DNA of 34,606 bases from a virus. The stretch is taken from IMG/VR virus record IMGVR_UViG_3300030390_000844, positions 1-34,606 of that record; one strand, written 5' to 3'. Below, in pieces: positions 1 through 34,606 of the stretch (positions within the stretch are counted from its first letter, which is position 1; each line of letters begins with the position of its first letter). The notes beneath the pieces are model-generated. The model did no database searches, was not told where the DNA came from, and saw nothing but the letters and a program-made list of their open reading frames with translations. A program made the translations under genes and the position numbers.

Positions 1-237
1 AGTTCTGCAGGAAGTGGTGGTAGTACATTCCTATTCCCTTCTGCTGTACCTACTCCTAACAACTATACTGCTGTTAGAAGTACTCAAGTATGGCTAATGG
101 GTGATGGAACTAATGATTCTTTTGCTAATGGTGTAAGAAGTTATATACTTCCTACAGATACTGGTAATGTTAAACTATACTTTAATAGTATGTCAGCAAA
201 TGATATTGAGAACATTTCTATATCAGGATTGAGTTAA
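1..237 (+). CDS. 3' end of a tail or adhesion protein (partial)
   Basis: Frame 1 is open from the window edge to a TAA at 235-237, giving 78 C-terminal residues; the start lies outside the window. The sequence is rich in Ser, Gly, Thr and Asn with alternating hydrophobic residues, as expected for a beta-structured fibre or receptor-binding domain. It is followed directly by a hairpin terminator and then by the adhesion genes, which places it in the tail-fibre module. No named domain is recognised. That it is coding is quite sure; the role comes from context only. Confidence 0.7.
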   Translation, partial: SSAGSGGSTFLFPSAVPTPNNYTAVRSTQVWLMGDGTNDSFANGVRSYILPTDTGNVKLYFNSMSANDIENISISGLS

Positions 238-246
238 TAACAAACA

Positions 247-277
247 GGGGGGAGCCAATCGGTTCCCCTCTTTATTT
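247..277 (+). terminator. Rho-independent terminator
   Basis: A ten-pair stem (247-256 with 261-270, including two G-U pairs) closes a 4-base AATC loop and is followed by TTTATTT. It ends the unit of the partial upstream gene, just before the promoter of the next one. Confidence 0.85.
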
Positions 278-293
278 ACAAATAATTAATACG

Positions 294-301
294 TATCTTT
301 G
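294..301 (+). promoter_or_regulatory. Bacteroidota-type promoter, -7 box TATCTTTG
   Basis: TATCTTTG followed by CAAC matches the Bacteroidota -7 consensus TAnnTTTG. The ATG of the next gene starts only 5 bases downstream, so the transcript would begin at or within a base or two of the start codon. No clear -33 TTG is seen; T-rich sequence lies about 20 bases upstream. Confidence 0.75.
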
Positions 302-305
302 CAAC

Positions 306-677
306 ATGGCATTAAAAGCAAACTTAGACATAGCACAGAGATTAGACATTACTTGTCGTAAAGGCGATACGTTTGAATTGGTATTCACGATAAAGGACGC
401 TCTTGGAGTGTTGCTTGACATGAGTGCTTATAACGACTTCGAGATGGACGTAAGATGTAGTGATGATGACGAAGGTGCGCCGATATTGACCTTCCTAAAC
501 GCTAACTTCACTGGTACAGCTGCAGGCACACTAACAGCCGTACAAAGTTACGCAACCATGAGCTCAGTAGAGTCAGGGACTTTTGTTTATGATCTTCAGG
601 TCACAGACGATAACAACGTTCGCACAACGTGGTTCTATGGTTTATTCACAATAATTGATGACGTAACACTTTCATAG
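306..677 (+). CDS. Small beta-rich tail/adhesion accessory protein
   Basis: A 123-residue protein starting 5 bases after a promoter box. The N-terminal half contains RKGDTFELVFTIKD followed by a segment ending in MDVRC. This is the pattern (GDTF, alternating strand, then a V-R strand) of the small beta-sandwich found at the N terminus of baseplate/tail adaptor proteins such as BppU. The similarity is pattern-level only. It lies 4 bases ahead of the next small gene and among fibre genes, so a role as connector or adaptor for fibres is likely. No membrane segment or signal peptide is present. Confidence 0.75.
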   Translation: MALKANLDIAQRLDITCRKGDTFELVFTIKDALGVLLDMSAYNDFEMDVRCSDDDEGAPILTFLNANFTGTAAGTLTAVQSYATMSSVESGTFVYDLQVTDDNNVRTTWFYGLFTIIDDVTLS

Positions 678-681
678 AAAG

Positions 682-1014
682 ATGGCACAAGTAACAGAGG
701 TTCTTAATAATGTATTATCAGTATCAGCACAACTAAACGCTAAGAATAGCGTAACCGTGTTGGACAGACAGTCTATCGTAGGTATAGCTGCTGCTTCAGA
801 TGCCCACAAGACCCTATCAATAAATGTAAACAGCTGGACTGCTGTTGGTAGTGAATTTGAGGTATCTCTTGTTCACGGGCTAGGTAAGAAAGCATCTATA
901 ACAGTCGTGGACTCTTTTAATCAAACACAGTACCCTGACGTGATATATACTGATAACAATACAGTCAAGCTGATAGTGCGTGCGCAATTCTCAGGACAAG
1001 TACACTTCAACTAA
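682..1014 (+). CDS. Small tail-associated protein sharing the fibre C-terminal module
   Basis: A 110-residue protein, 4 bases after the preceding stop and so in the same unit. Its last ~55 residues (FEVSLVHGLGKKASITVVD, then a Y-x-D-V strand and V-K-L-I-V) line up with the last ~60 residues of the long fibre that follows (TSIAVTHNLGTTDVIVQIFD, Y-A-D-V-V, V-V-T-V-D). The two therefore share a small beta-sandwich module, which suggests a common docking or trimerisation part. The N-terminal half (TEVLNNVLSVSAQLNAKN) is helical in character. Function is inferred from the neighbours. Confidence 0.72.
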   Translation: MAQVTEVLNNVLSVSAQLNAKNSVTVLDRQSIVGIAAASDAHKTLSINVNSWTAVGSEFEVSLVHGLGKKASITVVDSFNQTQYPDVIYTDNNTVKLIVRAQFSGQVHFN

Positions 1015-1021
1015 TTTTCCC

Positions 1022-1029
1022 TATCTTTG
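1022..1029 (+). promoter_or_regulatory. Promoter box TATCTTTG upstream of the long fibre gene
   Basis: TATCTTTGCAACTA begins 8 bases after the preceding stop codon and is nearly identical to the boxes at 6254 and 9224. The fibre ATG follows at 1061, leaving a leader of about 25-30 bases. No -33 TTG is visible at the usual spacing. Confidence 0.7.
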
Positions 1030-1060
1030 CAACTAGTTAACTAATAAATACTTTTTGCAA

Positions 1061-3136
1061 ATGAAATTTTTAAACAACCTTGATCTTCAAAGTAATGAGT
1101 TACAGAATGCTGTGATTCATAACTATGCGGGTAACCCTGATGCTACGCTGACGGGAACCGAGGGGCAGATTGTATACTCTACTACCGTTGATGCTATATT
1201 CATCAACACTGATGGTTCTACCGCGTGGGACAGATTAGCTACAGGCTCGAGTGCCGTTGCTACTGTTACAGCTGGTGATTCATCTATAGTAGTTGGAGGT
1301 ACATCAGCAAACCCCACAATCGCACATGCTGACACATCGAGTGTCGGTAACGTTACTGCTGCTTCACGCACTTATGTAACAGCTCTTACGTTTGACACTT
1401 ATGGTCACGTTACAGCTGTTAGCACTGCTGCCGAGACGGTAACGAATACAAACACAACTTACACAACTTCGGCTGTCGATAGTAGTAATGATGCAATTAT
1501 CCGTTTAACGGGTTCTGACTCTTCTACTGAAGATATCAAACTTGTTGCAGGCTCTAATGTTACAATCACTCCTAGTGGTGATGATATTACTATTGCTTCT
1601 GCTAACGATAATGATATTGACTACGTTAGTGGCGCTTCTTTCTCTAGTGGTACTCTTACCCTTACAGGTACAGGTAACGCAGGTGCTTCGGTATCTTTAG
1701 ATGGACGTTACTTAACTGCTGAGGCTGATGGTTTCAAAACTATAAGTGTTGCAGGTCAATCTGACGTTGTTGCTGATAGTGCTACCGATACTCTTACTTT
1801 AGTAGGTGCAGGTGGAACGACTATCTCTACAGCTGCGGGTACTGATACAATTACAATTACTTCTGCTAACACTAATGATAACGATTTCGTTACAGGTGCT
1901 GCATTCGCTTCAGGTACAGGTATTGTTACTTTAAGTGTTGCTAATCAATCTGATGTTACTGTTGACTTAGATGGACGTTACTTAACTTCTTTCACTGAGG
2001 CAGATACACTAGACACAGTTACAGGACGTGGTGCTACTACTTCAAATGATGTTACTGTAGGTTCTCTTATTGTAAACGGAGACTTAACTGTTTCAGGTGC
2101 TCACACTGTTACTCTTGCCGAAGAGGTAAAGGTAGAAGACAGCATATTTGTTCTTAACTCTAACGAGACAGGTACTCCTTCTGAGGATGCAGGTTTAGTT
2201 ATCGAGCGTGGTACTGAAACAAACGTAGCGATGCTATGGGACGAGAGTGCTGATCAGTTTGCTTTTGTAGAATCAACCGAAACAGGTACTACTGCTGGTA
2301 ACGTAACTATAGCTGATTACGCTAGCTTACGTGCAGGTGCTATCAAGGCTGACGATACTCTTAACTTAGGTTCTGTTGTTAATGCAGGTGCTGACGTTGA
2401 TAAGTTCTTAGTTCTTGATGCTTCAGGAAACGTTGATTTCCGTACAGGTGCAGAGGTTATGTCTGACATCGGTGCAACTTCAGCTACAGGTACAATGGAT
2501 GACTTTACTATCTCTGATGGTTCTAACTCATCTGTTATTGGTGATGGAAACACTCTTACTATTTCAGGTACAGGTTTAATCACCGCTACTGAAAGTGCAG
2601 GGACTGTAACTATCTCTACTACTGCTAACAACTTTGTACACCCTACTCAGACTGCTATTGCGGTTACAGGTACAGGTGCATCGGTTGTAGATAGCGTTAC
2701 TGTTAACACATTGGGTCACACTACTGCTGTTACTAAGCGTACACTTACTCTAGCTAACTTAGGCTACACAGGTGCTACAGATGCAAACAATTATGTACTT
2801 CCTACTTCTTCTGTTACCGTTACAGGTGGTGTTGAATTAGCCACTACTACAGAGGCTTCCGCAGGAACAGACACAGGTCGCGCAGTTACTCCTGCAGGTG
2901 TTGAGGCACACAGAGCTGATAGAAGATTCAAAGCTACTATAGGTGATGGTTCTGCTACTTCAATTGCTGTAACTCACAACTTGGGTACTACTGATGTTAT
3001 TGTTCAGATATTCGACATCTCTACAGGAGATACAGTTTATGCTGACGTTGTAAGAACTAGTGTTAACGTTGTCACAGTTGACTTCGGTGCTGCTCCTGCA
3101 AATAACGATATCAGAATATTGATCCAAGAACTCTAG
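1061..3136 (+). CDS. Long repeat-containing tail fibre
   Basis: A 691-residue fibre. ATG 1061 is preferred over the in-frame TTG at 1055 because the N terminus MKFLNNLDLQ then matches MRFLNNIEIG of the next fibre. The body is Thr/Ser/Gly/Asp-rich beta structure. Two degenerate repeats follow the pattern N-D-x-x-[VD]-x-G-A-[SA]-F ... D-G-R-Y-L-T, at roughly residues 187-221 and 274-311; the same unit recurs in the next fibre. The C-terminal ~60 residues form the module also seen in the preceding 110-residue protein. No catalytic domain or chaperone is seen. Thr-Gly and Ser-Gly are mostly written ACAGGT and TCAGGT. Confidence 0.85.
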   Translation: MKFLNNLDLQSNELQNAVIHNYAGNPDATLTGTEGQIVYSTTVDAIFINTDGSTAWDRLATGSSAVATVTAGDSSIVVGGTSANPTIAHADTSSVGNVTAASRTYVTALTFDTYGHVTAVSTAAETVTNTNTTYTTSAVDSSNDAIIRLTGSDSSTEDIKLVAGSNVTITPSGDDITIASANDNDIDYVSGASFSSGTLTLTGTGNAGASVSLDGRYLTAEADGFKTISVAGQSDVVADSATDTLTLVGAGGTTISTAAGTDTITITSANTNDNDFVTGAAFASGTGIVTLSVANQSDVTVDLDGRYLTSFTEADTLDTVTGRGATTSNDVTVGSLIVNGDLTVSGAHTVTLAEEVKVEDSIFVLNSNETGTPSEDAGLVIERGTETNVAMLWDESADQFAFVESTETGTTAGNVTIADYASLRAGAIKADDTLNLGSVVNAGADVDKFLVLDASGNVDFRTGAEVMSDIGATSATGTMDDFTISDGSNSSVIGDGNTLTISGTGLITATESAGTVTISTTANNFVHPTQTAIAVTGTGASVVDSVTVNTLGHTTAVTKRTLTLANLGYTGATDANNYVLPTSSVTVTGGVELATTTEASAGTDTGRAVTPAGVEAHRADRRFKATIGDGSATSIAVTHNLGTTDVIVQIFDISTGDTVYADVVRTSVNVVTVDFGAAPANNDIRILIQEL

Positions 3137-3164
3137 GAGTCTGATACATATTCATAATACGAAA

Positions 3165-3195
3165 GGGGGGTGCTTGTGCATCCCTCTTTTTTTTT
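3165..3195 (+). terminator. Terminator of the long fibre unit
   Basis: A nine-pair stem (3165-3173 with 3178-3186, two G-U pairs) closes a TTGT loop and is followed by nine T residues that run straight into the next promoter. Confidence 0.88.
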
Positions 3196-3204
3196 GTATA
3201 TTTG
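3174..3204 (+). promoter_or_regulatory. Promoter TTG-N20-TATATTTG overlapping a terminator
   Basis: The -7 box TATATTTG is at 3197-3204 and is followed by CA. A TTG exactly 20 bases upstream (3174-3176) fits the Bacteroidota -33 element and lies in the loop of the terminator hairpin. The fibre gene starts at 3226. Confidence 0.78.
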
Positions 3205-3225
3205 CATCATATACAACACCCCGAT

Positions 3226-4860
3226 ATGAGATTCTTAAACAACATAGAAATAGGAGCTACTCCTGCCTTCACCCTACCGTTAGTCGATGGTAGCGCTAAT
3301 CAAGTACTGAAGACAAATGGTTCGGGAACTCTATCTTGGGCTACTGTAACTTCTGGTGGCGGTGCTGATGGTAATGATTTCGTTAGCTCTGCAGCATTCA
3401 ACACTAGTACAGGTGTGATTTCTCTTACTGTAGACAATCAGACTACGGTTACAGTTGATATAGACGGAAGGTTCTTAACATCAGAAACACATACTTCACA
3501 AGGATACTTAAAAGACACAGGAGATTTCACAGAGAATGTTTTAGCTACAAGTAGTAGTGCAGATACTCTTACGTATGCTCAAGATGGTTCAGCTACTACA
3601 TCGTATAGAACAATGTCTGACGGTAACGAGCTGTCTATAGCTAATGATGTCTGGGCAGAAAGAGGAACAGCAGGTGGAACATCACCTAAGTATTTCATTC
3701 ATCTAGCTCCATTAGGAACTGCACGTTCTGCTGTATTGGCAACAGGTGCTGAGGTATTTAGTGTTAAGTCACCTAACGCTACAACATCTATAGCTCTTCG
3801 TAACGCTCACAACGTTGCTGATGATTTAATTAGCATAGACCTTAAGGGTGATCACGCTCAATCAGACATACAACTTAACGGATATAAAGGTACAAGCTCA
3901 CTCAAGACTTTCAGAATAGAGTCTGTTGCAGCTTCGACCACTACACATAGATTACAAATAACTAACTACGGTGACCAACAATTCAGGTTAGCGCAGGCAA
4001 CTACAGATCAGCCCTTCATGTTTTATTGGGGCGATCAAACTTCTTGGACAGGTGCAGGAAACCCTCATACAACATTGGGTACTCGTATGGATCCTACATC
4101 TATAGCGGTAGACGGGACTAATAATCCTTCCGTTCCTAACTTCCGTTTCTTAGACGATGGTGATACAGGTATGTACTTAGCCTCTACAGGTGTAACAGCA
4201 TTCTCTAGTGGTGGAACTCGAGTTATGGGCGTGCCTACAACTTCAGGTTCTAACGGACAGGTACTTACTACCAATGGATCAGGTACATCTACATGGACTA
4301 CGGTTTCAGGTGGTGGAACTTCATATACTGCAGGTTCGGGATTAGATTTAAACGGTACAGAGTTCTCGGTTGAGGCTGATCTACGTGATGGTATTACGCA
4401 CATTGGTTTAGATACTACAGATTACATATCTTTCACTAACAATGCACAGATTGACTTCTATGTAAACGGTGCAAACAGAGCGCGTTTAGAGGCAGATGGA
4501 GACTTTCATGCTGATGGTGATGTTATTGCTTTTTCTACTACGGTATCTGATGCAAGACTAAAGAAGGACGTAGAGACTATTCAGAGCGCTTCTAAGAAGG
4601 TTTCTCAGCTAAGAGGTGTGGAATACACTTGGAAAGCAGGAAGTCGTGAGGGAGAGCGTGAGATAGGTTTAATCGCACAAGAGGTTGAGGCAGTAGTTCC
4701 TAGCATTGTACGTGAGAAGAAATTGTCATTAGTAGACGGTGAAACTTACAAGACTGTTGACTATGAGAAACTAGTAGCTCTACTTATCGAAAGCAACAAA
4801 GAACAACAAGAGATTATCGCTCAATTAGAAGAGAGAGTGGTTAGTCTAGAAAACATATAA
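3226..4860 (+). CDS. Tail fibre with C-terminal S74 self-cleaving chaperone
   Basis: A 544-residue fibre. ATG 3226 is chosen over an in-frame ATG at 3202 because the latter lies inside the promoter box. The N terminus MRFLNNIEIG mirrors the previous fibre, and residues ~50-85 repeat its N-D-F-V ... D-G-R-F-L-T unit. From residue ~440 there is a typical intramolecular chaperone (peptidase S74) domain: SDARLKKDV with the expected catalytic Ser441 and a Lys after it, a Tyr-Thr-Trp strand, IGLIAQEVE, VDYEKLVALLIE, and a C-terminal coiled coil. In this family the domain trimerises the fibre and then cuts itself off. The mature fibre would end near residue 440. It is probably the receptor-binding fibre or a spike. 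Confidence 0.92.
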   Translation: MRFLNNIEIGATPAFTLPLVDGSANQVLKTNGSGTLSWATVTSGGGADGNDFVSSAAFNTSTGVISLTVDNQTTVTVDIDGRFLTSETHTSQGYLKDTGDFTENVLATSSSADTLTYAQDGSATTSYRTMSDGNELSIANDVWAERGTAGGTSPKYFIHLAPLGTARSAVLATGAEVFSVKSPNATTSIALRNAHNVADDLISIDLKGDHAQSDIQLNGYKGTSSLKTFRIESVAASTTTHRLQITNYGDQQFRLAQATTDQPFMFYWGDQTSWTGAGNPHTTLGTRMDPTSIAVDGTNNPSVPNFRFLDDGDTGMYLASTGVTAFSSGGTRVMGVPTTSGSNGQVLTTNGSGTSTWTTVSGGGTSYTAGSGLDLNGTEFSVEADLRDGITHIGLDTTDYISFTNNAQIDFYVNGANRARLEADGDFHADGDVIAFSTTVSDARLKKDVETIQSASKKVSQLRGVEYTWKAGSREGEREIGLIAQEVEAVVPSIVREKKLSLVDGETYKTVDYEKLVALLIESNKEQQEIIAQLEERVVSLENI

Positions 4861-4862
4861 CC

Positions 4863-5840
4863 ATGGCTGTAACAGCTTCAGGAGAAATAAAAATAAGCGA
4901 TATCCTCACTGAGGTTGGCTTATCTACAACACTGGCTAATACATCCCTAGGTAATCTAGAGGGTGGTTCTGTCTTTACAATCAATACTTCATCGGCGGCT
5001 AAGCCTAACGGGTCAACACCTAACTCATTGTCAGAGTGGTATAGCTACGAGCATGCATCAGTTACCAACGATTACTTCCAGCTTTCTGCAGGTAATGATG
5101 ACGCTAACCGAGGAGGGCCTACAGGAGGGTTCGTCTTTCCTATTAACGGAACTGTTGACATGAGTTTCTCGGGTTGGTGGAAATTTGACGGAACGCACAC
5201 AGGTACTACTACTGCAAAGCAACTTATGGGCATAGGTGTTGATGGGTCTAATCAAATATTCTTCCAGAACAGAGGAGCTGAAATAAGATTCAGACTTCGC
5301 TGGCTTGGTAGTTTCCATCAGGCTTTCTATGAATTAAAAAACAACAGTGCTAATAACACTATAGTAGGACTAGGAACAAACGGTGCTATTAACGCTAGCA
5401 ATAGAGGTAATGTTAACGCAGCGGGTTATGTTCATCTAGCATTTACATACGATGCCTCTCAGGCAAGTGTAGTCAATGGACTTAAGGTTTACTGGAACGG
5501 ATCGGAGTTAACTCAAACGTCAAACCAAACATCTCAGACTGTAGCTACAAGGAATAGCCGTGGGTACAATGCAGCTACAATAACACTAGGTGGTATCACA
5601 TCTAACTCAACCGCAACCAACGCTCATAAAGGAGGTATAGACAACGTTGCTGTTTATAATAGTCTGTTAAGCTCTGGTAACGTTTCAACACTTTACAACA
5701 GTGGTACAAGCATTAGCGCTCCAGACGCAGGAGTAACAAGCGGCTTAGTGGGTAACTGGGATAACGAAACAGATGCCCTAGATACCCTAGGTAATTGGGA
5801 TACATCATACGATAACGGAGCGGTAAGATCAGCATACTAA
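4863..5840 (+). CDS. LamG/concanavalin-like tail adhesin
   Basis: A 325-residue protein whose ATG follows the S74 fibre stop after 2 bases, so it is probably co-transcribed. Residues 1-65 (ASGEIKISDILTEVG, then FTINTSS, SLSEWYSYEH) form an N-terminal module common in tail proteins of marine phages, probably for attachment. Residues ~75-275 look like a laminin-G-type jelly roll: DMSFSGWWKFDG, a central IRFRLRWLG strand, YVHLAFTYDAS, LKVYWNG, and GGIDNVAVYNSLLS near the end, the classic LamG closing motif. This fold usually binds glycans, so a role in host-surface recognition is inferred. Confidence 0.85.
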   Translation: MAVTASGEIKISDILTEVGLSTTLANTSLGNLEGGSVFTINTSSAAKPNGSTPNSLSEWYSYEHASVTNDYFQLSAGNDDANRGGPTGGFVFPINGTVDMSFSGWWKFDGTHTGTTTAKQLMGIGVDGSNQIFFQNRGAEIRFRLRWLGSFHQAFYELKNNSANNTIVGLGTNGAINASNRGNVNAAGYVHLAFTYDASQASVVNGLKVYWNGSELTQTSNQTSQTVATRNSRGYNAATITLGGITSNSTATNAHKGGIDNVAVYNSLLSSGNVSTLYNSGTSISAPDAGVTSGLVGNWDNETDALDTLGNWDTSYDNGAVRSAY

Positions 5841-5898
5841 CTTGCTTTTAGTACCTTAACTTGGTATATTAGACTTATAATAATTTATTTCAATTCAG

Positions 5899-6165
5899 AT
5901 GTCAAAGAAACTTACAAAGAAAGAATTAACCCTACTTACAGACTGCCTAGCATCTATGCGTGCTGCAGATCAAGACTTCGTTGGATCAGCAAAGGATCTA
6001 GCATCAGCTAGTGCTGCGAACAGGTTGGCTTGGGATTCACTACAAGCAATCGAAGGAGAGCTTAATGGTCTTCAAGCGTCAATGATGGAGAAGTACGGTA
6101 ACGTAAATATAAATGTACAAACAGGTGAGTTCGTTGAACCATCAGAAGATAGCACAGATTCGTAG
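5899..6165 (+). CDS. Small helical protein after the adhesin genes
   Basis: An 88-residue protein predicted to be mostly helical (KKLTKKELTLLTDCLASMRA, then a Leu/Ala-rich helix) with an acidic tail (EPSEDSTDS). Similar small helical proteins follow fibre genes in other phages of Bacteroidota, but no function is recognised. The 58-base gap upstream holds an imperfect -7 box, TATATTAG at 5865-5872 preceded by TTGG, so the gene may have a weak promoter or be read through from the adhesin. A strong terminator follows. Confidence 0.72.
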   Translation: MSKKLTKKELTLLTDCLASMRAADQDFVGSAKDLASASAANRLAWDSLQAIEGELNGLQASMMEKYGNVNINVQTGEFVEPSEDSTDS

Positions 6166-6210
6166 AATATTGGATGTTGTTTAGTTAGTGGTATTCCACA
6201 CGAATTTAAG

Positions 6211-6236
6211 AGAGGGGCATTTTGCTCCTCTTTTTT
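6211..6236 (+). terminator. Rho-independent terminator
   Basis: A nine-pair stem, AGAGGGGCA with TGCTCCTCT (one G-U pair), closes a 3-base TTT loop and runs into a T tract at 6231-6236. It ends the adhesion module. Confidence 0.9.
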
Positions 6237-6253
6237 GTTTCCAATATATTCCC

Positions 6254-6261
6254 TATCTTTG
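6254..6261 (+). promoter_or_regulatory. Promoter box TATCTTTG of the basic-protein operon
   Basis: TATCTTTGCAACT is identical to the core of the boxes at 1022 and 9224. The ATG at 6267 follows after 5 bases, so the mRNA should be leaderless or nearly so. Confidence 0.78.
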
Positions 6262-6266
6262 CAACT

Positions 6267-6557
6267 ATGGATAACCGCATAAAGAACCTACTTAAGAAAC
6301 ATGGCCTGAAGGGCGTTAATAAGCCTAAAGGAACACCATCCCATCCGAAAAAGTCTCACGTAGTGTTGGCTAAAGAAGGTAACGTGGTGAAGCTCATACG
6401 TTTCGGAGAGCAAGGAGCAAGTACGGCAGGTAAGCCGAAGGCAGGTGAGTCAGATAAGATGAAGAAGAAACGCGCTTCATTTAAGGCACGCCACGCTAAG
6501 AATATAAAGAGAGGCAAAACGTCCGCTGCGTACTGGGCTAATAAAGTAAAATGGTAA
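6267..6557 (+). CDS. Small basic protein with an ARHAKNI...AYWANKVKW C terminus
   Basis: A 96-residue, Lys/Arg-rich protein. ATG 6267 is used because the upstream in-frame start at 6222 lies inside the terminator and before the promoter. The C terminus (KKRASFKARHAKNI, then a Lys-rich link and AAYWANKVKW) is a signature I know from small proteins of many marine phages, including cyanophages. There it is annotated only as hypothetical or as a minor virion protein. Its charge suggests DNA binding. Its TAA overlaps the next ATG by one base (TAATG), so the two genes are translationally coupled. Confidence 0.88.
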   Translation: MDNRIKNLLKKHGLKGVNKPKGTPSHPKKSHVVLAKEGNVVKLIRFGEQGASTAGKPKAGESDKMKKKRASFKARHAKNIKRGKTSAAYWANKVKW

Positions 6558-6886
6558 TGGACAATATATTTTCAGCTATAACGGCTCTTGTCGTAGGTGT
6601 CACGTCTACAAAGGCGTTTGACTACTACTGGAGGGTTTATAAATCAAAGTCAGAAACAGGTGCTAACGGAGCTCTGATCGCTAAAGATCAAACCATAGCT
6701 CTATTACAAAGACAGCAAGTTGACTTGTTATCCGATTTAGATGAGTTAAGAGAAGTATTCATTGAGTTAAAGATGGAAGTTGCTACATTGCGCGCAGAAA
6801 ACAAATCCATGGCAGAGAAGCTGTTATCCCTAGAAAGGACTAACTTCGAACTCAAGACCATGAACGAAATACTAAAAAGAAAGTAA
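6557..6886 (+). CDS. Membrane-anchored coiled-coil protein (spanin-like architecture)
   Basis: A 109-residue protein started at ATG 6557 in the TAATG overlap; ATG 6551 would add two residues. Residues ~4-22 (IFSAITALVVGVTSTKAF) form one likely membrane helix. From ~45 to the end there is a long heptad-like coiled coil (LLQRQQVDLLSDLDELREV onward, ending EILKRK). One N-terminal membrane helix plus a periplasmic-length coiled coil is how inner-membrane spanins are built, and similar TM-plus-coil proteins are common in Bacteroidota phages. No partner o-spanin is adjacent; the lipoprotein at 30588-30827 is a distant candidate. The spanin role is an inference. Confidence 0.78.
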   Translation: MDNIFSAITALVVGVTSTKAFDYYWRVYKSKSETGANGALIAKDQTIALLQRQQVDLLSDLDELREVFIELKMEVATLRAENKSMAEKLLSLERTNFELKTMNEILKRK

Positions 6887-6887
6887 C

Positions 6888-7268
6888 ATGAAGCTAAAGA
6901 AAAAAACACTCGCTTATAAAGAGGGTGGTAAGTTGAAGAAGAAACCAAAGGTTAAAGTAACTCAGAAGGCAGGTGTAACTGCAGAAGGAGAAACTATGCC
7001 TAAGCTAACTAGAGATCCACAAACTAGCAGTTTCGTTGGTAACGCTAAAGTAGAAGCTGAAGAAAGAACAGCAGGGACTAAATCAGCTAACGTAAAGATA
7101 GCAGCAGTAACGACTCAGTTAAGAGCATTATCTACTGAAGATCGCCAAGGTGCAAAAGGTAAAGCGCTTAAGAATCAACTACGTATCCTTAGAGATAGCA
7201 AACGTGGTAGAGCTGCAGCAGTACCTAATACAGGAATGAACGCAAAAGGACAGGTTTACAATAGCTAG
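6888..7268 (+). CDS. Small basic protein with a KEGGK motif
   Basis: A 126-residue basic protein, one base after the preceding stop (TAACATG). The N terminus (MKLKKKTLAYKEGGKLKKKPKVKV) is extremely Lys-rich around an x-GG-K motif that recurs in the neighbours. The C-terminal half (ALKNQLRILRDSKRGRAA) is a basic amphipathic helix. No named family is recognised. Its place in a coupled set of basic proteins upstream of the capsid genes suggests a DNA-binding or minor virion protein. Confidence 0.75.
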   Translation: MKLKKKTLAYKEGGKLKKKPKVKVTQKAGVTAEGETMPKLTRDPQTSSFVGNAKVEAEERTAGTKSANVKIAAVTTQLRALSTEDRQGAKGKALKNQLRILRDSKRGRAAAVPNTGMNAKGQVYNS

Positions 7269-7269
7269 T

Positions 7270-7524
7270 ATGGGACGTTCTACTGCATTTTATAGAGCTA
7301 ACGCAAAAGCTAGAGCAAAGAAGAAGGCGTACGACACAAGGTACAACGGACTAAATCTTGCTAAGATAGCTAGTCGCATGCGTGCACGCCGTAAGCTCCA
7401 GAAGGGTGGTAGGGTGTCACCTAACGATGGAATGGACGTAGATCACATTGATGGTAACCCGATGAATAATAGTGGCTCTAACTTACGCGTAGTAACTAAG
7501 GCCGTTAATAGAGCTAAGAAATAA
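7270..7524 (+). CDS. Small HNH-motif protein
   Basis: An 84-residue protein. Residues 56-80 (DVDHIDGNPMNNSGSNLRVV and following) carry a compact HNH signature: D58-H59, N66/N67 and N71-L72-R73, as in HNH nucleases of phages. The N-terminal 50 residues are very basic (RANAKARAKKKAYDTRYN) and include the K-GG-R motif. It is much shorter than typical homing or packaging HNH enzymes, so it may be a minimal nickase or an inactive DNA-binding relative. HNH proteins often assist terminase cleavage, but terminase is not in the window. Its stop overlaps the next start as TAATG. Confidence 0.8.
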   Translation: MGRSTAFYRANAKARAKKKAYDTRYNGLNLAKIASRMRARRKLQKGGRVSPNDGMDVDHIDGNPMNNSGSNLRVVTKAVNRAKK

Positions 7525-7895
7525 TGAAGAACCCTATTCCACATAAGATGTATAAAGATGGTAAGTCTGTTATGGCTAAGACTGTTGCTCAACATCTAAA
7601 GCTAAAGAAGGAAGGCTACACTCATAAGGCTCCTAAGTATAATGCAGGTGGTATCATACACCCTAACGTCAAGCCCGACAACAGAGAAGATTTAATCGTT
7701 AGATATAACAAAGGTGGAAAAGCCAAGAGTACTGTTAATTCAGCAGGTAATTATACTAAGCCTACTATGCGTAAGCGTTTGTTCAATGCTATCAAGGCAG
7801 GGACTAAAGGCGGTAAGGCAGGACAGTGGTCAGCTCGTAAGGCGCAACTACTTGCAGTCAAGTACAAAGCAGCAGGAGGAGGGTATACTAACTAA
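7524..7895 (+). CDS. Small basic protein with GQWSARKAQLL...AAGGGYT tail
   Basis: A 123-residue basic protein. The C-terminal half (YTKPTMRKRLFNAIKAGTKG, then GQWSARKAQLLAVKYKAAGG) is a signature seen in many marine phages and also in large DNA viruses of algae, generally without known function. Two x-GG-x motifs (YNAGGI, YNKGGK) occur between residues 38 and 70. It is coupled to both neighbours by TAATG. The very conserved C-terminal motif suggests nucleic-acid binding; that is inference. Confidence 0.85.
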   Translation: MKNPIPHKMYKDGKSVMAKTVAQHLKLKKEGYTHKAPKYNAGGIIHPNVKPDNREDLIVRYNKGGKAKSTVNSAGNYTKPTMRKRLFNAIKAGTKGGKAGQWSARKAQLLAVKYKAAGGGYTN

Positions 7896-8125
7896 TGGCT
7901 CTATCTAAATCACAAAAAGATCTAAAGAACTGGACAGCTCAACGTTGGACTACATCAGATGGAACTCCATCCAAAGGCAAGAAAAGGTATCTACCTGAAG
8001 CCGCATGGGATGCTCTAACAGATGAAGAGAAGGCTCAAACCAATAGAGCTAAGAAGAAGGGTAAAGGACAGCACGTCAAGCAACCCAAGAGAATAGCTAA
8101 ACTTGTAGCACGGTTTAGGAGATAA
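7895..8125 (+). CDS. Small basic protein with KDLKNWTAQRW...KQPKRIAKL motif
   Basis: A 76-residue, strongly basic protein. It contains SKSQKDLKNWTAQRWTTSDG, KKRYLPEAAWDAL and HVKQPKRIAKLVARFR, a recurring domain (I believe DUF5872 or a close relative) found next to the preceding family in marine phages. TAATG couples it to the gene before it. A terminator follows within 10 bases, ending the basic-protein operon. Function is unknown; DNA or virion association is inferred from charge. Confidence 0.85.
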   Translation: MALSKSQKDLKNWTAQRWTTSDGTPSKGKKRYLPEAAWDALTDEEKAQTNRAKKKGKGQHVKQPKRIAKLVARFRR

Positions 8126-8128
8126 CAA

Positions 8129-8158
8129 AAAAGCCCTGCATTTCGCGGGGCTTTCTGT
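8129..8158. terminator. Probable bidirectional terminator between convergent operons
   Basis: A ten-pair stem (8130-8139 with 8145-8154, one wobble) has a 5-base loop. On the minus strand the stem is followed by six U residues; on the plus strand by CTGTTT. It lies between the plus-strand operon ending at 8125 and the minus-strand amidase ending at 8226. The rest of the 100-base gap shows nothing further. Confidence 0.8.
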
Positions 8159-8225
8159 TTATAGTCAATATGTGTGAGGTCTCCCCCAAGTAAAGTTTCA
8201 TTAATAAAACCCCTCACTCAATATT

Positions 8226-8639
8226 CTATCTATATTCGTTAAACTCTTTTGATACATCAAAACACGGACATGTCTTGCTGCTTACTTCATTGTGTCCTAA
8301 AACCTTTACTCCTCCGAATACTACGTCTAGTGAAGCTACTAGCTGTTGTAGCGCTTGCTTCTGAATACTCGTTCTCGTGTCCATTGGTTTTCTATGTTCA
8401 ACACACATCCCACCTACGTAGACAATGCCTATTGAACCTTGGTTGTGACCCTTAGCGTGAGCTCCAATCTTATCAAGTGGTCTTCCTGCCTGTATAGTCC
8501 CGTCTATCTTAATCAAGTAATGATAACCGATGTCTGACCAACCCTTAGCCTTATGCCATGCTCTAATGTCATCTACATCATGTTCACGGCCTTCAGGTGT
8601 GTAAGTGGTGTGTAGTATAATTTCTTTTATTGGTCTCAT
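8226..8639 (-). CDS. N-acetylmuramoyl-L-alanine amidase (T7-lysozyme type endolysin)
   Basis: A 137-residue single-domain amidase_2 protein, close to the length of T7 lysozyme. It cuts the amide bond between MurNAc and the peptide stem at lysis. Zinc ligands are visible as H10 (IILHTT), H116 (LGHNEV) and C124 (KTCPCFD), with the 8-residue H-to-C spacing of T7 lysozyme. GWSDIGYHYLI supplies the conserved Tyr, and K122 corresponds to the catalytic Lys. No signal peptide is present, so a holin is needed; one is found at 28887. The start ATG overlaps the upstream stop as ATGA. The gene runs against the structural genes on either side. Confidence 0.93.
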   Translation of the reverse strand: MRPIKEIILHTTYTPEGREHDVDDIRAWHKAKGWSDIGYHYLIKIDGTIQAGRPLDKIGAHAKGHNQGSIGIVYVGGMCVEHRKPMDTRTSIQKQALQQLVASLDVVFGGVKVLGHNEVSSKTCPCFDVSKEFNEYR

Positions 8640-8785
8640 CGTATCATTCCTTTTAAGTAGTCTTTCATAAGCTGCTTAGTAACTCTAAGTCTGTCCTTAT
8701 ACTCCTCAAACGTTTCATCTTCGAATCTCTTGTTGCTCATTGACTCGTAACGCTCTCGGTTTCTTTCTTCTTTAGTTTGCTCCAT
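8636..8785 (-). CDS. Small charged helical protein upstream of the amidase
   Basis: A 49-residue protein started at ATG 8785 (MEQTKEERNRERYESMSNKR). The frame stays open up to a non-ATG codon at 8914, but that stretch overlaps the next gene and looks unlike coding sequence. It is almost all charged helix, with no membrane segment. It overlaps the amidase start by 4 bases (ATGA), so translation is coupled. No family is recognised; it could tune amidase expression or be a small partner of it. Confidence 0.6.
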   Translation of the reverse strand: MEQTKEERNRERYESMSNKRFEDETFEEYKDRLRVTKQLMKDYLKGMIR

Positions 8786-8795
8786 TGAATTAAAT

Positions 8796-9131
8796 TTATT
8801 GAACGAATAATTTGTAGGTCTCGTCTGAACCTGAGCTAACCTCTCTAGAAACGATTGTGTCTTTCGCATCTTTGTAGAATAGAACCATGTCAATCCCTCC
8901 GATGCATATAACACTTGATCCTGTTGCGTTAACTATAAAGTTATTTATCAGTGCCAACTCCTCTGGTGTTGATGTCAGTACCGTTATGTCTAGTACAGGA
9001 ATGCTCTGTACACTAGCACTATCTATATTACTATATATATCATGTTGTATACTTTTGTTATTTATTTCACTCTTACTCTCAATATTAAACATAAAGATTA
9101 GAATAGTAATAATACTTAATAAACGTAACAT
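8796..9131 (-). CDS. Small exported protein of the amidase operon
   Basis: A 111-residue protein whose N terminus (MLRLLSIITILIFMFNIES) is a signal peptide or membrane anchor, followed by a polar Asn/Ser-rich link and a small beta-rich domain (residues ~45-105) ending YKLFVQ. No lipobox Cys is present. It is first in the leftward operon with the amidase, so a lysis accessory or envelope role is plausible but unproven. The upstream 125 bases are shared with the divergent scaffold promoter; no perfect TAnnTTTG box was found for this direction. Confidence 0.65.
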   Translation of the reverse strand: MLRLLSIITILIFMFNIESKSEINNKSIQHDIYSNIDSASVQSIPVLDITVLTSTPEELALINNFIVNATGSSVICIGGIDMVLFYKDAKDTIVSREVSSGSDETYKLFVQ

Positions 9132-9223
9132 AGTATATAATTATAGATTAGTAACAATATTAATATATGTAAAGGACTTGTTAAACACAAGTATGATTTG
9201 TATATTTATTAAATATTAATTAC

Positions 9224-9231
9224 TATCTTTG
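9224..9231 (+). promoter_or_regulatory. Promoter box TATCTTTG of the capsid operon
   Basis: TATCTTTGCAACTA lies 25 bases before the scaffold ATG. A TTTG at 9197-9200 is 23 bases upstream, slightly long for a -33 element. The very AT-rich 125-base divergent region also holds a near-box, TATATTTA at 9201-9208. Confidence 0.75.
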
Positions 9232-9256
9232 CAACTAGAAACAATTCAATTTACTT

Positions 9257-10492
9257 ATGGCTAACGGATTTGAAGATTTAGCAGCATCAATGGGAATCGA
9301 CTTAAGTGCACCAAGCACAGTGTTCGAAACACCAACAGAAGATGCGACAGAAACACCAACAACGGAAGAGACTACCGAGCAAGCTGATGAGGCTGTTGAA
9401 GAGTCTAACGTTCTTGAAAATGATGAAACAATAACAGATTCTACTGATGTAGAGGAGACAGTTGAACAACCTGTAGCTGAAGAGCAAACAGACGTAACCA
9501 ATGAGACTCCAACAGAACCAACCGATGATAGTTTAATTGAGGTTGAGGAAGCTATAGAAGAAGAAGATAACATCTCTGACAGTGAGTACGAGCAAATGTT
9601 ATTCAGTACCGTAGGCGAAATGCTCGGTATGGAAGACATGAGCAAGGAGAGCTTATTAGAGAGACTAAATACAGAGCAGACAGCTGCACCTGTAGAACTT
9701 GACCCAAGTGTTCAAGCTATTGCCGATTTCGTCTCTGAGACGGGTCGTAGTGTAGAAGAGTGGTTCGCTTATCAAAACCTTAACCCATCTGAAATGGATG
9801 ATGTAAGTGTGATGAAGAACAACCTACTATCGCAATACCCTGACTTGTCTGATTCAGACGCTGAGTTGCTACTTGAAAATAAGTACAAAACAGACTCTGA
9901 CATGCACACGGAACAAGATGCCCGTTTAGGCGCTCTACAGTTGAAGATGGATGCAAGTACAGCTCGTAAGGAATTAGAGACTACAAGATCAAAATACTTA
10001 GCCCCTGTGAAGGAAGAAGTTGCTGCTCCTGTTGATCCTATCCAAGAAGAGTTAGAATCACCTATAACCGCTGAGTGGGTTTCTCAGATGAGTAAAGTGG
10101 CTGATGATATGGAGGCACTAGAATTTAATGTAGGGAAAGACCAAACATTTGCTTTCGGAGTATCAGACAATTACAAATCAGAACTCAAGCAGTCTAACGC
10201 TAAGATGGACGATTACTTCGATCAATACGTTAGCGAACAGGGAGATTGGAACTTTGAGAAATTGAATGTTCACCGCACAATACTCGACAATATCGAGAAC
10301 ATAGTTGATGCTGCGTTTAAACAAGGTTTAAGCCAAGGCACATCTAATGTAGTTAAGCAGGCAGTGAATCCTTCTAATGTTAATCCTAACACCTCAAGCA
10401 CACCAACAGCTTCCTCTTCACAGGATATGGTGACGAAACAAATATTGAACGCCTTGCAGGGTGGCGATGATACTCTGCGAATGAAATTTTAA
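9257..10492 (+). CDS. Scaffold-like acidic protein preceding the capsid protein
   Basis: A 411-residue acidic protein. Residues ~20-110 are a low-complexity Glu/Thr/Asp/Val-rich stretch (ETPTEDATETPTTEETTEQ). The middle is helical, with predicted coiled coil around residues 210-260, and the C terminus ends in a Ser/Thr/Asn-rich link before a short helix (MVTKQILNALQGG). An acidic, helical, easily disordered protein directly before the major capsid gene is the usual layout for scaffolding proteins. No protease motif is seen. The gap to the capsid ATG is 25 bases with an A9 run. Function rests on position and composition. Confidence 0.78.
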   Translation: MANGFEDLAASMGIDLSAPSTVFETPTEDATETPTTEETTEQADEAVEESNVLENDETITDSTDVEETVEQPVAEEQTDVTNETPTEPTDDSLIEVEEAIEEEDNISDSEYEQMLFSTVGEMLGMEDMSKESLLERLNTEQTAAPVELDPSVQAIADFVSETGRSVEEWFAYQNLNPSEMDDVSVMKNNLLSQYPDLSDSDAELLLENKYKTDSDMHTEQDARLGALQLKMDASTARKELETTRSKYLAPVKEEVAAPVDPIQEELESPITAEWVSQMSKVADDMEALEFNVGKDQTFAFGVSDNYKSELKQSNAKMDDYFDQYVSEQGDWNFEKLNVHRTILDNIENIVDAAFKQGLSQGTSNVVKQAVNPSNVNPNTSSTPTASSSQDMVTKQILNALQGGDDTLRMKF

Positions 10493-10517
10493 TGTTTAAT
10501 AGCTAAAAAAAAACAAA

Positions 10518-11822
10518 ATGGCTTTAACTACTCCGAGCGACTTTAACCCCGCTCTAATTAAGAACTTGGATATGTCCAAGTACGTTGACCTCGGATCTTA
10601 TATCAATGAGGTGAACAAAGAAGATAACCGCGAAGCGCTTATCAAAACTTACGGTGGACAGGGAATCACAGGATTTCTTTCTATGGTGGGTGCTATCAAA
10701 GCTCAAGCTGTAGCTGACGAAGTTACTTATTGGGAAGAAGCTCGTCTTCACCAAAAGCAAGTTGGTACTGCTTCTTCTGATTTGACTGTAACTGCTGCTA
10801 ACGCTGCTTCTGTAGTTGTTCGTGTAGGTGATGTAGTTCTTTCAGGTTCTGATCGTTTCTATGTTTCTGCTATCGCTGCTGCTGCTATCACTCTTATCGC
10901 TCTTGACGGTTCTGCTGTCTTAGCTGACGGAGCTGTTGCACTTCCAGTTATCGGTAACTTATATACTCAAGGTTCTGACCAACCAAACGGTGGTTTCGAA
11001 TCTAACGTTGTTAAGCGTACTAACCCTTTCATGATTATGAAGGAAGCGTACAAGGTAAACGGATCTCAAGCTACCAACATCGGTTGGATCAACTTGGGTG
11101 GTGGAGATTACCGTTGGTACATGAAGTCTGAAGCTGATACGCGTCAGAGATTTATGGACAAGCGTGAGATGATGTTATTGTTAGGAGAGAAGACTTCTGC
11201 TGTTACAGGTATTAGTGGTTCTGAAGGTTACTTCGCTGCTATCGAGGACAGAGGAATTGTTGCTTCAGGTACTGATGCTGATTTCGCTTCTCTTGCTGAC
11301 GTTGATTCAATCATCGTTGAATTAGACAAACAAGGTGGTGCTGCTGAGTACGCTATGTATGTTGATCGTTCAACTGATCTTGCTCTTGACGATATGATCG
11401 CAGGTGGTGGTGCTTCTTTGAGCGCAGCTACTAGTGGTGTTGCTGGTCAGTTCGGTGCATTTAACAATGACAAGGACATGGCTGTAGAATTAGGTTTCCG
11501 TACATTCGGACGTGGAGGTTATACTTTCCACAAGCATGACTTCAAATTGTTGAACGACCCTACTCTATTGAGTGGTGCTGACTTCGCTGGTGTTATGATC
11601 CCTATGGCTAAAGTAGCTGATGCTAAGACTGGTGAGAAAGCTCCTGCTCTTGAAATCAATTACAAGGCTGCTAACGGATACTCTCGTGAGATGGAGCACT
11701 GGTTGACAGGATCTATCTTAGGTGCATCTAATGCAACTGAGGATAGCGTTCAGTTCAATTACCGTTCTGAGTGTAACTTGATTACTCGTGCCGCTAACCG
11801 TCACGTATTGTTGAAGAAGTAA
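10518..11822 (+). CDS. Major capsid protein
   Basis: A 434-residue protein. It has an N-terminal helical arm (DMSKYVDLGSYINEVNKEDN), a small Ala/Val-rich beta insertion at ~95-155 (TVTAANAASVVVRVGDVVLS) and a long central domain with VKRTNPFMIMKEAYKV. The C-terminal end is FNYRSECNLITRAANRHVLL, a pattern known from capsid proteins of podoviruses of Bacteroidota, including crAss-like phages. An HK97 fold is expected from the family, not visible directly. Position after the scaffold and before a terminator, plus uniform use of T-ending codons such as GCT, TCT and GGT, fits a very highly expressed virion protein. Confidence 0.85.
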   Translation: MALTTPSDFNPALIKNLDMSKYVDLGSYINEVNKEDNREALIKTYGGQGITGFLSMVGAIKAQAVADEVTYWEEARLHQKQVGTASSDLTVTAANAASVVVRVGDVVLSGSDRFYVSAIAAAAITLIALDGSAVLADGAVALPVIGNLYTQGSDQPNGGFESNVVKRTNPFMIMKEAYKVNGSQATNIGWINLGGGDYRWYMKSEADTRQRFMDKREMMLLLGEKTSAVTGISGSEGYFAAIEDRGIVASGTDADFASLADVDSIIVELDKQGGAAEYAMYVDRSTDLALDDMIAGGGASLSAATSGVAGQFGAFNNDKDMAVELGFRTFGRGGYTFHKHDFKLLNDPTLLSGADFAGVMIPMAKVADAKTGEKAPALEINYKAANGYSREMEHWLTGSILGASNATEDSVQFNYRSECNLITRAANRHVLLKK

Positions 11823-11846
11823 TTCTCTAACATATATTAACTAAGT

Positions 11847-11878
11847 GAGCCTCTTCTTCGGAAGGGGCTTTCTTTTTT
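11847..11878 (+). terminator. Terminator after the capsid gene
   Basis: A ten-pair stem (11847-11856 with 11861-11870) closes a stable C(TTCG)G tetraloop and is followed by TCTTTTTT. It would lower expression of the genes that follow relative to the capsid. Confidence 0.9.
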
Positions 11879-11891
11879 ACAATAAGTTTTG

Positions 11892-11899
11892 TATATTTG
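11892..11899 (+). promoter_or_regulatory. Promoter box TATATTTG after the capsid terminator
   Basis: TTTTGTATATTTGCA is the same sequence as at 3192-3206. It sits 14 bases after the terminator T tract. The next ATG is at 11930, giving a leader of about 25 bases. A T-rich stretch, not a TTG, lies at the -33 position. Confidence 0.75.
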
Positions 11900-11929
11900 C
11901 ACTATATATTTATTTAATTCTATTTTATT

Positions 11930-12739
11930 ATGTCAAAAGAAACAGTAAAGCGCTCACCCGCTAAAAAGCCAACAGCACCTATCGCGGCCAAGAAAGCCCC
12001 ATCTAAGCGTCCTGTCAAGGTAAAGAAGCCCGAAGCAACAGTATTCACAATCACTAAAGGTGGTGGAATCTATTACAAGATCCGTCAGAAATCCGTATTG
12101 GTGTTTGATGAAGTTGAGGGATTCAACAGAGAAATCCGTTATGCTCGTGGCGAGCGTTCTATCTTTACAGATGAGCAGAGTGCCTCAGCAAGACGTGAGA
12201 CTATCGTATTCAGAGATAAAAACTTATTGGTTAACCCAAACCAACCTGAGCTGTTAATGTACTTACGTGCTCACCCAGATAATGCTGCTAATGGCGGTAA
12301 AGTATTTCATGAGGTTAATAATGCGTCAACAGCTGAAGAAGATATTGAGAATGAGTTCTTGATACACGATGCTGTTAGTTTGATCCGTTCTTCTAGCGCA
12401 GAAGAGTTAATGCCTATGGTATTGTCTTACGGTATTGATAGCACTATGTCTTCTATGGAGATGAAGAAAGAGTTATTGAAGTTCGCTAAAGGAAACCCTA
12501 AGAACTTTATGGAGTTATTTGACAGCCCTGTAGTACAGATTAAAGCTGACGTATTGACTGCAATTGATTTTGCTATCTTGAAGTCTAAGGCTGATGGTAT
12601 GTACTGGGGAGACACAAACGCATTGATTTGTCCTACTCCTATGGGTCAGAACTCTGTAGAGGTGTTCACACGCTTCCTAATGACTGATCGTGGTAACACG
12701 GTACGTGATGAGCTACAGCGTCAGATAGACTCTCTATAG
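11930..12739 (+). CDS. Head-associated protein with a basic N terminus
   Basis: A 269-residue protein. Residues 1-38 are a Lys/Pro/Ala-rich basic tail (KRSPAKKPTAPIAAKKAPSK), probably disordered and able to bind DNA. A beta-rich segment follows (IYYKIRQKSVLVFDEVEGFN), then helical regions to the end. It lies between the capsid protein and the ring/head-tail proteins and has its own promoter and terminator, so it is probably a virion protein made in a controlled amount. No named family is recognised; head completion or internal DNA-contacting protein are the best guesses. Confidence 0.75.
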   Translation: MSKETVKRSPAKKPTAPIAAKKAPSKRPVKVKKPEATVFTITKGGGIYYKIRQKSVLVFDEVEGFNREIRYARGERSIFTDEQSASARRETIVFRDKNLLVNPNQPELLMYLRAHPDNAANGGKVFHEVNNASTAEEDIENEFLIHDAVSLIRSSSAEELMPMVLSYGIDSTMSSMEMKKELLKFAKGNPKNFMELFDSPVVQIKADVLTAIDFAILKSKADGMYWGDTNALICPTPMGQNSVEVFTRFLMTDRGNTVRDELQRQIDSL

Positions 12740-12768
12740 ACCCTAAACACTTAAACGATTATTACGAG

Positions 12769-12800
12769 GAGCTGCCCATTGGGTGGCTCTTCTTTTTTTT
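12769..12800 (+). terminator. Rho-independent terminator
   Basis: A nine-pair stem (12769-12777 with 12781-12789, two wobbles) closes a 3-base ATT loop and is followed by TTC and eight T residues. The next promoter box begins 3 bases later. Confidence 0.88.
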
Positions 12801-12810
12801 CGTATATTTG
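12779..12810 (+). promoter_or_regulatory. Promoter TTG-N21-TATATTTG overlapping a terminator
   Basis: The -7 box is at 12803-12810 (CGTATATTTGCA). A TTG at 12779-12781 is 21 bases upstream and is formed by the loop and first stem base of the terminator. The next ATG is at 12832. Confidence 0.75.
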
Positions 12811-12831
12811 CATAACAATAATACATACATC

Positions 12832-13578
12832 ATGGCTTCAGTTTACGAGGTATACAACATAGTTAAAGATTTAACCAACAAGGACGAGCGTGGAATGATT
12901 ACTCCTGCTCAGTTTAACTCTTTCGCGAGCGTTGCACAGACTAAGGTATACAATACACTATTCGCAGAGTTTCAGGACAATAAGCGCTTTGCTATACGTC
13001 AGGTGTCTGCAGGTCGTGATAAGAACCGTGTTAAGCAATTGCAAGAAGATCTATCTGTATTCTCTAAGAGTTTAACATTATCTTCACCTTCAACTGATTT
13101 AGGTACATTTACTAAACCTGATGATTTAGCACGTATTATTTCATTAACTACAAAGGGTGATTGGTTCTTGGATCAAACTACATCTAGTAGAATACAGCTG
13201 GTATACGATGAAGAGAAGATCGACATGATACTTCAATCATCTTTATCAGTACCCTCAGAGGATAACCCTGTAGCACTTGTGTCAAACAAGATAGAGGTAT
13301 TCCCTACGAGTATACGTAAGATTAAAATACGCTATTACAAGCAGCCTGAAGGGGTAACACCTGCGGGAGTAAAGACAGCATCATTACCTAAGTTTGGTTA
13401 CACTGTTGATTCTAACGGAGCTGAAGTATGGGATAGCGCTACTACAATAGACTTTGAATTACCTGAGCACTATGTTGCTGACTTGGTTATGGAGATAGCT
13501 AAGATGACAGGAATTAATATGCGCCAAGCTGATGTTTATCAGTACGCTGTGGCAGAACAAAATAAAGACCTTAAATAA
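12832..13578 (+). CDS. Head-tail connector / ring protein
   Basis: A 248-residue protein; ATG 12832 is used because the in-frame ATG at 12808 overlaps the promoter box. It is helical at the N terminus (ASVYEVYNIVKDLTNKD, then TPAQFNSFASVAQTKVYNTL) with a beta-rich middle and a C-terminal helix (YVADLVMEIAKMTGINMRQA). This organisation and its place after the capsid and before a gp4-like protein match the ring (collar) proteins of crAss-like and similar podoviruses. TAATG couples it to the next gene, suggesting that the two products are made together as parts of one assembly. Confidence 0.75.
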   Translation: MASVYEVYNIVKDLTNKDERGMITPAQFNSFASVAQTKVYNTLFAEFQDNKRFAIRQVSAGRDKNRVKQLQEDLSVFSKSLTLSSPSTDLGTFTKPDDLARIISLTTKGDWFLDQTTSSRIQLVYDEEKIDMILQSSLSVPSEDNPVALVSNKIEVFPTSIRKIKIRYYKQPEGVTPAGVKTASLPKFGYTVDSNGAEVWDSATTIDFELPEHYVADLVMEIAKMTGINMRQADVYQYAVAEQNKDLK

Positions 13579-14372
13579 TGGCACGTAATAACGTAACAGT
13601 ATCCGAGGTAGTTAACGACTTCCTTCTGACATTATCAGAGGATGACTATGTATCTAACGTACAGGACTACCACGTACATCAACTTGCTCTTCGCGGTATC
13701 CGTGAGATGGGCTTTGACGTGATGAAAAGAGTTAAGTCTCTTTCTATCCCTGTATCTGATAACAATACTGTATCTCTACCTGATGACTTCGTTGACTTTT
13801 TAAGAGTTGGCGTTGCAGGATCCAATGGTGCAGTACACGTACTTAAGGAGAATAAGAACATAAACATCGCACAAGAGTTAATAACAGATGCATTTGGCAA
13901 CACACTTGATCATGATGGTGACGGAATAGCTGATGTACAGAACAGATCTACTCAAGGGACTAACACAGGTTCTACTAGCACTAACTCTCCGTTCTTATAC
14001 GAGTCTTCTACAGGTAGACAATATGGCGCAGGTGGTGGAAAAGGTGCTGGTTACTTCCGTATGAATTACGAACAAAACCGTATCGAGTTAAACTCTGAGG
14101 TTGGTGTTAGTGATCTTATCATTGAATACATAGCTGACGAAGCCCGTAGCAACAATCCTAGCGTACATCTCTACGCAGAGGAGGCATTACGTCAATACAT
14201 ATATTATAAGCTCGTACAACGCAAGTCTAACGTTCCCGCTTCTGAGAAGCAAATGGCACGTACAAACTACTACAACGAATTAAGAATAGCTAAAGCTCGC
14301 ATGAACTCATTCAGCAAAGAAGAAGCCCTGAATGTAATCCGCAAGAACTTTAAGCAATCTCCTAAATACTAG
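13578..14372 (+). CDS. Head-tail adaptor (tail tubular / P22 gp4-like)
   Basis: A 264-residue protein. It begins with a helix over residues ~8-30, then HQLALRGIREMGFDVMKRVK, a strand pair with VSLPDDFVDFLRVGV, and a C-terminal helical bundle containing ALRQYIYYKLVQRKSNVP and EKQMARTNYYNELRIAKAR. The L-P-x-D-F strand followed by a later helical bundle is typical of podovirus tail tubular or head-tail adaptor proteins. A Gly/Ser/Thr-rich insertion (residues ~110-155) holds DHDGDGIAD, which resembles a calcium-binding loop. It is coupled to the ring protein by TAATG and followed 5 bases later by the tail hub gene. Confidence 0.78.
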   Translation: MARNNVTVSEVVNDFLLTLSEDDYVSNVQDYHVHQLALRGIREMGFDVMKRVKSLSIPVSDNNTVSLPDDFVDFLRVGVAGSNGAVHVLKENKNINIAQELITDAFGNTLDHDGDGIADVQNRSTQGTNTGSTSTNSPFLYESSTGRQYGAGGGKGAGYFRMNYEQNRIELNSEVGVSDLIIEYIADEARSNNPSVHLYAEEALRQYIYYKLVQRKSNVPASEKQMARTNYYNELRIAKARMNSFSKEEALNVIRKNFKQSPKY

Positions 14373-14377
14373 ACACT

Positions 14378-17300
14378 ATGGGCATCAACACCCTTACACC
14401 TCGTTACCTTAATTTAGATAACGATAGTCGCATTGTCGCTCCACAGGAGATGATTGACGCTTTAAACATACGTGTTTCTGCTGACGCTAGCGGAGATCAG
14501 GGTGTTGTAAAGAATATCAAGGGTAGCTCTTCAGTTCCTTATGATACTACTCCATTCACAGGAGAGAATCAAGTAATAGGAACATATGAGCACGAAGGCA
14601 CTAACAGACTATTTGTTTTTGTTTGGAACTCTAACGGACACCACTCTATCTATCAGATGGTTCAAGGTGGCACTCAATTCACTCTGGCAGTAAGATCCCA
14701 GCATATAACATTGACTAACAGTCCGTTGCATATATCTGCTATGGTAGTTAGTGGAGATGTATTTTTGTACTTTACAGATGGCCAAAGCGAGCCACAGAAG
14801 GTAAACGTAGATTCAGGTATAGCAATCAACTCTTACCCAACTGATGGTGAGAGCAATGTAATGAAGCTGTCTCCGAAAGCTCCGTTGGTGAGATACCTCA
14901 ACGACACAACAAGAACAACCAATGATCTTCTAGGTAAGTCTTTTCAATTCGCACTACAATATGTGTTCAGAGATGGAGAGGTTTCAGCTATTGGAGAATA
15001 CTCATCTAATACAGTATCATACAACACACTTAACGATATATACAGTAACGCAGAATACGACCTAGGGTTTAACCAAATCAAGGTACAAATTGACGGCGTT
15101 GTTGGAATAGGTCTAGGCACTACAATTCCTAAGCTAAGATTACACTACAGAGATGTACAGGATAACACCATGTTCTACGTAGGTGAATATACTTACGCAG
15201 AGTTGTTTGCTGAGGTAGACTTCTTTAATGATGGTTCTTACTCAGTGGTTAGCGATGCTGAATACAACAAGCTACAAGATGCTGTGCCTACTGTTGCACA
15301 ATCTATGACTATATCGGCTAACAGACTGATGTTCGGTAACTACAAGGAAGGTTTTGACAAGGAGACTATTGACGCTACTTTAGCGCCTACTTACTCTAGC
15401 GAGGCTGTAGACTTCAGAATGGTTGAGACAGCGGACTCAGGTCAGATAACTAAGAACGTAGTATTAAATACTGATGAGATAGCTAGTAGCCTTGCAGGTG
15501 ACGATGTTAACTTCATACTAGATTACGCAACTGACGAGTATACCTATACTAAATCAGCAGCTGAGTCTATTACTATTAAGAACGTAGCAGAGACTACAAC
15601 CTTGTTCACCACAGTGGCGGGTAACGTAAAGTTTAAAGTACCTAGAACTAGGTTCCTAAAGGCTACTACAATAGCAGCCCCGACTAGTCAGGCCGATTAC
15701 AATACTAAATTAGCAGCAGCCCTAGATGGTCTTGTTGTAACTAATAATATAACGAACACAGCGATAGTCAATCAGTTTTGGGCGGTCTATCCTAACTACA
15801 ATATTAACTGGAACGGTACAGTATCTCAGAAGATAGATGCAGCCGTAGTTGGTAACACAGTGGTTCTTACACAGAAGGTTATTAGCTTTAGCTTATTCAC
15901 TACGACTATCCAGAAGGATTCAGGTTCGGGTATGGTTGATCTTAACGGATCAGCAAGAGTAAGCGATAGTGCTTTCTCAGGTGTTGCAGGCACTGTGTCA
16001 GGTTTCCATATACATAGAGGAGCTAGTACAGCTTTCTTACAACAAGCTATAAGAACGTTTAAGACTGGTGAGACACACTCGATAGGGTTAGTGTTAGAAG
16101 ATCGCTTAGGACGTACGTCAGGAGTTTATGAGCTAGGTTCTGTAGCTGTAGCACCACTGGGTGATAGAGTAATAGGGGAGAGAGGCGTTGCAGCAATAAC
16201 AGTAACACCTACTACTACCATAGCTAACTCAGCATTTACTAACTACTTCTACGTATACAGTGGTGGTAATACTAAGTCTGACTTTATTCAGTACGGAGTT
16301 GCAGAAGCGCTTAAAGCAGATGCAGCAGCAACTGACCTAGACATTCTTAACTCAAATAACATATATGTATCCCTAAGAGGTTTACAGGGTCAGAAACAAT
16401 CTTACTCTGAGACTAAGGACTTTAAGTATGAGTTCTCTGAAGGTGATAAGATGAGAGTTATCTCTTACCTAGATGCTAATGGCGTAAGACAATATCCTAG
16501 TAATATAACATGGGATGTCAACAGCATAGCAACTATAGATACTGCAGCTCAACTAGATGGAGGGAATGCTAGTATTGAAACAGGTGAGTTTTTAGTCCTA
16601 GACAATAACGAAGATCTAGATGGATTCGGGCTTAGCGACATAGGCGCTTCCTCTAACTTGTGGGAAAACGATGTTATCTTTGAGATATACTCTAGAAAAA
16701 AAGTACAGACTACAAAGATATACAGAGCAATGTCTCCTAAGTATGCTATCGCTGAGATAAACAATGCTAAGGTTTTAACTGATGGTAATGCTTGGTATAA
16801 GCAACGTCAGATAAACTTCTCTAGCGCAAGCAATACTGCAGGTCTATCACCTAAAGTTCACTACGTTGAGTCTAAGCAGTTTAGCGATACAGACTCTACT
16901 ACTAATGCAGAGCTTGGTGGGAAGCCTTATGCTGTTATTAACAGTGAGAAAGAGCAACATAGAATATCTTCTGTAACATACTCTGACCCTCAGTTAGCTG
17001 ATTCTTCTCAGAATAACTTATCGTCTTTCAATAACTCTCTAGCCAACTTCAATGACTACGAGATGAACTACGGTGGTATCTTTGGAATGGTTGACAGTGG
17101 TGATGCAATAACTTTACTTCAGTCTGACAAGGTGTCTAGAATACCAGTTAGCCGTCAAATACTTTCTACAGGATCAGGGTCTACCATGATTACCCAGTCT
17201 ACTGACATCCTAGGTTTGCAACAACATTACCCTATCAACACAGGTATCAATGAAGATCGTACAGCTTTCTTAAAGGCAGACGGTGTTGTTTATATCGTTG

Positions 17301-18247
17301 ATGTTACCAGAGCTAAGCTCGTAGGGTTCTCAGGATCAGGGCTTAAGGTTCTTTCTGACAACGGTATATCTTCTTACATCGAGACTACTTGTTCTTCAAT
17401 GTTGGCTGATGCTGATGGTTATTTCGTTTCTATTGGTCAAGATAGATTGAATAATGAAATCATATTCTCTTTACAGAATAAACCGTTTACTTTTACTAAA
17501 TCAATAATACTCTCAATAGGACTAGATAAATTTACTTCTTTTGTTAGTTATACTAGTAACTATTACGCTACGCTAGGGATGAGAACTTTCGGGTTCAGAG
17601 CAGCAGATGGTGCTGAAGATGTGCCAACAGGACAAGAGCTAGGTGTTAATGCTGTACATAGTAACTTCTATGGAACTCAGTATGATGCTACAATTACTTC
17701 TGTATTTAACTCTAACCCTACTTCAAGAAAGGTATTCAACAGCATAGGCGTAGACGCTACTGCAAACCCTTCTGCTACACTCTCAACTATAGACCAAGAG
17801 GTTTCTATGACTGAGGGATCGTTTAGCGCTAAGGAAGGTGTTTTCTACAGCAATGTACCAAGAGAAGAAGGAACGTCTCAGTTCATCATGCTAGGTGAAG
17901 TATTACTTGAGTCTGACCCTAACATCAGTTTCGCACACAAGGTTAACAGACTACCGTTTAGATTAGGTGGTGATGTATACAAACTAAGTGGTGGAGTCAT
18001 GGTGGCAATGGCTGGAGTAACAGCTTTATCACTAGTTGATGCTAGAACTATCAACATGAATGGTAACGCAGGATCTGTAGTTGCAGGAGATATTCTAGGA
18101 GTTAAAGGAGCATCTGTAGACGGAGATCCTATGAGAGGTGCTTATGGCGAAATCAAGATAACATTCAACGACACCACAGCTCTTGAGTTGTTTAGTCTAA
18201 GTGCTCACACTTCAGAGAGTGGGTTACACAACAATAGTCAACAATAA
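14378..18247 (+). CDS. Large tail hub / nozzle (muzzle-like) protein
   Basis: A 1289-residue, mainly beta protein. The N terminus (PRYLNLDNDSRIVAPQEMID, then ALNIRV and GVVKNIKGS) matches the opening pattern of tail-hub proteins of Bacteroidota podoviruses, where a D-x-x-x-x-x-P-x-x-x-x-D-A-x-N-I segment precedes repeated beta domains. P22 gp10 and T7 gp12 fill the same place in their tails. Several strand-rich blocks with Tyr/Phe follow, and there is no enzymatic signature. It has no promoter of its own and is read from the ring-protein unit. The assignment uses length, position and N-terminal pattern. Confidence 0.78.
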   Translation: MGINTLTPRYLNLDNDSRIVAPQEMIDALNIRVSADASGDQGVVKNIKGSSSVPYDTTPFTGENQVIGTYEHEGTNRLFVFVWNSNGHHSIYQMVQGGTQFTLAVRSQHITLTNSPLHISAMVVSGDVFLYFTDGQSEPQKVNVDSGIAINSYPTDGESNVMKLSPKAPLVRYLNDTTRTTNDLLGKSFQFALQYVFRDGEVSAIGEYSSNTVSYNTLNDIYSNAEYDLGFNQIKVQIDGVVGIGLGTTIPKLRLHYRDVQDNTMFYVGEYTYAELFAEVDFFNDGSYSVVSDAEYNKLQDAVPTVAQSMTISANRLMFGNYKEGFDKETIDATLAPTYSSEAVDFRMVETADSGQITKNVVLNTDEIASSLAGDDVNFILDYATDEYTYTKSAAESITIKNVAETTTLFTTVAGNVKFKVPRTRFLKATTIAAPTSQADYNTKLAAALDGLVVTNNITNTAIVNQFWAVYPNYNINWNGTVSQKIDAAVVGNTVVLTQKVISFSLFTTTIQKDSGSGMVDLNGSARVSDSAFSGVAGTVSGFHIHRGASTAFLQQAIRTFKTGETHSIGLVLEDRLGRTSGVYELGSVAVAPLGDRVIGERGVAAITVTPTTTIANSAFTNYFYVYSGGNTKSDFIQYGVAEALKADAAATDLDILNSNNIYVSLRGLQGQKQSYSETKDFKYEFSEGDKMRVISYLDANGVRQYPSNITWDVNSIATIDTAAQLDGGNASIETGEFLVLDNNEDLDGFGLSDIGASSNLWENDVIFEIYSRKKVQTTKIYRAMSPKYAIAEINNAKVLTDGNAWYKQRQINFSSASNTAGLSPKVHYVESKQFSDTDSTTNAELGGKPYAVINSEKEQHRISSVTYSDPQLADSSQNNLSSFNNSLANFNDYEMNYGGIFGMVDSGDAITLLQSDKVSRIPVSRQILSTGSGSTMITQSTDILGLQQHYPINTGINEDRTAFLKADGVVYIVDVTRAKLVGFSGSGLKVLSDNGISSYIETTCSSMLADADGYFVSIGQDRLNNEIIFSLQNKPFTFTKSIILSIGLDKFTSFVSYTSNYYATLGMRTFGFRAADGAEDVPTGQELGVNAVHSNFYGTQYDATITSVFNSNPTSRKVFNSIGVDATANPSATLSTIDQEVSMTEGSFSAKEGVFYSNVPREEGTSQFIMLGEVLLESDPNISFAHKVNRLPFRLGGDVYKLSGGVMVAMAGVTALSLVDARTINMNGNAGSVVAGDILGVKGASVDGDPMRGAYGEIKITFNDTTALELFSLSAHTSESGLHNNSQQ

Positions 18248-18251
18248 TTCG

Positions 18252-18259
18252 TATATTTG
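18252..18259 (+). promoter_or_regulatory. Promoter box TATATTTG of the ejection-protein operon
   Basis: CGTATATTTGCATAA starts 5 bases after the tail-hub stop codon. The next ATG is 8 bases downstream of the box, so the leader would be very short. No -33 TTG and no terminator hairpin precede it. Confidence 0.72.
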
Positions 18260-18267
18260 CATAAGCT

Positions 18268-19029
18268 ATGAATATCAAGAATAAACAAGGCAAGGTTAAG
18301 GAGTTCGCTATAGGTGGTCTAATTGGTGGTGGTGTACAAGCTGTCGCAGGTATTGGGCAAACTATCTATGGCATGCAGCAACTTAAGCAAGCTAACGCTA
18401 ACATGGATGAACTTCTAGCAGGAGCTCCTAAGTTAGGTTTACCTTCAGCATACAAAGAGTACGCTGCTAAGGCTCTAGATCAATCTGCACTTCGCATGCA
18501 AACGGAAGGAATCAATAGACGTTTAGCAACTTCTACAAACGCCCTTTCTAATGCAGGTGGACGTGCTTTACTAGGTGGTCTTCAGGGTCAGGTAGCTCAA
18601 GCTAACAATGCTCAAACTGTAGCGCAAAACGCTCAGCAGGCAAGAGAAATGCAAGGACTTCAAGTACTAGGAGCTGCACAAACGCAGAACCAAGGAATGA
18701 AAGAGAACAGATTCCGTATGCAGTATGGAGCAGCTGACGCAGCTAAGAACGCAGCCATTGCTAACATAGGTGGTGGTTTAAGTTCTACAGCAGGTGGAGC
18801 TATGCAAGCTGGTCTTGAATATGAAAAAGGTATGTTCGGTAAGAACGGACTAAAGCTCAAAGGTGAGTTCTCGCATGAGAGTAACCCTATAACAATGACG
18901 AACAAACAAGGAGAGGTAGTAGGTGAGGCCACAGGGTCAGAATACATCATCAACCCTAAACAAGCAGCAGCAATTTCTAAGGAGTCTAAGTACTTCAAGA
19001 ATCTGTTAAAGCAAAAACGATTTAAGTAA
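18268..19029 (+). CDS. Internal virion (ejection) protein, small member
   Basis: A 253-residue protein. Residues ~12-32 (FAIGGLIGGGVQAVAGIGQT) form a Gly-rich hydrophobic helix. Then come long Ala/Gln-rich helices (LLGGLQGQVAQANNAQTVAQ). The C-terminal segment contains GEVVGEATGSEYIINPKQAA, a motif also seen near the ends of tape-measure and ejection proteins of Bacteroidota phages. Size, Gly-rich membrane-active helix and position as first of three match T7 gp14-type ejection proteins that form the channel through the envelope. The stop overlaps the next start (TAATG). Confidence 0.8.
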   Translation: MNIKNKQGKVKEFAIGGLIGGGVQAVAGIGQTIYGMQQLKQANANMDELLAGAPKLGLPSAYKEYAAKALDQSALRMQTEGINRRLATSTNALSNAGGRALLGGLQGQVAQANNAQTVAQNAQQAREMQGLQVLGAAQTQNQGMKENRFRMQYGAADAAKNAAIANIGGGLSSTAGGAMQAGLEYEKGMFGKNGLKLKGEFSHESNPITMTNKQGEVVGEATGSEYIINPKQAAAISKESKYFKNLLKQKRFK

Positions 19030-20534
19030 TGGCTAACGGTACAGCAGGTTTAGGACAGGGATCACAGGTATTCGACTTTAGTAATCTAGGTCAACAAGGT
19101 TTGGCGTATGATGCTCGTAATCTAGCTAAGAAGGAAGTTTTCCAGAAGGATAACGCATCTCTATATGCTGGAATAGATAACAGTGGTATCCGTGATGTTG
19201 ATTCTGCATTTATAAACACTGAGATAGAGGCCGCTATGGAAGCCGCTGCAACCGCTCAGAAGTCTATGAACCCTGCTGATGCTCAGAAAGCTAAGCTAAT
19301 GATGCAGACCGCATCTAAGCATGCCGCTACATCTGTCGCTGCACAACAAGCGGAATACAAAACACAAGAAGTACTAAGACAAACACCTGAGTATGCTCGT
19401 AACATGGAGTTGTACAACAGTGATTTGAACACACATAGAACCCAAACTGCAATGAACGCTGGTAACGGTGGTGAAGTAGGTCAGGGTATCATATATCAAT
19501 CTCCTGTTATATATGACTCAGAGAAGTCAGTAGCAGAATTTGCATCAGTTGATTCTGAAAAAGTATTACGTGCGTCTCTAGAGAAGATGGGTAGCTCAGT
19601 AACTAATGCTGACGGTACTAGTAAGTCTTACTCTATTGCTGAGGTTGATCCTGAGATTAAGAGTGAGGTTATAAACAGCATGTATATGTCTCAGATGGAA
19701 TCTAACAAAGAGTTTAGACTATCTGTAGAAGCACAGTACATGGCTAAGATATTCGGTAAAGAAGATTTACTAGACCGTGATGTAGCTCAGTTCAATCAGT
19801 TACGTCAATACGGTGAAGAAATAAGAGGTCAGTTTACAACAGCTGATCAAATAGCTGAAGACCCACAGTTTGCTAACAATCCATTCAAGAGAGATAGAGC
19901 ACTGAAGGCATTCAACATGGAGAACGATTTAGCAGAGTATGGCCGTCAGGTTTATACTGAGGCAGTTGACCCACGTGCTATGAAAGGTAAGTCTGTTCAG
20001 TCTGCTAAGTCTGATGCAGCGAAAGCTACTGGTGGTGATGGTTTATCTTCTGATGATCTAGCTACATCTAACGGTATAAACATCAATGACGTTTTAGGTA
20101 ACGTTAAGATATCAGGTTCATTCCCTAACAGACAGGGCCAGAAACTAGGATACTCATCTGCTCCAAAGCTAAAGTCTTTTGGTAGTGGTTCAGGTACAGA
20201 GCGCATCGCATTCGGTGGTGTAGTAGCTCAAAGAGTTGGTAAAGAGGTTCAGTACTTCGCAGTAGAATATAAGCCGTCTGAGGACATCATGGCTCGTATC
20301 GCTGACATGGAGGCTGCAGGTTCTAGTGAGGAAGCTATCAGTGCTCTACTACAGAAGACAGATGCTACTTTAGTCAACTTACCAAGTGGTGGTGGTTATT
20401 CTCGTGCTACTCAAGGAGACTTGAAGACCATGAAAAGAGAGGCTCTTAAGCAAGCAGGTTTTGTTAATCTAGATCAAGATGCTCCGCAAGAAGAAGCTCC
20501 TGTAACGGAAGGCATTGGCGGTAAATATAACTAG
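19029..20534 (+). CDS. Internal virion (ejection) protein, middle member
   Basis: A 501-residue, Ala/Gln-rich, mostly helical protein (ALEAAA-type runs such as IEAAMEAAATAQKSMNPADA). A Gly/Ser-rich beta part lies around residues 345-430 (GSFPNRQGQKLGYSSAPKLK) and the tail is acidic. No transmembrane helix and no enzyme motif are seen. It sits between the small and the giant ejection proteins, the place T7 gp15 and P22 gp20 hold, and is coupled to the former by TAATG. The assignment is by order and composition. Confidence 0.72.
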   Translation: MANGTAGLGQGSQVFDFSNLGQQGLAYDARNLAKKEVFQKDNASLYAGIDNSGIRDVDSAFINTEIEAAMEAAATAQKSMNPADAQKAKLMMQTASKHAATSVAAQQAEYKTQEVLRQTPEYARNMELYNSDLNTHRTQTAMNAGNGGEVGQGIIYQSPVIYDSEKSVAEFASVDSEKVLRASLEKMGSSVTNADGTSKSYSIAEVDPEIKSEVINSMYMSQMESNKEFRLSVEAQYMAKIFGKEDLLDRDVAQFNQLRQYGEEIRGQFTTADQIAEDPQFANNPFKRDRALKAFNMENDLAEYGRQVYTEAVDPRAMKGKSVQSAKSDAAKATGGDGLSSDDLATSNGININDVLGNVKISGSFPNRQGQKLGYSSAPKLKSFGSGSGTERIAFGGVVAQRVGKEVQYFAVEYKPSEDIMARIADMEAAGSSEEAISALLQKTDATLVNLPSGGGYSRATQGDLKTMKREALKQAGFVNLDQDAPQEEAPVTEGIGGKYN

Positions 20535-20543
20535 GATTACAGC

Positions 20544-20574
20544 TTGAAATTCTCATAGTTTTTTTGTATATTTG
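20544..20574 (+). promoter_or_regulatory. Promoter TTG-N20-TATATTTG upstream of the giant ejection gene
   Basis: The -7 box TATATTTG is at 20567-20574 after a seven-T run, with a TTG at 20544-20546, exactly 20 bases upstream. No convincing hairpin precedes the T run. Downstream starts are GTG 20591 and ATG 20603. Confidence 0.75.
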
Positions 20575-20602
20575 TACTATCACATAAACAGTGGTAGACA
20601 TT

Positions 20603-23600
20603 ATGAACGATCAGGCCCTAAAGGACTCATACCAACAATTCACAGACACAGGTTACTCAGGTAGCTTGGAAGACTTTAAGACTCTTATCTCCTCTAACGA
20701 GGACGCTCGTAATGATGCACACAAACTTTTCACCTCGACAGGGTACGATGGTTCTATAGAGGACTTCGGAACGCTAGTCGGAATCAACTCTCCTAAAAAA
20801 AAAGATTCTACGGATTTGTCTTCGGACGATTCAGCTTGGGACTCTCTATCAATTGATACTGAGCCTGTTGGGTTCGCTCAAGGTTCAGGTGAGATCAATG
20901 AAGGTACGGTAGATGCACAGCGTAATCAAGCAGCTGAAGGAGATATCACAGTAAACAAAGGTCGTAAGACACAGGCTTTAGGTCAGGCTCTAGGCGAGAT
21001 GGCTAAAGAAGAAGAAGATGCAGTAGGTCGTTGGGCTAGATACCAAGATGGCTTAGATGTTGACGCTCCTAGTACTCAATCCACAACCAACCTTTCACCA
21101 TTCGCTGCTACATTAGCTCGTACAGATGAGAATGCTACTGAGAAGGAAATCAAAGACGCTAATACCGTTGATGAGGTTCGTGCTGCAGTTCGTAAGAGTA
21201 ACGCTGAAAAGGTAAACGTTGCTTACGATGATGCTATGTCTGACAACGACAAGGCTACTAATACAGATTCAGAATTTACAGAAGACGGTAAGAAAACCAA
21301 AGGTGGTCTTATTGAAACTGATGAAGAAGGTAATACTATATTCAACGAAAAGAACTTAGGTTTGACTCTAATGGATATGGATGCTGTTGCAACCAAAGAA
21401 GCTGCTAGTGTAGCTCGTGAGGCAGCAAGAGTAGAAGGTAGTAGTGTATTGGGCTTAGTTGCTCATGACATGGCTACAGGTATCATGGACATCACTAACT
21501 CGGTACAAGGTGTGTACGATAGAGAGGGAGCTCAAGATGACATGTACGAAAACACATTCAGAACACAAGCATCTTACAAAGAGTACGGATTAACAGAAGA
21601 GGAAATAGGTAAGGGTGTTTCAGAAAACTTAGCAGAGGGTAATATCTCAGCAGCATCTAAGGTGTTCGCTGTTCAGGCTGCACAGACAGTACCTCAGTTA
21701 TTATCACAAGTTGCTATTGCATATGCTACAGGTGGTCTAGGAGCTAGCGCTTCTGCATCTATGTGGGCATCTTCAGGGTTCATGGGAGCTACTACATTCG
21801 GACGTACTTGGGCTGATACCTATGGACAGATGGATAACAGCAAAGCATTCATGTTAGCTCTAGGAGACGCAGCAGCAGAGACTTTATCAGAGAGATTGTT
21901 TACCAGTGATGTTAAAGCACTTAGTGGTGTTGGAGCTGTTGCAGGTAAGACTCGTAATGAGATCAAGGACATGTTGTTTGCTAAAGGTCTTCTATCTAAG
22001 GAGTTCGGTAACTTCGGAATCACTGCAGTCAAAGGTGCTGTAATGGGTGGTGCTGAGGAAGGTCTAGAAGAGATCATCGCTACAGTAGGTTCAGGTATTG
22101 TTCATGCAGCTGTCAATGACGAAGAGATAAACCTTTATGAGGTTATGGATTCAGCTATCATTGGTTTCGGTATGGGTATGGGGTCTAACGTTGCAGGAGC
22201 TGCCTTCAAAGGTAAAGGTCTATTAACTGCAGGTGTTTCTGCTTTGGGTTACGGTGGTCTTCGTTCTGAGTTGGTTAAGATCAAGTCAAACAAAACTAAG
22301 CTAGCTAAAGAGTTAACAGAGACTTCTGATGCTGCTAGAAAAGAAGTGCTTATCGGGAAGATTAAAGCTCTTGAAGGATTAGAGATGCAAATTGCTAAAG
22401 ATACAGAAGCTGCTTATGATAGTTATTCTGATAGTGATGCTAAGACTACAATAGAAGCTAATCAAAAGTTAAGTAATATATTATATAAATTAAGAAACAA
22501 TACAAATAATTTAACTAAGGAAGAAAAGATATCTCTAACAAAGCAGGCGCAAGAGCAGTTTGGGATAATTAACAGCGTTGAGGCAAAGTATGAAGGTGAG
22601 GTTGCTGCAATTAAAACACAACAAGCAGAGAATACAGAGTTCTTAAACGGAATGGAAAGTAGTGTTGAGGTATCTGAAACAACAGAACTTCCTAACACAC
22701 CATTGATGAGAGGTATCAAGAACGTTGCTAAAGCATTAGCTAACAAGGGTACTAAGGTATTTATTCACAGAAATCTAGACGATGCTGCTGAGGTTTCAGG
22801 AGCTGATAAGCTAGATCTTGCAGGGTCTAATGGATTCTACAAAGCAGAAGATGGTACTATTCACATTATGGCTAGTTTGGCACAGAATAATACAGCTTAC
22901 CATGAGGGATTCCACGATATACTACGTGATGTTTCTCCTGATTATGCTAAGAGATTTGTTGATGCTGCACTAAGAGGAATGGATTCAGATACAGCTGCTA
23001 AGTATAAAGCTATCTATGCTTCTAACATGAAGTCTGGTGGACAGAAACTAGCAGTAGAAGAAGTATTCGCTGAGATCCAAGCTGACATAGCTGTAGGAGC
23101 TATCAGTGAGACAGGAGCTGGGACATCAGTTGTTCGTGCTGCAATGGAGTCTGTTAAGAAGAGTTTAAACGCTCTAGGTATTCCTGTAAAGCCAACAGCT
23201 TCTTTCAAGGAGTTCGTTAACTTCGTAGGATCTGTAAACAAAGACTTCACAACAGGTACTACGGCAACGGCTTCTAAGGGTAAGTTTGGTAGCAACGAGA
23301 TTACTACAGAGAACTTCATGCAGATGAGTGCTAAGGCAGTTGATGCATTGAAGACAGCAACAGAGGCTCAGTTCACAGTAGCTAAAGGAAAGAAACTTAA
23401 TGGATCATTTATAAACTCTAACACTACCTTCACCAACTTGGCTGAGGTTGTAGAGACATTCAAGAAAGAAAACGGACGTGCTCCAAAGGTATTGTTCTGG
23501 ATGGGTGACCAATCGGCAAGAGGAGCTTATGCTACTTCTGATGGTACTAACATCGACTTAGAGGGTGGTATATCTTTCTCTCAAGATCCTGCTAACACTG

Positions 23601-26600
23601 ACAACGGTGTAGTATGGGCAACTAACAAGAACAACAACGAAGTACAAGGTCTAGTTAAAGATGCTGACATCGTAGCTATTGTATCGGGTAAGCCTGAAAC
23701 AGGACACAGATTCTACAAAGGAACTTCTGTTGTTATCGGTACTGAGTTGATGGAGGCGTTTAACAGAAACAAAGGTCAGTCTATCGAGTACCCACAACGT
23801 GGTGGTGCATTCAACTTTGAAATACCTACTGAGGGTTTCACTGATCCTTTACAGGCTATGCAGTTCTTCTACTCTACTCTATCAGAGAAGGGCTTAGACT
23901 TTGTTGCAGCACAGGAGTTTATCGAGAACTCAAAAGGATTCGCTACACAAGCTGAGTATTTAGCTCAGTCTAAGGGTGATCGTATGGGTGCTTTGAATTA
24001 CTTCTTAGAGCCTAGCATAACTGCTGATGCATTCTTCTCTAACTTGGGAATGAAGCCAATGGCAGACGTACAGACTGAAATGCGTGATGGTTACTTAGTA
24101 GAGAATGAGTTCACTACAGGAGACATCTATGCGTTCTACCAGTTCACTAGAGATGCTGACGGTAAAGTAGAAACTGCTGACGGTAATCACTCTACTTACT
24201 CAACAGATATAAAAGGTAAAGCATTAGGTATTGCTAACCGTAGAGATAACATCTATCAGGTTGCTGACTTAGGTGCATCTACTACTTCAGAAAATAAACT
24301 ATCAGGTTCTTCTAAATTAGAATTACTTAAGGAAGAAGGATACGTAACACAAGCTCAGATTGACGAGGTTAACAGCCTAGAACAAGCAGAGCAAGGTAAA
24401 GCTAAGAACGCATTAATCAGAAAAGCCTCTGTAGAGGTTAAGAAGGATGGTAACGAGCTGTTGACTAGTAGGTTAACTAACAAGGGTGGTTACATTTCAG
24501 CTGAGACTGCAGGTGATAAGTCACTTAAGAGAATTGTATCTGATGCAGGTACTGCTTATGATGGTCAGACTTTACTAGAATCATTAATTGCAGGTCAAAC
24601 TGCTGATGGCCGTCAAGAGGCATTGAACAAGGCTGCGGCTGAGTTGGTTGCTGAAGGTAAGGCTAAAGAAGTTGAGTTCAAGAAAGGTAAGAACAAGTTC
24701 ACAGAGAGCTCACTACCTGTAGGTCTAGTACTTGAGAGAGCTGCTAGAAACGAAGATGTATCTTTTGACTCTATGGCTACCTCTGTTAATGCAGAGACTA
24801 AGCGTAAAGCATCTATACTACACCAAGCTACTATCATCATTGAGATAGCAGAGAGAATATTATTAGGTGAAAAGAAAGCCGCTATAGTTGCTAGCTTGCG
24901 TGCTAAGGGCATGAGTTCTGCTGATGCTAACTTAGTATACGCTAAGTCTGCTCAGTACGCTAAAGGAGCTAAGAAAGGCTGGACTGAAGGAACTAGAGAG
25001 CGTAGTGCTCAACATGCTGCCAAGCGTAAAGCTGAGCGTAAGCAAGAGAGTGCCAAGGCTAAAGACTTCCGTAAGAAAGCTGCAGCAATACTTAACCAAG
25101 AGAAGAAAACAGGTGATGTTATACTACGTGAGATAGCTAACCTAATCAAAGAAGCAGGTGTCGAGATTAAAGCATCTCAGGTGAATACGTTAATCCGTAT
25201 CGCTAAGAAGGTTGCTAGAGTTAAAGGACGTTCTGTATTAGATACTGAAGCAAGATATGAGCTACTTAACTCTATCACAGACAAAGTAGTTAAGATTATA
25301 GATAAGCAAATTACTGCTAAGGAATTAGACGAGTACACTAACAGACTAAGAAAGGTAGAATCTGAGCAAAGAAAGCTAAGAGATAGGTTAACCAAACTTA
25401 AGAACAATAGTAGAAGTCCTCTAATTAGTTACGCAGATCAGATACTAGACATGACCAGCCTTAACGCTGCTATGTTATCTCCTGAGAGTTTAATACTCCT
25501 TGAGGCTAGTATAAAAGACTTACAAATTAGCACCAAGTCTGTATCAGTTACGGGTCAGAAGTTAGGAAAGCCTTACATATTTGTTGAGGGCCTAGGTAAC
25601 GTTGACGCAAGAAGAGCTAAGTTATACTTCAATGAGATTTACGAAAACCTTAAGGTTGAGGAAGTTGCATTACAGGAGAAGACACTTGTTGAGAAAGCAA
25701 CAGACTTAGCATTTGAGAATGATACTGACTGGGTAGCTGAGTATAATAACCTAATCAAGCAGATAAGCGAGAAGGATCTGAAAGGTGTTCAGAAGAAGTT
25801 GGCTGACATAGCTGAGGACTTGGGACTTGACCTTAACGATATCAATGACTTCGCTATCGCTGAGAAGATTTACTCTGAGGAGAAGACTGAGAAGTTGAAC
25901 TCACAGAAAGATGTTATAGTGAACGATGCAATCCTACCAACCTACATGAACTTCAGAAGACTGTTTGAGTCTAATGAGTCATTGGCTGCTATCTTTGGCG
26001 TACCTACTGATGTAGATGATGCTACTGCAGCTGAGATTGTTAAGGGACGTATGGAGAAGTTAACAGCACTAGAGCTTAAGAGATTAGAGTTCGGTATGTA
26101 TGACTTCGCTGTCAATGGCAAAGCATTAGGTATGTCTCAATTGGCTGCTATTATCACTGCCAAGAATGACAACAACCCTAAGCTAGCTAAGTTAGGTCTT
26201 AAGTCAAGAGAGAAAGAAGGAGCTGGTAAAGGAGTCTATAGTAGATTCGAGAACACTCCATCTTACTTCCGTAGATTATTCCTTGCATCTGAAGCTAAGA
26301 TAGCTCAGTTCATGGACATCGTTGGATTCTCTGAGTTACGTTCTGCCGTAGCACTTGCCGATAGCATTGCTAACACGATGGAAGAGGTTCTTATCGAGAG
26401 AGCTAAAGAGCTTGGTGTAGCATCATTATCTAGTCAGGTTAAGATACAAATACTAAGTGTTTTATCTCAGGTTCCTTCAGGTAAAAATAATACTCAGCAT
26501 CTTGCACAGGTTGTTGCTAGTTTAGAGTTAGCTTACTTGAGTGACAAGAGATTTGATGAGGACATGAAAGCTGAGGTACGTGCCGCATTAGACGAGGTAT

Positions 26601-28879
26601 TGTACGATGGTGGAAAGGGTAAGAACTATGACGATATCATAGCATCATTCGAGGGAACTAACGAGCTCCTAATGTTACAGGAACTACGTGGCCAGTTCGG
26701 TGCACAAGCCGTTATGACTAAGACTTACGCTGAAGAGTACTTAGGTATGAACTTCAAAGAGGAAGAGAACTACATGCCTATACGTATGCGTGCAGTAGGG
26801 TCTAACAACAATGACATTACTAGATTACAAGAAAACATAGAGAACATACAACAAGCCTACAGAAGCTACGGGTCTGCTCAGCAGAAACAAGCATCTTCTA
26901 CCTACGAGCGTAACGCTGAAGCAATGGGTAGTAAGACTAGGTATATAGACTTAAACTTCTATGACGGAGCTGCTAAAACTTTCCGTGAGAATGAAGTAAA
27001 AGCCAGAACAGCATCATCAATAGCTAAGTTATCTACCATGACATCTGAGGCTAACGAAGAGTTCAAAGCAGTCGTAACAGAGCCTGAGCAACGTCAGAAA
27101 GTACGTAAGAAGGTAATGTTATTCCTAACAGAGAACGCACAAGTTATAGAGCAACAAGATGAGTTGATCGGAACTAGCTTGAAGAAATTCTCTAAGGAGC
27201 TTAACAACCTTACAGTATTGTACTTCTTTGGTAGTGCAGTTATACAGGTGTTTAAGCAGTCTTCTGCTATCGCTAACACTGTCATAGAGGGTGGTAACTT
27301 CTTCACTGTTATGGGGTACGTTATGACCGCTGCAACAGGTAAGTATTCTTCAGGACAAAAAGCAGTAATGCAGAAGTCTGATATCGGTGGACGTGATTAC
27401 ATCAAGGAAACTGTAAGTGCTACCGTGAAGGGTAACGCAATGACTGAGAATGGTAAGTGGTCACGCATGAGAGGTAAGGCATTTGACCTATCTACATTGG
27501 GCCTAAGACAAGCCGATAAGGTTGCTGCTACAGCATCTTGGTTAGCTTACTTCGAACAATACCAGAGAAAAGAAAACGGATTCACAGGTGAGGTTAATGA
27601 CGAGCAATGGAGAGCATGGTCTGTAGATTATGATGGTGCTGCTGCTGATTACGCTACATTGATGGTTACAAAGGATCAGAATGTATCTACTAGTCGTGAC
27701 AAGTCAGAGTTCCGTAACATGAACTCAGGTCAGGTTGCTCAGTTTATCCAGATGATTGTTATGCCATTTGCTAACTTCCTTATTAACAAGAAGTTAAACC
27801 TTATGTTGGATTTCCAGAAACTAGGGAAAGGTGAGACCAGAGTAGAGGCTATCAAGTCTATCGGTGGTACAGCTCTTGAGGTTGCTGCATTCCACGGAGT
27901 GTCTCAGTTTGTTATCGCTCCAATGATTCAAGCTCTTGTTGCTGCCATAGGTGGTGGAGAAGAAGAGGAAGAAGATTCATGGTTTGATGCTGAGTTCAGA
28001 TGGGGATTATTCAAGAAGGGTATGCTGTCTGATTTGAATCCATTGGTTATGCCTGTAGGCGCTATGGAGTCTTGGGCTACTACTGCTTACAACATGGTTG
28101 ACTTTATGGCTACTGATGAAGCTAGAGAGTATGAGTTCGAAGATAGAAGTTGGTACGAGAATTTCCAAGCGTGGGAAACTGTAAACGGAATGCCTAAGTT
28201 CAATGGAGCAGGTAGAGGAGATATGAATTGGATTACTGCCCTAAAAGGTGGTGGTGTATACGGAGACGTTACAGTGGAGCTTGCTCTATCCGCTCTTAAC
28301 CTTAAGACATTAGCTGAGAAAAACCCTTACTACGTTACAACGTTTGGAACTAAGAAGTACCTATCTAGCAAGGATGCTAAGAGCATGATGAAGTTAGAGG
28401 GAGCTAAGCTATCAATGATGACCATCGGAGGCTTTACAGGGCTATTCTCGAAAGAGGCAATGGCTGCTATAAAAGGACGTGAGCGTCAAGTTGGTAAGAG
28501 AGGAATCACTAATGAGAACGAGGCTATCGGTAGAATGATTATCAACGAAGGTAAGGGAACAGATTTAATGACTGACAAGATTGTTCAGAAAGCTAAGTCT
28601 AACCCATTAGCAGTTGAGTCTACAGTGAGAGCTATAGTAGGTGACAAGGTTGTTAAAAGCGTAACAGCAGATAAACTACCAAGCCCTAAGTATATTAACA
28701 CTATCCGTGATATTGCAGTTAAGACTCAAGACCCACGTGATGCAGCTCTAGCAGCTAAGGTTGTAATGATGAGTATGTCTCCAGCTGAGGCAGAAGAGTT
28801 CAAGTCAGACTTCCTTAAGTACATCGTACTGAAACAAGGAGAGAGTGCAGTAGCAAATATAGCAATGATATTAAAATAG
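20603..28879 (+). CDS. Giant internal virion / ejection protein with HExxH metallopeptidase-like domain
   Basis: About 2758 residues; ATG 20603 is preferred over GTG 20591. Visible parts, in order: two 30-residue repeats at 13-28 and 43-58 (F-T-x-T-G-Y-x-G-S-x-E-D-F-x-T-L); hydrophobic helices at ~355-405 and ~518-540; a zincin-like site YHEGFHDIL with H767, E768, H771 and acidic candidates E819/E820/E824 in VEEVFAEIQAD; a very basic helical stretch ~1447-1503; a coiled coil ~1565-1605; hydrophobic helices ~2200-2245 and ~2423-2453, the last followed by a GGGEEEEED run. Position and size match the largest ejection protein of podoviruses (T7 gp16, P22 gp16, N4 virion polymerase) and the giant cargo proteins of crAss-like phages. 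No DxDGD-type RNA polymerase motif was seen. Protease activity is inferred. Confidence 0.82.
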   Translation: MNDQALKDSYQQFTDTGYSGSLEDFKTLISSNEDARNDAHKLFTSTGYDGSIEDFGTLVGINSPKKKDSTDLSSDDSAWDSLSIDTEPVGFAQGSGEINEGTVDAQRNQAAEGDITVNKGRKTQALGQALGEMAKEEEDAVGRWARYQDGLDVDAPSTQSTTNLSPFAATLARTDENATEKEIKDANTVDEVRAAVRKSNAEKVNVAYDDAMSDNDKATNTDSEFTEDGKKTKGGLIETDEEGNTIFNEKNLGLTLMDMDAVATKEAASVAREAARVEGSSVLGLVAHDMATGIMDITNSVQGVYDREGAQDDMYENTFRTQASYKEYGLTEEEIGKGVSENLAEGNISAASKVFAVQAAQTVPQLLSQVAIAYATGGLGASASASMWASSGFMGATTFGRTWADTYGQMDNSKAFMLALGDAAAETLSERLFTSDVKALSGVGAVAGKTRNEIKDMLFAKGLLSKEFGNFGITAVKGAVMGGAEEGLEEIIATVGSGIVHAAVNDEEINLYEVMDSAIIGFGMGMGSNVAGAAFKGKGLLTAGVSALGYGGLRSELVKIKSNKTKLAKELTETSDAARKEVLIGKIKALEGLEMQIAKDTEAAYDSYSDSDAKTTIEANQKLSNILYKLRNNTNNLTKEEKISLTKQAQEQFGIINSVEAKYEGEVAAIKTQQAENTEFLNGMESSVEVSETTELPNTPLMRGIKNVAKALANKGTKVFIHRNLDDAAEVSGADKLDLAGSNGFYKAEDGTIHIMASLAQNNTAYHEGFHDILRDVSPDYAKRFVDAALRGMDSDTAAKYKAIYASNMKSGGQKLAVEEVFAEIQADIAVGAISETGAGTSVVRAAMESVKKSLNALGIPVKPTASFKEFVNFVGSVNKDFTTGTTATASKGKFGSNEITTENFMQMSAKAVDALKTATEAQFTVAKGKKLNGSFINSNTTFTNLAEVVETFKKENGRAPKVLFWMGDQSARGAYATSDGTNIDLEGGISFSQDPANTDNGVVWATNKNNNEVQGLVKDADIVAIVSGKPETGHRFYKGTSVVIGTELMEAFNRNKGQSIEYPQRGGAFNFEIPTEGFTDPLQAMQFFYSTLSEKGLDFVAAQEFIENSKGFATQAEYLAQSKGDRMGALNYFLEPSITADAFFSNLGMKPMADVQTEMRDGYLVENEFTTGDIYAFYQFTRDADGKVETADGNHSTYSTDIKGKALGIANRRDNIYQVADLGASTTSENKLSGSSKLELLKEEGYVTQAQIDEVNSLEQAEQGKAKNALIRKASVEVKKDGNELLTSRLTNKGGYISAETAGDKSLKRIVSDAGTAYDGQTLLESLIAGQTADGRQEALNKAAAELVAEGKAKEVEFKKGKNKFTESSLPVGLVLERAARNEDVSFDSMATSVNAETKRKASILHQATIIIEIAERILLGEKKAAIVASLRAKGMSSADANLVYAKSAQYAKGAKKGWTEGTRERSAQHAAKRKAERKQESAKAKDFRKKAAAILNQEKKTGDVILREIANLIKEAGVEIKASQVNTLIRIAKKVARVKGRSVLDTEARYELLNSITDKVVKIIDKQITAKELDEYTNRLRKVESEQRKLRDRLTKLKNNSRSPLISYADQILDMTSLNAAMLSPESLILLEASIKDLQISTKSVSVTGQKLGKPYIFVEGLGNVDARRAKLYFNEIYENLKVEEVALQEKTLVEKATDLAFENDTDWVAEYNNLIKQISEKDLKGVQKKLADIAEDLGLDLNDINDFAIAEKIYSEEKTEKLNSQKDVIVNDAILPTYMNFRRLFESNESLAAIFGVPTDVDDATAAEIVKGRMEKLTALELKRLEFGMYDFAVNGKALGMSQLAAIITAKNDNNPKLAKLGLKSREKEGAGKGVYSRFENTPSYFRRLFLASEAKIAQFMDIVGFSELRSAVALADSIANTMEEVLIERAKELGVASLSSQVKIQILSVLSQVPSGKNNTQHLAQVVASLELAYLSDKRFDEDMKAEVRAALDEVLYDGGKGKNYDDIIASFEGTNELLMLQELRGQFGAQAVMTKTYAEEYLGMNFKEEENYMPIRMRAVGSNNNDITRLQENIENIQQAYRSYGSAQQKQASSTYERNAEAMGSKTRYIDLNFYDGAAKTFRENEVKARTASSIAKLSTMTSEANEEFKAVVTEPEQRQKVRKKVMLFLTENAQVIEQQDELIGTSLKKFSKELNNLTVLYFFGSAVIQVFKQSSAIANTVIEGGNFFTVMGYVMTAATGKYSSGQKAVMQKSDIGGRDYIKETVSATVKGNAMTENGKWSRMRGKAFDLSTLGLRQADKVAATASWLAYFEQYQRKENGFTGEVNDEQWRAWSVDYDGAAADYATLMVTKDQNVSTSRDKSEFRNMNSGQVAQFIQMIVMPFANFLINKKLNLMLDFQKLGKGETRVEAIKSIGGTALEVAAFHGVSQFVIAPMIQALVAAIGGGEEEEEDSWFDAEFRWGLFKKGMLSDLNPLVMPVGAMESWATTAYNMVDFMATDEAREYEFEDRSWYENFQAWETVNGMPKFNGAGRGDMNWITALKGGGVYGDVTVELALSALNLKTLAEKNPYYVTTFGTKKYLSSKDAKSMMKLEGAKLSMMTIGGFTGLFSKEAMAAIKGRERQVGKRGITNENEAIGRMIINEGKGTDLMTDKIVQKAKSNPLAVESTVRAIVGDKVVKSVTADKLPSPKYINTIRDIAVKTQDPRDAALAAKVVMMSMSPAEAEEFKSDFLKYIVLKQGESAVANIAMILK

Positions 28880-28886
28880 ATAAATT

Positions 28887-29294
28887 ATGAATAAGATCGC
28901 ACTAATGTTGAAAGCCCTAGTTGGGGGTGTTGGAAAAGCAATTGATGGAGGAGGTGGCATAGAAGCCATCGCCAAGTTGGTTGATGAGTACAAGCTCACC
29001 GATGAGGAAATTATGAAAGAGGAATCAGATTATGAGAATCAGTTAACAGCTCGTTTACAAGCCGACATGTCTAGTGACAATTGGTTAGCTAAATCAGTTC
29101 GTCCTATTGGATTCATGCTATGGACTGCAGTAGTCCTAGTGATGATATTCTTGGATGGGAACCTTGGAGCATTTGAAATCAAAGCTGCTTACTTACCGCT
29201 AATCGAAACGGTTTACGTATCATACCTAGCGTTCTACGTTGGTAGTCGTGGTGTTGAGAAAACGATACGTGTTTGGAATGAGAAAAAGAATTAA
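28887..29294 (+). CDS. Holin (3TM gene-transfer-release type)
   Basis: A 135-residue protein. After a Gly-rich N-terminal helix and an acidic linker it contains RLQADMSSDNWLAKSVRPIG, the hallmark of this holin family, then hydrophobic helices at ~74-90 and ~98-118 and a charged C terminus. The N-terminal hydrophobic stretch (IALMLKALVGGVGKAI) may be a third helix. It makes holes that let the amidase (8226-8639) reach the cell wall. It lies 7 bases after the giant protein, as the last gene of the late rightward operon. Confidence 0.87.
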   Translation: MNKIALMLKALVGGVGKAIDGGGGIEAIAKLVDEYKLTDEEIMKEESDYENQLTARLQADMSSDNWLAKSVRPIGFMLWTAVVLVMIFLDGNLGAFEIKAAYLPLIETVYVSYLAFYVGSRGVEKTIRVWNEKKN

Positions 29295-29302
29295 TTAAAT
29301 GA

Positions 29303-29332
29303 GAGGGGGCATGCCGCTAAGCACGCCCCTTC
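29303..29332. terminator. Terminator between convergent late and leftward operons
   Basis: A twelve-position stem (29303-29314 with 29321-29332) has a 6-base loop. In the plus-strand RNA there is one A-C mismatch; in the minus-strand RNA the same position is a U-G pair, so the hairpin is slightly better for leftward transcription. The T tracts are weak on both sides. Confidence 0.65.
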
Positions 29333-29379
29333 ATTCACCATTCCTGTGGGGTAATTACAATTTAAAGTCGTGTGATTGA

Positions 29380-29589
29380 CTATCTGCGTATTCCGTATCC
29401 GTCACTAGGGGCCTTAGCCATCTTGACGTTATTCCAATCTCCTGAAATCTCTTCAGGGATATAATTGTCTAGGATATTATCCATAGTACTTAAATCAATC
29501 TCTTTCTTTACACCATCCTCATCCCATTGGATGCGAACTGATGGAAAGCGTTTAAGATCTCCTGTTTCTTTGTGAATGTAATTAGGCAT
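29380..29589 (-). CDS. Small conserved-looking hypothetical protein
   Basis: A 69-residue soluble, acidic-to-neutral protein (MPNYIHKETGDLKRFPSVRI, ending DGYGIRR). It is the last gene of the leftward operon and starts about 10 bases after the preceding stop. The pattern of a short hairpin (ETGDLKRFPS) followed by DEDGVKKEIDLS suggests a small beta-alpha domain. No family is recognised. Confidence 0.6.
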   Translation of the reverse strand: MPNYIHKETGDLKRFPSVRIQWDEDGVKKEIDLSTMDNILDNYIPEEISGDWNNVKMAKAPSDGYGIRR

Positions 29590-29599
29590 ATAATTGAAT

Positions 29600-29836
29600 T
29601 TACTTGTTTAATAGTCTGTCTGATAAATCTTGATCAACATTCGCTATCTCTAATATAAGTCTCTTCTCTTCAGCGTAAGCAAATGCTACTTCTTCTTCTG
29701 TGGAATCTGTACCTAAGTTAGCAAATAAAGCTGCACATAGCAAGAGTCTCTTGTCTGCGTAATCCTTTACACAACGACACTGACCGCATAGGCCATCGCA
29801 CTTAAGCTCCACAGGCTTCGCAATCAGGGTTATCAA
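29600..29836 (-). CDS. Small cysteine-rich protein, start uncertain
   Basis: A 78-residue frame with a cysteine cluster near the N terminus (CDGLCGQCRC) and a second part that is a helical hairpin (LLLCAALFANLG, EEEVAFAYAEEKRLILEIAN). The frame has no ATG: the only start is TTG 29836, with a stop 11 codons upstream. It overlaps the 38-residue frame at 29802-29918 that ends in its own Cys pair. It could be translated by reinitiation at TTG or as a frameshift product of that frame. The C-x3-C-x2-C-x-C spacing suggests a small metal-binding knuckle. Function unknown. Confidence 0.5.
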   Translation of the reverse strand: MITLIAKPVELKCDGLCGQCRCVKDYADKRLLLCAALFANLGTDSTEEEVAFAYAEEKRLILEIANVDQDLSDRLLNK

Positions 29837-29918
29837 TAGAGCACTGCTCAGGTTGTTCAGTTGTTGTTAGTTCATTTACGAAGTCAGCAAAGCTGTCATC
29901 CATTCCAAAATCTCCCAT
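29802..29918 (-). CDS. 38-residue acidic protein with C-terminal cysteines
   Basis: ATG 29918 opens a 38-codon frame (MGDFGMDDSFADFVNEL at the start, CSIDNPDCEACGA at the end) closed by TAA at 29802-29804. It starts 13 bases after the preceding gene's stop in the same leftward unit. Its last 35 bases overlap the cysteine-rich frame at 29600-29836. Asp/Glu-rich start and three Cys residues near the end are all that can be said. It may be a separate peptide or the N-terminal part of a frameshifted protein. Confidence 0.45.
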   Translation of the reverse strand: MGDFGMDDSFADFVNELTTTEQPEQCSIDNPDCEACGA

Positions 29919-29931
29919 TGGGTTTAGTTTT

Positions 29932-30162
29932 TTAATTAGTTAAGTAGTGAGCGGGAATCGTATTGTAGTCCCCGTCATACATGTTACACAAGTCACCGAC
30001 CTTTACATACCTGCCATCCTTCATCTGATACATGGTATCGTTGATTAAGTACAGCGTATTCTCTTTAGTGGTTAACTTACGCCAAGACCTCTTTAGTGAG
30101 TGCTTAGCCTTAGTGATTGTGCGTTTGATGTAACGACTGGGGTCTATTTTAATATTCCTCAT
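29932..30162 (-). CDS. Small basic hypothetical protein
   Basis: A 76-residue protein with a basic N-terminal half (SRYIKRTITKAKHSLKRSWR) and a C-terminal small beta part containing MYQMKDGRYVKVGDLCNMYD. The latter resembles a short SH3- or KOW-like strand set, but no family can be named. A promoter box and a terminator-like hairpin lie in its 75-base leader, so its expression may be attenuated. Confidence 0.6.
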   Translation of the reverse strand: MRNIKIDPSRYIKRTITKAKHSLKRSWRKLTTKENTLYLINDTMYQMKDGRYVKVGDLCNMYDGDYNTIPAHYLTN

Positions 30163-30192
30163 AGCTCTTTGTTTGAGTTAATGTTAGAGGTG

Positions 30193-30217
30193 AAAAAGGG
30201 GACACCGAAGCATCCCC
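30193..30217 (-). terminator. Leftward terminator with C(UUCG)G tetraloop
   Basis: Read on the minus strand, an eight-pair stem (30217-30210 with 30205-30198) closes a UUCG loop and is followed by UUUUU. Two pairs are G-U in this direction but A-C mismatches in the other, which fixes the orientation as leftward. It lies downstream of the membrane-protein gene ending at 30250, and also downstream of the promoter box at 30238-30245. Confidence 0.85.
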
Positions 30218-30237
30218 TACACACCTTTAGGAACTAA

Positions 30238-30245
30238 CAAATATA
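30238..30245 (-). promoter_or_regulatory. Possible leftward promoter box TATATTTG
   Basis: The minus strand reads CTGTATATTTGTTAG just after the preceding stop. The box is perfect but has no -33 TTG at 19-21 bases. The predicted transcript would pass through the terminator hairpin at 30217-30193 before reaching the gene at 30162. A chance match in AT-rich sequence is possible. Confidence 0.5.
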
Positions 30246-30249
30246 CAGA

Positions 30250-30588
30250 TTATTTAACGAATCTGAAGTATCTGTCAGTCACTAGTTTAATGATTACCAA
30301 TAGCGATATTGATACTAAGAACGTCAGAACAGGTGCGTTATTTCCTATCGCTGCCCATCCGAATGTACCCATGAACAAGCTATACAATATTATGTAAACC
30401 TCGTTAGGAACCCTTACTAACTTAGCCTTTACTCTTTGTCGTAAAACAGTTTTCAATGCCGTAGCCATGTTCGTTCCTTCTGCCATATCTAGATGTCGCT
30501 TTCCGTGAGCATCATACCATATGACTTCATACTTCTTCACTCCGTTAACCTCGTTAACCAAAGTGGCCTTCTCTGCAAAAGCCTTCAT
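30250..30588 (-). CDS. Small membrane protein with two C-terminal helices
   Basis: A 112-residue protein started at ATG 30588 because that start overlaps the preceding TAA as TAATG; ATG 30606 would add six residues. Residues 1-60 form a small soluble alpha/beta part (KKYEVIWYDAHGKRHLDMAE). Two hydrophobic helices follow (VYIILYSLFMGTFGWAAIG and LTFLVSISLLVIIKLV), with a short basic tail. It is last in the envelope cassette before a terminator. No family is recognised; an inner-membrane location is inferred. Confidence 0.68.
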   Translation of the reverse strand: MKAFAEKATLVNEVNGVKKYEVIWYDAHGKRHLDMAEGTNMATALKTVLRQRVKAKLVRVPNEVYIILYSLFMGTFGWAAIGNNAPVLTFLVSISLLVIIKLVTDRYFRFVK

Positions 30589-30827
30589 TACAAGAAGAAA
30601 GTCCAAGTCGTGTCTAGTACTGCATCGTTAACGCTGAGGTCTAAGCTCAGGTTGTCAAACGAATCTACTAAATCTTGTGCCTCACCTAGTAATGTTGTTG
30701 GGGCTATAGTATCTGTGACTGATTCACCTGACTCTAGTTCCCAGACGATTACACGTCCTACACTGTCAATTGGTTCGCAGCTTGCAAATGCTAGAGCTAC
30801 GATGCTAAATAGAATTACTTTTCTCAT
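30588..30827 (-). CDS. Small lipoprotein
   Basis: A 79-residue protein with a lipoprotein signal MRKVILFSIVALAFASCEP: basic start, hydrophobic core, and a Cys at residue 17 after F-A-S, which fits the loose lipobox of Bacteroidota. The mature part is acidic (DSVGRVIVWELESGESVTD). Small phage lipoproteins are often outer-membrane spanin subunits or superinfection-exclusion factors; either fits. It is coupled by TAATG to a membrane protein, an arrangement that also suits a spanin pair in reverse order. Function is unproven. Confidence 0.7.
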   Translation of the reverse strand: MRKVILFSIVALAFASCEPIDSVGRVIVWELESGESVTDTIAPTTLLGEAQDLVDSFDNLSLDLSVNDAVLDTTWTFFL

Positions 30828-30839
30828 ATTAATTGTTGT

Positions 30840-31043
30840 TTAATTTAATGAAGTTGATAAAAATGATTTGTCGATAAGTGGCTGATAGCGAGTATCAGGG
30901 AAGAACACCCTTGTTATGTAGATACCGCTAGGCATTTGAGGAGCTATATAAACATCAAGTGGGCTAACCCCACGTTTCATCATGAGTAGCCTGCCTGCCA
31001 TGTCGAAGAGCTGAAAGTCTATGAGGCCATCATATTCCTCCAA
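30840..31043 (-). CDS. T9SS type-A sorting-domain-like segment (probable -1 frame continuation)
   Basis: The only start in this 67-codon frame is TTG 31043; the open frame itself reaches upstream to 31097, 27 bases into the gene at 31070-31837. The reading VNGGIFRIGGLEEYDGLIDF, QLFDMAGRLL, then QMPSGIYITRVFF and DKSFL follows the T9SS C-terminal sorting domain pattern (v-x-i-y-D-x-x-G-r-l ... L-p-s-G-i-Y-i-t-r-v). With no ATG and a directly overlapping signal-peptide gene in the 0 frame, this is best read as its C terminus, reached by a -1 frameshift or separated from it by a mutation or sequence error. Confidence 0.6.
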   Translation of the reverse strand: MEEYDGLIDFQLFDMAGRLLMMKRGVSPLDVYIAPQMPSGIYITRVFFPDTRYQPLIDKSFLSTSLN

Positions 31044-31069
31044 CCCTCCGATCCTGAATATACCTCCGT

Positions 31070-31837
31070 TTACTTTACGTAGATACGGAATGGATTCTCA
31101 TTAACATTCGTTACGTTAATGTAGATGTCCTCTTCGTAAGACTGACCACTACTATTACGTGTTGCCTTAACTTTAACTACTACCCACTCATTCTTCTCAT
31201 GGTCGAGAGGAGCTGTGATTTGCAGTTGATCATTCTGTACTAAGTAAATAGGTAGTGTAGTAGATACTCCGTTAACAACAGAGTAAGGTGTTCCATCTAT
31301 AGATAGTATCTCCAAGGTAACTTTGTTCTTGTTGATCTTCTTAGCAGTGTTGTTGTTCTTAGTCCACCAAGCAGACATAGTAGTAGTCATAACTAGATTA
31401 CTATTCTCTGGTACAATAACAGTATCTACCTGTATGTCATCTATATCCTTTCGCTTAACCACCACACGGGTAGCAACAGTCATGTCTAGACCGCCTGCAT
31501 CAGTTATAGTCGTATTGAACAGGTACTCATCCTTGGTATCCGCATCCATTGCGTTAACAGGTTCTATCTGTCCGATATCTCCATTAGCGCTAGTTACGTT
31601 TGCAGAGGCGGGTGTCATTGTAAATGCAGAACCCACACCATCAAAAGATATAGTTAAGTTATCCGCTCCATCTTCATCAGAGCCACCAAGGGTAGCGAAT
31701 GGGTCTGTCTCTCCATCCTCGACTTCGAAGTACAGGATGTCGCTTGGATTTACGTTTGAATTGATGCTGTCTATTTCGTTCTGTGCATAGGTAGTTGTTG
31801 TAGCTACTACTAAAGCTGTTAGGAATAAATTCTTCAT
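31070..31837 (-). CDS. Secreted Ig/cadherin-like protein, possible T9SS cargo
   Basis: A 255-residue protein with a clear signal peptide MKNLFLTALVVATTTTYAQ (cleavage likely after Gln19). The mature part is beta-rich with Asp/Gly/Asn-rich turns (EVEDGETDPFATLGGSDEDG; DADTKDEYLFNTTITDAGGL), like cadherin or Ig-type domains with calcium-binding turns. It ends NENPFRIYVK then TAA, while the -1 frame continues with a sorting-domain-like sequence. It begins one base after the previous stop. Phages rarely encode secreted Ig-domain proteins outside the virion; surface display on the infected cell is a possible role. Confidence 0.78.
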   Translation of the reverse strand: MKNLFLTALVVATTTTYAQNEIDSINSNVNPSDILYFEVEDGETDPFATLGGSDEDGADNLTISFDGVGSAFTMTPASANVTSANGDIGQIEPVNAMDADTKDEYLFNTTITDAGGLDMTVATRVVVKRKDIDDIQVDTVIVPENSNLVMTTTMSAWWTKNNNTAKKINKNKVTLEILSIDGTPYSVVNGVSTTLPIYLVQNDQLQITAPLDHEKNEWVVVKVKATRNSSGQSYEEDIYINVTNVNENPFRIYVK

Positions 31838-31838
31838 G

Positions 31839-32153
31839 TTATTTTTCTACTACTGAGTTTGGATTAATTTTAAAATGATCTCCGAATGGGTTTCCTGCAA
31901 AGGATATCTCTTCTGTGTCATCTAGATAAAAGTCATCAATCTCTTTGTTGATAATCTCTGTCTGCCATGAGTTAAGTGCTGCCTCGGTAGCTACCCCATC
32001 TACTAGTGTCTCTACTGCTGTAGGAGCTATCTCCATGCCTTGTAGCCAATTCATGACCTCTACGCCGTTCTCCATGATAGGCTTGTCTATGCCGCCATCC
32101 ACGTATCCTTTCAGATAGATTTCGTGCAGGTCTGAAATACTTACTTTATACAT
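31839..32153 (-). CDS. Hypothetical soluble acidic protein
   Basis: A 104-residue acidic protein (MYKVSISDLHEIYLKGYVDG at the N terminus). It is mixed helix/strand, with NSWQTEIINKEIDDFYLDDT toward the end. It overlaps the upstream gene by 8 bases and is followed one base later by the secreted protein, so it belongs to the same leftward unit. No domain is recognised. Confidence 0.65.
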   Translation of the reverse strand: MYKVSISDLHEIYLKGYVDGGIDKPIMENGVEVMNWLQGMEIAPTAVETLVDGVATEAALNSWQTEIINKEIDDFYLDDTEEISFAGNPFGDHFKINPNSVVEK

Positions 32154-32352
32154 AACTTCTTTTTTGTTTAGCTATTTTTAAATCAGCCTCTAGGTGAACT
32201 ACATCCTCGTAGAACTCCCTGACTATTATCTTCTGCAGCATATCCTTAGTGATGCCTAGCCTTTCTGCTTGGTCACTACGAGTGCCGCCTCTTTTGACAG
32301 ACTCTAGTATATAGGTCTTACGCCAATGCTTAATGTTTAGAGTCTCGCTCAT
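32146..32352 (-). CDS. Small helix-turn-helix protein
   Basis: A 68-residue protein. GTRSDQAERLGITKDMLQKI (residues ~23-42) fits a helix-turn-helix: a short helix, a turn at Leu-Gly, and a recognition helix. The N terminus (NIKHWRKTYILESVKRGG) would be the first helix of a homeodomain-like fold. It may be a small DNA-binding regulator. It overlaps the gene on each side, so it is translated with the membrane peptides before it. Confidence 0.68.
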   Translation of the reverse strand: MSETLNIKHWRKTYILESVKRGGTRSDQAERLGITKDMLQKIIVREFYEDVVHLEADLKIAKQKRSYV

Positions 32353-32434
32353 CTTGTTCCCATTTACGCCACATCCATATTAAGTATGCGTTCCATACTA
32401 ATAGCATGCCGACTCCGATTATACAATCTACCAT
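32330..32434 (-). CDS. 34-residue single-pass membrane peptide
   Basis: ATG 32434 opens MVDCIIGVGMLLVWNAYLIW, followed by a charged tail (MWRKWEQDERDSKH) and TAA at 32330-32332. One hydrophobic helix, then a charged end, is a typical small membrane peptide. Its ATG overlaps the stop of the 29-residue peptide (ATGGTAG), and its 3' end overlaps the helix-turn-helix gene by 23 bases. Coding is supported by this unbroken chain of overlaps. Confidence 0.55.
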   Translation of the reverse strand: MVDCIIGVGMLLVWNAYLIWMWRKWEQDERDSKH

Positions 32435-32517
32435 TTGTCTAACTTTTTAAGTACCCACCCCATGAGGCCCCCCAAGAAGGAGACCACAAGGTAGTAGGTG
32501 AAGAATATACTAAACAT
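32428..32517 (-). CDS. 29-residue single-pass membrane peptide
   Basis: ATG 32517 overlaps the preceding gene's TAA as TAATG and opens MFSIFFTYYLVVSFLGGLMG, then WVLKKLDKW and TAG at 32428-32430. The peptide is a single hydrophobic helix with a basic C terminus. It fills, together with the next peptide, what would otherwise be a 164-base gap in a fully overlapping operon. Confidence 0.55.
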   Translation of the reverse strand: MFSIFFTYYLVVSFLGGLMGWVLKKLDKW

Positions 32518-32834
32518 TACCTGATGTTGTATCTGCGTCTGTATCTCTCTAGTCTCCACTTACGTATTGCTACGTTAGTAGTAGTTAGAGTACCGACACT
32601 AATAGTAACCATCGCCCAAACCGCTTTGTCTAAGCTAGCAAAGGTATTGTCGCTAGGCTGAGTGTACACAATAGCACCTGATAAAAAGCCTACAGCCATT
32701 AACTGAGCTGCTACTACCTGTGAAGTACGAAGTGCTTGTTCCCTGCGCTCATGTCTCTTCTCGATAGTATAACGAGATTGTGCGCTAGCGGCCATCCCGA
32801 CCACTAGACACATTGTTATTGCTAACGCTCTCAT
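32517..32834 (-). CDS. Membrane protein with signal peptide
   Basis: A 105-residue protein started at ATG 32834, which overlaps the phosphoesterase TAA as TAATG; the frame is open further upstream but overlaps that gene out of phase. The N terminus MRALAITMCLVVGMAASAQS is a signal peptide with an A-S-A-Q cleavage region. A basic helical stretch (KRHERREQALR) and two hydrophobic helices (VVAAQLMAVGFLSGAIVY and AVWAMVTISVGTLTTTNVAI) follow, with a basic tail ending RYRRRYNIR. No family is recognised. Confidence 0.7.
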   Translation of the reverse strand: MRALAITMCLVVGMAASAQSRYTIEKRHERREQALRTSQVVAAQLMAVGFLSGAIVYTQPSDNTFASLDKAVWAMVTISVGTLTTTNVAIRKWRLERYRRRYNIR

Positions 32835-33583
32835 TATTTGCCGCCCATTAACATTGGAACTGCAATAGCAGTAGTACCGCCTAAGACAACACCACAACCG
32901 ATAGCTGACTTCTTACCACCTTTAGCATAACCCATGGCATAAGACTTGTCATCTATACCACAACCAACAGCCATACCAAATACTCTAGTGTTAGCACCAA
33001 CGTGGTAGTTAACATAGAAATCTGTGTGATAGTGGCCAGTTACAGTAGATTGCATATCACGAACACAAGCAGACTTTGCCTTACCTGCACCATCGCCGTG
33101 AGTATAACGAACACCATCAAGGTAGTAGTCCATCATAAATTCCCACTTAGGAGTCTTAAGTACCTCAGAGATATCTTTCAACCACTCAGCAGGTACACCG
33201 CTTGTCTGAGCTTTACGCATGATTAATCTATCGTGGTTACCCCATAGGACAACAGCCTCGGGAAACGCCTTGTAGTACTTAGCTAAACGCTTGATAGCGA
33301 ACTTAAGCTCGTCACCGCCACCCATTCCGTTAGGATCAGCCTCGTGGTAACTTGAATAGTGATTGTCAATAACATCACCAATGAATACAACCTTGTTACA
33401 ATTGTAACGTTCGTATGTCTCAACGCAGTGTCCTAGATAACCATCAAGGTCAAAAGGAGCGTGCACATCACCTACTACTAGGACTCTGTTCTCTCCGTTG
33501 TTGAAGTACTCATGATTGGTTAACTTCGAACCAGCTAAACGTGGGCGAACATCTTTTACTTTTTTAGTTTTAGTCTTTCTCAT
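32834..33583 (-). CDS. Calcineurin-like metallophosphoesterase
   Basis: A 249-residue enzyme with all the motifs of the family: GDVHAP (D39, H41), FIGDVIDNH (D70), LWGNHDR (N116, H117), H162 in YTHGDG, and GHYH (H184, H186). These bind two metal ions for hydrolysis of phosphodiesters or phosphomonoesters. Phage members may act on nucleotides or nucleic acids; the substrate here cannot be told. The last 30 residues are unusual, a Gly/Ala/Val-rich hydrophobic tail (KSAIGCGVVLGGTTAIAVPM) that could touch membrane. It heads the chain of overlapping envelope genes. Confidence 0.9.
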   Translation of the reverse strand: MRKTKTKKVKDVRPRLAGSKLTNHEYFNNGENRVLVVGDVHAPFDLDGYLGHCVETYERYNCNKVVFIGDVIDNHYSSYHEADPNGMGGGDELKFAIKRLAKYYKAFPEAVVLWGNHDRLIMRKAQTSGVPAEWLKDISEVLKTPKWEFMMDYYLDGVRYTHGDGAGKAKSACVRDMQSTVTGHYHTDFYVNYHVGANTRVFGMAVGCGIDDKSYAMGYAKGGKKSAIGCGVVLGGTTAIAVPMLMGGK

Positions 33584-33601
33584 TTGTTTGGATTATTTGT
33601 T

Positions 33602-33784
33602 TTAGTAAAATAAATTAAGATACCATTTGATTGATAGTAAGAACCATAGGCAGATAGTAACGTGGACAAAAGTCTTTTGCTCTTCTGTGTGGCCTCGCTC
33701 TCTCATGATTGAGGTATAAAAAGTTGCAATGTACGTATACGCCATGAACAGCCAAGCTATTCCGAGCATTTTAAGTATAAACAT
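33602..33784 (-). CDS. Small two-helix membrane protein
   Basis: A 60-residue protein with two hydrophobic helices (MFILKMLGIAWLFMAYTYIA and VHVTICLWFLLSIKWYLNLF) joined by a charged loop (RERGHTEEQK). It lies between the 72-residue gene and the phosphoesterase, 18 bases from the latter. No family is recognised; an inner-membrane role is likely. Confidence 0.65.
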   Translation of the reverse strand: MFILKMLGIAWLFMAYTYIATFYTSIMRERGHTEEQKTFVHVTICLWFLLSIKWYLNLFY

Positions 33785-33806
33785 CTTATTATAGTTATAG
33801 TGAACG

Positions 33807-34025
33807 TTAGAGGCCGTGGAACTCTTCCACTATTGCGACAAGGCCCTCGAGTTCAACCTCTATAGCTTTCCTTGTCCATGTTACTTCTTTCTTTGTTTCT
33901 GCCAAGTTCATGTCATTACCAGACAGCTCGTCCTGAAGGTCATACACATAATTGGCTATGCGGTCTATAGTCTCATGTTGAAACGCTAGTGCATCTTGTT
34001 TACTTAAACATTGTCTGTTGCTCAT
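33807..34025 (-). CDS. Small helical hypothetical protein
   Basis: A 72-residue acidic, helical protein (ALAFQHETIDRIANYVYDLQ; AETKKEVTWTRKAIEVELEG) that may form a coiled-coil hairpin. It overlaps the end of the resolvase-like gene by 26 bases. No function can be given. Confidence 0.62.
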   Translation of the reverse strand: MSNRQCLSKQDALAFQHETIDRIANYVYDLQDELSGNDMNLAETKKEVTWTRKAIEVELEGLVAIVEEFHGL

Positions 34026-34473
34026 CTGATGTCAGGAGTTTAATAAGGTCGTTTACTTGACCTTGGTTTTTAGGAAGGAATACTTGATAGTCAGCCATGC
34101 CATTCTCGTTGAGGTAGGCAAGGAATAATTTCCATCTAAGTGGAAACGAATGATTACTAGGTACGAAGCCCTTGGTTTCAATAATGAACTTGTGGGTGTG
34201 GCTAACAAAGTCAGGCTTGTAAGTGATAGCACGTACCAGCTTACCTGTCTTATCTGTTAACTCTTTCTTCTTAGGAGACGATGCCATGTAGCGACCTAGG
34301 AACTTGAACGAGGGTAGAACCGTGAATGATTCCCCCTCATATTCAAATTCTAGACCTGTCTCCTTCAACTTAGTATAGCAGTAAGCCTCGAGTGTTGAGG
34401 CAAACGTGATACCATCTATAACTTTCTTCTTAGATGATACTGCACCAGTCTTCTTACGTGTGAATTTTCTCAT
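34000..34473 (-). CDS. PD-(D/E)xK nuclease, Holliday-junction-resolvase-like
   Basis: A 157-residue protein. The N terminus is basic; E29 lies in ITFASTLEAYCYTKLKE, and the core is YKPDFV (P87-D88) and FIIETKGF (E99, K101), giving the PD-x10-ExK catalytic set with the expected upstream helix Glu. This arrangement fits DUF1064/T7-endonuclease-I-like enzymes that cut branched DNA during replication or before packaging. The start is 5 bases after a promoter box, so the mRNA may be leaderless. No zinc-binding Cys cluster is present. Confidence 0.83.
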   Translation of the reverse strand: MRKFTRKKTGAVSSKKKVIDGITFASTLEAYCYTKLKETGLEFEYEGESFTVLPSFKFLGRYMASSPKKKELTDKTGKLVRAITYKPDFVSHTHKFIIETKGFVPSNHSFPLRWKLFLAYLNENGMADYQVFLPKNQGQVNDLIKLLTSDEQQTMFK

Positions 34474-34478
34474 ATTTT

Positions 34479-34509
34479 CAAAGATACGTTATTAAAACAC
34501 CGATTGCAA
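34479..34509 (-). promoter_or_regulatory. Leftward promoter TTG-N20-TATCTTTG
   Basis: On the minus strand TATCTTTG is at 34486-34479, with a TTG at 34509-34507, exactly 20 bases upstream. The nuclease ATG follows after 5 bases. It overlaps the last codons of the upstream gene. Confidence 0.78.
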
Positions 34510-34605
34510 GTCCTCAGCAGGTAAAACTTGTTGTTTTTGCCCTGCGGTCTGTGTAGAGAATAAATCATCGAATAAAGGCTGGCCATTAATAGAGAACGCA
34601 GTCAT
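34492..34605 (-). CDS. C-terminal part (or whole) of a small protein at the window edge
   Basis: A leftward frame of 37 codons ends in TAA at 34492-34494. It could start at ATG 34605 (MTAFSINGQPLFDDLFSTQT) or continue beyond the window. The sequence, with PAEDLQSVF at the end, is soluble and unremarkable. It cannot be decided here whether this is a complete peptide or a truncated larger protein. Confidence 0.45.
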   Translation of the reverse strand: MTAFSINGQPLFDDLFSTQTAGQKQQVLPAEDLQSVF

Positions 34606-34606
34606 A

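Follow-up and report, generated by a model that had tools for sequence, protein, structure and literature searches.

A zincin-like metallopeptidase module in the giant, probable ejection protein of a podovirus related to flavobacterial phages

The largest gene of the window (the whole 34,606-nucleotide stretch of DNA analyzed here, bases 1-34606 of a 62108-base virus record) encodes a giant protein carrying a zincin-like metallopeptidase domain, very probably with the zincin fold and an intact active site. The reading favored here, at a probability of about 0.45, is that of a zincin metallopeptidase housed in a giant ejection protein and most likely engaged in processing, in cis or among its partners. 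The frame is open on the plus strand between 20603 and 28879 and yields 2758 aa from the ATG at 20603, with a GTG 12 bases upstream of it (20591). At 8277 of 34606 bases (24%), the gene takes up close to a quarter of the window, as the first-pass annotation had stated. The domain is convincingly a zincin-like module of the kind already described for giant phage proteins, to which the window adds an example.

The window phage is a podovirus related to flavobacterial phages, and its structural genes have counterparts of low identity in flavobacterial podoviruses. For the 434-aa capsid-type protein, matches were obtained in 85 phage records (68 from Flavobacterium, 15 from Cellulophaga, one from Maribacter and one other), and for the 1289-aa structural protein in 81 (Table 1). 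The gene order parallels that of Cellulophaga phage phi38:1 (Pervagoviridae) and Flavobacterium phage elemoA 7-9A, where the final gene of the run likewise encodes a giant recorded as a structural protein; in the phi38:1 record this label rests on similarity to phi18:1 gp101. The portal gene is found at 52645-55029 of the full virus record. Elsewhere in the window lie a 552-aa tail-fibre-like protein with a C-terminal Peptidase_S74 chaperone domain (3202-4860; Pfam E 9.6e-17) and, on the minus strand, a metallophosphoesterase (32834-33583; phrog_221 E 6.3e-50, Pfam Metallophos over the cut-off) and a DUF1064 protein (34000-34473; Pfam E 7.8e-10).

Table 1. Features of the window discussed in the text, with positions counted from its first base.
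Feature	Position	Strand	Basis
434-aa capsid-type protein	10518..11822	+	phrog_13704 E 1.6e-120; homologue in Calle_1 listed as structural/major capsid protein
1289-aa virion structural protein, query for the motif-independent set	14378..18247	+	phrog_14478 E 2.2e-69
253-aa candidate small ejection protein, glycine-rich hydrophobic stretch near N-terminus	18268..19029	+	position
501-aa candidate middle-sized ejection protein	19029..20534	+	position; same place as phi38:1 gp100 and N4 gp51
2758-aa giant, last protein of the structural run, probable ejection protein with zincin module	20603..28879	+	synteny with phi38:1 gp101 and elemoA gp21
N-terminal 61 residues of the giant, two short repeats, common to distant giants	20603..20785	+	41% and 46% identity to L013 and L015
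Zincin-like metallopeptidase domain, residues ~700-860	22700..23182	+	alignment, model, structural matches
HExxH (HEGFH), residues 767-771	22901..22915	+	H, E, F and H invariant in 13 rows
EEVFAE, residues 819-824, presumed third metal ligand among E819/E820/E824	23057..23074	+	invariant in 13 rows; long helix of the model
Junction, residues ~907-921, where L002 has extra residues	23321..23365	+	comparison with L002
Region after the zincin, residues 941-1250	23423..24352	+	includes the protein's best conserved stretch
Holin-like gene, directly 3' of the giant gene	28887..29294	+	phrog_3427 E 5.4e-10

Following the tail genes, three consecutive genes (18268-28879) encode a small, a middle-sized and a giant protein (253, 501 and 2758 aa), the same order as N4 gp52-gp51-gp50 and similar to that of phi38:1. 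Neither the 253-aa nor the 501-aa protein matches a Pfam or PHROG family. From its position and its homology to proteins recorded as structural, we infer that the giant is a virion protein that is probably ejected, which agrees with its earlier description as an ejection protein. ElemoA gp21 (3694 aa) and phi38:1 gp101 (1691 aa) occupy the same operon position. The former is longer than the window giant, has a DUF3293 domain and contains a homologous zincin region with HEIFH, about 24% identical to that of the window, whereas the latter has no HExxH and no detectable overall sequence similarity to the window giant. Searched as a whole, the 2758-aa protein gives no match at 0.001 in PHROG, nothing above a cut-off in Pfam or NCBIfam, no sequence match among solved structures and no phage match at 1e-5 by tblastn.

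The giant contains a single HExxH, H767-E768-G-F-H771 in the context AYHEGFHDIL, as first described. By itself the motif is only a hint, because shuffling the protein 2000 times gives an HExxH in eight copies. Acidic residues had also been pointed out some 50 positions further on; these correspond to E819, E820 and E824, which are helical in the predicted model and invariant in a 13-row alignment of zincin regions. The invariant columns of this alignment (G, T, H, E, F, H, E, E, E and a later G) are the proposed catalytic residues plus a few neighbors, to be read with the composition of the alignment in mind: six rows come from a two-pattern scan in which one pattern included part of the motif, and four more were chosen from the 50-locus set described below for resemblance to it. 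By analogy with the superfamily we infer that H767, H771 and one glutamate of EEVFAE would bind the metal and that E768 would activate the water. Weak Pfam matches of the zincin region to GSKIP and TxDE lie under the cut-off and are taken as chance.

Structure prediction makes a zincin fold likely. The AlphaFold2 model built on the 13-row alignment has a mean pLDDT of 71, with block means of 69-90 over residues 667-836, and runs in the order helix, three strands, HExxH helix and long helix bearing the glutamates. The two histidines, which would have spoken against a zincin had they been far apart, are placed four residues from each other on one predicted helix. Foldseek against the PDB returned nothing at E 0.001 or better, the top zincin being PPEP-1 at 0.45. 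In a second look with VIA-align, rows 1-35 are all zincin-fold proteins, at Z 5.1-6.5 and thus all under 8: 12 are PPEPs, 10 match anthrax lethal factor in its catalytic domain and about 13 involve N-terminal regions of lethal factor, edema factor or Certhrax, taken here to be non-catalytic relatives of the zincin fold. The best catalytic-domain matches are PPEP-1, -2 and -3, with Z reaching 6.5 across 146 residues at an rmsd of 3.8. These are small proteases whose identity to the window domain is 11-19%, and the likeness is silent on specificity here. Below row 35 come IrrE (Z 4.2) and N4 gp50 (Z 3.8 and 3.5). A model of residues 925-1350 of the same protein, a rough control given its poor quality, gave no row at Z >=5. 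Among viral models six matches reach E 0.001 or better, led by the elemoC structural protein, the counterpart of elemoA gp21, and the entry at rank 8 (E 3.7e-3) bears the name large polyvalent protein associated domain protein. Searching PDB sequences with a profile of the 13 zincin regions brought up no zincin. The order of elements and the top VIA-align rows favor a zincin fold, and the signal from Foldseek alone is weak.

Is the motif kept among relatives? Two uncultivated phages encode the whole giant or the greater part of it, with best segments 69% and 61% identical, and both carry HEGFH. A scan with the zincin region found 10 loci, two of which are these close relatives; the other eight all have an HExxH, in frames of 1577-3703 aa, two of which are truncated where the contig stops. 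This set cannot alone show conservation of the motif, because one of the scan patterns held part of it. A fairer set is formed by 50 loci recruited with the 1289-aa neighbor, independently of the motif. All 34 giants visible for at least 1200 aa (the shortest for 1288) carry an HExxH, against 0.3 expected from shuffling each; the cut of 1200 aa was chosen after seeing the lengths, and no giant falls between 940 and 1288 aa. Three identical or near-identical pairs and one 97%-alike pair are included, leaving 30 giants after removal. The remaining 16 loci do not bear on the question: 10 show just part of the giant (250-940 aa, with no HExxH in that part), two have contigs that end in the recruiting gene and four are without a giant frame. 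A profile of the 13 zincin regions covers the HExxH and beats the best reversed decoy (domain E 0.0016) in 24 of the 34 giants, five of which had contributed to the profile or share a contig with a contributor. In the other 10 it does not rise above the decoys, and there homology of the motif would rest on position and local pattern. As to described families, DUF5700 (putative zinc peptidase) matches one relative at 4.5e-4 and the PHROG 'metallo-protease' matches four of the 10 members listed (best 1.8e-5), and the window protein itself is matched by neither. One contig of 6 kb, listed under a Proteobacteria MAG (L074, 714-6044), holds a 1777-aa frame with a similar HExxH region and is probably a phage contig.

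Among the named relatives whose giant was inspected, the motif is found in two of five (elemoA and Gundel_1) and absent from phi38:1 (1691 aa), phi19:3 (1871 aa) and Panino (1829 aa), in which an HExxxH variant was also sought and not found. These three giants are shorter than all nine complete zincin-bearing ones (2482-3693 aa), which fits the absence of a module. The expectation that relatives would keep the motif thus holds for all 34 giants of the motif-independent set, with the glutamates invariant in the aligned rows, and fails for three shorter named relatives. In Maribacter phage Panino the giant of the structural run (L067, 6229-11718) is annotated 'tRNA methyltransferase', which looks doubtful because the protein is encoded where the ejection protein belongs and matches LPD38 at 1.8e-5, short of the cut-off.

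The giants that phages and plasmids inject have been described as polyvalent proteins, in which zincin-like domains are the commonest domain and are proposed to carry out self-processing or to attack host proteins (Iyer and others, 2017; PMC5512222, in its accessible text). The window protein is related to these proteins and built like them. Both are giant phage proteins encoded beside virion genes, and the core order given for polyvalent zincins in the same text (helix, three strands, HExxH helix, glutamate helix) is that of the window model. Twelve clades of such zincins have been described. The window protein itself matches no curated family in PHROG, Pfam or NCBIfam at the cut-offs used. 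The relatives L013 and L015, which combine a window-like N-terminus with a zincin, carry LPD38 far above the cut-off, and L015 also has an ART-PolyVal match below threshold. LPD38 exceeds the cut-off in three of 23 relative records; it was not found in the record of the window by a search that was silent on its controls too, and a comparison of C-terminal profiles gave nothing. Searches of PHROG, Pfam and NCBIfam added no further domain, and the zincin is the only one identified in the window protein.

The ejected RNA polymerase of N4, gp50, offers a second parallel. The window protein had originally been contrasted with it, and N4 gp50 is indeed an RNA polymerase; the contrast itself falls away, as gp50 also has an HExxH (at 2228) in a zincin-like domain. 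This domain is described for the N4 polymerase in the accessible text of PMC5512222 and for N4-type polymerases in that of PMC8472413, and the part seen of a preprint (PMC12633501) places the HExxH in subdomain C1, residues 2124-2375. Like the window giant, gp50 is the giant last ejection protein and bears an HExxH domain, in N4 in the mid to C-terminal part. Because the N4 polymerase has one too, the HExxH zincin-like domain is a recurring kind of domain in giant ejected proteins. The structural match of N4 gp50 to the window model is weak, and in a sequence profile comparison N4 stood outside the 12 best rows when set against its own reverse and 200 shuffles. No PHROG or Pfam match to an RNA polymerase domain was obtained over the 2758 aa, and a search for DxDxD, a pattern of some RNA polymerases, was negative; a very distant RNA polymerase fold may be present in the window protein. 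The relative L046 matches the PHROG of virion RNA polymerases at 5.3e-4.

The N-terminal repeats of the giant are followed by KKKD (region 20603-20800); distant giants have in common with it either the repeats or a KKK at a comparable position. KKK occurs in the first 100 residues of 14 of 47 giants against 2.6 expected, a motif picked after viewing the sequences; eight loci had been removed beforehand as near-duplicates, four of them confirmed and four judged by gene positions only. This region is possibly a packaging signal. Nonsynonymous codons between the window and L001 amount to 65 of 141 at residues 560-700, 39 of 160 at 701-860 and 39 of 80 at 861-940, so that the zincin sits between variable linkers, where the nonsynonymous share is higher. 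Just after the zincin, the close relative L002 (~11880-12914) has about 345 inserted residues with a second HExxH, in a zincin-like module. The insert resembles g065 of the crAss-like phage phi14:2, whose annotation is said in its record to rest on MS/MS proteomics, and proteins of Rhizobium phages; it is a case of module insertion between close relatives. Residues 951-1050 (23453-23752) are the best conserved part among three relatives, exceeding even the zincin, and match no family. For residues 925-1350 the model is poor (mean pLDDT 53) and structure searches were uninformative; tblastn against phages gave no match at E 1, and in viral contigs only the two known close relatives were matched.

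What, then, does the domain do? Processing of the giant itself or of its partners is tentatively regarded as its main role. After packaging or on arrival at the host, the domain would cut the giant in its variable linkers, or the two smaller partners, and the cuts would free modules or remodel the ejection complex. Processing is favored because the active site seems intact and the domain lies between variable linkers, because P1 DdrB, which bears such a zincin domain, is cleaved before packaging (PMC5512222, accessible text), and because the shortest giants are without the zincin. Against it stand the weak Foldseek result, Z-scores that all stay under 8, a profile below the decoys in 10 of 34 giants, the missing motif in three of five named relatives and the N4 polymerase, which according to the same text is packaged uncut. 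The main rival, a somewhat unlikely one, holds that the zincin is injected with the DNA as a host-directed effector and cleaves host defense or regulatory proteins within the first minutes. Such a role has been proposed for the class (PMC5512222, same text); it would suit a zincin that is optional among named relatives and flanked by modules that turn over, to the point of a second zincin inserted in L002, and other giants have ART-PolyVal-like or GNAT-like matches, both below cut-offs. Its presence in all 34 giants of the motif-independent set speaks against such a role, as a weapon in rapid exchange would be expected to be less constant.

Less probable still is a zincin fold that does no cutting and serves packaging, refolding or the inhibition of other domains. 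In N4 the region holding this domain is needed for packaging (PMC5512222, accessible text) and the C-terminal part of the polymerase inhibits it (part of the preprint PMC12633501), but in the present alignment the invariant residues are the catalytic ones, including the presumed general base E768. That the protease would cut periplasmic or membrane proteins and so assist envelope crossing is quite improbable: the zincin is located in a probable ejection protein, yet searches of PHROG and Pfam gave the giant no signal, lytic or peptidoglycan-binding domain. A chance HExxH in a long protein, of the sort that the few positive shuffles produce, can practically be dismissed, given the motif in every giant of the motif-independent set, the invariant flanking residues and glutamates, and a predicted fold that fits.

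A literature search, in which subscription papers were thinly covered, retrieved no paper evidently on a zincin in giants of the flavobacterial type, and the accessible portions of PMC7077304, PMC8776804 and PMC10136315 do not mention a zincin domain of these giants. A bolder scenario, to which we give a rather low probability, is that many podoviruses related to flavobacterial phages share a lineage-wide injected protease that would keep a fixed place in the giant and cut host proteins at entry, with extra protease modules added beside it as in L002, with phi38:1-like phages as natural versions without it, and with the rest of the giant changing almost beyond recognition. Whether injected zincins cut the phage's own proteins or those of the host is left open in the accessible text of PMC5512222. 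For this question the lineage provides a comparison set, in which cultivated flavobacterial phages share the order of their structural genes and differ in the domain, present in elemo and Gundel_1 and absent from phi38:1 and phi19:3.

Follow-up and report, generated by a model that had tools for sequence, protein, structure and literature searches.

Phage proteins tagged for the type IX secretion system (T9SS) are known already. The 2020 report on 'Cryophage' describes an endoglucanase, a GH39 protein and a PA14 protein as T9SS type A cargo (PMC7468147), and crAss-like contigs (cluster 2) have been mentioned with T9SS sorting domains (PMC6949934). Recoding of the kind considered below has precedents of its own: IS1222 relies on a -1 slip at A_AAG, and such a slip has also been observed in Bacillus cdd (PMC5009743). 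What appears to be new at the locus described here is that the tag lies in another reading frame and would depend on a ribosomal slip. We put at roughly three in four the probability that this accessory gene, carried by a Flavobacteriia-type podovirus, undergoes programmed -1 frameshifting at its stop codon; the slip would probably decide which copies of the protein reach the cell surface. None of the papers searched dealt with both T9SS and frameshifting, and no frame-split phage T9SS cargo was found among them. To our knowledge, programmed frameshifting has been little studied in the phylum of the probable host, in which translation initiation is unusual, with weak use of Shine-Dalgarno sequences.

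Results

The window analysed here, that is, the whole stretch of DNA under study, spans positions 1-34606 of a virus record (IMGVR_UViG_3300030390_000844) with a total length of 62,108 bases. A 255-aa ORF on its minus strand (31837-31070), encoding a putative secreted cadherin-like protein, ends in frame 0 with ATC TAC GTA AAG TAA (IYVK-stop; TAA at 31072-31070). Its N-terminus, MKNLFLTALVVATTTTYAQ followed by NE, reads by eye as a signal peptide (31781-31837, minus strand), for which the counterpart in the relative introduced below is MKKIFLTALVVATTTTYAQ. Towards the C-terminus, a cadherin-like repeat (residues 202-242; 31112-31234, minus strand), followed by an NVNENPF linker, matched PF00028 at 25.0 bits in the window and 25.6 in the relative, against a cut-off of 28.8. 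The AlphaFold model of the 255-aa body was unusable (pLDDT 34), so the fold of the body rests on this sub-threshold Pfam match; of the Ig/cadherin-like domains proposed in the earlier note, the C-terminal repeat is what remains, weakly supported. The -1 frame is open from 31097 to 30840, and has neither ATG nor GTG near its beginning; TTG (31041-31043, minus strand) is the first usual start, and the early tail offers no other. The short ORF and its IYVK-stop end, the open frame, the missing ATG and the TTG at 31043 are all present as first described. From the junction, the -1 frame reads GTA AAC GGA GGT ATA TTC AGG ATC (K/VNGGIFRI, the slash marking the junction) and forms a 77-aa tail, VNGGIFRIGG...PSGIYITRV...SLN, that closes with TAA (30840-31073, minus strand). 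The Sec signal peptide, as read by eye, sits on frame 0 and would share a polypeptide with this tail only if a frameshift occurred.

A single close relative was found in IMG/VR. It is represented by the assemblies IMGVR_UViG_3300021389_000055 and IMGVR_UViG_3300021375_001216, which differ by 1 mismatch in 4,754 nt and are in effect one virus; our comparison of conservation rests on two distinct sequences. Body and tail had no match among the INPHARED phages, and searches of genome contigs with the tail and with the neighbouring phosphoesterase gave no relatives. Between window and relative the body is 87% and the tail 74% identical, 45% of frame-0 third positions and about one-third of tail positions outside the hairpin described below are changed, and dS is ~1.3-1.6. 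From ATG to tail stop, the cassette measures exactly 998 bp in both viruses, with no indel, the same stop position and a shared C_GTA_AAG_TAR site, and the question of whether relatives are fused or split was answered by an identical split in both assemblies. The relative carries a tandem stop (C_GTA_AAG_TAG_TAG), and this second in-frame stop speaks against simple readthrough. The -1 frame of the tail is under purifying selection (dN/dS 0.16 by NG86, against 0.054 for the body), with differences distributed 19/11/34 over the codon positions (p 0.0017), and the other two frames are full of stops.

We regard it as virtually certain that the frame split is real. In metagenome contigs, and at an A-rich site, one might suspect that a gene normally fused was split by an indel introduced during sequencing or assembly. 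Three assemblies, representing two diverged viruses, nevertheless show the identical split, and one of these viruses has an extra stop, which leaves this explanation close to refuted and hardly credible. It is also quite unlikely that both viruses inherited a true frameshift mutation together with a pseudogenised tail, making the 255-aa protein the only product. Such a history would accord with a short form that is complete and has a natural stop, even a tandem TAG TAG in the relative; it is at odds, however, with the dN/dS and codon-position bias of the tail at this level of dS, with the unbroken 998 bp and intact tail end, and with changes in the hairpin stem that preserve its pairing.

The tail is, with high confidence, a T9SS type A sorting domain (CTD), as the earlier note had proposed. 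TIGR04183 was the only NCBIfam match on the window tail, at 17.8-18.2 bits (E 0.0024 at 17.8) and so under the cut-off of 23, and it scored at the cut-off (23.2 bits) on the relative's; PF18962 gave no match on the window and 15.2 bits on the relative (cut-off 27). This was the HMM search suggested in the earlier note. A PDB sequence search with the tail profile had a single match, 8glk_D (E 0.022), which is the CTD of NucA within the T9SS translocon. We consider the comparison of folds, made on a predicted model, to be the stronger evidence. The AlphaFold model of the tail, built from two sequences (pLDDT 78, pTM 0.66), has the predicted beta-sandwich fold of a CTD: a Foldseek search of the whole PDB placed T9SS-associated structures at ranks 1, 2, 3, 5, 6, 7 and 9 of 897 matches, with 8glk_D (NucA) first, PorZ and RemZ next, and both mirolase CTD chains, the RgpB CTD and the RemA CTD also among the top nine. 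The E-values are modest (best 3.4e-3), in keeping with a length of 77 residues, and the argument lies in the specificity of the list. The window tail also has the GxY motif, as SGIYI, and in its first motif Y and the register are kept while PNP is replaced. A small unrelated beta-sandwich without a sorting signal, such as a virion-decoration Ig domain, could share several of these properties, type A CTDs being Ig-like, the window score falling under the curated cut-off and PNP missing. This is very unlikely, however, as the highest Foldseek ranks are mostly taken by T9SS-associated structures despite the very many Ig-like folds in the PDB, the relative's tail reaches the TIGR04183 cut-off, and the body has a predicted Sec signal peptide.

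Other phage CTDs start with (I/V)YPNPxxxxLxI. The -1 fusion IYVKVNGGIFRI, i.e. IYVK/VNGGIFRI, aligns with IYPNPTKDILNI and other phage CTDs gap-free across the junction, and the fusion therefore restores the register of the first CTD motif. With a +2 event, V would be missing and the alignment would need a gap; were translation to begin at TTG 31043, the first strand would be absent. When 0-frame residues were added to the relative's tail, its score with a second T9SS model, NF038113, rose from 10.9 to 15.7 bits, far under that model's own cut-off, with an alignment that spans the junction.

On inspection, the sole site in the 27-nt overlap that allows tRNA re-pairing in the -1 frame is A_AAG (31073-31076, minus strand), which adjoins the stop in C_GTA_AAG_TAA. 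This is a weak tetramer and no heptamer. A heptamer slip was rejected by inspection (no X_XXY_YYZ), as was slippage of RNA polymerase (only AAA). The longest invariant run between the two viruses, 32 nt (31071-31102, minus strand), has the slip site and the stop's first two bases at its end, and none of the last 10 frame-0 codons is changed at its third position, compared with 115/255 (45%) overall; a second identical run of 30 nt lies elsewhere in the gene, so the invariant 32 nt alone are not decisive. A DNA pattern search of IMG/VR for the slip site returned three matches beyond the two known contigs, all by chance. The split kept in the relative, the restored CTD register and the strong hairpin that follows all support the proposal that this is a T9SS cargo layout joined by an AAG-to-AAA slip.

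Termination followed by reinitiation could instead make the tail a separate small protein, with its start at TTG 31043 or at some non-standard codon. Both viruses conserve this TTG and GGAGG-like sequences lie just 3' of the stop, but the TTG is part of the hairpin stem and follows GGAGG by one base, and no start codon occurs at normal spacing. Lacking the first CTD strand as well as a signal peptide, a product begun at the TTG would not be expected to use T9SS export, and the codons before the TTG complete the CTD motif only if joined to frame 0; we consider reinitiation unlikely.

Frameshifting, the reading we prefer, directs attention to the RNA downstream. A sense-strand hairpin (31003-31051, minus strand) with a 15-16 bp stem, an AA/GA internal loop and 5 further bp starts 20-21 nt after AAG. 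Its 48-nt core folds at -23.3 kcal/mol (-24.6 in the relative), a value reached by 3 of 17,683 windows (0.017%) on both strands of the phage genome and, in each of the two sequences, by 0/1000 synonymous resamplings, which places its stability beyond coding demand. Because the stem contains G-U pairs, the antisense strand folds less stably (-4.4 for the window and -12.6 for the relative), which suggests an RNA element rather than a DNA palindrome. All three arm substitutions between the two viruses keep the pairing. Substitutions are fewer in the hairpin (5/47) than in the remaining tail (59/187; Fisher p 0.003), and the difference at third positions alone (4/16 versus 30/62) was not significant (p 0.16). 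Rfam gave no match, and we rejected a transcription terminator, as the hairpin is followed by no T run and was absent from the terminator scan.

Stimulators usually lie 5-9 nt from the slip site, and the 11-14 nt of cardio- and arteriviruses are at the long end (PMC5009743). A 3' structure at the usual spacing is a common feature that not every A_AAG site needs; here the conserved strong hairpin stands at 20-21 nt instead, so its stimulatory role is uncertain, and it forms the weakest step of the recoding case. We conjecture that an intermediate pseudoknot might close the long spacer, with GGAGGU, 5 nt after AAG, pairing with the apical loop (GGCCUC in the window, GGCUUC in the relative; duplex -8.2 and -5.5 kcal/mol, respectively). 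Either this is so or the hairpin acts differently, as a protein-bound block or in mRNA protection.

The cassette occupies two different loci that are empty in sister phages, and body and tail thus travel together, like a single accessory gene. Other contigs of the phage group were located via the neighbouring phosphoesterase gene; the fetched stretches of these related contigs contained neither body nor tail beyond the two known relatives, and searches over the full length of six related records did not find the body. In the relative, the cassette is flanked by a 132-aa gene and a 40-aa gene, which are direct neighbours in contigs L027 (7204/7207) and L030 (10342/10344). In the window, a 104-aa gene and a 118-aa gene enclose the cassette together with a 79-aa lipoprotein gene; the homologues of these two flanking genes overlap in L024 and L031. 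Window and relative resemble each other in DNA almost exactly over the cassette (window 31845-30853), not in the immediate flanks.

A few other genes were noted. The 79-aa lipoprotein-like gene directly after the cassette (30588-30827, minus strand; MRKVILFSIVALAFASCEP) had no match in six related phage records. A putative lipoprotein with the motif SCEQPTS (L021, 4283-4825, minus strand) resembles the relative's 143-aa SCSNEV lipoprotein (L001, 1740-2171) and a protein of L027 (5943-6374), and this type is likely a conserved surface lipoprotein of the phage group. The virion gene block includes a 2762-aa giant protein (20591-28879, plus strand) with no Pfam match. An N-acetylmuramoyl-L-alanine amidase (8226-8639, minus strand; Amidase_2, 50.7 bits), encoded on the strand opposite the structural genes, is likely the endolysin.

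TerL is 43% identical to that of MW202828 and 38.5% to that of Elemovirus, and the capsid protein (MCP) shares ~30% identity with proteins of Callevirus, phi38:1 and Elemovirus. These relatives are phages of Flavobacterium and Cellulophaga, and a host among the Flavobacteriia, a group with T9SS, is therefore likely.

Discussion

The locus combines an overlapping -1 frame containing a slippery site with an arrangement conserved, under trans-frame selection, in two viruses, as programmed -1 frameshifting would have it. In the mechanism we propose, the stop occupies the A site when the P-site Lys-tRNA would shift its pairing from AAG to AAA, and termination at this adjacent stop would compete with the slip. 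Most ribosomes would terminate and yield the 255-aa Sec-exported protein, presumably periplasmic; a fraction would slip and yield a 332-aa protein ending in the T9SS type A sorting domain, which the host SprA/PorV translocon may then send to the cell surface. Likely stimulators would be the hairpin on the downstream side and the invariant run leading up to the slip site, and the slip ratio would set surface display. We lean towards the view that the phage sets the secretion route by frameshifting, one gene giving a Sec-only form and a T9SS-tagged surface form at a set ratio. The long form would most likely be displayed on the surface, where as an adhesin or blocker it would change adsorption, gliding or the host surface itself. 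It could alternatively be a decoy that occupies T9SS or masks receptors, and adhesin or decoy could limit superinfection. Superinfection exclusion or a block on gliding adhesins, as suggested in the earlier note, may be the purpose; any one specific function is doubtful.

If this model is right, the cassette works as a switch in which recoding adds a sorting signal for secretion, letting translation set the amount displayed on the surface and the phage exploit the gliding and secretion motor of its host. It would also supply a compact frameshift cassette for Flavobacteriia and a lead on host-surface remodelling by phages of gliding bacteria. Sorting domains placed in another frame can escape annotation.

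All eight of the other CTDs that we checked in phages or viral contigs are in frame, three faecal scaffolds among them being 'unverified' records that may be bacterial. IMG/VR viral contigs L056-L058 encode a 445-aa signal-peptide protein with an in-frame T9SS CTD (IYPNPTKDILNIK), a further phage T9SS cargo. Two uncultured jumbo phages of ~640 kb (LR756502.1 and LR745206.1) likewise have a gene for a small secreted protein, 186-199 aa long, whose T9SS CTD is in frame. With these and the published cases (PMC7468147, PMC6949934), the earlier note's view that phage cargo for T9SS would be new falls away; its cargo layout and -1 slip are supported.

With Cryophage and the crAss-like contigs, the locus shares a phage gene product carrying a T9SS type A sorting domain; the accessible part of the Cryophage report mentions no frame split, whereas here the cargo is cadherin-like and the CTD lies in the -1 frame (PMC7468147, PMC6949934). 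Like IS1222 (G_CGA_AAG) and Bacillus cdd (A_CGA_AAG), it would use the slip of a single Lys-tRNA from AAG to AAA and gain a C-terminal extension (PMC5009743). It differs from both in that the slip codon adjoins the stop (C_GTA_AAG), a secretion signal is appended and the hairpin stands at 20-21 nt. The tail shares with the TIGR04183 and PF18962 (Por_Secre_tail) families its fold, GxY motif, first-motif register and C-terminal position, but has IYVKV in place of YPNP, lies in a separate frame and, in the window copy, scores under the cut-off. Fraser, in 2006, is said to have described Ig-like domains added to phage proteins by -1 frameshifting; there too, a phage adds a beta-sandwich at low stoichiometry by recoding. 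Those domains reportedly decorate virions, whereas the one described here would be an export tag on a Sec-secreted protein.
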